64,000 nt of DNA, taken from Rhizophagus irregularis (Eukaryota; Glomeromycota; Glomeromycetes; Glomerales; Glomeraceae). Location: contig NC_089447.1 in the NCBI RefSeq assembly GCF_026210795.1, forward strand, positions 3,908,501 through 3,972,500, given 5' to 3'. Under the pieces are notes generated by a model, which was not told the origin of the DNA, did not search any database, and was given only the letters and a program-made list of their open reading frames with translations. This document shows positions 1 to 64,000 of this stretch, in pieces (within the stretch, counting starts at the first letter, position 1; the number at the start of each line of letters is the position of its first letter). Position numbers and translations under genes: made by a program.

Positions 1-56
1 TATAAATTTTAAAATATAATAAAGATTTTAAAATTACATTACATTATAATTCTTAC

Positions 57-1375
57 CCATGCAAATGCTCGAACATTTTGACAGAAATTTCACGGGTTGT
101 ATACTAGAATTAACATATCATTTTGTTACGAAAAGATTAATATAGTTAAATGGAATATAACGAAAAAAAAACTTATTTTTCTATTTTACCTGGCCAATGG
201 GAATCCATAGAAAATTTTGCGTTGATTGAATTAGACCAACACCACCTTGCAAAAATCTAAGTAAAACGTATAATGCAATCGATTCCCATGCAAATCTCGC
301 TATTTATAAGTTTAAAAATTCAGATTATATAAATAACGTGATAAAATATTTTAATATTTAAAACAACTTACGTGGACCATCTTCACCAACCAACTCATTT
401 GTAATAGTCTTTAATTGTTGTGGAGTCAACACATTTATAATACGTCCAGCAATTAATAAACCAACGCATACAAATACTAAAAATTGTAGTAGAAAGTTCT
501 TCTTGGGCCATAAAAATGGTAAAAGACTGCCCATTTTCTCAAAAAAATCAGAAAAGGCACCCTTTTCAGGTTGCCTTTGCTGTTGACCTGTTTGATCAAC
601 ATTTTCATTAGATGGAAAGGTACCATAAGATGAATCGTCACCAAGAAGTCCTCGACCTGATTCAAAATCTTCTCGGCCAGAAGAGGAGCGAAAGGCATGA
701 ATCAACGATGCAAAACTTACAATGATGAGTGAAACATAACGAATGGAAGTTATATAAACAAGAGCTTGATCATAAAATGAAATTACATCTCCTAATATTT
801 ATACATATATGAATCATTAATAACTTAAATCGTTGTAAGTATGTAAATATAATTAATTAATTGTACATACCAGGTTTATTAGATATAAAATGAGTTATCC
901 AATAATGAAAGATTAACGATTCAGCAGAAAGAGACAAAAAATAAAAGCAATAATTCACTGATGACCATTTTCCCAATTTCTTTCTTTCATAAACCATCAA
1001 TGATAAATTTAAAACCCAAGCTGCCCATGATCCAACTTCATAAAAAACGATATAATTTGAGGTCCAAACTTTAGATTCTAATGCTCTAACGATGATCACG
1101 GCACAATCGGCAAGATAAGAAAGTAATATAAAACCGCTTGTTCCATAAATTATTCGGGATAAAGGCGACAACCGTCGTCTATCTATTAATGGATTATACT
1201 CTATTGTTCGAAGTTTAACTAATCTATACGTGCCAAATAATATTATAAATGATAATAAAAATACCGGGACGAATAAAAATAAAGGGAATAATGAGAACAA
1301 AGAAATTCCAGAAGTTGGGGAAAACAAAACCTTTCCCGGAGATTCGGCCGAAAAAGATACAGGCAAATTTTTCAT
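57..1375 (-). CDS. ABCB6/Hmt1-like half-size ABC transporter, N-terminal part (runs off left edge)
   Basis: Four exons read on the minus strand: 1375-871, 791-372, 299-190 and 103-57, with GT-AG introns and phases that all fit; a donor at 56 leads out of the window. The 360 visible residues give a membrane-rich N-terminal domain (about five hydrophobic segments), a polar linker near residues 185-245, then FLWPKKNFLLQFLVFVCVGL, GRIINVLTPQQL, RFLQGGVGLIQS, LWIPIGQ and YTTREISVKMFEHLH. This order is that of the Hmt1/ABCB6/Atm1-like group: an extra TMD0 followed by the start of the exporter membrane domain. In that family the protein is a vacuolar or endomembrane transporter of phytochelatin or glutathione-metal conjugates or porphyrins. 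The nucleotide-binding domain is outside the window, so ATPase motifs cannot be checked. The start is the first in-frame ATG of exon 1. Confidence 0.85.
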
Positions 1376-2470
1376 GGTTATTTATTATTTCATAAAATTT
1401 TGTCTGGTAATGAGTTATAACGAAAGAGATTGAAGGAAAGATAAAAACTCATCTTCCATCTTTGAAATACATTGTTTGGTTTCACAAGTGTACACTGAAC
1501 AGTAAGGTATTACTAATTACAAAATTTCCTGGACACAACTTGATTGGATGTTAAATCGCGCGATTTTATAATCGCGAATAATATACTTGAATAAAAGTAA
1601 AATTTAATGTAAGTATATGTAATAATCATACATAGAAGAATTTGACCATAAATAGATTGCAGTTCCTACTTCCCAAGTAAAATCTGATAGAATACATAGA
1701 ATACAATAGTTACTATTGCTAGAAGATCTTTCCTTTAAGCATGATCTTCATTTTCATTTAAATGGATTACGGTTAAAAATATTATCCGAAATGTCCGAAT
1801 ATCCGCAGTTTCATCCCAAATAATTGATTAATCTATCCCATAATCCCATAATGAAAAAAACAACCGATTCTATATAAAAAGATAAAAATGTAATTCACAA
1901 TGACTATCTTCAAATGATAAGACGAAAAAATCATAGGAAAGATAACAGAGTAAATTCATAAGTTATTGGTTCATCAAAAGAGTTTTACTATTAGAGTTAT
2001 TAGAGTACAATTTCTACAATAGGGAAAGATATATTTAAAAAAGTGGATATTGGAATAAAATGATCCTGGTATCATAAAAATATATAATTTGAACTCTAAT
2101 CTTTAGATCCTGACGATCGGGAAAAGTACAAAAATGCATTCCTTTATTTTTATTGCTTGTTTTGAATTTTAATTTAATTCATGAGTGTTACATATACTTA
2201 TGGAGGAAAATTAATTTATGAATTTGATATTATGTGAAACAAATAAATTTATTTTATTTATTTTGTATTTTTTATTACGTTATAATTGCCAACCAATCAA
2301 TGATCAGATTTTTTTTAAATATGAAAAAATGAAAAAACTAAAACTTGCCAAATTTAATAATAATTTCATTTAGATTTAATCTTCATTTCTATAAATTAAA
2401 AAGATTATAAAAGAAAGTTCACCAAATACTAGTAATTGCACGAAAAAAAAAGAACTTTGAGAATCAATTA
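1376..2470. other. intergenic, no gene seen
   Basis: AT-rich spacer between the ABC transporter start and the 3' end of the bZIP gene. It should hold the ABC transporter promoter next to 1376. I see no credible reading frame, RNA gene or clear repeat. Confidence 0.5.
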
Positions 2471-2938
2471 TTACCTCTCATGACCTAAAATACTTCTCAA
2501 CCTTGTTATCTCATCTTCCAATTCCACCACTCGTTGCTCGAGCTGATTATAGTAGTTACGAGATCTATTGCGAGATCTTCTAGCAGCCAATCTATTTCTT
2601 TCTCTCCGTCTGGCAATTCGAGCTGCTTCGTCGAGTGAGGATCTACGACGCGATCTTCGACCCGATTGACTATTGGATGTTTCAGTTGAAGTCGTACTGC
2701 CGTTGCTTGAAGCAGGAGGAGATGGACTTGCACTATTTGGAATATCGAGTTCAGTGGAAGTGGTTCCGGGGAAAGGTGTAAAAGATTGTTCAAGATAATC
2801 TCCTGGCATTTCGTTCACAAGTGGAGGAGAAGAAACTAGAAAATATTGAGGTAGAAATAAATTTACTGCTGGAGAAGTTTCTTCTTCAACAAGTAGATTC
2901 CACCACAACATTTCAGAATTAATGAATTGATCAGACAT
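2471..2938 (-). CDS. small bZIP transcription factor
   Basis: A 155-residue single-exon reading. The last 60 residues are a basic region and zipper: a run of arginines, then NRLAARRSRNRSR, which carries the bZIP signature N-x2-A-A-x2-S-R, then leucines seven apart (LEQRVVE-LEDEITR-LRSIL). The N-terminal 90 residues are acidic, serine- and proline-rich and look like a disordered activation region. It would act as a nuclear dimer on a short palindromic site; the subgroup (AP-1, CREB or Gcn4-like) is not clear. The zipper has only about three heptads before the stop, which is short. The stop lies inside AGAGGTAATA, a possible splice donor, so a few more residues could follow in another exon. The start is the first ATG after an upstream stop. 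Confidence 0.8.
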   Translation of the reverse strand: MSDQFINSEMLWWNLLVEEETSPAVNLFLPQYFLVSSPPLVNEMPGDYLEQSFTPFPGTTSTELDIPNSASPSPPASSNGSTTSTETSNSQSGRRSRRRSSLDEAARIARRRERNRLAARRSRNRSRNYYNQLEQRVVELEDEITRLRSILGHER

Positions 2939-3281
2939 TTTACAAAAAAACAGAAATTTTATATAGAAGAAATTATAAAAAATAAATTTTTAAATGGGCC
3001 TTTTTTATTTCTTTTTGAATTGTGAGAAAATTTTCGAATTAAGATGGTTTTTTTTTTCTCGCATCGATTTTGTAAAATGTGTGTGAGAATGTACTGATGT
3101 AAGATTTTAATGCATACTGTTATAATAATTTAGTAGCATGATGCTGATGTGTTACTTATTAAAACTTAGATCAAGATTTTTCAATATGCACTTTAAAAAA
3201 GCGATATTTTATATTGATAATAGATTATAATTTTTTTTTTATAGAAATTTTTATTACATCATATTACTTGTTTTACTTGTT
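2939..3281. other. intergenic, bZIP promoter side
   Basis: AT-rich spacer with long T and A runs and no reading frame I would support. It contains the 5' flank of the bZIP gene and the 3' end of the hydrolase gene. Confidence 0.4.
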
Positions 3282-4759
3282 TTATAATTCATGATTATCT
3301 AATAAATGTTCAATAACTCTAGTTCCCGCAGCATTTATCCATTTTCTCCTTACAATTACGGTCATATGAGCTTCACCTTCTATACGCACTAAAATTTTTC
3401 TCCAAGTCATATCTTTATGCCAATTTCTAGCTATTTTTTCTTCAATCGATAAATTGTTCTGAAGACTAGGAGGAGGTATATCTTCAGGTGTATAAACTTT
3501 GTCATGAATTATGGGTGAGATACCAGAAAAAGATCTGGTAAGATAATCTTCTGTGATCTTTGGAGGATTAAGAGATGCAAAAAAAAATTTTAAATTCTCT
3601 CTTATTCCTATTTTGATTATATCATCTTCATCGAGATCGACAAAATAAAGCGAAGAAGTTTTTAATAAAACTAAATTATCATTAACAACATTCGAATATA
3701 ATGTACGATTACGAAATTTCATGAGTGCTATATGAGATGGAGAAGTTGGGATATGGATAAGAGTAAAGGTTCTTGATCTGTTTTACGTTTTTTTAAAATC
3801 AGTTCTTTACCAGTTTTACCTAATAAACCTAATTTCATTGGAATTTTAATATACCAAGCTAATTGTGTTGAACCGAGTAAAGGACTTGCAAAAGCAATAA
3901 AATGAATCGGTTCTATTTTTTCGAAGAAAGTTCCATTTGTAACACTTTGTAAATAACCTGCAACAAATAAATTAAATAATACACCTAAAGAATGACCGAT
4001 CATCGAAATTTTCGAAATAAAAGGTTTATGAGATGTATTCCATCCAATATATTTTAATAGATGATTAGCTAATCTTTTACTACATTTTTCTATACCTTCC
4101 TCAGTGAGAGAATGATTTACATCTGAAGCATATACAACTATTTTATTATTATTTGAATACCTTTCTTGAATAGTTTCCCTTAAATATAATTCATCCAGGA
4201 TTGAACCATTAAGTCCATGTGTTAACACTACAAGATGAATATCGTTTTTAGAATCTAAAATTGAGAGGTCAGGTAATCTAAAAATATCAATTGTTTTATA
4301 AAATTCATGAGTAATTAAAGAAGAATAATTATCAGTTTTATCAACATTTTTTGGTATAATAGCAAACAAGCTAATTTTATATTTAATTCTAGTAATAGAA
4401 AATAATATTTCGCTAATTATTTCTATAGTCCAATCTCCAATACTATTTGAAGGAATTGTTAAAGTTAATTTCCATGATTCCCCACAACTAATACTTGGCT
4501 TACAATTAGGAATAGAGTCAAGGATTTGTTTCTTTTTAACATAATCTGTCGAGACAACAGATGCTGATAAATTATAAGGTCCTGATAAAACTGCTCCACG
4601 ATAAATTAATGGAGTTTTATTGGTTATTTTAATAATTAGATTATGAATAGGAGGCAAAGAATTATTAATAGGTTGATCAAATTTTATTCTATATCTTGAT
4701 ATTTCACCAATCGAAAGTTCTGAAAAAGAATACCAGATTCGAACAAGGTTTTGAGACAT
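3282..4759 (-). CDS. DUF676/Rog1-like serine hydrolase (lipase fold), apparent frameshift
   Basis: Two abutting minus-strand frames, 4759-3728 (343 residues) and 3722-3282 (146 residues), together cover one protein. The first has an N-terminal beta-rich part (residues 1-165), then VVLTHGLNGS (oxyanion loop) and IGHSLG (GxSxG nucleophile serine). The second has RTLYSNVVND (the family's Asp region) and EGEAHMTVIVRRKW (His region). In the Rog1/YOR059C family these make a Ser-Asp-His lipase that acts on acylglycerols or phospholipids. The two parts join if one base is added near ATATCCCAAC (about 3749), giving SISPTSPSHIAL. No intron is possible there. So this is either a real one-base lesion or an error in a C run. 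As written, the first frame stops before the catalytic His. Confidence 0.75.
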
Positions 4760-5149
4760 TTTTATGGAGTTGATAGGGTATTGTTAGAGGGTATTTATTT
4801 TTAAATGATAAATAATCAAGTTGTAAAACATTTATCCGAAGGCCTATTCGGCAAATAATGGTTCCGTCGGCTTTTTGTGGCATTAAATCCCAACTATTCC
4901 TAAAGAGTAAATTTATGCGGCACATACATTTTTAAAATTTTTGATTAGTTTAGAATAATTTCTTTAATGATGATAATTAATTAACTAAATTATTATAATA
5001 CTTTAATATTTTATAATTAATAGAAATATTATTTTTGCATAGATATTTTAATAATTATAATTAATAGAAAATTTGAGTCGGATTTTATGAAAAATGTTTA
5101 TGTAAAATAGGAATTGGCTTAAAAATGTTTATAAATAAATATATTTAAT
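4760..5149. other. intergenic, no gene seen
   Basis: Spacer between the hydrolase start and the Kelch gene's stop. It is very AT-rich in its middle part. A 73-codon open frame here has no recognisable features. Confidence 0.4.
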
Positions 5150-8100
5150 TTATAGTTGTTGAGAAGCTGGTGGTGTAGGCGGTGGTGTTAAACTTAATTG
5201 TCCTCTAATTTGATCAATCATTCTTGTTGGACCTTTTGTCGAGTTTTTAAAATTTCTTGGTGGAGTTCTATTATTATTATCGTCCTTAATGAACATATTA
5301 CTCGTATTACCTCCCGTATTAAATGATCCACTATTGTCAGAACTTATATTTCTTTGCGCTGCAGCTTTCTGAATTTCTATTAAACAAAAAAAAATAAAAT
5401 GTTTTTAAGGAAAAAATAGAAAATATAAATTTATTTAAAACCTTTAATTAAATGAACTAACCTAAAGCAGCAATAATTCTACTAGTCTTATCATCTTTTT
5501 CAGCGTTATTATTGGGTAATCTATTCCATCTTGCACCAATAATCTCATCATCATCATCATAATCATCATCATCATCATTATCGTCATCATAATCATCACT
5601 TAATTCAATATCTTGATTCGAAGTATTCCATTGAGATTTTAACATTTCTAGTTCATTAGTTAAGGAACTTATTACATTAGAATTTCTTGGACTTGAATCT
5701 CTTATATCATCTTCGATTTCACGATAACTATCAACGGCATGTTCCATTTGATCTAATAATAATGCAATTTTATTTTCGGATTCTCGCCACTTTTGTTCTA
5801 AATCTAAATTTTCTTTTGTGAGTTTTTCGTTTGTTGCACGATATTCGGCAATTTGTCGTTCTAACATTGCACGTGATCCTTCCAAATTTTTATTATTTAT
5901 AGGTCCTTTTGGTCCAGATTTCATTGAAATAAATTCTTTACTAACATTGGAATATAGTTCATCTAATTCATTTTGAGTACCCCGTAAAGCTTTTTCGGAT
6001 TCTTTTAATGATTCTCGGAGTTCTTGATCAATCAATTGTAAAGATTCATTTTCTTTACGTAATGTTTCATATTCCTTACGTAAAATTTCATATTCTGCAT
6101 CCATCATATTTTTTTCGTTACAAGCACGTTCGAGTTGTGATTTTAAGCTATCAATTCTTTGTTGTAATTTCTCTTTTTCTTTAACAAATTCTGTCCTTTG
6201 TTCTTCAAGTTTTCGATTAGTCAATTCTTGTAGTTTAGAATTTTGTAATTCTTTACGTACTGACAAATTGTTTTCAGTTTCAGATAATCTTAATTCTAAT
6301 TCTTCGTTACGTTTTTGTGCTGCTGCTAATTTTTCATTTAATATAACGACCTCTTTTTTGCCTTTTGTTAATTCTTCTTTCATTTTTCTTAGCATTTTTT
6401 CTGAATTATTAACGTAACGTAAAGCGGTTTGATGGTCATTTTGAACTTGATGATATTTTTGTCTCGTTTCATTAAGTTCTCTTTCTACATCTCTGGCCTT
6501 TCTTTCCGCTAATTTAAGATCGTCTTCAATATCCCTAGAGCTATCAGGTGTAACACTTTTTGATCCAGCGCTACTTGCACGATCCAATTCTATTTCAAGA
6601 ATTTTAGCTCTTTCTTCTGCATCCTTAGCTTTTCTTAAAACTTGATTATGCTCATTTTCAAGTTCATCATATTTTAATTCTAATTCTTTAAATCGATTTG
6701 ATAAAATTCCTCCTTTATTATCATTATCTAAAATCCCTTTTTCTGTTAATACGTTTCTCATCATTCCCACTTGTACTTCAGCATCTTCAAGAGCTCTTGT
6801 TTTTTCCGTTAATAATAATTCTTTTTCACGTAATCTATCTTTTGTTTTTGCGTTCTCATCTGATGCTTCAACTAATTTACGTTGCAACATAGCGGAATCT
6901 GACCTTGCTTTCATAGCAGCACCTTCCATTTGTGAAATTTTTACCATAGCATCCGCAAGTGAATTTGAAGTTTCTTGAGAAATTTTTTGTGAATTTTCAT
7001 TGAAAGATTTTAAATTGGCAATTTCTTGCTCAAGCATCTTTATTTTTTTTGCAGCTTCAGAAGAATTATTATTACCTTCATTGTTCAAACGTGAAGTGTT
7101 TAATAACTCTGTCATTCCTTCTTGCATCATAGCACGCACTGCATCAACTTCTTTTTGAGCTTTAGCCAATAATCTTTCCATCTCATTAGCTCTTGCATGA
7201 GTACGGTCTAAATCTCTCATTTTAATATCCAGTTCAGCCCTTAGCCCTGCTGCTTCTTTTTCTAAACTAACGATATCTTGACGAGCTTGTATCCATAATG
7301 ATTCTGCTTCATTCGCTCTATCATTAGCGGCTAAAACAGCAATATTAACCTTTTCTAAGGTCCTTTTATGTTGTTCAAGTGATTGTTGTAATTGATCGAC
7401 TTGGTTACGTGAATTATCAGAACTTGAACGATACTGTGAAAGTTCCGCCGTAGCTTCGGTTAAACGTGCACCATTTTCTCTTAATTGAGATTCAGCTGCG
7501 GTGGCACGAGATTGCAATGTAGCCAATTCCGTTAATGCACGTGCATGGGCTTCTTCAGCTTCTTCAGCTCTTGTTGTAGCTGACTTTTCACGTGTTTCGG
7601 CTGCTTTTCGCGAACTTTTATCATGATTTGAAGTTTGTTGAAGTTGTGATATTTTATTTTGCAGTGATTCTTTTTCTAAAAGAGCTTGTTTTAACCTTTT
7701 TTCTAAATCTGTTGCACGTTCAATTTCAATTCTAGCGAGTTCTGATTCTGACGCATCTAATAAAGCGTTCAATTTTGCTTTAAAATAGACAGCTTCTTGG
7801 ATAGCTGCTGTTCTTGCACGTTCTGCATCCGTTATTTTTTGCGAAGCAACTTGAGCCTGATTCGCAATTGTTGCTTTTGCTCTTCTTAATTCTTGTTTTA
7901 TTTTGACGACTGCTAACATAATTTTATTACGATCAGAACCTGCTTCACCGATATCCATCAAATTTTCAGTATTAATTCCGTCAGGTAATTTATTATCATG
8001 ATCTTCTTCAAAAGCATAACCTGCTTGTCTAGCAAGAGCAAGTTCAGCCTTCAACCAAGTTTCGCGATTCTTAAACTGATTTAATTGTACATCTCTATTC

Positions 8101-10428
8101 TGTAATTCACGTAAGAAATTATCTCTTTCCGTATTAGATATAGGAGCAGGAAAATGATCAAGAGCATCAAAGGTAGGAGATCTTAAACTATTCTGACTCA
8201 TTATAGATGATGAAGTTGGTGATGATATGGTACCACTACCGCCATTACCATATATTGTATAGTTACTTTGGGGATTTACGAATTGATTGGATGACGAACT
8301 GTTGCTGGAAGAATTTGGAGGACGGGGTGCTTGACGTGGATTTTGAAAATCTCCAATTGCACCAGCCATATACATAGGTAAATTTGTCTTATCGTAAGGA
8401 CTCCCAGTAGCTTGTGATTGAAATGGTCTACTTAATTCAGAAGTTGGAGATTGTTTATTGAGACTTTCAAAACTTTGTTTATGGCCAGCTGGCGGTGATA
8501 ATGGACGAGATGATTCCGACACTTCTCCTAGATTGTTATTATATGAAGAATTCGATAAACTAGATGGTGAACCATTTGGTGGTCGTTTAGGAAAAAATTG
8601 ATTTCTTGGACTTCCAGGTTGATGTCCCATAGGTATAATTTTTGGCGAAGGTACTGGTGAATTTAAAGAACTTTGACTTCCAGATGGTGAAATTTGTTTT
8701 GACCTATTATAATATGCAGAATTATAATCATTTGGTGGTAATTGTCCATTAGGGTTCATTGAGCTTTGTCTTGTAGTCATAATATTACTAGAAAGTTGAT
8801 TTGGTGATTGTGGTGCAGATCTATTATTTTCTAGGCCTGACATTGCTCTCGCTTGTTGTTGCACTGTTGTTCTTTGATTTTGAGATGGGTATTTTATCTT
8901 GGCTATTTTTTTTTAAAAAACAAAACCCCCCAAAAGAAACAAAAAAAAAATCAGTTAATAAATTAATTTGGTTATTAATAAAATAGATACATACATGTGT
9001 CTAATATGTTAATAATGCCATCTTCGTCCGGTTTTGGAGATTGTAAACAATCACCTCCAAAAATTAAAGCTTTGTCCCGGCTAGTTGTCATCACGAGACC
9101 TTGTCTAGGACATGGTGCTATTCCCATTTCGGAAAACATGTACCATCTTTTATCTACATAAATAAATGATTTCAAATTAACGTTCACAAAAAAAAAAAAA
9201 GGAGTAATAAAAAATAAAATACTAACTGGAAATCTTGAAAGCTACCAAATCACCTATTTCTATTCCATCCTGACCCTTTCCACCAAATATATATATGATA
9301 TCGTCTATAAGAGCAGCACCATGGTTTTTTCTTGGAGCCGGAATATAACCTATACATGATAATTCACTCCATGCATTGGTTTGTATATCATACTGCCATG
9401 TATCATTATAGTATTTATCTCCATCAGTACCGCCAAAGCTATCAATAAAATTATTATTTTAATAAAGAATAATCATCTATTTTTTTTTTTTAAGAAACGA
9501 TTTCAACATCACATACATGTAAATTTTATCGTTATACGCGCATATTGTTTGACCTGATCTGCCTGCTGGAGGATCGTTTAATGGAGTAATAAATTCCCAT
9601 TGAGCTACACCATAATTAACTATAAATGTAAAAGATGTTTCTTAATTCTCAATCCCAAAATAATATAGTAAATTTCAAAAAAAAAAAAAGAACTTACGAG
9701 ATTGTAGGTCAAATGCGAATAGATCGTTCAGGAAATATCCATCAGATTGTCCACCAAAAATATACATTTTTGACCCGATCACAGTGGCCGAATGAGCAAA
9801 TCGTCCAACATTAGGATTGCCTTGTATAGGCGGTTTATACCATTGTTTCGTATCTAAATAGGAACAATCATAATAAAAAATTCACGTTTATCATGATTAA
9901 ATATTATTCTCACATTTGAAAACATTTAAAACTTTTTTCTTTTTACCGGTATTTAATATATATATGTTGTTATCAGGTTTCTCTATTGGATTCATTGGTA
10001 AACCACCAAAAACTAAATAAAATGGGATAAATATTTAGTTATAATGTAATTAAACTTGAGCATTAATCTAAATATAGGTACCGATCATATTATTTCCAAT
10101 ATTAACTTGTGTGTGAAAACTCCGCGGCGGTGGAATATCTCCTGTCGTCATTAATCCACAAACATTGAGCGTATCTGTTTTAAAAGCATCGTCAGCATTT
10201 GATAACGTAATAGAAATAATTTCATATAATTCATCCAAACTTACTTGTTTCTATCATAAATATATCATTAGTTACACGTCCATTAGATACACCACCAAAT
10301 AAATATAGTTGGTCATTAATGCCGCTTTGATTTATAGAATGACCATATCTTGGAAAAGGGTTCGATATAGAAAGTGTTTTTTGAGACCAAGGACTTTGTT
10401 TTTGTTGTTTTTGTTTTTTTGTGAACAT
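5150..10428 (-). CDS. Kel1/Tea1-type Kelch-repeat and coiled-coil cell-end protein
   Basis: I join nine exons: 10428-10245, 10174-10082, 10012-9947, 9853-9698, 9619-9517, 9438-9227, 9153-8995, 8902-5462 and 5376-5150. They total 4641 nt (1546 residues) with every phase matching. Residues 1-330 hold six Kelch blades, seen as LYLFGGVSN, IVFGGLPMN, MYIFGGQSDG, IYIFGGTDG, IYIFGGKGQDG and LIFGGDCL. Residues 340-570 are a Ser/Pro/Asn-rich linker. From about 580 to 1440 lies a long coiled coil that opens with NRETWLKAELALARQAGY, a block typical of fungal Tea1/Kel1 proteins. An acidic Asp-rich stretch and a proline-rich tail (TPPPTPPAS) end it. In yeasts this family marks growing cell ends and works with Bud14/Tea4 to steer formins. 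The large coiled-coil exon read alone would miss the Kelch half. The acidic stretch is coded by ATC/GAT repeats. Confidence 0.9.
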
Positions 10429-11812
10429 GATGCCAAATTTTTATGGAATAATATTAAAAAGTCATACGAATAATGATGTGGGAAAGAAGGGTTTAATATT
10501 TATTAAAATAAAGAATTCTAAAAGAATGTAAGAATAATAAATAGGGAAAGTTGGCTTTTTAATGTGTTTAGCCCTTGGATATTTGTAGGAAGGATGACTT
10601 TAAAATGGTGGGTAAGAATCCTTTAGTCTTCTTCCTTCTTCCTTTTGAAAGTTGTTTTATTTTGTTTGTTAATTGGTTATACGCTTATTTATTTTATTTT
10701 TAATATAAATCAGTTCGTTTACGTTTATGCATTTGTTTGTACCACTCGTTTGCATATTCTGAATAACCTATCAGCTATGAGAAGGTAAGAATCGTCTAAC
10801 ATTTAAAAATTTATTAAATGGATTCTTATTCAAATCAGAATTTAAGATTAAAATTAATTATATTATTAATTATTTTCGTATGTGTTTTTTTTAAAAAAAA
10901 CAAACGTTTTCTCGGAAAATCAAATTTAATTTCTCCCATTATTATTAGGAAAATATTGTGGATTATCAAACGAATATTCATGTGAGAATTTATTCAATTA
11001 CTGTATTCGAATTTTCGAATGGTTCATCCTATTACTCATGGAATTTTCATGGAATAACTGTAATTTAAACATTGAACTTTTTGATAATAAAAGTACAGCG
11101 ATTGTAGTTTCTCTTTCGCTAATTTTATATTGGCTAGATTATTATAATTGTCTAGTTCATATGGTAAATGTCCTTTTCCAAAATTGGAAAACAACTATAA
11201 AAATGAAAGAATCATTAAGTTTATCTTTGGTAAAGACGCGTTGACAAATCATTTACTATTAATTACCAAAGTAGTGTTATTATATAAAAGATAATGGGTA
11301 GAGAATAGGATGAAGACAATAAATAAAATAAATGCACATAATATTTCGATCATTTATTGGTACTAACCAAACTAACCGAAAATGGATTCATAATTCTAGT
11401 AAACCAAATCTGTGCATAATGCGATTGATGCGGCCGTAGTTTTATTGATAAATTCCCGTAAATATACACATATGGGAGTGTCGGTTCAATGTCCAATGTC
11501 AGTTCTGCTCACGCAATCATAATGTATTAATTATTCTTGACAATGCGGCTAAAGGCAATTCATCATATCATTATTTATTATAGTTACTTTGAAATACTTT
11601 TAAAATAACTTCAATATCATTATAAAAAAAATTTAATGCAATTTTATTAAATTTATTAAATTTACTAACGTTTATATTTTTTATTGCTAAAAAGATCTAA
11701 GTACAATAATTAATACTCTTTAATAAACAAATCTATTATATGCAAAATAATATAACTATCCTTGAAAGCATATCGTATCATTTGCAACATATTCTGACAA
11801 ATAACAAGACGT
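10429..11812. other. intergenic between Kelch gene and polyubiquitin
   Basis: Holds the Kelch gene promoter next to 10429 and the ubiquitin 3' end near 11700-11812. A 68-codon plus-strand frame (11038-11244) lies here but has no family features, so I do not call it. No repeat or RNA gene recognised. Confidence 0.4.
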
Positions 11813-14112
<2,300 letters not shown>

Positions 14113-17100
14113 ATGTTTGGAAAAAAGAAAAAACAACAAAAACAAATTCCTTTGGATGTAAATAATTCGGTTCCATATTCTCAAATCAGGCCGCCTGTTC
14201 ATTCGCCTGGACAAACTCCTAATACGTATAATTCAGGTTATCATGGTAATGCTCAATATGGCCAGCAACATCAGCAACAAAGTTTTTCTCATTCATATTA
14301 CCAAGATTCACATTATCCCCAACAGTATGGTCAACGTCCACAGTCACCAGGATCTAACAATCAGCAATATTTTCCAGATAATTCGGGACATCAGACTCAT
14401 TCAAGAAGCCAATCGCAAGAACATAGTCCACAATCTCAATCGTCCTATAGTTTTCAAGATAGCGCTTCATCAATTACAAGATATAGTTCTGAAAATTCCT
14501 CCGTAAGGTCTTCAGGTGCTTTCTCTAGTGATATACATAATTGGGTAGGCAGTGTTTTTGGTGTAAACAAGGAACCTGCTAAGCCTTCTGATGCAGAAAT
14601 TGAAAATTTGTTTTTGGATTTAATGGTACGAATACGAATTTATTAATACAATTGAATTATCAAAAAATTCTTTAATTATAACTTTTTTTTTTTTGAGTAG
14701 AATAAAAGAGATTTGAAGGTATCTCAGAGAAAAGATATGTTAGCTTTTCCGACAGAAAAAAAATGGATTCTAGTAAAAAATGAAATGATACAAGAAGAGG
14801 TTTTATTGTTATTTAATTTTAATTATTACATATTATTATATTATTATTATTAAATGAATTTTCCTTAAATAGAAATCATCAAAATCAGGCTCGACAAATG
14901 TAATAGCATCTTCACATGATAAAAATTCACCCGAATATTTTCTCAAAAAAATTTTGGATGGTACAATAACTATCAAAGATATGAATTCTCTTAGTGTTTC
15001 CCTAAGAACTTTAACGTTAAAGTGTGTAGAAGTTTGAATAATGTGGCATATGAATTTATAAGTAATTATTTTATTTTGTTCTTTAGGTGGGTGAGGTCAT
15101 TCATTGATGCTAAAGGTCTGGAGGTTCTTGCAAATCGTCTAAACATTATTACACGGAAACCTGTCAAGTTGTATTAGTTTTCTAAATCTTTTTTTAGTAA
15201 TAATAATTCATTTATACTGTATTATTAAAATTTTTTTTTCTTAACTAGGAAAGAATTGGATTTGCAAATGGAGTACGAAGTTATCAAATGTTTAAAGTCA
15301 TTATTAAACAACAGAGTATGTTACAAGAATATTATAGTTGTGTTGGATAATTCAAAAGGATTATTAATTAAACCTTTTTCGCATACATAGTGGGGTGCAC
15401 AAGAAGCTCTGTCACATCCAACATGCATATATAGCATTACATTCTCACTTGTTTCTCCTCAATTAAATACACGGAAACTTGTGGCCGAAGTTCTTTCTTT
15501 TTTCTGTTATTGTGAAATTCCTACTGGTCACAATTTGGTATTGGGAGGTTTTGACCAGCTTATGCAATTTCAAAATGAGCATGGTAGATTTGATGCATGG
15601 ATGAGAGTGTTGGAAAATACAATTGATGGTCGTGGTCGTTTAGGTAGTTTTGTTAATGCAAGTGATGAATACAAAAAAGGCGGTATAGGAATGGATGGTT
15701 CATTAATGGAATATGCGGTAAAATTTTACAACATTTTCTATATGATTAATTTCCAGCAAAACATGATTATTTTACTTTATTCATTTTATATTGTGTTATC
15801 TCTGAATTTCGTTGTTTTATCTTAGCTTGCCAACATGATCTTGGTGAATTCGATTATTGGTGTATGTGATGACGTAGAAATTAGAGTGCACTTAAGGAAT
15901 CAGCTGCACGCATGCGGTTTGTCGCGTATTATCGAAGTGAGGATTTATTACACTCTTAGCGCATTAATTTATAATTTGAATCATCTAATAATTATTTATT
16001 TGATTAGAAAATGAAAACTTTAAATTATGATTTAATTAATCGTCAAATCAGTAAATTTGAACGAGAGAGTGAATTAGATTATGAAGAGGTTTTGGATTAC
16101 TATAATCACCAAATTTTAAAGGATATGACATATCCTTTTATTATCTTGGCTTTTGTTGAATATAACATTAATATTCTATATTTACTAGAATACTATTTTT
16201 TTAAAAAAAAAATTAACAAAATAATTAAGTAATTCCTTAACTCGTATCTTACTGATCCTTATGACGTTTTTAAATGTATTCTTAGTTCAGTTGAAGGAAC
16301 GCGAGCATATGATTTCTTTTTGTCATCGTTGCAACATATGTTGTTAATTCGTGACGACGGCGAGACAAGGTATATTATAAAATTTAGTTTAAAATTATTA
16401 TTAATTTCTCACAAGGAGATTTATTTTATAGAACACGTTATTTTCAACTTATTGATGCTTTAATTACTCAAGTTGTTCTTGATCGGCGAGGACTTGACCA
16501 AGATTGGAGTAATTCAGTTAGCATAACCGTTTCTCAAGTTCTAAGTAAAATGGCTGATCAGGAGAAAGTTGCAACTGCTCTTGAAGAGGCGAAGGAAGCT
16601 AAAGCAGTAGCTGAAAAAGCATTACGTGAAAAACAGGAGTTGCAAAATGAGCTTTCCTTAGGAGCAGGTAAGAATAAATTGAATTATACGACTTTGTTAA
16701 TTTGTATGGGAAGTTGAGGTTAATATATTAATTTTATTGTCACATCGGCTAGATGGAAAGGTTGGTGAATTGAAAAACAAAATTGATTCACTTGAAGATC
16801 TCTTGCGGATTTCACGTCATACCATACAAACTCTACAAACTAAACTTGCTGATCTTGAAGCAAGTTATCTTGAAAAATTGTCTGAGCAAAATGTACAAAT
16901 ACGAGAATTTGAATCCCAGTTGAAAGAGCAACAGCGTGACTCTGATTATTCCTTAGATCGGCAGGAAATGATTAAAAAGTTGGAAAGGATGCAGGAAATA
17001 GCTAAGACAGAAGCTATTTTAGAAGGTCAAGTTTGGACACCATTTGATGGATTCAGGGTTAGTATTATATTTACATTTAATATAATTTATTCCTATATTT

Positions 17101-20100
17101 ATTTGATATGAATATTTGTTTTTATTATAACAAAGATGCCTAATGTCGACCTATATCGATATAACGCTCCTACCAATGTTACAAATGATGCTACTACAAA
17201 TACTGGATATGCTTCAGAGTCAACTGGTTCTCAATTTTATCCATATCAAGAAGGATATGGTCAAGGTTCTCCTGGTGGTTTTGTAATTCCACAACAGCCA
17301 ACACCAAACGCCCCAACACCAAACGCCGGTCCTAATTATAATTCAATTTATGGTAATCCCCCCCAAGATCCAAATAATAATTATGCAAACGCTTCTTCAG
17401 ATGGGGTATTAAAAATGCCAGAGATGCCACCCTTTTTGGATGAGCTTAAAGGGTTACAAAATAAAAGCAACGAAGCGGCTCAAGAACATAATGGTGAAGT
17501 TTTGACGGAAGACCATGAAGAAAGACCTACGGGGAAGCCACAATCTCCACCAATACAGTCACCAGATGCTTCAGAATTACCACAAGAAACATTATTATCA
17601 CCGACAAGTCCAAAACATTCTTCACAATCATCTGAATTACCACCACCGCCATCAAGTTCTGATGGACCACCCTCACCACCTCCCCCACCTCCTCCACCCC
17701 CTCCGCCACCAAGCTCTGATGGACCACCACCACCTCCTCCACCACCTCCTCCACCTTCCTCAAATATTGGTGGACCACCACCACCACCGCCACCACCACC
17801 TCCACCACCACCACCGCCAGGAGCCATGGGAGGTCCACCACCACCACCGCCACCACCCCCACCACCGGGAGTTATGGGAGGTCCACCACCACCACCACCA
17901 CCGCCAGGAGCCATGGGAGGCCCTCCACCACCACCGCCGCCACCAGGATTTAAAGGAGGTCCACCACCACCACCTGGTCCCCCTCTACCAGGAGGACGTT
18001 TTGCTCCTATAGCAAGTAAGCGAAAGGTGTTTTTTTAAAATTTTAATTCAATAGTGACTTATTTACTTTATTAAAATTAGATAATGGCCGTAAAATGCTT
18101 CCTTTCGTTGCCAAAAAGAAGATGAAAGTGTTACAATGGGATAAGATAAATCAATTAACAATAAACAAGACGTTATGGGCAAATTTAAGTGATGATGAAA
18201 TTCTTGAATTGCTCGGCGGGGAAGATGGAGTTTTTAGAACTATTGAAGAATTATTTGCAGCTAAAGAAGTAGCTTTAAGGAGTATGTTTTATTATGAATA
18301 TTTCAACTTATATCAGACTAAATATTAAGTAAATAAATATTAATTAAATTTAAATAGAAAAGAAAGCTGAAAAAAAAGATGAAATAAGCGTTCTTGATTC
18401 TAAACGGGCTCATAATATTAGTAAGTGATTTCTTTCATTAACACTACTTTATCGATATGTTGATTAAAATATCTTAATTCTTATTTGTATACAGATTTGA
18501 TCCTTGGTCGTTATAAAAATTATACATTTGAAGAAATTCATCAAAAAATCATTGAAATGGATGAATTGTTCTGCACAGAGAACCTTCTTAATCAATTAAT
18601 GCAACATATACCAACTGCAGAAGAGGTTAGCAATGGCTAAATGAAATAATATTTCATATTTTTATATTTGTTTTTCTAATTATTATTTTTGTTAATAGCG
18701 TGGTAAATTGTCAGTTTATAAAGACGGACCAGATGAGGTGCTTGAAAATCTAGCTCGACCAGATAAATTTTTTGTTGAAATCATGAAGATTCATCGATAT
18801 CAACAACGTTTGAAATTCATGTATTTCTATATTACTTTTAATGAGAGGTTTAATGGTCTTGATAACGTTAGTATATTAACGAGACAAATAATTGTACTTG
18901 TTATTTGAAACGATTATAATTATATTTGTATCTATTTATTAATTATTTATAGTCCGTTGTCTCGATATTGAATGCTTCAATAGCACTCAAAGAGTCTAAA
19001 CATTTCAAAGAACTTCTAAGCGTAAGTTGTATGAATTTATATTAATTAATGTTTATTACACTAATTGGTTTAATTATAATCTAACCTATGGGCAAATAAT
19101 TGTTAGCTTATTTTATTATTTGGTAATTATATGAATGGAAGTGGTCATAAGGGTGGCGCTTTTGGGTTCAAAATTTCTAGTATTAATAAGGTAAGTAATA
19201 TATTAGATATTTGTTAATATTTTTATAATAAACATCTAATAAATCTAATAAATATCAATGATTTATTGCACTTAGCTTGTTGACACTAAGGCATCTAATA
19301 GTAGTTCAGTTACATTACTTCATTTCCTTTCAAATACTGTTGAAGAAAAGTTACCACATATAGTAGAGTTTGCTGATGATTTAAAAGACACAGGATCCGC
19401 ATGCAGAGGTTGGTTAAAAATTTTTTTTTTATAATTAGTGGTTCTCTTAATATCATTATTAATGTTTGTTTATTTATCTAGTTTCACAACAAGAAATGAC
19501 TAGTGAATATAGGACGATGGGAACACAGTTGAATGACCTCGATTTTGAACTTCAAAAGCACTATATAGATGTTGAATTAGAAAAAAATGATAGATTTCCA
19601 ATTGTAATGAAAGACTTTGTTATTAAGTCAAAACAGAAATTTGAAGAACTTCAAGTTAAATATACTTCTATGGAAGTAGCTTACAAAGATGTAGTAGCAT
19701 ACTTCGGTGAAGATCCAAATAATACTAAACCTGATGAATTCTTCGGAATATTTAAAACTTTCATTGCATCATTTGAGGTTTGTTTTTTATTGCTGTATTT
19801 ATTCCGAACTTATATTATTGTATTCAATTCTAATAACATTTATTTTGCAGAAAGCAAGATATGATAACAAGCAACAGCGTGAACATGAATTACTAGCTCA
19901 AAAACGAAGAGAGGTATTTGTTATTAATTACATTTTTGATTTCTATTTTATATTTATTAATGGTTTTTTGTTTAAAAATAGGAATTGGAGAACCGCAGAA
20001 AAAATGCTCATGTCAATCCAGTCAGAGTCACTCCAACTTCACAAGATTCACAAGATTCTATAGAAGAAAAGCATCTTATGGACAATCTATTGGAAACTTT

Positions 20101-20269
20101 AAGAGATGGAAGAGATTTGGATACTCGATCTCGAAGAAAACGTGGTGAAAGGGAAAAACGTATAGGAAGAAGTATGTCAATTGCATTGAAAGCTGAAAGT
20201 ATATTAAACAGTCTTAAAGAAGATGAACCACCAATGCCGGAAATACCGAAAGAGATTGTAACCAAATAA
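14113..20269 (+). CDS. diaphanous-type formin (Bni1/SepA/For3-like), 22 exons
   Basis: I join 22 exons to 4503 nt (1500 residues): 14113-14625, 14701-14799, 14873-15021, 15087-15167, 15249-15315, 15391-15717, 15826-15936, 16008-16129, 16253-16369, 16432-16667, 16753-17057, 17136-18015, 18081-18281, 18358-18420, 18495-18625, 18699-18866, 18953-19021, 19107-19190, 19276-19408, 19482-19777, 19851-19913, 19982-20269. A Gln/Ser-rich head (1-160) leads into the GTPase-binding and FH3 region (165-560; SWVRSFIDAKGLEVLANRL type), a coiled coil (about 560-700), a proline-rich FH1 (about 877-1000) and FH2 (about 1005-1400, with GNYMNGSGHKGGAFGFKISS). The tail has the autoinhibitory DAD, MDNLLETLRDGRDLDTRSRR. 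It nucleates unbranched actin for polarised growth and septation under Rho control. All introns are GT-AG except the one after exon 8, which is AT-AC. Reading through that intron meets a stop before FH1. Confidence 0.95.
16130..16252 (+). other. U12-type AT-AC intron in the formin gene
   Basis: The 123-base intron starts ATATCCTTTT (16130) and ends TCTTAC (16252). It contains TTCCTTAAC at 16233-16241, the minor-spliceosome branch consensus, with the branch A about 12 bases from the end. Splicing joins GAT ATG AC to T GAT CCT TAT, giving KDMTDPYDVFKCIL, which is the conserved formin reading. No GT-AG pair gives this: the only nearby AG is followed by an in-frame TAA. All three U12 signals match their consensus. 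Confidence 0.9.
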
Positions 20270-20899
20270 ACATTTACTTATAATTTATACGTTTATCAAT
20301 TTTTTTTCTTTTGTACAAAAATATTATGTATGTTATTAATTGGCCATGGACTATAATATAGTTTATTTAAAATATTTATTTATTTTATTATTTCGAATAT
20401 AATTCAAAAAAAGGTTACATTTTTATATATATTTTTTAATAAAATTTTTAATTATATATCTTATATATCATCGTATCTCAATAATTATAATAAATTATTT
20501 AGAATTTTGCAGTTTTGTGATCTGATTAATGAATTTGAGATTATGTTTATAAGTAGCAATATTTTATATATTATATCCCTCCTTTGAAACCTGCCAATCA
20601 AATATTTAATATTATCATAAGTTCATGCAGATTTTACATAATTGTTATTTAGGTCGGTTATCTCTCTCATTCTACATAGGCCTGCCGGTACATATATCAA
20701 ATCGATTGTCGCACAGATTGAATCATATAAAAAAGGTGCTAAACTTTGAGATCGTGACGCGCGTCACAGTCTCAGGATTTACGGTAGTAAGTAAATAAAA
20801 AAATTACATTGAAATTTAGTCTAAAATTAAACTAAACCTCTCCATACCAAAACTTTAAAACATTGTTTAAAGTAGAAACTAACGTAACCAGCGTGCTAT
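20270..20899. other. intergenic, formin 3' flank
   Basis: AT-rich spacer with the formin 3' end on its left. No supported gene. It runs directly into the decayed LINE. Confidence 0.4.
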
Positions 20900-22653
20900 T
20901 CACGTAAAAATAAAACTAAATAAATCTAAGCTGTAAGTATTTACTAAATTACCTATTACCTGATTTGCTATTTTAAATCGATCTGAATTGCCTAATCTAA
21001 ATACGTCATCCTTTGTTTTTTCTGCTAAATCTATTTTTAAAATGTTTTTAATTTTTTTATTCTTTTTTTGTTTTTCAATATTATCTAAATCTCTCTCTCC
21101 TTCGTCACTACTATCTTTAACTCTCTTCTTTTTTCTCTTTAGATCTTTAAAAATTCCCATTTGTTTTTCTAATTCTATTGTTTCTTTGCATCGTTCCATC
21201 CATATCAATTTTTGAATATTGGTCAAGTATTTGTCCAGAACCAATCTCAGCAATGATTTTTCACTACCAGTCTTACATATTCTGAGCCATTTTTCGTTGA
21301 TTAGTCCTCTCGTCAATTCTCTAAACCTTCTGTGGTCATTATGTTTGATATAGTTGATGCTACATCCAAAATTTGTTCTTCAAATTCAGGACGTTGTTTC
21401 GACGCTTCGTTGACATTCAAATCATCGGACAACACTTTATTGATACTTTTTTTTAATAAAGCCATTTCAGTGACACCATTATTTTTCATACATATCCATA
21501 TATGTTCCCATGTTTCATCCTCAATCGTGCATCTAGGGTATTTCGTACTTGGAATTCCCCATACTGCTCTTTTCCATAATGTTTCATACGTTGGAAGTAA
21601 TTTAAGAAAGTTTTTAACGCGCCAAGTTCTAATTGAAGCGTCATTTCTACTTGTAACGTTCTTTGATGTCGTCACTTCGTTATTAATTAGTCTAAAGCTT
21701 TCTTTCCAATTAATAAAAATATTAGCTCCATTTGCTTCAATAAAACAATCTTTGTCATAATCCAATAAAATCACGTCGATTTTTGTAATATTATTACTTA
21801 ATCCCTTAAACCATGACCTAAAAGCTCCTTCAATTGGAACATTATTCCAACATAGACTATATTCATCTACTATTAAATTATCCATCTTCAATTTAATTTC
21901 TGCAATTGATTCTTTATTCTTAACTCTTTTTTTAATGCTGGTAGTTTCACTTCTTGCATCGTAACCTGATGTCCTTCACGCCATTTAGGCATTTACTACC
22001 TTTAATGTTATATTTTTTAACTCCAAGATTGTATTTATCAAATTTAAATATATAAAGACCATCGTCTAGTTCTCTCCTTGTACTTCCCATTTCACTATAA
22101 CTCGATAGCCATAAGGCTATTTTTAAATCTGTTCGTAAATCTATCATAATATTACATAGTAGCATAATTACCGCTATTATTAACGCTACAATATAAATTT
22201 TACGTTCATTTTTAACTGAAACAATTTTTCCTTCAAAATTAAATTTATCCACTTCACTGTTTTTTGGAATTATTTCTAATCCAAAAAAACCGTCTAGACA
22301 TAAACCATTTCCTTTCTGTACATTCCACCAATTTGTAATACTACTTCTTTATCTACAAATTGTTTCATTTTTCCCAATACAAAATTTTTAATTATGTCAT
22401 AAGCGTCAGATTTTTCCATGATAAATTCAATCCATTTCATACTATTAAAAACCATGTCATCCATTACACTATCAATTTTCATTTCACTTGATTTCTTAAC
22501 ATATAAGTCAGTAATCTTATCTTTACTTACGATCTCATTTCTTAAATATATATTTTCACTTGTCATATACGGTTTATACACTTTCTGATCCTTTTCATCA
22601 TTCACGATCCTTCCTTTAATCGTTAAAGCTATATCTTTTTCTATATAAATCAT
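20900..22653 (-). mobile_element. decayed LINE-type retrotransposon, 3' half (RNase H and C-terminal domain)
   Basis: Four minus-strand frames read in order: 22653-22294, 22252-21947, 21891-21313 and 21316-20900. The second has an RNase H-like core (KIYIVALIIAVIMLLCN then LRTDLKIALWLSSY). The third has the tail seen after RNase H in fungal LINEs: LKLLPTYETLWKR followed by a degenerate zinc-knuckle-like stretch, with TIEDETWEHIWICMKN. The fourth ends RGLINEKWLRI with a basic tail. No reverse transcriptase or endonuclease part is visible, so it is 5'-truncated. Frames are broken at least three times. Family assignment beyond non-LTR is not possible here. The first frame (22653-22294) has no domain I recognise and is included by position only. 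Confidence 0.55.
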
Positions 22654-22815
22654 ACATTTTTCTTTGTTTAATTTCCTTCCTATGTTAAAATTACACCCCT
22701 TACAATCTACTAAAATGGGGAATTTTCATTACCATTATTAGTTTGTAATGTGTTATAGTACTTTATTAATGCATGCAAACGATAAATACAAGCGCGAGAG
22801 TACATGATAAAGCTT

Positions 22816-23367
22816 CTATGCTACAATTCCGAACTTAAGTTTATTGCTTGAAGTGTTGCAGGTAAGACAATATTCCAACTTATCTTGGGATAGCAACTTC
22901 GCTAATTCAGGATCATAAGGGAACTGATTCCCATTTTCGCAGTACCATAAGCCATATAATCCATAATTCTCATGTTTTCCATCACAAATAGGATATGGTG
23001 AACTCCACGGCTGAGGTGATGTAAAATCATAATTATCAATCCCTCTGAAACTATTTTTGAATTTCAAGTATGGGAAGTGCTCTAAGACAGATTTGATAGT
23101 TAATTCTGGATCGGGTCTGACCTCAAAAGTTATAAGCCCTGTTTCTTCACATTGCTCAGAAGAGGATAAATAGGATACTTTATTTTCTGGCTTCAAATTT
23201 ATGAGAAGGCAATCTTCTGATAATTGCCATGGCTCATGCCCAGTTTCTTTTTTATATTTTTTGTATAAGTTAGACCAAATCTTATCTGTCAAAATGCTTG
23301 GTAACCCAGTTAATTTGGCATGCCAATCCAGGTATTCGGAAGTTAATATTTTATTGGATTCGCTCAT
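22816..23367 (-). CDS. lineage-specific protein of unknown function (EYLDWHAKLTGLP family)
   Basis: A 183-residue open frame from ATG to stop. It starts with EYLDWHAKLTGLPSILTDK and later reads ENYGLYGLWYCENGNQFPYD and a Cys pair (CLTC). I recall this type as a repeated family in arbuscular mycorrhizal fungi, but I know of no function. The aromatic-rich, Cys-containing tail suggests a small folded domain. It lies just downstream of a broken zinc-finger gene on the same strand and may be part of the same mobile or duplicated unit. It could be a short real gene or the 3' piece of that broken gene. Confidence 0.45.
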   Translation of the reverse strand: MSESNKILTSEYLDWHAKLTGLPSILTDKIWSNLYKKYKKETGHEPWQLSEDCLLINLKPENKVSYLSSSEQCEETGLITFEVRPDPELTIKSVLEHFPYLKFKNSFRGIDNYDFTSPQPWSSPYPICDGKHENYGLYGLWYCENGNQFPYDPELAKLLSQDKLEYCLTCNTSSNKLKFGIVA

Positions 23368-23515
23368 GTTTCCTTTTTTCTATGATCACAGATCAATTTA
23401 AATCCCTTTTTTCTCTTTAGTTCGAAAAAAGATTAAAATTCCCAGATAGAAAGCTGTCTAATATCTTTTATCATATTTCCAAAAAAATAGTTAGATCATC
23501 TCCCACAGGGGGAGG

Positions 23516-24527
23516 CTATGCAGTTGTCTCAATTTCGCGCTGTTCACATGTAATAAAGTAAGATCTGGATTTATACATACCTTCTATACTTTCCTCGTCA
23601 TTATGATCTAAACTGCATAATGAGCATGATGTCTCGTCAGTAATGCCATAATAATCGAAATTTTCATTACTAAATTCTCTATATAAAGCAGGATATTGGT
23701 CTAATGTTTTGTTGCAAAAATAGGTGCGGTCATAGGGTGGACTCTTGGATTGAGGAATAGGTGGTACCACCTTTACCTTGGTATCCAATTTTTTTGAGCT
23801 GGAAGAATCACCTGAAGAATTGGAGACATCAGTTTGACTGGAGGCATCATCATTAATAGAATTATTCTGGTCATTGCTTAAATCTATACTGGACTTATTT
23901 GAAAAATGATCCATAATCTTTTAGATTTCATCATTTGCACTATATGACTTGATATATTGGATTTTATCTAATCCTATTTTTTCGAGAAGTTTGTAGATCT
24001 TCTCAGCTCTCTGAGTTTTTTTGTGCAAACTACTGGCTTCAGGATCCACTACCCTTTGGTCTTCGATCTGCTGGGTGGGATGCTGTTCTGGTTTGTGAAC
24101 ATTTTCAAATGACTCATCATCAGCCTGTAATAGATCATGATGTAGAAGCTGACAATCTTTTAAGGTTAGTGGCAAATCACGTTCTTATTCTCAAATGTTT
24201 CCCAGACTTTCTTGCATGTTTATCAACTACTTGGTCTAGACTTTGGTTTACATCTTGTAGGGTAGGAGAGGGAACTTGCGTTTGGGAAATAGATTCTGGC
24301 TCGAGAACTGGAGTTGGGTTTATCACTTGTAGCTTATTCTTTCTTCGATCCTTTCTTTTGGTATGGTCTACTGGAGCTGGTGATTGAGGTCTAGGGAGTG
24401 GTTGTAGCTCAGAAGATTTTGGGCGAACTGGTTTTGGCTTGCATTTAAACTTTCTTTTAAGATGAGCTGTTAGATCACGGGTCTTTTTAAAATCATCTTT
24501 ACCACATCGTGGACATGGTGGTATCAT
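23516..24527 (-). pseudogene. broken zinc-finger protein gene of a lineage-specific repeated family
   Basis: Three minus-strand pieces follow each other. The first, 24527-24177, begins MIPPCPRCGKDDFKKTRDLT and continues to a His and a Cys (C-x2-C-x13-H-x6-C), then a basic Pro/Ser linker. The second, 24175-23921, ends DKIQYIKSYSANDEI. The third, 23914-23516, has NENFDYYGITDETSCSLCSL and ends SYFITCEQREIETTA. Pieces one and two are offset by a frameshift near 24176. Pieces two and three are in the same frame, parted by one TAA. The order of a DNA-binding finger, a disordered middle and a CxxC tail recurs in this lineage as I recall it. A role in mobile-element or chromatin binding is a guess only. 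Confidence 0.5.
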
Positions 24528-24555
24528 TTTAGATATAAATGTATACTTTCAGATG

Positions 24556-24745
24556 TTTGTATTAATAGTACGAAAACTTTTGTTTAAAATAAATTACTTA
24601 TTTCAGGTGCACCTATACAGGTATTTGTATTAATACTACAAAAGTCTTTGCTTAATTTTTTTTACACCTGGGTGTTGCTACTCCGGTACTTATATTAATA
24701 TTATGAAATCTTTTGTTTAAAATAAAATATTTATTTCTTATTACT
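24556..24745. repeat. three diverged tandem copies of a ~65-68-bp unit
   Basis: The core TATTAATA/C followed by a TTTGTTTAAA or CTTTGCTTAA segment recurs with ATTAAT at 24561, 24629 and 24694 (spacings 68 and 65). The copies are clearly diverged. Confidence 0.5.
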
Positions 24746-24919
24746 ATGATAGGCGAATATTCTTGCAGCTATTTATTCAGAACTGGAGATGTTTGTGGGC
24801 GGACCTGCCATCGGCCTGAAGGTTGCCATGAACATTGGAAAGCTAGAAAGTGTCTTCCTTGTAATGTTTGTGATAAGCCAACTAGCTCTGAACCCGGCCT
24901 TTGTAACCCAGTATATTAA
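24713..24919 (+). pseudogene. fragment of a Cys/His-rich small zinc-binding-like protein
   Basis: A 68-codon frame contains VCGRTCHRPEGC, HEHWKARKCLPCNVC and EPGLCNP, a dense Cys/His pattern that looks like a small zinc module. The phrase RPEGCHEHWKARK is one I associate with repeated proteins in these fungi, though I cannot search for it. Another frame continues with TQYINRLGDRAIGY, as if the tail was shifted. The start ATG is arbitrary. I treat it as a broken copy. Confidence 0.3.
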
Positions 24920-24974
24920 TAGGCTTGGAGATAGAGCCATTGGATACTTATTGGGAGGTAATTTAGGGTTGAAA

Positions 24975-25048
24975 AATTTTCACCTAGCCCAAATTTTTTT
25001 ATACCTAGTCCAAAAAATTTACACCTAGCCCAAATTTTTTTACACCTG
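24975..25048. repeat. short tandem repeat CACCTAGCCCAAATTTTTTT
   Basis: About four copies of a 20-28-base unit, ACACCTAGCCCAAATTTTTT with variants, in a row. The same ACACCTA core forms the hairpin 130 bases further on. Confidence 0.6.
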
Positions 25049-25175
25049 AGGTTAGACTTTTTGTCTTAATGATTGTGTGGAGAAATTGGCTTCAGAATGG
25101 TTTTCTGTATATTGAAAAAATACTGGTATGATAGAACTTATGCTATGGCTTTTTGGTTTAGTTATCCGTATACAA

Positions 25176-25216
25176 AAAAAATTTACACCTAAGACGAGCT
25201 TAGGTGTAAATTTTTT
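25176..25216. repeat. perfect 18-bp hairpin with 5-base loop
   Basis: AAAAAATTTACACCTAAG at 25176-25193 is followed by ACGAG and then its exact reverse complement at 25199-25216. The arm contains the same ACACCTA core as the nearby tandem repeat, so it is probably a mobile-element end or a remnant formed by inversion of that repeat. Confidence 0.7.
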
Positions 25217-28200
25217 ATTTTGTTTACACTTATGAATCAGCTCTAGAATTATTTCTAGGATAACATGGAACTTTGTATGCTAATTATGCTTGATTGGTCG
25301 AACCTCAAGCACACTCGAACACTTCGGTCCTTGGTGCTTGAGATTCTTTTCAGGGGCAAGCAGTATAGCATACTTTTTCGTTATATTATTTGGGATTAAA
25401 ATCAGGTTAGAATGGCTATATGAAACAGTTTTATTTTTTGGTATCCCAGGCTTAATTCTAAGCCAATTTTGATACCAGAAATTTTTGGATAGCAGGAAAT
25501 TAACCCAGCTCGATTTTAAGCTTGAATTTAATATAGGATTCTCGATATGTTTCCTGGTCCTCACAACTGATTTGGAGTTCAATAAAGATTACAAAAATTC
25601 GTATATCGGGAAAGTGGCCGGGGAGCCACACACTATTTTATACCTATTCGGAAATTTTGTCCTAGAACTCCCAAGTTGGCCTATATCAAATAGTAATGAT
25701 ACACCCACTATAAATACCCTCTATGATAAATGCATCCTTTAGTCTTGTCTCAAGCTTATATGTTTTATAATTATTTTACTTTAAATACACTATTTTGAAA
25801 ATTATGCATATGGTTCTAGCCAATTTATAGAGTGTTGACTATAGTAATTTTAATTATTAAGAACTTCAGATAATATGTATTTTATAAACTTTATGAATAA
25901 AATTGTTTCCAGCAATTTTGGAAGGGACTAAATTAACGTAAATTCCATTTTCATCTAAAAAATGTAGAAAGTCTAACTATTGGTCTCATAATTTCATCAT
26001 TATTCAGTCAAATGAAGATTGATTTTGAAAGAAATGGAACCAAAATAATTTACCACTTGTTTTTTACCATATCAACTTTTTGTCATTGATATTTTCCCTT
26101 TGTTGTGAAGATGTGAAAGTTAATAAGGCTGATGATAATTGGCATTTCCGAGAAAAATGTTTTACAAGGATCATAATAAAACCCATATTGAGTGAAATTT
26201 CGCTTTCATAGTCTGTTGAAAGCGATGCATCGGCACAAAAAAATCGGGTGATGTATTGTCAATAAAGATTTTATTTAACATTCTGTATTTCTGTTTATGG
26301 ATCTGTATGCTCACTTGTTTTTTGATCATAATGTATGGGAACTCTTCAATGACTCATGTGATATGTTGTGCATCAAATTATGCGCAGATGTTAGAATAAT
26401 CGAAATAAGTGTCTTTGTTACTCGGACTCGTTGTAGGTTTTCCCGACCTGCATGACCTGCATCATGTGCTTTCTGACAGTCTTTTACTACTACTTTATTC
26501 AACAAAAATATTTTGGGGATGCCTTAAAAAAGTTAGGTTTCACAATCAACATTAGGTATCTTTTTTTCACGACAGCAGATATTATGATTTCTCTTAGCAA
26601 ATACAGTTCAAATATTGTTTAGTTAAAGACTTTATAAAACAATATGTCCCCTGAAATTCTTTATGACGAACTTGAGATCAAATTTCGATATCAGAAGGAT
26701 TGGTGGAATTTCTGATATCTCATAAAAAATTTTCCAGAAAAATGATCACGTGGCAGAGTTTCTTTCGGAATAAAAACTAGAAAAATGATCATTTGTTTGA
26801 GTTTTATCCAGAATTTTTTTTTTATAAAGATAATGACGTCCCTTAATGGAAACACCTGTGAAATGTTCACCTTACGAACAATTTTGGAGAAACACAACTC
26901 GTTGCCGAGATACTCACCCGTCGTGATGAAAATATACGTAATTAGGGATCACATTATATTTCAAGATATGTTTCGTTGTGATCTCTGCATGCAGTACATT
27001 GGGTCTTAAAACAGTCAATCGTAATTGTAAGATGGACAGGTTAAACATTCCAGCAGAAAGCTTGTCTAAATAGTAAAGTCGGAGGGAGACACGACAGCTG
27101 GAAAGATTAATCAAAATTCGGTACATCTTACAACAAATGAAAATCAAAAGTCAAAACTAATAATATTAATTTGGCTGGGCTCAGGAACACTGTATAGCAT
27201 AGTTTACTTCAGTGCGATTTATTTTTGATAAAAAATTTTTTCATTGGGTTAAAATTAAGAATTTTCAATTGTGTATTATTTCGTTAATTTATCTTTCGAC
27301 AAATGAAACTCGAATATTATATTAACTAATATATACCTAAGAATTATCGGAGGTGATTTTATGCGAGAAAGGTTAATTTTGTTATTTATTACTCAACAAT
27401 GTACTGTAGACAAATTTACGTTTTCTTTTTTAGAAAGTATGTTGATGAGGTCCGGTATTAATATATTTAATGGACAAAATGAAATTGTAATTTACTTTCT
27501 AGATGAAACAATTAAACTCTTCGCCAAAACTTTATGTGAAGTCACTATTTCATGTATTTTGTACATATATAATTTTTTTTTTTTAAAAAAAAAGTGAAAT
27601 CTATTTCAAATCTACTAGGCTAGGAAATCTATAATATATCGGGATATCTACGGAGTATTTGAGAGACCCATGCTATTCCGGATGCTAATTTCGGTTCAAT
27701 AGTGTCATTCTTCTATAAAGACATTATCTGCCAGTATAACTGTCCAAAGAATTAAAGATGGACCCTAATTTCTAAAAAAAAAAAGTGACGGTAACTCATA
27801 TTCTAACCAGCAGTAGTTTCGGCTAGATACTGTACATGTTTTTCACATGAAGTTTTGTTGCAAATTCCAAAATTTTTAGAATGTTTACAATAGATAAGTG
27901 ATTTTCAACAATTTTTAATATAAAATGATAATCTTTAAAGTCTTTGTTCCAATAATTGATTATCAATTGCGCCAAATTTCTTATAATAAATATCATTTAC
28001 CCGTAACACAGAATCTCGTCACACTAATAAATGAACAGACAAAAAACGAGCTTTTTGAAAATTATAATTCTTAATAGATTAAGTTGCGCAAAATCTATAA
28101 ATGGAAAAGAAATTTAAAACGTATAAATGAAAGGTATTCGCAATGATTTCGCAGGGTTTATTATTGTCAATGTAAATGTATTAATTTATCCGGGTATCCA

Positions 28201-28498
28201 AAAATCAATTGGTCCGGCGATCATTTCATTTATAATGAATGGTTGTCAAAAATTTTAAGAATGTTTATTCTCAATGAGCGCAAATTCACATGACATCATG
28301 TCACACGATAAACTACTCCAAAAATAGAGTGATAAAAAAAAGTACAAACCCCTTTGTTTACATTCAAATTTGTTTATCTAATAATGAAATCCGATCACTT
28401 GATATACTTTAAAAAGAAATATAAAAAAACGAGACAAATCCTAGGATAAAATTTCAAAGTTGAAGTTTTTTTTTTTTGAAAATAAAAAATAAACAAAA
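25217..28498. other. long region without a supported gene
   Basis: About 3.3 kb of AT-rich sequence. Open frames of 60-100 codons occur (25485-25742 plus, 25582-25280 minus, 27361-27597 plus), but none has a domain, a homolog I know or a convincing composition. The two at 25280-25742 overlap on opposite strands. One MITE-like element (26723-26826) is listed separately. The last few hundred bases are the promoter of the F-box gene at 28499. Confidence 0.4.
26723..26826 (+). mobile_element. MITE-like element, copy 1
   Basis: About 104 bases bounded by TAAAAAATTTTCCAGA on the left and TCCAGAATTTTTTTTTTATA on the right, with two ATGATCA motifs inside. A second copy lies inverted at 31944-32048 with the shared core TTTCTTTCGGAATAAAAACT (variant TTTCTTCGGAATAAAAACT). 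TA dinucleotides border both copies, as for Tc1/mariner-type insertion. Confidence 0.6.
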
Positions 28499-29944
28499 AT
28501 GACTCATCTTACCGCTGATTGCCTTAACGAGATCTTTAGATATTTTGAGGAAGATAAGGCCGTTTTACATTCATGCCTACTGGTTAATCGTTTCTGGTGT
28601 GAAGTTTCTGTTAGAATTTTATGGGAAACCCCCAATGTATCAGTAGAAGTTCTTAATACTCTAATTACTTGCTTACCTGATGAATCTAAAGAATTTTTAT
28701 ATAAAGTTGGAACTATTTTAAAACCAACAATTCCTTGCGAGAAAGAAGTTATGTCGGCTTCAACTTCAAAACATCCACTATTCAATTATGTATCATATTG
28801 TAAAGTTCTTTCAATTTCTAATATCTATTCTATTGTTAAACTTTTCTTTAACAACAAACAGTCAGTTAATACAAAAGAAAATATTAATTTACTAACACAA
28901 GAAATATTCAAAATGTTTATGGGTGTTTCTTCGATAAAAAAATTATCATATACTAATGATGATGTAAAAATTCCAAACAATATAAATTTTGTTAATTTCC
29001 CTGGAACGAAATATTGTTTAAGAAATCTTTCAGAATTTACCTGTACTTCAAACGTTAATTCTGAAGTTTTTAATCAGTTGTCGAAAATATGTCATAATAT
29101 TCAATCATTAAATATTAAGTTTAACAAATATTCTGATAAAGTTTCAGATGGGTTAAAAAATTTAATTTCTTCACAAAATAATTTAAAATCCTTATCATTG
29201 ACTTATTATGAATCAAATCATTGGTCAGATATCATAGATTCGTTGTCAAAACATTCTAATACTTTAATCAAGTTAATCATCAAAGGAAAAGACAATCATT
29301 GGCCATTATCCTTTATAAAAGATTTCAAAAATTTACAAGAACTTGAAATATCGTTAAGTTATGTTAGTAAAGAAGACGATGGGTATTCAGATTTCGAACA
29401 TTTTGAGGATTTACAATATTTTACTTTTCCACACTTAAAAAAATTAAATATTAATCTTCCAAAAAAAGTGGAGCCGATAGTAGTAAAATTTTTGGAGAAC
29501 AATGGAATGAATTTAGTGGAATTTCAAAGTAAATGTAAATCAATAAATCGTGCTGTTAACGATCATTGTCCGAAATTGAAATCATTACATACTACATTTG
29601 GTGAAAAATTTTCAGGATTATTATTAAGAAATATTCTTAAGAAATGCAAAAAATTAGAAAGTATTGAACCATTTCGTCGTGGTTCAAATTTAAGCGGAAA
29701 AGAACTTTTGAAAATTGTAGATGAAAATTCACCGAAGAATTTTCATGAATTAAATCTACATAATTATTATGAGGAATTAGACGCTGAAGATTTGAAATCA
29801 TTTTGTATTAGTTTGGAAAAGCGTAACCCACTAAAATTACTTACTTTAATTATTAAAAATGGTAGTTCTAGAAAAAATGATGAAAAGGAGGCAATTATTA
29901 ATGAATATGAAAGGAAGGGTGTAATTAAAATTTTAAAGATGTAA
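28499..29944 (+). CDS. F-box protein with LRR-like C-terminal part
   Basis: A 481-residue single-exon frame starting ATGACTCATCTTACC. Residues 4-45 form the F-box (LTADCLNEIFRYFEEDKAVL, then HSCLLVNRFWCEVSVRILWE), which binds SKP1 in SCF ubiquitin ligases. The rest has leucine-rich stretches at irregular spacing (LRNLSEFTCTSNVNSEVF, NIQSLNIKF, NLKSLSLTY, LKKLNINLP, CPKLKSLHTTF, CKKLESIEPF), as in degenerate LRR substrate-binding domains. It belongs to the greatly expanded F-box family of this lineage. The next gene (30255) is a close copy, including the 3' flank (TAAGTTGTATATAT then AATAAAATTAAATAAATTAA in both). The target is unknown. Confidence 0.85.
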   Translation: MTHLTADCLNEIFRYFEEDKAVLHSCLLVNRFWCEVSVRILWETPNVSVEVLNTLITCLPDESKEFLYKVGTILKPTIPCEKEVMSASTSKHPLFNYVSYCKVLSISNIYSIVKLFFNNKQSVNTKENINLLTQEIFKMFMGVSSIKKLSYTNDDVKIPNNINFVNFPGTKYCLRNLSEFTCTSNVNSEVFNQLSKICHNIQSLNIKFNKYSDKVSDGLKNLISSQNNLKSLSLTYYESNHWSDIIDSLSKHSNTLIKLIIKGKDNHWPLSFIKDFKNLQELEISLSYVSKEDDGYSDFEHFEDLQYFTFPHLKKLNINLPKKVEPIVVKFLENNGMNLVEFQSKCKSINRAVNDHCPKLKSLHTTFGEKFSGLLLRNILKKCKKLESIEPFRRGSNLSGKELLKIVDENSPKNFHELNLHNYYEELDAEDLKSFCISLEKRNPLKLLTLIIKNGSSRKNDEKEAIINEYERKGVIKILKM

Positions 29945-30254
29945 ATTTACGCATGTTTTTAAGTTGTATATATATTATTATTATGTTGAAATATCAAATA
30001 TGCTTTTTAAGTGATTGTGTGTATAAATAAAATTAAATAAATTAAGTATCATACAAAAATCTCGTTTTCTTTATTTGTGGCGTGAGAATTTCTAATTTTA
30101 GTAACACAACAAAGATATCTGTACTTTGTAATACGACTTAATAAAGTAATAAATATGGTTATAAATGACTTTACGATTTTAGCTTTAGAAAAACTGAAAT
30201 TTCACGCAAAATATATATATATATTTTTTTTTTTAAAAAAAATAGAAATAAAAA
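29945..30254. other. spacer between tandem F-box copies
   Basis: 310 bases of AT-rich sequence: the 3' flank of the first copy and the promoter of the second. No other feature seen. Confidence 0.4.
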
Positions 30255-31752
30255 ATGTCTCAACTTGATGCTGATTGTCTTAACGAGATCTTTGGATGCT
30301 TAGAAAAAGATAAGGCCACTTTATATTCATGCCTACTAGTTAATCGCTTTTGGTGTCAAGTTTCTGTTAGAATTTTATGGAAGGAGCCCAATGCATCGAC
30401 AAAAGTTCTTAATACTTTAATTATTTGTTTACCTGATGAATCTAAAAATTTCTTATATAACAATGGAATTATTTTAGCACCAAATTTGAAATCTTTATAT
30501 GCTCCTGACGACTATTTGTGTAAGAAGGAAATTATCTCGGCTCCAACTTGGAAACCTCCATTATTCAACTACGTATCATATTGCAAAGTTTTATCAATTT
30601 ATAAAATTCATTCTATTGTTAAGCTTTTTCTTACTAACAATCAACAGTCAATTAATACAAAAAAATATATTAATTTATTAACACAAGAAATATTAAAAAT
30701 GTTTATGAGCGTTTCTTTGTTGAACAAATTATCATATACTTGTGATGTAGATTATAGTTCAAAAATAAAAGATTTGAAAATATCAGATAGAATAACTTTC
30801 GTTCATTCTTCTGGAGCGAGATATTGTTTAACAAATCTTTCAGAATTTACTTGTACTTCAAACATTAATTCTGAAGTTTTTAATCAGCTATCAAAAATAT
30901 GTCATAATATTCAATCATTAAATATTAGGTTTAACAAATATGCTGATACAGTTTCAAATGGGTTAAAAGATTTAATTTCTTCACAAAATAATTTAAAATC
31001 CTTATCAATTTATTATGAATCATATCATTGGGCAGATATCATACCTTCGTTGATGAAACATTCTGATACTTTAATCAAGTTAAGCATCAAAGGGGAAGAA
31101 AATCATTGGCCATTATCTTTTATAAAAGTTTTCAATAATTTACAAGAACTTAATATATCGTTAAGTTTCATTAATGAAGACGAAGATTTCGAATATTTTA
31201 AAGATTTACAACATTTTACTTTTCCACATTTAAGAAAATTAAATGTTAATCTTCCAACAAAATTTGAACCGATAGTAGTAAAATTCTTAGAGAATAATGG
31301 AGAGAATTTAGAAGAATTTCAAAGTAGATGTAAATGTAAAAATTCATCAATAAATCGTGCTGTTAACGATCATTGTCCGAAATTGAAATCATTACATACT
31401 ATATTTGGTGAAAATTTATCAGGATTATTATTAAGAAATATTTTTAAGAAATGCAAAAAATTAGAAAGTATTGAAATATTTCGTCGTGGTTCAAATTTAA
31501 GCGGAAAAGAACTTTTGAAAATTGTAGCTGAAAATTCACCGAAGAATTTTCATGAATTAAAATTTCATAATTATTATGCGGAATTAGACGTTTGAAGATT
31601 TGAAATCCTTTTTTATTAGTTGGAAAAAGCGTAACCCACAAAAATCACTTACTTTAAATTTTAAAAATGTTGGTTCTAAAAAAAATAATGAAATGAAGGA
31701 AATTATTAATGAATATGAAAAGATTGGCGTAATTAAAATTTTAAAGGTGTAA
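30255..31752 (+). CDS. F-box protein, tandem copy, 3' frameshift
   Basis: The open frame 30255-31595 gives 446 residues: F-box at 3-45 (LDADCLNEIFGCLEKDKATL, SCLLVNRFWCQVSVRILWKE) and LRR-like repeats. It is close to the gene at 28499 along its whole length. Near 31590 it has GACGTTTGAAGATTTG where the sister has GACGCTGAAGATTTG. That one extra base ends the frame at once. The other frame then carries the expected tail (EDLKSFFISWKKRNPQKSL) to a stop at 31752. So the protein is either cut by about 50 residues or the base is an assembly error. The F-box itself is intact. It differs from its sister by small insertions, such as about 18 residues near residue 80. Confidence 0.75.
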
Positions 31753-31943
31753 ATTTATGTATTTTTTTAAGTTGTATATATTATTATGTTAAATATCAAA
31801 CTTTATTTGTAAGAAATTGTATATAAATAAAATTAAATAAATTAATGGATTACATTTTATAATACATAAGATTCGTGGAAAATTTAAAATGCCCAGAAAA
31901 TGTATTGAAATGTGAACATTGTACAGGCATTACCTGGACAGTC

Positions 31944-32048
31944 TATAAAAAAAAATTCTGGAAAAAACTCCGATAAATGATCATTCTTCTAGTTTTTATT
32001 CCGAAGAAACTCAGACACGTGATCATTTTTTTTTGAAAAATTTTTTAT
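31944..32048 (-). mobile_element. MITE-like element, copy 2 (inverted)
   Basis: Same element as at 26723-26826 but in the opposite direction. It runs from TATAAAAAAAAATTCTGG to GAAAAATTTTTTATA and contains AGTTTTTATTCCGAAGAAAC. TA/TATA lies at both borders. It sits in the 3' flank of the second F-box copy. Confidence 0.6.
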
Positions 32049-32382
32049 AGGGTAGTTAGAGACACATATGAAGAAATAATATTTAAAATTTTTAATTTTA
32101 AGTACAAGACTCGGAATGTATAAGTTCGGAATATTTAATACAGTCTAGCGTTACATAAATTATCCCTTTGCTATGTTACTGATGTACATAGTATCATTAA
32201 CTACCGTACGATATTATCCAATTTTTAAACCAGATAAGTTATATGCAGACTAGACGGTTCAATTATATATGTCTACTGCTTTGCAATATGACTCATTTAA
32301 AGTACTTTAAAAGGAATAACGAATACAACGAGAAAAAATTTCAGTAGAAATTCTTTAAAATTTATTAAATAAATAACAAAAT

Positions 32383-32580
32383 CCCTATAAAAAATTTTTA
32401 TCCGAATATTTCCATTATTTCTCCGTGTCTTCCGTAAAAATTCCGTGAAAATGATACATTCACGGATATCCGTGTTAGCGAGATGAAAATTTCCATGATT
32501 TAAGGCTATAAATTCCATTAAAATGATACATTCACGGAAAAAAATGGAAAGATAAAACACGGATCAGATTTTTTACAGGG
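32383..32580. mobile_element. 198-bp MITE-like element with CCCTRTAAAAAAT termini
   Basis: Left end CCCTATAAAAAATTTTTATC and right end (read inverted) CCCTGTAAAAAATCTGATCC. The match continues imperfectly for about 45 bases (TTTCCAT, CTCCGTG). The inside has the perfect palindrome CACGGATATCCGTG (32461-32474) and two copies of AAAATGATACATTCACGGA. No coding capacity. Confidence 0.65.
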
Positions 32581-32586
32581 AATGCC

Positions 32587-32760
32587 TCAATTTTCATAAC
32601 GAGATATATGAGTATTTAGAGCACTTTATTCACACCTCGAAATCTCTGTTAGAATTTTACCCAATATATCGATAAAAGTTCTTAATATTTTGATTATTTG
32701 TCTACTTGATGAATTCGAAAACCTTTTACATAATAATGTTATCATCCCGACGAATTAATG
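32587..32760 (+). pseudogene. F-box gene fragment
   Basis: Broken frames read NEIYEYLEHFI, SVRILPNISIKVLNILIIC and LDEFENLLHNNVIIP, matching residues 10-85 of the F-box genes at 28499 and 30255. Only this N-terminal part is left, with several breaks. It starts next to the MITE at 32383-32580. Confidence 0.65.
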
Positions 32761-33151
32761 ACCACTTTGTGTAGGAAAAGAGTCATTCCAAATCTCCTAA
32801 ATTCATTCTGATTAACTTTATAAATAATCGATTGTTATTTTTTTTTTATTTACTCTCATTAGGGATTGATATTTAATTATGGTAATAAGTTTACGTAATC
32901 ATAAACATTAACCACTAAAATACCCCCACTCGACCAGCAAATGTTCCCGATGAGCTATAAACTATATACAATACGATCATAAAATAAAATCTATAAAATT
33001 AGATAATTTAAAATGAAATAATAAAATAATAAAAATTAAAACTACCAAAAATCCTAACTATAAAATAAATAATCATATAAACACTATATTTAAATTAATT
33101 AATCACCCAAATCAAATTCCTATATCAAAATAATAATGTGATGATAAAAGT
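32761..33151. other. spacer, no gene seen
   Basis: AT-rich sequence between the F-box fragment and the LINE. I see nothing in it. Confidence 0.4.
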
Positions 33152-34804
33152 TTATAAACCTGAGGCAATAAAAGGTACTTTTTGAAGCTGAGAGTGCATC
33201 AGGCCTAAAGAGTCTTGAAAACTTTGTCGAGGAGAATTATAAACCGGAGCGTATATCGGCTGTGTAGTGGGATCAGGGCCATCTAAGACAATAATTTCAT
33301 CCTCTGTAATTACAGGTCTGTCGGCACGTCTGGTCCTAGAGCTACGATTATGAATAGAAATACGTTTGTCCTGAACGGTAATGTTATTGTTCCCATTTGA
33401 TGACGCGTTCACATCTGTCTTTCCATAGGTGGTTTTTGAAAAGAATAATAATTTGCATTAGAATTTTGGATCCCAATCGTACACTATCAGCTCGTGAGAG
33501 TTTAAGATTTTTCTTCAGCTGTTGTACTAATCTTTGCCTGCATGGCGTCAGAGGGTAGACTTGTATATTTAAATGAGTCCGGCAAAGTGCCAAGGAGTGA
33601 GTATATGGTGCATGATCTAATGTGAGGAGGTAGTTTTTGAAATTCATCAGTGTTATTAAGGAAATGAATGAGTTCGGATCTAAAATGAGTTCTGATCCGT
33701 CGTTTGTGTGCAAGTTGATAAATGATTTGTTTCTTCATGCTTATGACAAAATTGATATTTGAGGTCGCTATACAGAGCGGGTTTTTGTTGCTTCAAACGC
33801 GTGGCTATAGGTAGTTCCTTATGAAGGGCTTTGATAATAAACGACCAAAGGCTGTTGCGTTTGGTGGAAGCACATTTAAAAAACTTGATTTGTTTGATGG
33901 TAGTCCAAGTTGTGTGCCAATCGTAATCGAATCGTTTATCAACAAAACTCGAGACCAAGCACCATAGTTCCTAAAATGTAATGCTTTATGAATGAATTTC
34001 CGAATATTCTGTTCAATAGAAGTGCGATTATATTGTGGCATAAACCTAAATTCATTACTGCCATGGGTAAACCTATTATCATAAGAACTATCTAAATCTA
34101 AACTAAGTTTACGAAATCATCTGCTTTATCGTTCCCAACGTCACCACTATGTCCCTTGACCTTATGCATGAAATAGTGTAATTTCTTCTCCGTCAGCCAT
34201 CTATACCGCCTAGCATTCTTATGTTGTAGAACATTGTTGATAGAGTGAATTGCTGATTGACTGTCTGTATAAATATGGATAATGCTATTAGGAGGACTAA
34301 CTAGCAATGCTAAAAATATGCCCATCAATTCCGCACGGGTAGAAGGCCAATCTTGTATGCAAGCTCCAATCTGTGTATTACTATGTGTTTCTATAAAAGC
34401 AGCCCCCCCATTGAAACGTCCACAACGTTTCCATCCAGTACTTGACCAGGGTGCGAGGGTAAAATCAGCTACCATCTGTATAAAATTGTAACGTATGACG
34501 GTGCGCTAAATTTGATGAGGCAGAGGGTAGTTGATCTTTCAGGATCGAGTCCGGGATCCAACGATCGATCCATAAGTCATGAGGTTGGGTTATATTAATT
34601 ATCGGTGTGGGGGTAAATTCGGCTGAAGTGTGGTTGTTGGTTCGTCTGAAAACCATACAATCGGGGATAGCAATCCGTGTATTCCTTGCGAGTCTTGAAC
34701 ACTTCTACAATTGACAGTTGAGAACATTGTACCAATCTGGTGGTATTGCCATCCATGATAATACCGGGAAGTCCATTTTGTGTTGAATAGATGTATGGCT
34801 GCAC
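33152..34804 (-). mobile_element. decayed LINE-type retrotransposon, RNase H and C-terminal domain
   Basis: Minus-strand frames from 34804 down to 33152 read an RNase H with its acidic and His landmarks: FYTDGS, RAELMGIFLALLVSP, IYTDSQSAIHSI and KVKGHSGDVGNDKADD. Further on come a linker (MPQYNRTSIEQNIRKFIHKA), a zinc-knuckle-like CHKHEETNHLSTC and a basic tail. RNase H followed by such a knuckle is the C-terminal end of I/Tad-like LINE ORF2 proteins. The reverse transcriptase is missing, so the copy is 5'-truncated, and it is split into six or more frames. It is a different family from the one at 20900-22653, with a different RNase H and knuckle. Confidence 0.7.
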
Positions 34805-35544
34805 TTAGTAAACACTAATTAAAAATTATGTGAGATAATATTGTTAATATAATTTAATTGTCATTTTCAATTTTTCATAGAGCGAGATACTGTTTCAGAA
34901 TTAACCTATAGTTCAGGATACTGTCACCGATACGGTTCAAAGATGAAACAAATTATTAAGCGAAAATCATAATTTTACGTTCGGGCACCTTAATCAAATG
35001 AAGAAATCATCGGTCCTCAGGCCGGTGGTAGGTGAAATGGAAATAGGATTCCACAAACTAAAAAGTGATTTCAGTTGAGGCAAGTACTAGGCATAGTGTA
35101 TCATTTTATGAGAAAATCAATTTTTTGAAGGAAACGATTTTAAAAAAATGAGCGTTGGTTGTAGCGCAGTTTAGTTCCTGAAGTTCTTCTGTATACAATT
35201 CATTTAGAGTGAGCAAACTACGGACAAAGGCATTTAAAATTGACATATTAATTAACAATTTTCGTGTTCCATTTGCAAGAAAATGGTTAAAACAACATCT
35301 ACTAGTCAGGAAGTTGTGTTTATCCCAAAATATGTAAATTATCAAAACATAAAACGTTTCAGTAGTAATTGTACTAGAAATAGGAGATAATATTTTAATT
35401 GCAGGAAATAGTTTTCTTTATTCAACTAATATATTTTGAATTACATTTTGAAATAGCTTTTTTTAGATCAATATTTCAATATACTATATAATATGTATGT
35501 TCCGCACAAATGTTAATATAAACGTAAACCTGTTATTAATTATC
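34805..35544. other. spacer, no supported gene
   Basis: 740 bases between the LINE remnant and the 3' end of the F-box gene at 35545. A 79-codon frame on the minus strand (35345-35106) has no recognisable features. Confidence 0.4.
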
Positions 35545-37164
35545 CTAGTAAAAATTATACATATTTAGAAAAAATTGGTCATCAGTTTCAAATTTTTTTA
35601 TAATACCCAACTTTTTGTATCTTGCTATCATTTCACCAGTTTTGATATCTAACTTAAAACTCTCTTCACTAATTATTAATGAAATTGGATTTTGTGGTTT
35701 ACGAGCTTTCCAACCAATAAAAAATGATCGCAAGTCATTTGAACCTAAAGTCACATGACTATGAAATTTTAATTCACGAAAACTTTCGGGTGAATATTTA
35801 GCAACAGCTTCTAACAGTTTTTTTCCTCCCAGAAAACAATGACCACATATACCTAGAAAACTTTCTAATTGTTGGCAACTCTCAAAAATTAATTTTAACA
35901 TTTCTATTTCATTTCTTGGAAATATAGTATGTAATGATTTTAAGTTTGGACAGAATTCAGTTATGGCTAGATGTAATGAATTATCATTCCTATTCACATA
36001 TAATTCTTCCAAATTCCTTCCATTATTTTCTAAAAATTTAATCAACATATTAACTTCTGGACAAATAACTAATTTTAAAATTCGTAAGTGTGGAAAAGTG
36101 ATATATTGTATTTCCTTAAAGTCAGCATGTCTATATTCAAGTAATAAATTTTTTATTGTGTTTGAATGTTTTGCTAATAAAGATGCAATCTTTGGCCAAT
36201 CTTGATCATTATGATGAATTTTATGATCTTCATCATCGTCGTCGTCGTCGTCGTAGTCATCATCATCATCATCATTGTTATTAAGTCTAATACTATACGA
36301 ATACACATAAACTTCATCATCGTCGTTGTCGTCGTCGTCGTCGTTGTAGTCATCATCATCATCATCGTCGTCGTCACCATCATCAACATCTTTATCATCA
36401 CCAATATTATGAAAATAATCACCATAATAATAATCACCATATTTTATAAATGATACGGATATCAAATTTTTTTGTGATAAAAACAATTCATTTAACTCCT
36501 TTGAAATACAACAAAAATGTACTCTAAGTGATTGTATGTTGTGACATATTTGAGACAGTTGTTGAAAAAATTCAGAACTAATGTCTGAGCCGCATCTCAA
36601 ATCTGAAAGATTATTTAAACAATCTTTTGCTCCAGGAAAACTAATAAAATTTGAAATAAGCTTAAAATAATCAGAAACATTGTTATCACGACTATCTTCT
36701 ATTAAACAATAGGCCAATTTTTTTAAAGAAGCATGATTCATAAACATTCTTAAAATTTCATGTGATATCAAGTAGTTTGTTTTTGAATTTCCAGTAAGAA
36801 TCTTGTTATATGAGACATTACCGATTATGAGGTGTGGAATTGAAAGAACTTTGATAAATGATACATAATTAAATAATGGAGATCTTTGATTTGTAGTTGG
36901 GATAGAAATTCCATTTTCGAATAAAAAATCTATTGACTCGTTAGGAAGAAAAGCGACCAGAGTCTCAAATACTTTTAATGATACATCCAAATCGTGTGGT
37001 GAGGAGTCAACAAATTTAAAAATCCAAATGTTCTTCCATAAAATTTCAACTGAAGCTCTGCACCAAAAACGATTTACTAGTAAACAAGAATGTAAATTAA
37101 CTTTATCTTCTTCTAAACACTTAAAAATTCTGTTAAGACAATCAACAGTAAGTTGAGAAGACAT
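35545..37164 (-). CDS. F-box protein with Asp-rich insertion
   Basis: A 539-residue single-exon frame. The F-box is at residues 4-50 (LTVDCLNRIFKCLEEDKVNL, SCLLVNRFWCRASVEILWKN), followed by LRR-like leucine-rich stretches (CLNNLSDLRCGSDI, NIQSLRVHF, LRILKLVICPEV, CPNLKSLHTIF, CQQLESFLGI). Unlike its relatives (about 460-480 residues), it has an insertion of about 70 residues in the middle (coordinates about 36205-36425) made of two Asp runs parted by EVYVYSYSIRLNNN. The DNA there is GAT/GAC (ATC/GTC) repeat, so the runs probably grew by slippage. The frame stays open. As a SKP1 adaptor it would recruit an unknown target to an SCF ligase. A 9-base minisatellite lies just upstream of the ATG. 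Confidence 0.85.
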   Translation of the reverse strand: MSSQLTVDCLNRIFKCLEEDKVNLHSCLLVNRFWCRASVEILWKNIWIFKFVDSSPHDLDVSLKVFETLVAFLPNESIDFLFENGISIPTTNQRSPLFNYVSFIKVLSIPHLIIGNVSYNKILTGNSKTNYLISHEILRMFMNHASLKKLAYCLIEDSRDNNVSDYFKLISNFISFPGAKDCLNNLSDLRCGSDISSEFFQQLSQICHNIQSLRVHFCCISKELNELFLSQKNLISVSFIKYGDYYYGDYFHNIGDDKDVDDGDDDDDDDDDYNDDDDDNDDDEVYVYSYSIRLNNNDDDDDDYDDDDDDDEDHKIHHNDQDWPKIASLLAKHSNTIKNLLLEYRHADFKEIQYITFPHLRILKLVICPEVNMLIKFLENNGRNLEELYVNRNDNSLHLAITEFCPNLKSLHTIFPRNEIEMLKLIFESCQQLESFLGICGHCFLGGKKLLEAVAKYSPESFRELKFHSHVTLGSNDLRSFFIGWKARKPQNPISLIISEESFKLDIKTGEMIARYKKLGIIKKFETDDQFFLNMYNFY

Positions 37165-37171
37165 TGTGTTT

Positions 37172-37243
37172 TGAGAAACTTGAGAAATTTGAGAAACTTG
37201 AGAAGTTTGAGAAGCTTGAGAAATTTGAGAAGTTTGAGAAATA
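37172..37243. repeat. 9-bp minisatellite, eight units, in F-box 5' leader
   Basis: TGAGAAACT TGAGAAATT and six more units, each TGAGAA plus three varying bases, in an unbroken row. It starts 7 bases upstream of the ATG of the F-box gene at 37164, so it is probably in its 5' UTR. Confidence 0.85.
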
Positions 37244-39911
37244 TTTTTTTTTTACAATATTATAAAAAGGAGAGAGAAAAAAAAAGGTTTAAAATGATGA
37301 AAATGATGCGAATAGTTAATTTAATTAACTTTAATTGGTCACATGTTGATTTTAGCTATATTTGTAGAACAAAATGATAATGATGAGTAATGGCACAGCT
37401 ATATACTAACACGTGAAAATAAGTGATGCGACGCGATGACTCACCAAATATATTAATTCATTGCTTCTTAAGGACAGGGAAACATGTCTGATTCTTTAAA
37501 AAGTACTATTTGTTTCGTTACTTATTTTTGTAGAATGGGATTTAATATTTCTTTTTCTTTTTTTTTATAGGTATGATGCTAATAATGTGATTAATATAAA
37601 TAAGGTCACGGTTCCTAATAATTCATGATGATTTTTATTTGGTAATCTCACGGATGATTATTTAAAAAGATGGATAAATTAATATTAGAATAGAATAAAA
37701 AGTCCATCATTATATCATTATTAATTGCTATTGATCCGCCATGATCCGTGAAATAACTGGTTTATACCACACAATGATTTTCACGACGCAGCCGCGCAAA
37801 TCAATGATTCCATAGTTCCCCGTGAAATACTATTATATAATACTCCAAATGTAGGTAGTTGTGAACGTGCTATTCATCGAATTTATATATTGACACCTTT
37901 CTCACGACTAACCTGTTATTCCATTTCGGCTTAATCCCAACACTAAAGAGTCTTTTTACATAAATAGTATGATGTTGCTGTCAAACCAATACTGTAAAGA
38001 CGTTAACTTATGATAAACATCTTGAGCGAAAGAAATAAAATAAATTTTACTATTGGTCCCGTGAAACGATGTGTTAGCAGTTAATTTAGGCCGGAATGAA
38101 ATTTAAACTTTTACAAAGACTAAAGTCGAATTTTTCTTAGCTGAAATTAAGTAATTGACACTTCGATTATATGGGTAAATTTAAATTTTAACTATTTTAA
38201 TTATTTTATGATCAACAAAATTTAATATATCAGACAAATACTGTAGCCTTACGCCCGATCAAATAGGAGTAGCTCCGTAATAAAAATCATTAAAAATTCC
38301 TACTATTTAAAATCGCCATCGCGAAAAGCCGTTTTTAACAATTGGAAAACAATAATTACTAAGAATTTGATTACAATTATAGCGTAAAATTTATTTGGAG
38401 AATTTATTAACATTTTTTTATATCATTTATTTTGTACACAAAAAATTTCCACTAATGATTTTTACCATGCGGTTAATACTATGTCCTGATTGTAATAGGG
38501 TTCTACCTTTATTTTTCAATATCAAAAATAGTTTCAAGGATTCTGCTTTAATATTGTTATGATAATGTCCAATCTAAACTCGAAGTTAATATTTCAAAAC
38601 AACTATCTAAATAGAACTCAACTCAACCCACAAGACAAAACCAGACATACATTTTATAATTATTTGTGCGTCCCCAGCAATTTACTGTTTCTTATTTTCA
38701 GCGTTTACTTCTCTGAGCACGTCTCTAATTTCACTTTTGAATCTTTCAGGTACTGTATCTTCAATCCTGCCTCTGACATACGACAATTTGGTCATTCTTT
38801 TCTAATCAAAGAGTAGCTTGGTCCTCTTTAACTTTACATTTAGGATAGCCCGGGCTTCAGTACGCGTTGTAACACCGGCTTCACAAGATGAACCACCACA
38901 TTTAACAACAGTAGATTGCACTCCTATAATTGTAAGAGAATGAAACTATAAAATTTTCCTTTTTATTTAATATGAAGAACGTAATAAAATGATATTCTTA
39001 TTTTTTTATATTTTATCCGATACACATTTATAAATGGGCAAAATAGATAAGGCAGATATATAATTTGAATGAAACAAAATTAGCCGGGTTAGTAATGAAT
39101 ATATGATCGTAAATGGAATACTATTGGTAGCGAAATATGGTTTACATTCTTCGGGATCTAGGGTTAGCCAACTTTAAAAGAGATTTTTTATTTTTATTTT
39201 TATTACACAACGTGAACAAAGTAGCACTACAAAATACAAAGATTTTAACACTAAACCGAAAGTAATTCGAAAATTGAATACCAAGTCGCTACGAGGGCGA
39301 TGTCACTTTGGTGGAAAATCGAAACAAAGAAACGAGAATGTTCTAAGAACACCGCCGGAATCCAAGGTGAGAAGGAAGAATAAGATGTAATAAAAATTAT
39401 ATTTCAATAAAAGAATGTAAAAATTATAAATCATAAAAAAAAGAAAATAAATCTATATTATCGAAAAGTAAATCGTCTCTATGTGATTCCCAAGAACTCG
39501 AGTGTAAAAAATTACTAGATGTCCACCGTATATGAGCGGTATCGTCAAAAGGTTCCTTACGGTGGTTGTAAGGGAACCAGAGAATCATACCAAAAAATGA
39601 TAAGTCGTGTTCGTTCACGTGATTTTTATATTAACTTTGTGACAAATAAATTTTCATTCCAAAATCCAAACTAACAGGGGCGACAAATATTTTAATGTCA
39701 TCCGATTTTCACTACAGTAAAACCAAACAAAAAAAATTTAGAATGATACTCCAGAAAATATATCACACAATATAAATCATTTGTTCAGGTTTTCTTAACT
39801 CCTGTTGTCGACTTTCGACAATAACTGAGAAAGTTAGGGCTAAAGCAGGCTCTAGCTAGGGACCGGTATTGGAAGCTATTATTAATTCTCACCAAGGAAT
39901 TTCCGTAGATT
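37244..39911. other. 2.7-kb region without a supported gene
   Basis: AT-rich. It contains the promoter of the F-box gene at 37164. Frames at 38559-38816 (plus) and 39618-39424 (minus) are open for 64-85 codons but have no features I recognise. Confidence 0.4.
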
Positions 39912-39972
39912 AAAATTAAAATTATGTAAAATTAAGCTCAAAAGATTTGGAATCATTTTTATTGATTGAACT
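39912..39972 (+). pseudogene. F-box gene C-terminal scrap
   Basis: Reads NYVKLSSKDLESFF, the C-terminal phrase of the F-box genes (compare NYVKLRKDDLESFFINWKTR in the gene at 45356). It is very short and isolated. Confidence 0.45.
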
Positions 39973-40414
39973 TGCATGTACTGTACTAATATTTAAGACA
40001 TTTAATTTTCTAGTGAAAGATAATAATAATCATTGGAAGTTGATACTATTAAAAAGTTGAATATTATTAATAGGTATGTACTCTAGGGGGTTTTTATTGA
40101 TATTCAATTATTTAAATAATTGTGCTATAGCTTGAAATAATTATCTTTAACTCGAAGATCATTTTTATAACAAACAATACCTTTCCTGGATCAATGAGAT
40201 TGATTAAAGAATTAACCTGCAGTCACAAAATTAAATGTATAAATTATCTATTTAAATTATTGGCGTAATTTTTCACATTACACAATCTACTTTATCTGTT
40301 ATACAACAGGTGTATGTAACACGATTAAATTCAACTTACTATAAGAAGATAACAACGATTTTATTTTTTGACAATACGTTGAACCTCATTATTTTTTGTT
40401 ATAAAAATAATATG

Positions 40415-41390
40415 GACATAAAGCTGCATTATATTCATGCTTACTAGTTAATCGTCTTTAGTGTGAAATTTCTGTTAGAGTTTTGTGGAGAAACATTTGG
40501 GATTTAAAACGTAACATATCTCCATCATATAGGTTTGGAATATCATCATAAATTCTTAATACTTTAATTAATTGTCTTCCTAATGAATCAAAAGATCTCT
40601 TATATAAGAATGGAGCTATTCCAATTCCAACTTCGAAATCTCCATTGTTTAATTATGTATCATTTTGTAAAGTTCTTTCAATTCTTGATATTAATCTAAT
40701 ACTTGATGATGTCTTTATAGCAAAAAGTGTTTTAAGAATCAAAATTCTATTACATATACATTATTAAATAATAACAATATGATTGCACAAAAAAATATAA
40801 CTATTTTGAAAAAATTGACCTATTATTCTGATTTTTATGATAGAAATATTCCAGCTTTCATAAATTTTCCTGGAGCAAAAAATCTTTCAGAATTAGAATG
40901 TGATTCAAATTATTTGATTATAGAGATGGTTTTGAAGAAATACAAAATATTAATTTTACAAAATTACAAATTTTAAAATTTGTTAATGGATTTCCAAAAG
41001 TTGAAACTTTAATTAAATTTTTTAGAACACAATGGAAAAAATTCAAAAGAATTATATAGATAAACATAATAATTTTTAAAATTTAACTATATCTAAATTT
41101 TGTCAAAATTTGAAATCTCTTTATACTCGATTTATAAAAAATGAAATAAGAACATTAAAAATAATTTTTATTAGTTGTTAACAATTAGAAAGTATTAAAA
41201 TTAGGAGACGTAATTATGTAAAATTAGAATCAAAAGATTTAGAATCCTTTTTTATTAGTTGGAAAAACCGTAAGTCACAAAAATCACTTTCCTTTATCAT
41301 AATAGTAAGAATGAGGAAAATAATGAAAATATGAAAATAATTGAAAATATAATAAGTTGGGTATTGTTAAAAAATTTGAATTTGAATAAA
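40415..41390 (+). pseudogene. F-box pseudogene
   Basis: Pieces in different frames follow the F-box family in order: ALYSCLLVNRL, then SVRVLWRNIWDLK, ILNTLINCLPNESKDLLY, SKSPLFNYVSFCKVLSILDI, KKLTYYSDFYDRNIPAFINF, KNLSELECDSN, FCQNLKSLYTRF, NYVKLESKDLESFFISWKNR and a final GYC-like KKFEFE. Several stops and frameshifts and the loss of the middle repeats show it is dead. It is closest to the gene at 45356, which shares LWRNIWD, FINF and YYSD. Confidence 0.8.
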
Positions 41391-42030
41391 TTTAATATTT
41401 ATTGTCATTTATATTAATAAATTTAAACTATTGTTAAAAATTTAATACTAAATTCTAGTTTATATAGTATTTACAGTGCTTAAATATTAATAATTACCTA
41501 GTATTATAATACTTTAGGTAATTTGTAATAAAAAAGAAAACACAGCTAAAAAGTAAGTTAATTATAATGCTATTACCTATTATTTAATTTTAGAATAGTA
41601 TTACAGTAATTCGAATTAAATTTAAATGCAGCTATTAAAATAATTTGTGCATAACTTGTAGCACTATTTATAATATTTAACTTATCATTTTATTTACAGA
41701 AAGTAGCTTATAATAACAAGTAATTTACATACATTAGATTTGAATTAAAATTCAGTTGTAAATATTAAAGTAACTTTGTTGCATAATTTGAAGTTAATTA
41801 TAATATTTTAACTTATTATTTTATTCGTAGAAAAGTGACTCATAATTATCAGTACTTGCTATCAAAGTCATGGGCTTGTGATTAGTAATTATATTAAATG
41901 ATATTATGAATTTAAGTTAATTATAATATTATAATTACCTATTATTTATAACTTATACAGCAATAATCAGTATTTATAACATACTATTTTATTTACAGAA
42001 AAGTAATTTATAATAATCAATAATTTAAAT

Positions 42031-42184
42031 ACTTTACAGAAACTGCAAGATCGTAGCGATGGCTTAATGCGCAGTAACTGCATATATGTAATTTCTTTAC
42101 GATTACATAATGTGGTCACTATGTATTTATAACGCAGTTACTGCGCATTAAGCCATCGCTACGATCTTTAAGTTTCTGTAAAGT
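42031..42184. mobile_element. 154-bp hairpin MITE
   Basis: Arms of about 51 bases at 42031-42081 and 42134-42184 are inverted copies with about two differences. The arm starts ACTTTACAGAAACT and holds GATCGTAGCGATGGCTTAAT and GCGCAGTAACTGC. The 52-base centre is not repeated. It has no coding capacity and its base composition is unlike the satellite around it. Confidence 0.85.
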
Positions 42185-42597
42185 AAAATAGATGTGAGTT
42201 AAATTTAAATACAGCAAACAAAGTTATGGCTTTGTGATTAGTAATCGTATTTAAAGTTAGCTATAATATTTTAACTTATTATTTAATTCACAGAAAAGTA
42301 ACTTATAATTATTAGTTACTTACTAAGTAATTATATTAATATAAAATTATGATATTCAGTTATATAGTAATCTTCTAATTTAGTTATAATATTATTAATT
42401 GCCATGTAAAATTTAAAGAATTATAGTATACTATTTTATTTACAATAAAGTAATTCATAATAAACAATACTTTGAATATAATAGATCTGAGTTAATTTTA
42501 AATGCAGCAAACGAATTATATTTGGAGTCAGATATAATATTAAAACCTATTATTTTATTTACAGAAAAGTATTTTATAATAATCAGTACTTTGTATA

Positions 42598-43096
42598 TGT
42601 TGTGCGTCAAGTGTCGATTTGCGTCAGATGCAGCTGACGTGCGTCAGATGTAAATTGATACTTGACGCGTCACTTGAATCACACAATAAAGTTCTCCTAT
42701 AGTAAAAAAATTTTTTTTACTAATAAAATTATTTTTTATTACGTAAGTAAATTTGTTTGTTACAATAAATTACACATATTGTGAAAATTTTATGGCTATT
42801 TAATCTATGTTTAATTAAATATTGTTTACTTGAAAAAACTTGTAATTTATTAATATTTTGAATGAAGTGTTTTCCATGAAACTGAGTCTAATCAATTTAA
42901 TATTACAGGGTTACATATTTTTTAACAAGATTAATAAACTTATTTAATAAAGAAATTTAGTTTAAGTTTGAAAATTTTAATTTAATTATAACTTAATTTT
43001 GCATATTTTATATCACAAGTGACGTGCGTCAGGTATCAATCTACGTCTGACGCACGTCGGCTGCATCTGACGCAAATCGACACTTGACGCACAACA
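42598..43096. mobile_element. 499-bp non-autonomous DNA transposon with ~80-bp compound terminal inverted repeats
   Basis: The left end begins TGTTGTGCGTCAAGTGTCGA and the right end, inverted, begins TGTTGTGCGTCAAGTGTCGA too. The arms stay alike for about 80 bases with a few changes and end at CGTCACTTG. Each arm is itself made of repeated TGCGTCAG/CTGACGC blocks. TATA borders both ends, which may be the target duplication. The centre is AT-rich and codes for nothing. Confidence 0.85.
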
Positions 43097-43484
43097 TATA
43101 TATTATTAGATCAGGTAATCAAAATTATGACATCATATATCTTTTAATTTGAAGTTAACTATAATATTATTTATTACCTATTATTTTAATTATAGATAAC
43201 AATCAAGTACTTTGAATTTACATTATGATATTATAATCTTATTAGAGAATAGTAATTTATAATAATCAGTATTTGTATAATATTACAGAAAAGTGACTTA
43301 TAGTAATTAGTACTTTACATATATTAGATTTAAATTAAATTCAAATGCAACTATTAAAGTAACTTTGTGCATAATTAGAAGTTAATTATAATATTTTAAC
43401 TTATTATTTTATTTACAGAAAAGTAATTTATAATTATCAGCACCTGTTATAAACTTGTACTTTAAGGTTATTATAGTTACTTGT

Positions 43485-43850
43485 TATTTTACTGATAATC
43501 AGTATTTTTATTTGAGCCAAATTAAATTTAAATACAGCTATTAAAGTAACTTTATGTTATCTTACTGATAATCAGTATTTTTATTTGAGCCAAATTAAAT
43601 TTAAATACAGTTATTAAAGTAACTTTATGTTATCTTACTGATAATCAGTATTTTTATTTGAGCTAAATTAAATTTAAATACAGCTATTAAAGTAACCAGC
43701 TATTAAAGTAACTTTTATTTTACTGATAATCTATTTTTATTTGAGCTAAATTAAATTTATTATATACAGCTATTAAAATAACTTATGTCATCTTACTGAT
43801 AATCAGTAAATTAAATTTAAATACAGCTATTAAAGTAACAAAGTAACTTT
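43485..43850. repeat. ~73-bp tandem repeat, about five units
   Basis: ACTGATAATCAGTATTTTTA recurs at 43491, 43564 and 43637 (period 73), each followed by TTTGAGCCAAATTAAATTTA and CAGCTATTAAAGTAACTTTA. Two further shortened or lengthened units follow, up to about 43850. Confidence 0.85.
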
Positions 43851-44030
43851 ATGTATAATTTTAAAGAATTATAATATATTATTTTATTTCAGAAGAAATA
43901 TCGGTATTTTTATTATATCTGAATACAACTATCAAAGTAACTTTATGTATAATTTTAAAGAATTATAATATAATATTTATTTACAAAAAAAAGTGATTAT
44001 AATAATCAATACTTCGAATATGAGTTAAAT

Positions 44031-44800
44031 TCAAATTCAGCAAACAAAGTTGTGGCTTTGTGATTAGTAATTATATTTGAAGTTAGATATAATATTACTA
44101 ACTATTATTTTATTGACAGAAAAAGTAACCTATAATTGTCAATACTTGTCATCAAAACCATGAGCTTGTGATTAGTAATATATTATATAATCTTAATTAT
44201 AATATTATTAGTTATCTGTTATTTTATTAACTTATATAGTAATAATCAGTATTTTTAAATCTGAATTAAATTTAAAATACAGCTATCAAAGTAACTTTAT
44301 ATATAATTTTAAAGAATTATAATATACTATTTTATTGACAGAAAAGTAATTTATAATAATCAGTACTTTAAATAAAATAGAATTCAAATTCAGCAAACAA
44401 AGTTGTGGCTTTGTGATTAGTAATTATATTTGAAGTTAGATATAATATTACTAACTATTATTTTATTGACAGAAAAAGTAACCTATAATTATCAATACTT
44501 GTCATCAAAATCATGAGCTTGTGATTAGTAATACTTAATTATAATATTATTAGTTATCTGTTATTTTATTTCAGAAGAATAACTTATATAGTAATAATCA
44601 GTATTTTTAAATCTGAATTAAATTTAAAATACAGCTATCAGAGTAACTTTATATATAATTTTAAAGAATTATAATATACTATTTTATTGACAGAAAAGTA
44701 ATTTATAATAATCAATACTTTAAATAAAATAGATGTGAGTTAAATTTAAATACAGCAAACAAAGTTGTGGCTTTGTGATTAGTAATTGTATTTGAAGTTA
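44031..44800. repeat. ~353-bp higher-order duplication within the satellite
   Basis: CAGCAAACAAAGTTGTGGCT starts at 44038, 44391 and 44753 (spacings 353 and 362). The first two are followed by nearly identical long blocks including GACAGAAAAAGTAACCTATA and CATGAGCTTGTGATTAGTAA. The near-identity of the first pair suggests recent unequal exchange. Confidence 0.8.
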
Positions 44801-45355
44801 GATAATATCAAAACCTATTAGTTTATTTACAGAAAAGTAGCTTATAATAATCAGTACTTCATATACATTAGGTTTGAATTAGATTCAAATGCAATAATTA
44901 AAGTAACTTTGTGCACAATTCGAAGTTAGTTATAATATTTTAACTTATTATTTTATTTACAGGAAAGTAACTTATATTAATCAGTACTTTACAGAAATTG
45001 CCGGAAAATTCAAATTTACTTTACAGCTGCTATCAAAGATCATGATCTTTGTAATGATTTAATATTTGATGACATTAATTACTATCTTCTTATCTACAGA
45101 AAAAAATCAATTAATCTAAAATTATATCAAAGTATAGATCATTCAAGATTATATGTCATATTAATATATAGATTTTAATAAATACTAAACTATAATCTGA
45201 CTAATCTGTTAATTATGATTTTACATTCACATGACTTCTGTTTCAACACTGTTATAATATTATAAGTAATATAAATAATATAAAAAGGACTACTCTCTTT
45301 ATGACTCATTTTTTTTAATTTTTTTTTTTAGCCCTTTTTATAAAATCTTTCAAAA

Positions 45356-46804
45356 ATGAATAGTAAAATGCCCTCCCAACTTCCCGTACTTCCCATCGAT
45401 TGTCTCAAGAAAATTTTTGAATGTTTAGATGATAATAAAGTCGCTTTACATTCATGTTTATTAGTTAGTCGTCTTTGGTGTAGAGTCTCTGTTGAAATAT
45501 TATGGAGAAACATTTGGGATACTGTACTTCAATTATATCAACTGGACGCGTTATCAAAAATTTTTAATACTTTAATCGCTTGCCTTCCTAATGAATCAAA
45601 AGAACTTTTATTTAACAAAGGTGTTTTTATTCCAACTCCAACTTCGAAATTTCCATTATTTAATTATCCATCATTTTGCAAAGTTCTTTCAATTCTTGAT
45701 CTAATGATAATCGATGATGAATTTAAAAAAATTACCACAAATCATGAATCTTTTATTTTACTAAGAGAAAGAAACTATTTGATAGCACAAGAAATGTTAA
45801 AAATGTTTATGAAAGAAATTCCTTCTTTAAAAAAACTGGTTTATTACTCCGATATTTATGGCAGCAAAATTCCGAATTTTATTAATTTTTCCGGTGCAAG
45901 AGATTGTTTAAAAAATCTATCAGAAATGAGATGTAGCTCGAACATCAATTCTGAATTTTTTTATCAATTATCTAAAATATGCCATAATATTCAATCATTA
46001 ACTATAGAATTCAGTATTACTAATTTGGATGGATTAAATGATTTGATTTTTTCACAAAATAGTTTAAAATCTTTATCAGTTATGCGGTGTATTGATTATG
46101 ATGATAAAGAGGATATAGATTGCGCAAAGATCGTACCTTCATTAACAAAACATGCAAACACACTGACAAAATTATTTTTACAAGGAATATCAAAATTATC
46201 ATTTTTGCCAAAATTTACAAATTTACAAGAACTTGATTTATCATCAGGATTTGAAGATTTTAAAGAATTACAATACGTTATTTTTCCATACTTAGAAATT
46301 TTAAAATTATATTATGGATATTCGGAATTTGAAATGTTGATTAAATTTTTAGAAAATAATGGAAGGAATTTGAGGGAATTTAATGTATATGGATGTAATA
46401 GTAATAATTCGTTAAATTTAGCTATAGCAAAATTTTGTCCGAATCTGAGATCACTATATACTCAATTCAAATTTGATGAAATAGAATCATTAGCAGTTAT
46501 CTTTAGTAGTTGTCAACAATTAGAAAGCTTTAAAACTTTATGTGATAAACCATATTTTGAAGGAAAGAAATTATTGGAAATAGTTGCTAAATATTCACCC
46601 AAGAATTTTCATGAATTGACATTATGTAATTATGTAAAATTAAGAAAAGATGATTTGGAATCGTTTTTTATTAATTGGAAAACCCGTATACCTCAAAAAT
46701 CACTTTCTTTTATTGTTAATGATAGTAAATTTATAAAAAATAGCAAAAATAAGAAAATAATTAGAAAATATAAAAATTTGGGTATCATTAAAAAATTTGA
46801 ATAA
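45356..46804 (+). CDS. F-box protein with LRR-like C-terminal part
   Basis: A 482-residue single-exon frame; a second ATG four codons in (45368) is an equal start candidate. F-box at residues 9-58 (LPIDCLKKIFECLDDNKVAL, SCLLVSRLWCRVSVEILWRN). LRR-like stretches follow: CLKNLSEMRCSSNINSEFF, NIQSLTIEF, NLQELDLSS, LEILKLYYGY, CPNLRSLYTQF, CQQLESFKTLC. The tail is KNFHELTLCNYVKLRKDDL ending IIKKFE. It is of the same subgroup as the genes at 35545 and 53179 and the pseudogene at 40415 (LWRNIW and FEMLIKFLENNGRNL). The SKP1-binding face is intact; the substrate is unknown. It lies directly right of the satellite field. Confidence 0.88.
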   Translation: MNSKMPSQLPVLPIDCLKKIFECLDDNKVALHSCLLVSRLWCRVSVEILWRNIWDTVLQLYQLDALSKIFNTLIACLPNESKELLFNKGVFIPTPTSKFPLFNYPSFCKVLSILDLMIIDDEFKKITTNHESFILLRERNYLIAQEMLKMFMKEIPSLKKLVYYSDIYGSKIPNFINFSGARDCLKNLSEMRCSSNINSEFFYQLSKICHNIQSLTIEFSITNLDGLNDLIFSQNSLKSLSVMRCIDYDDKEDIDCAKIVPSLTKHANTLTKLFLQGISKLSFLPKFTNLQELDLSSGFEDFKELQYVIFPYLEILKLYYGYSEFEMLIKFLENNGRNLREFNVYGCNSNNSLNLAIAKFCPNLRSLYTQFKFDEIESLAVIFSSCQQLESFKTLCDKPYFEGKKLLEIVAKYSPKNFHELTLCNYVKLRKDDLESFFINWKTRIPQKSLSFIVNDSKFIKNSKNKKIIRKYKNLGIIKKFE

Positions 46805-47924
46805 GAGTATTCAAATCCATAATATATAATTAAAAAATTTGATCATATCTAGATTACCTTATATAAATTAATAGTGAATTATTTGAATTGTGTAACAATG
46901 TAACATGTTTCTGTTAAATTTATCATTTAATTTTCTTTGTTCATTTAAATTGGAGGTAAAATTTTGTTCATCTTCGTGTTTATCGGAAATACCGATCGAT
47001 AAATAATCTCCAGTGAATTCTCCAGTACATATTTATAGAATTAATTTGTACATTAATCGATTCATCCGATTATTTTATCGTTGCCAATGGGAATATCAGT
47101 TTCTCCTTTAGTGCGTTTTTTATAGCTAAAATACTTGTATAAATTAGTATGATGAACGTCGATCATCTACAGTTCAGTTTATATTATTTGTGTGCACAAT
47201 TTACTATATGGTTCAAGTTCATTAATCCCGGTGCGAAGCAACGGAAAAATATATACAATATATAGTGTATCAATATATATCAGTACCCCTAAATATATAT
47301 ATGAATTAACGGATCAAATTTGGATGATGATAAAATCGAATCGCCGCCAATAATTGATTATTTGAATTCATTAATAAATTCTTATCACAAAATATTATAT
47401 CAATATCATTAACAAACTATTTCGTTAAGAAAATTTAAATAATTGTCGCCTAACCAACATCAATTATAATAAAATTCGTAGAAATCGTTATAATAGTAGT
47501 ACTTTATTGCGTTATAACAATCAATCCTTCTTTGATTATTTTTTATGAATTAAAATCAATACAATTTTTAGCAAATTATAAAAAATGTTTGGTTCTTTTA
47601 AAGCTTTCTTGTTCTTTCTAAATACGGTATATACTGTATTAGTCATATACAGTATATTACATTTTTAAAAACGAATACCATTACTTTTCACTAAAAATTT
47701 GCAATTAAAATTATCGGATAAAATCAATTAATAAATCATATTTATTAGTTTTAATAGAACAACATCCTATGTAAGTCTTTGCAAATAAGCAGTTTAATAA
47801 ATTAATAAAAGTGAGTAATTACTAATTACTAATTTAACATGAGCTATACACCTTATGCTATGAACATAGTTAATATTTGAATATTTCAATAAATGTTGTT
47901 TTAAAAACTCCTGATGAGGTCAAT
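46805..47924. other. intergenic, no gene seen
   Basis: AT-rich flank of the F-box gene. A short inverted repeat, ATACTGTAT...ATACAGTAT, lies near 47632-47660. Nothing else recognised. Confidence 0.4.
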
Positions 47925-48148
47925 CAGAAAGGAAGGACGAGATAAGGAAAAGTAAGAGGGAAAGTAGAAGAGGAAGACAAGAGAGGAAAAGTAAGGGTAA
48001 AGGGCGAAGTGGAAGGGAAAAGGCGAGGAAATGATGTGAGAAAAGAGTAAGAAGAAAAGGGTGAGGAGGTAAAGGGTGCGTGAAGAGAGAAAGTGAGAGA
48101 GGAAGGGAAAGGCAAAGAAAAGAGAAAATGCGAAAGAAAGAAAGGGTA
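47925..48148. repeat. 224-bp polypurine tract
   Basis: The plus strand is almost only A and G (GGAAGG, GAGAGG, AAGAGAAA phrases) with scattered T and C. Long frames on the minus strand here are Pro/Ser/Leu/Phe-rich artefacts of the pyrimidine strand. Confidence 0.85.
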
Positions 48149-48190
48149 TACATGCGTAATTATTTCAAATAATTCGTATTGGTGAATATT

Positions 48191-48272
48191 TATTACACCA
48201 AATTTTGTTCAAAGATTTATTAAAATAGTATTACACCAGTATTACACCGGTGTAATGCCGAATTGGTGTAAT
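48191..48272. repeat. nested inverted repeat with ATTACACC core
   Basis: TATTACACCAAATT at 48191 pairs with AATTGGTGTAAT near 48272. Between them lies the perfect 16-base palindrome ATTACACCGGTGTAAT (48241-48256). It is probably a tiny MITE or the remains of one. Confidence 0.6.
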
Positions 48273-48298
48273 GTGCAGTAATATTTCGCCCCCATGTA

Positions 48299-48321
48299 CA
48301 GTCAAACCTCGATGTACCGAT
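48299..48321 (+). mobile_element. left pogo/Tigger-like terminal inverted repeat
   Basis: CAGTCAAACCTCGATGTACC then GAT, preceded by TA. It pairs with an inverted copy at 52729-52751 (20 of 23 bases alike). The AT-rich, CCGATA-bearing sequence up to about 48480 looks like the element's subterminal part. Confidence 0.6.
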
Positions 48322-48617
48322 ATTCTATATACCGATAAATGATCTATACCGATAAATTTCAATTATCCCATTTCATAATTAATAAAAAACCTTGTTGTAT
48401 CGATATTATATATAGTTTCGCGATGTAACACGTAACGATACTCTTTCTTTGCCCCTTTATAGTAACGTATAAATAGTTTGAATATGAACGTTTAAAGACT
48501 CTTTTTAGGCAATCGGAAATCCATGTGACAGTAAATTTTTTCACCGTACACATGGTACTACGGCGTACAACCCAATTTATTATAAATCAATCTAATCATT
48601 CGTGGTGTTAAAAAAAA

Positions 48618-50000
48618 ATGACGAGAGGATATTCATTAGAACAAGATTTAAGTTTGTTAATAAATAATACCAAATATAGTGATATAGAAATTTTATGTGA
48701 AGATGGAAAGAAACTATATGGTTGTAGAGCAATTTTGGCTGCAAGATCCGAATTATTTGACAGTTTACTTTACAATGGAATGAAAGAAAGTTTTGAAAAT
48801 AAAATTTCTTTTCCAAAGATTAATTCCTCTGGAATGAAAATTATATTGGAATATATTTATACAGGATTAATTAAAAAAGAATCTTTAAATAAAAATAATA
48901 TAATTGAAGCATTTTATGCTGCAGATTTTTTTCAATTAACTGCTCTTCAAGAAAATATTGTAAGAGTTGTTAATAATACACTGGAATCAGAAAATTATTC
49001 ACCGGAATTATTATCTAATATTGTAGAAATAATGCCATTTATAGAAGATAATATTCTTCAAAATTTATTGGTTGAAAAAGTAGCAACTATTCCTTTAAAT
49101 ACAATTGAATTTGATCGATTATCTATCGCCGGACTTCAATGTCTTTTATCATTTACATATAAAAAAGCAAAGTCCTTTGCAACTCCTGAATATGAAGTTT
49201 TTCGATATAGTGCTATTCTAGCAGCAAAACAAGTATCTAATGGTGCTTTTAAAACTCTTATGAGATGTTTGCCAACTTTGGAACAAATAAAGAATTCAAT
49301 CCAAGTAGAAAATGAACCTATTACCGATCACTGTAAAGTTACTAAGGAATTAGAACCTTTAATTAATTTCATTGATTTTAATCAAATTAAAGGAAAAATT
49401 TTGACCGATATTATCGAACCATTAGGAATTATCCCAGCTAAGACAATATTAGATGTTTATCGACAAAAAGCAAGATCACTTAATACGGATTTTAATGAAA
49501 TTCGAGGAACACAGTTTTGGGATGAGTTAGCATGTGGATCAAAACTTATTATTGAAGAAAATGGAAAAGTTGTAAGTGCATCAAACGATTGTCATACACA
49601 TCAAGGTGTTAGAGCTAAAATTTTAATTGATAGTAAAGGTATTTTTGAATGGGATTTTATAATTGAGAAAGCTTGTAAATGGTTTTGGGTTGGAGTATGT
49701 GCACCAGGAAGTTTTAATAATGATGAACCTATTGGATGGGCATTGAGTTCTGGAGGTCGTTACTATAATTCTGGAAATTATTTAGAAGATTATTGTCCTT
49801 CATTGGGTGATGGCACGAGAATTACTGTTCATTTAGATATGAACAAAAAAACTTGCGCTTTCACAGTCAATGGTACAAGATATCCTGAAGTATTATATTG
49901 TAATAATAATTTACCATCAAAGTTTTATCCTGTAGCATCATTATGTTATCCTGGTCGTTTTCGAATTCAATCCCATCAAAAGTTAGATGTAATAATTTAA
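48618..50000 (+). CDS. BTB-BACK-SPRY protein, likely CUL3 substrate receptor
   Basis: A 460-residue single-exon frame. Residues 8-115 are a BTB/POZ domain (TKYSDIEILCEDGKKLYGCR, AILAARSELFDSLLYNGMKE, ILEYIYTG). A BACK-like helical part follows (NIVEIMPFIEDNILQNLL, about 125-215), a linker, then a B30.2/SPRY domain in residues 325-455 (GIFEWDFIIEKACKWFWVGV, EPIGWALSSGGRYYNSG, CAFTVNGTRYPEVLYC). BTB proteins of this build usually link CUL3 to a target held by the SPRY domain. BTB genes of this kind are expanded in arbuscular mycorrhizal fungi. The gene sits between two inverted transposon termini together with a GC-richer satellite. The ATG follows AAAAAAAAATG, and the frame is complete and well preserved. 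Confidence 0.9.
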   Translation: MTRGYSLEQDLSLLINNTKYSDIEILCEDGKKLYGCRAILAARSELFDSLLYNGMKESFENKISFPKINSSGMKIILEYIYTGLIKKESLNKNNIIEAFYAADFFQLTALQENIVRVVNNTLESENYSPELLSNIVEIMPFIEDNILQNLLVEKVATIPLNTIEFDRLSIAGLQCLLSFTYKKAKSFATPEYEVFRYSAILAAKQVSNGAFKTLMRCLPTLEQIKNSIQVENEPITDHCKVTKELEPLINFIDFNQIKGKILTDIIEPLGIIPAKTILDVYRQKARSLNTDFNEIRGTQFWDELACGSKLIIEENGKVVSASNDCHTHQGVRAKILIDSKGIFEWDFIIEKACKWFWVGVCAPGSFNNDEPIGWALSSGGRYYNSGNYLEDYCPSLGDGTRITVHLDMNKKTCAFTVNGTRYPEVLYCNNNLPSKFYPVASLCYPGRFRIQSHQKLDVII

Positions 50001-50789
50001 AAAAAAAAAAAGATTGGGTTATTTGTTGTGACTAACCACAACTATCGGTTCAGTTTAAAAATAGCTACTTGTTTTAATACCAAAAACTTTATATGACATT
50101 ATATTCGTTTTATAATTAAACAATTAATTGTGAAATATCCTTTATATTATATTAAATACATAATCTTAATTTTTCGTATATAATGCGATTTTGATCATCA
50201 AGAGTAGGATTCTTATTAAATACATTCAAGCATAGATGTGATATATGTTCTAATACCAGTTATACTAATGACAGAATTGGTCTTTAAAGTGAAAAGACAA
50301 GTAATATAAAAATCTCTTACTTCTTCAGTTGTATAAAATTAGAAGAATGTAAAGGAACAAATATATTAATTGTTATGATTAATTTTAATTTGTATCTGAA
50401 TAAATCTTTAAAAATTTAAATATCGTATACAATATGTTCTTTGACGCAACTTTTTTTTTATTTATCTTAGTATTTCTACAATCTTACACGTAAATGCTGA
50501 GAACGAAAGCGAAAATATTATCTACAAAAAGATTACGATTGTGGCTAATGTTAGTAATTTTTCAAAATTTATTCTTAGTCACACACTCGCATTTTTCAAT
50601 AATTTTTTAAACAAAGTTTGATTACTTATGAACTGTTAGATAAAAAAGTGGCCTTCGCTCTAAAGTTATCCTACACTCCAAGCTGCTATAATAAGAATTA
50701 TTTAGAAATTATGAATTGGAAAAAATCAAAGAATGAGAAACGTTGATAGAAGAACATACCGATCTCCTTTTTTTCAGATGGTCCGAAAT
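50001..50789. other. intergenic, BTB gene 3' flank
   Basis: AT-rich sequence after the BTB stop. No gene or repeat that I can support until the satellite begins. Confidence 0.4.
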
Positions 50790-51110
50790 TGAAAGTTCCA
50801 CCGTCAGTAGTTCCGCTTATAATAATGTTATTCCCTCCACTCTTGAGTATCGGTTGATAAATGTCCGGTTTAAAGAAAAATTTATAAAGGTCTTGATTCC
50901 ATCCCGCCAGGCAGGATCGAGACTGAACATCAGATAAGCTCGATGGGTCATCTGTGTTCACGGTTGCCTCGAAACTTAACATCAGACAAGCTCGATGGGT
51001 CATCTGTGTTCTGGCGGTAGTTCCGCTTATATTAACGTTATTCCCTCCATTCGTGAGTATCGGTTGATAAATGTCGGCCGGTTTATGCTCCCTCAAAGAA
51101 AAATTTAGAA
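50790..51110. repeat. ~211-bp diverged duplication leading into the satellite
   Basis: AGTAGTTCCGCTTATAATAA at about 50808 and GTAGTTCCGCTTATATTAAC at about 51018 head two similar blocks. Both carry GTTATTCCCTCCA and GAGTATCGGTTGATAAATGT. The first block also contains an early, shortened copy of the 170-bp unit at 50893. Confidence 0.7.
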
Positions 51111-51148
51111 AGTTACTATTATTCTTAAATATCATATTCATTTATTTC

Positions 51149-51700
51149 GCTTGATTCCATCCCGCCAGGCAGGATCGAGACTGAACATCAGATAAGCTCG
51201 ATGGGTCATCTGTGTCCACGGTTGCCTCGAAGCTTAACATCAGACAAGCTCGATGGGTCATCTGTGTTCTGGAGAGGCTAGTGTCAGGTCGGCTTGAAAG
51301 TATTGAATACAGAATTTCGCTTGATTCCGTCCCGCCAGGCAGGATCGAGACTGAACATCAGACAAGCTCGATGGGTCATCTGTGTTCACGGTTGCCTCGA
51401 AGCTTAACATCAGACAAGCTCGATGGGTCATCTGTGTTCTGGAGGGGCTAGTGTCAGGTCGGCTTGAAAGTATTGAATACAGAATTTCGCTTGATTCCGT
51501 CCCGCCAGGCAGGATCGAGACTGAACATCAGACAAGCTCGATGGGTCATCTGTGTCCACGGTTGCCTCGAAGCTTAACATCAGACAAGCCCGATGGGTCA
51601 TCTGTGTTCTGGAGGGGCTAGTGTCAGGTCGGCTTGAAAGTATTGAATACAGAATTTCGCTTGATTCCATCCCGCCAGGCAGGATCGAGACTGAACGACT
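51149..51700. repeat. 170-bp tandem satellite, 3.2 units, GC-richer than its surroundings
   Basis: CTTGATTCCRTCCCGCCAGG starts at 51149, 51319, 51489 and 51659, exactly 170 apart. Units differ at only a few bases. Each unit contains the phrase ACATCAGACAAGCTCGATGG then GTCATCTGTGT twice, so the unit is itself a double of about 65 bases. The four overlapping frames of 79-115 codons here are repeat artefacts: 170 is not a multiple of three, so each unit shifts frame. Confidence 0.92.
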
Positions 51701-52121
51701 GAACATCAGACAAATCTGTGTTCTGGCGGGTCGGCTTGAAAGACTTGAACACAGACAAGCTCGAAGGGTCCTCATGCCACTTATTCTTCTTTTTTACGCA
51801 GAAAGTAAATAAGTAAATACTTGCCTGCCTGTAATTATTAAGTAATTGTTGTGCTTTTTTCTGTCTTCGACCTTCGACCTTCTTCTGTATTTGCGATATT
51901 CTCAAGGAAGGAAAGGTAGCAATTTACCTTTCGTCTAAATGGTTCGACATTGTACTCACCAAGGAGTCTCTTCGTTCAAAATATTCATGTATCTGTTTTT
52001 GACGGGTCATTGGTGGGTCAAAAAAAAATGCAATAATCCGTATTCAACTTTCTTACCACTTTAGTACTAGATGTGGACGTTTTGTTTTGTGAACTGTTTT
52101 TTTTTATTAGAGCAAGCCTAT
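51701..52121. other. spacer, no gene seen
   Basis: Ragged end of the satellite (to about 51770), then ordinary AT-rich sequence. Confidence 0.4.
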
Positions 52122-52433
52122 ATGTCGCTTACAAATATGAGTGAAGAACCTGTCATAGATTCCCTTTGAGCAGAAAATTCAGAGTTGAAAGACACAATAT
52201 CAAAATTGTCTTTGCCTTCACCTTTAGGCGATGCCGACGCAAAGTGTGAAGTGACGGGAGACTTAAAAATTTACGTGGTCGAGCCGCCGGAGAATTTAAA
52301 TTTACCATATTCTAACTTACTCTATAAAAGAGGTAACAATATTCATTTTCTCAGGTCGCGTCATTTTTACAGCTATTGCAAAAAAAAACACGTCATTTTT
52401 ACTCCGAAGTCATACACAGTCATACGCACATGA
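52122..52433 (+). pseudogene. possible broken small gene of unknown function
   Basis: From ATG at 52122 the frame reads NMSEEPVIDSL, meets one TGA, and continues AENSELKDTISKLSLPSPLG and VVEPPENLNLPYSNLLYKR to a stop at 52433. The composition is protein-like (a short coiled coil, then a mixed domain). I do not recognise the family. It may be a fragment left inside the transposon-bounded block. Confidence 0.3.
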
Positions 52434-52440
52434 TCATAAT

Positions 52441-52563
52441 TGATCGGCAGTAATTCCGGCCAAGTTATAATTTTAACACATACGGGAATGTCGATCATTT
52501 GCGAAAGCCATTCCACAAAAAAAAACTAAATTCTGGCCAGAATTATAAATTATGCCGATCAGT
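52441..52563. mobile_element. MITE-like inverted repeat
   Basis: TGATCGGCAGTAATTCCGGC at 52441 and, inverted, TGATCGGCATAATTTATAAT at 52562, each followed by a YTGGCCA or CCGGCCA block. About 123 bases in all, with imperfect arms of about 35 bases. Confidence 0.55.
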
Positions 52564-52728
52564 CATGCGTTATAAAGATGTAATTTAGGTCACACTGGTT
52601 TTAATTTGGGTTGGCCCTATAGGTTTGGCCAAAATCATATTTTTTTGGTTTTTCGGAATTAAGCATAGTGCGTAGATTTTGGCCCGCATTATAATCTACA
52701 GATAATATATATGTACCGATGTTCCAGT

Positions 52729-52751
52729 ATCGGTATATCGAAGCTTGACTG
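52729..52751 (-). mobile_element. right pogo/Tigger-like terminal inverted repeat
   Basis: Minus strand reads CAGTCAAGCTTCGATATACC then GAT, bordered by TA at 52752-52753. It pairs with 48299-48321. The outer distance is 4453 bases. Confidence 0.6.
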
Positions 52752-53178
52752 TATAAAGGGTAGAGAGAAAGAAGTGAGATAGGGAGAATGATTCACATAT
52801 AAAATTTTCTCTCAGTATCAAAAATAATGTTAAATATGATGTATATTTCTTAATTTTGCTTTGTACTATAGGATACACGAATTTACTTATAATAATCACT
52901 TTAAAATGATTTAATATATTTAATAGGAGCATATAATTATAACTGAATCTTAATTCACTTTTATTCAGAAAATTTAGACGTCTTCTAGGACCCCGAGCAA
53001 TACTGAAATAGGTAACGCGTAGAATAGGCTAAAATAATCATGAAAATCTTTCCTTTTTTAGATAAATTTTGATAACGTTGGTAAGAAATATATTACTTTA
53101 TTTAGTAACTGACTGACATTATCATAATTCCGGCCCTGAAAAAATGCGTAGAGCTAATAGTAAAATTTTGCCAATTTC

Positions 53179-54564
53179 CTATGACCTATTTATATATTGT
53201 TCGGGGTTTTCGTCTTCTTCAAATTTATTAATAACATCCAAGGCTTTGTATTTTCTAATTAATTTCTTGATTTTGTTATTAATTACAATACCATCACCAT
53301 CAAAGATAAATGAAAATGGTCTTTTTGATACGCGATCTTTCCAACTAATAAAAAATGATTCCAAATCTTTTGAATTTAATTTTGCATGATGTAAATTTAA
53401 TTTATGAAAATTTTTAGGAGAATATTTAGCAACAATTTCTAACAGTTTTTTTCCTCCTAATGAATTATGACAAGAATTTCTAATACTTTCTAATTGTTGA
53501 CAATTATCAAAAATCATTATTAATTCTTCTATTCCTTTAAATTCTGTATATAATGATTTTAACTTTGGACAATATTTAGCTATAGCTAAATTTATTGAAT
53601 TTTTAATAACTGAATTCACACTATCACTTAGTAGTACAAGTTCTTCTAAATTCTTTCCATTATTTACTAAAAATTTAGTCAATATATCATCAATATTAAC
53701 TGGATAAAAATATAATAATAAAATTCGGAAGTTTGAAAATATAATTTTAGTAAAAATGGATGGTGGTGATATTCCACTTAAAAATAATTTTGTTAAAGTA
53801 TTTGAATGCTTTGTTAATGTGAAATAATTAAATATATCATCAAAATTACTCTCATTACAACTATTATACCTGCTGAATGATATGGATTCTAAATTATTTT
53901 GAGAAAGAATAAGAATCAAATCTTTTATTCCAACTGAAGCAGTTTCTTCAAATATTATAACTAAATAATTTATATTGTGACATATTTTAGATAGTTGAAG
54001 AAAAAATTCAGAATTCATGAATGAGTAACATTTCAATTCTGAAAGATTTTTTAAACAATCTTTTGCTCCAGGAAAATTAATAAAATTTAAAAAATTATAA
54101 TTTTTATAAAAATCATCATAGCAACCATAATAATAATAATAATATTCCATAAAACTAAAATCCATTTTTTCTAAAGAAGAAATTTGTCTCATAAACATTT
54201 TCAATATTTCTTTGGTTATCAAATAGTTTTTTGGATTATCAGATAAAATTTCAATTTCGTTATCTTCAATTAATAGATATCGAATTGAAAGAACTTTGCA
54301 AAATGATGCATAATTAAACAATGGAGGTTTTGAGATTGGAATTGAGGTGACTCCATTATTAAGTAGAAAGTCTTTTGATTCGTTAGGAAGACAAGCGATT
54401 AGAGTCCTTATTTTTTCAAATTCTCGAATATTTCTCCATAATATTTCAACGGAAATTCTGCACAAAAGACGATTTACTAGTAAGCAAGAATGTAAAGTAA
54501 CTTTGTCTTCCTCTAAGCACTCGAAAATTTGGTTAAGACAATCAATAGGAAGTGTTGAAATCAT
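53179..54564 (-). CDS. F-box protein with LRR-like C-terminal part
   Basis: A 461-residue single-exon frame. F-box at residues 3-46 (LPIDCLNQIFECLEEDKVTL, SCLLVNRLLCRISVEILWRN). Leucine-rich stretches follow (CLKNLSELKCYSFMNSEFF, NLEEL, CPKLKSLYTEF, CQQLESIRNSC) and the family tail KNFHKLNLHHAKLNSKDLES. In the F-box, the Trp of the family's RxWC is Leu (RLLC), a change at a normally aromatic position that could weaken SKP1 contact. A Tyr-rich run (MEYYYYYYGCYDD) is coded by an ATA/ATT repeat. Same subgroup as 45356, on the opposite strand. The start is the first ATG after a stop; an upstream run of AT-rich sequence is the likely promoter. Confidence 0.85.
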   Translation of the reverse strand: MISTLPIDCLNQIFECLEEDKVTLHSCLLVNRLLCRISVEILWRNIREFEKIRTLIACLPNESKDFLLNNGVTSIPISKPPLFNYASFCKVLSIRYLLIEDNEIEILSDNPKNYLITKEILKMFMRQISSLEKMDFSFMEYYYYYYGCYDDFYKNYNFLNFINFPGAKDCLKNLSELKCYSFMNSEFFLQLSKICHNINYLVIIFEETASVGIKDLILILSQNNLESISFSRYNSCNESNFDDIFNYFTLTKHSNTLTKLFLSGISPPSIFTKIIFSNFRILLLYFYPVNIDDILTKFLVNNGKNLEELVLLSDSVNSVIKNSINLAIAKYCPKLKSLYTEFKGIEELIMIFDNCQQLESIRNSCHNSLGGKKLLEIVAKYSPKNFHKLNLHHAKLNSKDLESFFISWKDRVSKRPFSFIFDGDGIVINNKIKKLIRKYKALDVINKFEEDENPEQYINRS

Positions 54565-56190
54565 TTTTTTAAAAGAAAATAATGTTGTAAAAAAAATTGT
54601 ATGGTGATATATCTTGCACTTCAGATGACTAATGCTAACTAACTTGCAGAGTCATATGAACAATAATGACTCAAATATGAAAGGCTCCTTCACATCCAAT
54701 CAAGTAAATATATGTAGCTTTCCATTATGGCATACAGTTAGTAAAAAGCAAAGTATTGATGATAATTATAATGACCGAGCACCTTGTGTAGAACAATATA
54801 ACAGAGAGATTCTTTCCTTTCTTAGCATTCCTATAAAATGAAATGTGTTAAATTCATTTTATATTTGTGTTCACGTGTAAAAACGTCTGAAAAAGCACCA
54901 TTTTATCCGATTTATGTCTGATGCTTTTTTAGACATTTATTACACATGAGCTACAAATTTAACACATTTTGTTTTTATATGGGCATAATATGGCATAAGA
55001 AATAACTCACCGCATCATGTGTTCGAAACATCTTTTGACTCTCAGAGCTACTTCACCAATGACTTCCGATAAATCTTATATATTTAATACTAGCTCCGAT
55101 ATTAAATAAAACTCATCATGTAACGCTTCTTCAATATAAACCTGTTTGTCGTCGATATGAACTTCTTGTCTAGTAAATAGATTTAATTTGTATATGCGTT
55201 AAATTGTTAATTCATTTGTATATACGGTAAATTGATAATTGTCCGATTTCTTTGAAAGCAGTAAGAAAATTTCTTTTATATGTGAAATTGCATGAGTTGT
55301 TAAAATTTTCTTTTACTCTACCATAGTAAATGAGAATCTTGCATCCTAAACACACTTTTATGTTTTGGTACGTTCAATTATTACACGAGTATTTCAGGGT
55401 TATTGAAGTTTTAAATAGTATATTGATTACATATAAATTTTGATATTATAGGATATGAACACGGAAAATTTTATCGATAGTTGTTTTGACTGGGTTCTAA
55501 TTATTGACTAAATCAAGTTATTCTCTTATATTTATGCTATAATTCCTTATGATTCTAATTCGCGTATTACATAGTATTTATTATATTGAGGTACCGTTCT
55601 AATACCGTTTTTATGGATACTCATAATGAATTAGGTTTGTCTTGTTTTCAATAATAAAAAAGCAGAATTGAAATATTTTATTTTTTAAAATTATTATTTC
55701 AAAGTGAATAAGACATATATCCTTGCTTTTTATGAAAACTGTATAATTTATTGCGAAATCACGTGATAAAATGGCGTAGCCAAATCAAATGTTACGTCAT
55801 ATTATTCTAAGTTACTATCTTAAATATTTATTTTCTTCACTTCGTAAATTTAAAAAATATATCGGTGTTATGTTCATTGTTTCTCTGAATTTGCCAACTT
55901 CCGATATGTGGAATTAATGCGTTAATCCAGGTTGATCTTTTAACAGAAAATTATTATTCCTTTACGTCACATTCTTCCTATCATATCAAAAACAAGATTT
56001 TTAAAGGATGTCATTCTACTTGAAAAAGTTTGTAATTTTTAAATGAAAAAAGTGTTTTTTGACAAATGCTGTAATAATATTAAACGATTTACTTAGGACT
56101 ATATATATGTTATTTGTTGATGATATTATCGTAATTTTCGATTATTATTGGAAATGATAAATGATGATATTACAGTACTAAAAAATCACT
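54565..56190. other. 1.6-kb region without a supported gene
   Basis: AT-rich. A 69-codon plus-strand frame (54632-54841) has no recognisable features. No clear repeat. Confidence 0.4.
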
Positions 56191-56765
56191 GAACTACGCC
56201 TACAGCAGAATGTCTTATCCAAATTTTTGAATGTTTAGAAGGTACTTTATATTCATACTTACTAGTAAATCCAGAATTTCTGTTGAAATTTTACGAAAGA
56301 ACATTTAGAATTTTGAAAAAAATATTCTTTCCCTATCATATAATCTTATCCCAAATAATTTGATTTATAAAATATTACCAGAAATATTACCAGAATAATT
56401 ATGATTGTCCGGAGACTAGGCACTATGAAAAATGATCGACCACTCAAATTTATTTTGATGACGATCACCGTCGTAAGTTCTCAATGATAAAGATTGTATC
56501 TTTATTAAAAACACATCCAAATACAACAAAAAATTTACGAAAATACCGACTTTAATAAAATACAACTCATTACTTTTATAAATTTTAAAATTAGTTAACT
56601 GTCCAGCAGAAGTTAATATGTTAATTTAAGTTTTTAGAAAATAATGGAAAGAGTATGAACGTAATAATTCATTAAATCCAACTTAAAATCACTATATACT
56701 AAATTTCCAAGAAATGGAACAGAAATACTAGAAGCAATCTTTGAGAATTGCCACAATTAGTTCTT
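56191..56765 (+). pseudogene. F-box pseudogene remnant
   Basis: Broken pieces read LPTAECLIQIFECLEGTLYS, YLLVNPEFLLKF and later FLENNGKSM, SLYTKFPRNGTEI and EAIFENCHN. They are in family order but with the middle lost and many breaks. It resembles the gene at 35545 (NEIEMLKLIFESCQQ). Confidence 0.65.
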
Positions 56766-56929
56766 TAATGAGTATTCCAAAAGATCTTTAGTCATATAAC
56801 CCTAAACAACAGATTGTTAATGGCGAAGTAAATTAGTAGGAAACAGCACTATATAAATAAAATAGTACTTCATATATTTTAATAATAGCACTTTCAGTAG
56901 CTTTCTTAATTTAGTCAGATAATTTGTCA

Positions 56930-57172
56930 TTACTGAGTTGATGTAAAGTGGAATGGCGGTCTGAAAGGCGGAATCATTTTGTCAGATGATTGATCTTTCA
57001 TTTGTATCATCAATTCGATATCGGCTTTCTTAATTTGTAATTCATAATTACACCTCGATTCTCGACTATGGAGTTCAGCGTTCAGCTTATGAGATTCATA
57101 TTTGAGCTTCATTCTATGTTTACTTGTTATATTGCCCATCTTGAAATCTGCAAAAATAAATGCACCCAACAA
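56930..57172 (-). CDS. small hypothetical protein, MGN start and charged helix
   Basis: An 80-codon frame. From an internal ATG the protein would start MGNITSKHRMKLKYES and continue as one charged helix (HKLNAELHSRESRCNYELQI, then KKADIELMIQMKDQ) before FRPPFHF. MGNxxSK at the very N-terminus would fit N-myristoylation. I recall short proteins of this type in these fungi but cannot verify it. The frame could also be chance. Confidence 0.3.
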   Translation of the reverse strand: MLGAFIFADFKMGNITSKHRMKLKYESHKLNAELHSRESRCNYELQIKKADIELMIQMKDQSSDKMIPPFRPPFHFTSTQ

Positions 57173-57689
57173 TAGGTCAGTTTAATTCTAATTGTTCGGG
57201 TTTTTTGATCGTAAAATCCGCTAACATCATCCAACAATCAAAACCGATCAAAAATCCGATCAATCAGAATTGAACAGACCCTAACGGGTGCGAAGAACAA
57301 TAAGTATTACAATTTCACATGTTTATCCAATTAATATTCATCAAATCTAGCTAGACAAGAACAAAAAATTTTTGATTACTGCATGTAACTAAATGACCAA
57401 ATAGCATGCTTGACGGGTTATCCCCGAAATTTACGTGAAAAATTCTCTGCTGATAAATTCCTGAGATCATTTTTACTCTGCGCCGTGATCATTATAGTGG
57501 TATGTATTGCCAGTATATTGACATGTGGAGCCAATATATATATAACAAGATCCGAATACGGATTTTTTTTTGCTCATTAGATCAAAATTAACAGTCCAAC
57601 ATCTTTTCAGTTTCTCGTGTTAATTTATCATTATTGATATATTAATTGCATAACGAATATTTGTAGTATAAGCTTTTTCATTAAGATCG
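57173..57689. other. spacer, no gene seen
   Basis: AT-rich. A short inverted theme, TTTTGATCG and CGATCAAAA around 57207-57250, is the only structure noticed. Confidence 0.35.
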
Positions 57690-58945
57690 TACCCTTGTCG
57701 GACCATTTTCTGAATACCATTTTCCTGAATATACCTTTTCCCGAATCCAATTTTCTGAATGCCTATTTCCAGAAATTGATCATTTCCTGAAACTCCATTT
57801 TACCGGATGCCAATTTCCCGAATCTTAATTTCTGGAATTATATGAAACATCCAATTTCCCGAATTCTTTTATCCTGAATTATTTTATCCCAAATTCCAAT
57901 ATCATGAACCCTGATATTCTGAATGGACATTTTACTGAATTTAATATTATTTTGTATAATTTTACATCATGAATTAGAATTATTAATTTCATAAACTCAA
58001 CCTTTATTTTATTTATTATACTAATCAATAAATTATATATAATGCATATAATATAATATGTAATAAACAACTTGTATTAAAACAAATACTTAAAATAAAT
58101 AATGCAAAATCAATCAAAGTATCTGTTTGAAATTTGTACCTGTACCAAATCTTTTTCTCCTAAAATGCAAATTAATTATATTTACTTGATGTTTAGGAAA
58201 ATATTATCAAGCACTTAAACTCAGTGGGTCAGAGAAAAATTTTGTTAGCTAAAAATGTAATATTTCCTAATTGATTGTATATTGCCTTATGTTTACTTCT
58301 TATTTACTTCAATTGATCGTAATACTTGTACAGGTAAGGGATGCTTGAAAAAGCCACTCCCCAAATTACATATAACATGTTGGCGTTTATACAATTATAG
58401 CAGAGATGCGCAAAGAGCAACATCAAACTCATTTGCTAGCAGAAAGTATTCTTCGTGGAGAACCTTTACCATACAAACGCAAGCATCTAATAGATTGTGA
58501 AAATCGAATTTTAACAGTTAATAATCAGTACTTTAAAAAATTTTTACAATTGTTAACATTATATCTGCTTATAAATACTGTGTATTTGAACAATAAAACT
58601 TATAGTTATCAATAGTTCTTTATTTTTTAAATTTAGTATATAGTTTATTTATAAATCATACGAAAATATACAGTTTATTATATAATTCAAGAAATTGTTC
58701 ATTCGGAATATTAGAATTCGGAATATTAGGATTAAGGATATTTGAATTCGGGATATTGGGATTCAGGATATTGGGATTTAGGATTCGGGAAATTAGACTT
58801 CAGGAAATGGGATTCGGGAAATAAGGATTCGGGAAATTGTATATTTCAGGAAAATGTTCAGTTCAAAAAATTGGCATTCAGGCAAATGACTTCGGGAAAA
58901 GATATATTCAGGAAAAGGCATTCGGGAAATCGTACTGTAACCCAT
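57690..58945. mobile_element. ~1.25-kb element with long inverted arms made of TTTCCCGAAT repeats
   Basis: Left arm (about 57690-57945) is a row of TTTCCCGAATnC, TTTCCTGAATA and TTTTCTGAATNCC phrases. The right arm (about 58690-58945) is a row of the reverse complement, GATTCGGGAAAT and ATTCAGGAAAA. About 15 phrases occur per arm, spaced about 15-20 bases. The centre holds two overlapping short frames (58282-58500, 58406-58615), one reading EQHQTHLLAESILRGEPLPY, which I do not recognise. The layout fits a DNA transposon with repeated transposase-binding sites near its ends, internally deleted. Confidence 0.65.
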
Positions 58946-60864
58946 ATGATTCGTGACAAATAGAAACCAAGTGACAAATAATTCATGAGATTTAAATAGA
59001 TGGCCATCTGGGGGATGATAGCATGTAATAAAGTATAATTTATATATTTTAAATCTAGATTTATTTACCAATCAAAAATGAAATCCAAATATATTAAATT
59101 TAAGAAAATTATTTCCTACTACCATATGAACTAAGAATTCTCATCTAATTAGAAAAACAGGAATGAGAACCATAGAGTATATTTCAAACAACTATTCTTT
59201 ATAGTTTAGTACTAAATGATAATTTCTTTCATGACTAACTTCATAAATCATTTACTAATTCTTGGACCGATAGATAACATGATATATAAATATTATCAAA
59301 CGTCAAAATTTCTTTGAAGCAATTCTTGTCAGAAGTTAAACAATTTGAAAAATTCAGATTGGGTCACGACAGATAAATAACTGTAAATCATAGTGATTAT
59401 AATACGTCAAATATAAATTCCAGTTCTTTAATCTTAAACATATCATGTATTAAAAAAAATATATTTTTATAACTTCAGTTTGCAAATCGTATAGGATTTA
59501 GTGATTGTTTCCGGAATAAAAAAAAATTTCGTCCCCGTCAAGAATTTTGAGCATCCGGATCCAATCCGTCATTTGCAAGTGATTCGCATACAAAATTCCA
59601 GTATGTACAATTAACATCATAACATTTCTGCCAGAATTACGGTTAATTTTGGCAGAAATGATTAGCTTAGAATTTATGAAGACTTAACGGAACATCCGAA
59701 TAACCCGAATAACCCGCCTTCAATATCTTCCTAAGGGATCCGTACAAAATACCGAAACTCGAAATTCTATATCCGGATATCTAATTATACCGGATATCCG
59801 CTAATATAATCAGAAATCGTTATGAACTTACATCCTTAAAAATTGGCCAATAATTTTAGGTCAGCTGATGTAAATCACGTTTACGAGTACTTGTACCATT
59901 TCTTGTTTTCTTATCATTATATAAAAGTTAAGCGATTCCAACGGTATATTTTAAATTTTTTCAAAAAATTCTCTCCAATTTCCATCAATAATAGACCAGT
60001 ATATAAAGGAATTTTCTTTTTAAAATGATCCACGATATCACTAAAAATAAATTATATATAATTAACAAATGACGCACAAATTATGATCTCATGATTAACA
60101 AAAATATTCTATGCATCTACTGCATATTCTTTTTTTTTCATAATAAAAGATTTCTTATACACAAGATTTTTGTAAATCTCGTTAATCACTTAATCCTTGT
60201 TTGATGCTTGACAATGCGGAGGTAATTCTAACCATGTTAATCTTCACACGTACCATGTATTAGAGAGAAGACTTTAACATTTGAGAATGACATATATATT
60301 ACCCTCATGGATTAAATTAACCCTTTGTCGATCAAAAGATTTTTCTTTATATCATTAAAAACAGGTTTATTCCGTATTAAGCATATTCAAATCATTTGGA
60401 TAACTAAAAATAATTAAATAAAATAAATTAATCCCCTTAAAATCGTATGTATGTTACGTATACAAACTCCGCATGTATTATTATAAAATTGTTAAAAATT
60501 GGTCACACAAATAAGGAGTTGATTTACAAAAAAAAAAATATAAATAGCCCTATGAAATTTTTAAAAATAAATATATTAAAAAAAAGTATTGTTAGTATTA
60601 TTCAATTTCTTTTATATGATTATTAATTTTTTTTTAGCGAAGAATTTTTAATATTTTGTTTTGTCTTTATAAATTTAGTAAGAAACGACTAAAAAAAAAA
60701 TAAATTAGAAATTAAAAAAAAGTATAAAAAAAATCCGAATTCAGGATTTCATTAATTTAACGAATATTATATACACGACACGTGATTCAAATACTTTAAT
60801 TTTCTTTGAAAGACTTTTGACTACACAAAGAACGCTTTATAAGATATAAACATTTTTATTCAAG
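58946..60864. other. 1.9-kb region without a supported gene
   Basis: AT-rich, with long A runs near 60540-60720 just ahead of the arrestin start, as often seen in promoters here. A small hairpin is listed separately. Confidence 0.4.
59623..59660. repeat. small hairpin, CATTTCTGCCARAATTA arms
   Basis: CATTTCTGCCAGAATTA, CGGT, then TAATTTTGGCAGAAATG: 17-base arms with one G-T type mismatch. The sequence resembles the TGGCCA/CCAGAATTA theme of the MITE at 52441-52563. Confidence 0.6.
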
Positions 60865-63800
60865 ATGTCTGTCATAAGCGGAGGCTCAGATTACGATCGA
60901 CTTCCTTTTGGTAGTAGTCCGTCATCAGTGGTATCATATCCCATAAATCAGGATTATCCAGGAGGAGCTCAATCGGTCATGTCTTCTGCAGTTACAGCTG
61001 CAAATTCTATATTACCACCTGAACAAGCGAACATTAATTTTAAACCTACTACAACAGCAGTAACAAAAATATCTAAATTAAAATTACACGTTTTATTGGA
61101 TTCAACAATTTATACAGCTGGTGGTATTTTAACTGGAAGATTGGCATTGACAAGTTCTACTGCACGCTCAATAAAACTTGGTGAAATTTCTGTAGAATTA
61201 ACCGCTTTTGAAGAATTATCTGTTAAAGAATATACTGCTTCACAATCTTTTTTGTCTTCTAGATTAGTTTTTCAAAGTGAAAATTTACCACCTTCTAATG
61301 CTGTACATGGTCCAAAAGATAATGGTTATTGGACGGCCAAAAAAGGGAAAACAACTTTTCCTTTTGCTTTTAAAATACCTGTTGATGCACCAAGTTCTGT
61401 TACATATGCAAGTTTGGCATCTCTAAAATATGTTGTAACTGGGTAAGCAATTTATCGTAATGTTTTATTTTATTTTTAATTAATCGTCTATTTTTATAAA
61501 ATTAAAATAATTTAAATTAATTAATTACAACAGGGTTGTTCAATTCTTCAACAATAATAAAGCAGATACGCTTTTTAAATCAAAAGAAGCTCTTATCGTT
61601 GAAGCTTGGGATGGTCAAAACCCAATTTACAAACAACCCGTAAATGAGACTAATATGAAACAGTTATGGATGGGTGGATCAGGTGCTGTTACCTTAGAAG
61701 GAACATTATCAGAAACATTATTTCAAAGTGGTGGAAATGTAAGTGTTCAAGTGAGAGTGAAAAATGAAACTAAGAGAAGGGTAATGTATGATTTTCCTGT
61801 TTTTCTTAATTTTAATATTTGTAAAATTTTGTTTAACTAAATTTTCAATTAATTTTAGGTTCAAGGAATAAAAGTAGCCATTACACACAAACTTTTAATT
61901 TTAGCTAATAAACATAAGAAAGAAATTGATGATGTTAAAGTCGTTGGAGATACAATTACCGAAGAATGGTTTAAAAATAAAGACTTTTTATTTGATTGTG
62001 GAGAGGATCGTTCAACTACTATTCATATGAATGTCCCCGTAAGTGAAATAATTGATTTTTTTTTTTTGAAGTCGTTTAAAAAAAAATTATAATTAATAAT
62101 GTTTGATTTTCTTGATTATTTTTTACTCAGAGAAATGCAAGAACGATAAGAAATACTGCACTATTTGAAGTTGTGTGTTTTATTGTCGTATCATTATATT
62201 TGGGACCATTCACGTATGTAATTATACAAATTAATTGTGAAAAAAAAAACGTAATTATTAAATTTATTTATTATATTTTATAGGAAGGATCTCACTGTTC
62301 ATCTTCCCGTATATATTGCACATTCCGCGTCTTTACAACCGGCTCCTATAGCTGATGCAGACTTGAACGTATTTCCAAATCATTATAATATGATGGATGA
62401 AAATGCAGAATTTTTTGTTGAAGATACGAGACAAGATGATGATGATGTTTTAGGTTTAGTTTCAACGCCAGTAAATATTCCAAAAAAGGGTGGTAGAGTA
62501 CTTCCTTGGTCAAATGAAGAAGATGATAGTCGTGGACATTATTCTCCTGCAAAAGGTTCTGCTGGATCATATATATTTGGTTCTGCAAGTCCAAAGAAAC
62601 TTGGATCTTTTGCATCATCTTTGCTTGGAAGGCCCAAACAAATGTCACCACCGAATCCATCGAAACTTATCGCAAAATCACCCCCATTAGCTCCTGCATC
62701 ACCTTATGCATATATTCCAGCTATCGAACGTGTTAGATATCTTTCTTTTTCAACACAAGAACAAGGTGCTATACAAAAACGTCCTTTTGCTGCAACTTCA
62801 GGATTGGGAGGTATCGGACAACATAATGGATCACAAGTATCACAAGTATCACCGCCTACTTCGGAATATGAATTTATCAATGCACCATCCGAACCATCAA
62901 AAAATATTCAAACATGGCTTGATAAACAACAGAACGATAATCAATCTGAAGGATCAAGTCCAGCTTTATCAGAAGGTAGTGAGCCTGTTGTTACACCTAG
63001 TGGAAAATCTCCTTGGGCACATATTAATCAAACACAGGAAATTGCAAATAGTCAAGATCCAACACAAAATTTTGATTTCTCATCAGAATCATTTAAACGA
63101 ACTGACAATATAGCATCTTCACCTCCTGGTCCTTCGGGGTTAACATTATTAATGAAACAAAAAGCACAAATGCCTAGAATTCAAGATAATATGTTTGAAG
63201 ATATAGTATCTACAACAAGCAATGATACGTATGGTGCTTACGAAAATGTACCTAAAGGTCGTCCTTTACCAACACCAACACCAACACCAAAACCTAAAGA
63301 ACCTGAGGTTAATAATGAGAAAAAACCAGACTTTGTTCAAGTTCCTGGGCTTGAACAAGAAAAATCTAAATCCAGTAATACTAATGATGCTGTTAATGGT
63401 GGGGGAAATTTATCATCATTATTTAAATGGGGTACTTCTTGGATTGGATACGGAAATGGTGGATCTAATAATCAATCTCAAACTTCTTTTGAATCAAATG
63501 AGAAAACTTTATTACAAAATATCGAAGAGAATACGTCAAATGAAAATCCAAAGAATAGACCACGTAGGCAACTTCCACCACCACCAACAACAACTACAAC
63601 AACAGCAGCAGCTACAAATAACATTACGGATAATGCATCAGTTATTACTACGCAAGATGAAAACCAAGTTCCTAAAACAAGACCACGTCGTAGCCTTCCT
63701 GCACCTCCAAGTTCTGTTCCACAGAAGCCAATAACACCTAATAATCCAATAATAGAGGAAGAGGAAAATACTTCTAATTATATTTCAAATTCACCACCTC

Positions 63801-64000
63801 GTAATGATATCACCAAACCATTAAATGTTGAACAAATAAACAAAATTACGCCCGTAACAACAGAACAGAAATCACCTTTGAAAGTTACATCACCTGAACA
63901 ATCAAGTCCACCGAAACGTTCATATCTTGCTGGTATACCAATAAATAAGGCATCGATTTTCGCTGCTTTAGGACAAAAACCTTTGGGAATGTCATCAACA
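60865..64000 (+). CDS. alpha-arrestin (ART-like) protein, N-terminal part (runs off right edge)
   Basis: Exons 60865-61442, 61534-61780, 61859-62038, 62131-62213 and 62284 to the window end. All phases match and the frame is open at base 64000. About 935 residues are visible. Residues 65-195 are the arrestin N domain (KLKLHVLLDSTIYTAGGILT, RSIKLGEISVELTAFEEL, FPFAFKIPVDAPSSVTYASL). Residues 225-390 are the C domain (VSVQVRVKNETKRRVQGIKV, TKDLTVHLPVYIAHS). The rest is a long disordered tail rich in Ser, Pro, Asn and Gln. Alpha-arrestins recruit Nedd4/Rsp5 ubiquitin ligases to membrane transporters. I see no PPxY in the visible part, but three SH3-type motifs: GRPLPTPTP, RRQLPPPP and RRSLPAPP. 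The missing 3' part may hold the PY motifs. The start is the first ATG, followed by a Ser/Gly-rich head. Confidence 0.88.

Follow-up and report, generated by a model that had tools for sequence, protein, structure and literature searches.

From its sequence, intron 8 of a diaphanous-related formin gene of Rhizophagus irregularis is very probably (about 0.94) a minor-class (U12-type) AT-AC intron, located in the FH3 (DID) region. Its anatomy and its junction can be read directly from the DNA, and we infer a working minor spliceosome in the source organism.

The formin gene and its intron 8

The gene lies at positions 14113-20269 on the forward strand of the window, that is, the whole 64-kb stretch of DNA that was analysed, which has a GC content of 29.4%. 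Our hand-built model has 22 exons and encodes 1500 amino acids with no internal stop, and each of its 21 introns was placed by the reading frame, by the dinucleotides at the splice sites and by matches to domains. A Pfam scan of the translation identified Drf_GBD (PF06371, residues 157-343, 2.8e-50), Drf_FH3 (PF06367, residues 368-557, 1.4e-49) and FH2 (PF02181, residues 1013-1383, 1.4e-92), and the poly-proline runs of a proline-rich FH1 sit between FH3 and FH2. Because of these three domains and the poly-proline runs, the gene product is assigned as a diaphanous-related formin. There was no Pfam match to DAD in the translation at E 0.001, and the stretch MDNLLETL...RRKRGEREKR is one that we take to look like a DAD. 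In searches for relatives, one FH2 exon gave four pattern matches in virus contigs, none of them confirmed, and 307 amino acids of the GBD-FH3 region gave 11 in prokaryote contigs, again none confirmed, and no matches in virus contigs.

Twenty of the 21 introns in the hand model are of the GT-AG type, with lengths of 62-108 nt and a median of 74.5 nt. Intron 8 (16130-16252, forward strand) is the single AT-AC intron and, at 123 nt, the longest. It is in phase 2, between exon 8 (16008-16129, ending AAG GAT ATG AC) and exon 9 (16253-16369, beginning T GAT CCT TAT GAC), and splicing it out gives K-D-M-AC/T-D-P-Y-D-V-F, with the slash at the junction. The U12-type consensus is RTATCCTTT for the donor and TTCCTTRAY for the branch site, the branch A is usually about 10-15 nt from the acceptor, and there is no long pyrimidine tract ahead of the acceptor. 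The donor of intron 8, ATATCCTTT (16130-16138), and its branch site, TTCCTTAAC (16233-16241), each match with 0 mismatches, and the donor is also present at 16130 in the form ATATCCTTTT that the preliminary description of this DNA had used. The second branch A (16240) is 12 nt from the last intron base, and the AC acceptor (16251-16252) closes the motif CTTAC. Thus, the U12-type AT-AC intron that had been proposed at these positions has its donor, branch site and acceptor all in place, with the 12-nt spacing as claimed. None of the other 20 formin introns comes within two mismatches of both motifs. The pyrimidine fraction at -15 to -4 is 0.67 in intron 8 and 0.42-0.83 in the others, so this measure does not separate them.

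In U12-type introns, U11 and U6atac base-pair with the donor, and U12 with the branch site. For intron 8, we suggest that U11 and later U6atac would pair with ATATCCTTT, and that U12 would pair with TTCCTTAAC, leaving one A bulged. Removal of the intron would then join AC to T and give K-D-M-T-D-P-Y-D-V-F. Within the 64-kb window, there were no Rfam matches at the gathering threshold and no hits in a tRNA scan.

If intron 8 is retained, the frame meets a TAA at codon 524. The preliminary description was right that such a stop exists, but had placed it at 16228-16230, two bases off its position at 16230-16232 (forward strand). It was also right that retention cuts the protein ahead of FH1 and FH2. 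An unspliced mRNA would either be translated as far as this stop, giving 523 residues, or be degraded. The 523-residue product would keep the GTPase-binding part, have an incomplete FH3, and lack both FH1 and FH2.

The rest of the window contains several other features. A polyubiquitin reading frame (11813-13096, reverse strand) adjoins the formin gene on the opposite strand and is built from 5.5 copies of a 228-bp unit with 91% matches. Five long reading frames (28493-29944, 30252-31595, 35545-37251, 45344-46804 and 53179-54651) form a local family on both strands with similar starts, DCLxxIFxxxxxxKxxLxSCLLVxRxxC..., and are presumably F-box/LRR-like; the sole member scanned, 28493-29944, had no Pfam match. 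Together with the low GC content of the window, this family may point to Rhizophagus or a relative. There is a tandem array at 51144-51696 (170-bp unit, 3.3 copies, 98%), and adjoining tandem arrays with units of 73-83 bp and 353 bp lie at 43482-44859. A reading frame with an RNase H domain (34098-34505, reverse strand, 3.3e-10) is probably a transposon remnant.

Motif pair, intron class and choice of junction

Taken singly, the two motifs are not rare in the window, where RTATCCTT was observed 6 times against 7.4 expected and TTCCTTRAY 3 times against 4.9 expected. The evidence resides in pairing, spacing and coding junction combined. The pair test called for an exact RTATCCTT, then an exact TTCCTTRAY, with AC or AG close behind, and the first background was a first-order Markov sequence of 12.8 Mb (200 x 64 kb, one strand). 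Pairs within 1 kb occurred 9 times in this Markov sequence, which equals 0.045 per 64-kb strand, and pairs within 200 nt at 0.015 per strand. The real window has one pair on the forward strand and none on the reverse strand. We also used a soft scoring matrix, whose weights were set by hand from the U12 consensus. With this hand-set matrix intron 8 scores 28.3, the next best site on either strand of the window scores 19.0, and none of 60 second-order simulated strands reached 28.3, their top score being 26.1.

Some AT-AC introns are removed by the major (U2-type) spliceosome, and AT-AC termini by themselves do not fix the class. "Other AT-AC introns" are tabulated besides the U12 ones for several species in PMC2846911. 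Excision of intron 8 by the major spliceosome is nevertheless very unlikely, since both U12 motifs are exact and properly spaced and the pair exceeds the simulated background. We therefore favor the U12-type assignment.

The choice of junction was assessed over five dinucleotide types, allowing donors anywhere in 16020-16299, acceptors no further along than 16359 and a minimum intron length of 40 nt. The frame is left open by 135 junctions (68 AT-AC, 45 AT-AG, 12 GT-AC, 10 GT-AG and 0 GC-AG). In local alignment to a stretch of mouse mDia1, the U12 pair 16130-16252 ranks first of the 135 with a score of 244, followed by 16113-16241 with 236, which is without a U12 donor. The alignment places ILKDMTDPYDVFKCIL over IRMEMDDFGEVFQIIL ungapped, and the closest gap is a single residue, 8 residues ahead of the split codon. 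The Pfam Drf_FH3 match of the spliced form reaches 139 bits and is continuous across the junction, while retention of intron 8 reduces it to 73.6 bits and ends it at profile position 120. The restored KDMTDPYDVF reading of the preliminary description is therefore upheld, both by its rank among the 135 junctions and by the unbroken FH3 match.

Another reading of this stretch is that the real intron is a GT-AG one elsewhere in it and that the AT-AC reading arose by chance, and ten GT-AG junctions do leave the frame open. The best of these ten in the mDia1 alignment, 16229-16285, scores 206 versus 244, leaves 33 codons from the AT-AC intron in place and loses 11 codons of exon 9, and its FH3 match drops to 119.5 bits, broken into two stretches. 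The remaining nine score 155-181, each removing exon sequence on both sides. We consider this reading extremely improbable, and the GT-AG choice at the intron 8 junction was dropped on account of its lower mDia1 score and broken FH3 match.

A predicted hairpin over the donor and the question of regulation

The donor's exact reverse complement, followed by three bases, makes up the end of exon 8, where the sequence reads AAAGGATAT GAC and then ATATCCTTT. The exonic arm AAAGGATAT (16118-16126, forward strand) and the donor (16130-16138) can thus pair perfectly into a 9-bp hairpin that takes in the whole donor and has the last three exon 8 bases, GAC (16127-16129), as its loop. The 21-mer is predicted to fold at -6.7 kcal/mol at 37 C and -10.0 kcal/mol at 20 C. 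The mean predicted pairing of the intron 8 donor is 0.93 at 37 C and 0.94 at 20 C, compared with 0.24-0.74 and 0.41-0.79 for the other 20 formin donors, which makes it the most paired of the 21 by prediction. When the same donor is placed after the other 20 exon ends, its pairing is 0.26-0.69. Across the window, 75 of 63880 positions have a perfect 9-nt upstream complement at a loop length of 3-30 nt, and 4 of 63880, the intron 8 site included, have one with a loop of exactly 3 nt; the hairpin test was picked after the repeat had been noticed.

Other comparisons speak against a function of this hairpin. Among 1000 synonymous recodings of the exon 8 end, equal pairing was found in 55 and the arm was kept in 78, with a mean pairing of 0.56, so the codon choice carries no clear sign of selection. 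Folding at -6.7 kcal/mol or better is found for 22 of the 6135 21-nt windows of the formin gene; such hairpins are therefore rare, not unique. The overall fold of 16080-16270 is ordinary (z -1.31, with 21 of 200 shuffles folding as well), and thus the local hairpin alone is noted. A degenerate pattern of the donor hairpin had no matches in the viral contig collection.

It could be that the donor is deliberately masked, in that the hairpin of AAAGGATAT and ATATCCTTT would keep U11 and U6atac away until warmer conditions or an RNA chaperone, for example U11/U12-31K, melt it. If so, full-length formin would depend on temperature or chaperone level. We consider such masking quite unlikely. U11/U12-31K is a plant minor-spliceosome protein that melts RNA (PMC3422263), and therefore a donor hairpin need not block splicing. 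As a selected or functional feature the predicted hairpin is an unproven lead, though it provides a concrete and cheaply testable candidate for the control of a minor intron.

The preliminary description went further and suggested that minor splicing may be a switch on formin dose. In such a switch, minor splicing would be the limiting step, perhaps made slower by the hairpin, and would set the amount of full-length formin. Retention does truncate the formin before FH1/FH2, and no other donor among the 21 is predicted to be as strongly paired as that of intron 8. In addition, U6atac-limited switches have been proposed in human cells (PMC3728624), and the minor-intron genes of R. irregularis are moderately higher expressed in more proliferative cell types (PMC10639083). 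However, most introns with a stop truncate the product when retained, and 55 of the 1000 synonymous recodings above reach the same pairing. Minor splicing in R. irregularis is also not better with proliferation, and retention is significantly, if modestly, higher in proliferating cells rather than lower (PMC10639083). In the same study, the increase of the minor machinery with proliferation does not exceed that of the major machinery (3.5x versus 5x), and Larue and Roy give caveats on their own proliferation index. The window offers no support for a dose switch, and we regard it as quite unlikely.

Comparison with known minor introns

In R. irregularis, 205 minor introns were reported by Larue and Roy (2023), drawn from annotated introns and amounting to 0.272% of the 75,377 annotated (PMC10639083); the preliminary description had expected standard annotation to overlook a junction like that of intron 8. 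They also reported all four minor snRNAs, orthologues of 65K, 35K, 25K and 20K, and a phase order of 1 > 2 > 0 for the minor introns (PMC10639083). Intron 8 shares with these introns the U12 donor and branch motifs and the phase bias away from 0, and its phase 2 agrees with the published order. Since minor introns and the snRNAs are published for this fungus, a minor intron in its formin gene is to be expected and phase 2 is ordinary. Thus, intron 8 is a well-supported and mostly expected example. The word "formin" is absent from the main text of PMC10639083, neither "formin" nor "diaphanous" occurs in the main text of PMC2846911, and no U12 intron in a fungal formin is named in the titles or abstract starts among the open-licence matches listed. 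Intron 8 stands as a clear-cut AT-AC minor intron, and the gene that carries it is a polarity gene of a fungus outside Dikarya.

A special role of minor splicing in polarity genes, as had been put forward earlier, is not supported by the published data. The minor-intron genes of R. irregularis are enriched for vesicle and intracellular transport and for localization, and this functional enrichment is much weaker against control genes with orthologues in both species (PMC10639083).

A minor intron is carried by 100% of diaphanous-related formin genes, according to section 7 of a review (PMC6865273), a section that gives no position for it. A word search of the available text of PMC8533766, PMC4667643, PMC6717393, PMC7696919, PMC9870134, PMC8034651 and PMC10853781 did not find the minor-intron position of the animal DIAPH genes. 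If the animal formin intron shares the codon position of intron 8, a single site would have retained its splice class ever since fungi and animals shared an ancestor, and intron 8 would predate the fungi/animal split.

Three further known systems are close to the one described here. The U6atac-limited switches of Younis et al. 2013 (PMC3728624) are alike in that a gene has a single minor intron next to many of the major class; they differ in that they were proposed for human cells, whereas the window shows no regulated retention. Rhizopus oryzae and Phycomyces blakesleeanus are, like R. irregularis, early-branching fungi with U12 AT-AC introns (PMC2846911), though their approximately 4 and 20 U12 introns are far fewer than those of R. 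irregularis (cited in PMC10639083). The human diaphanous-related formins, in the minor intron database of Olthof et al. (cited in PMC6865273), belong to the same gene family as the gene described here and likewise contain a minor intron.
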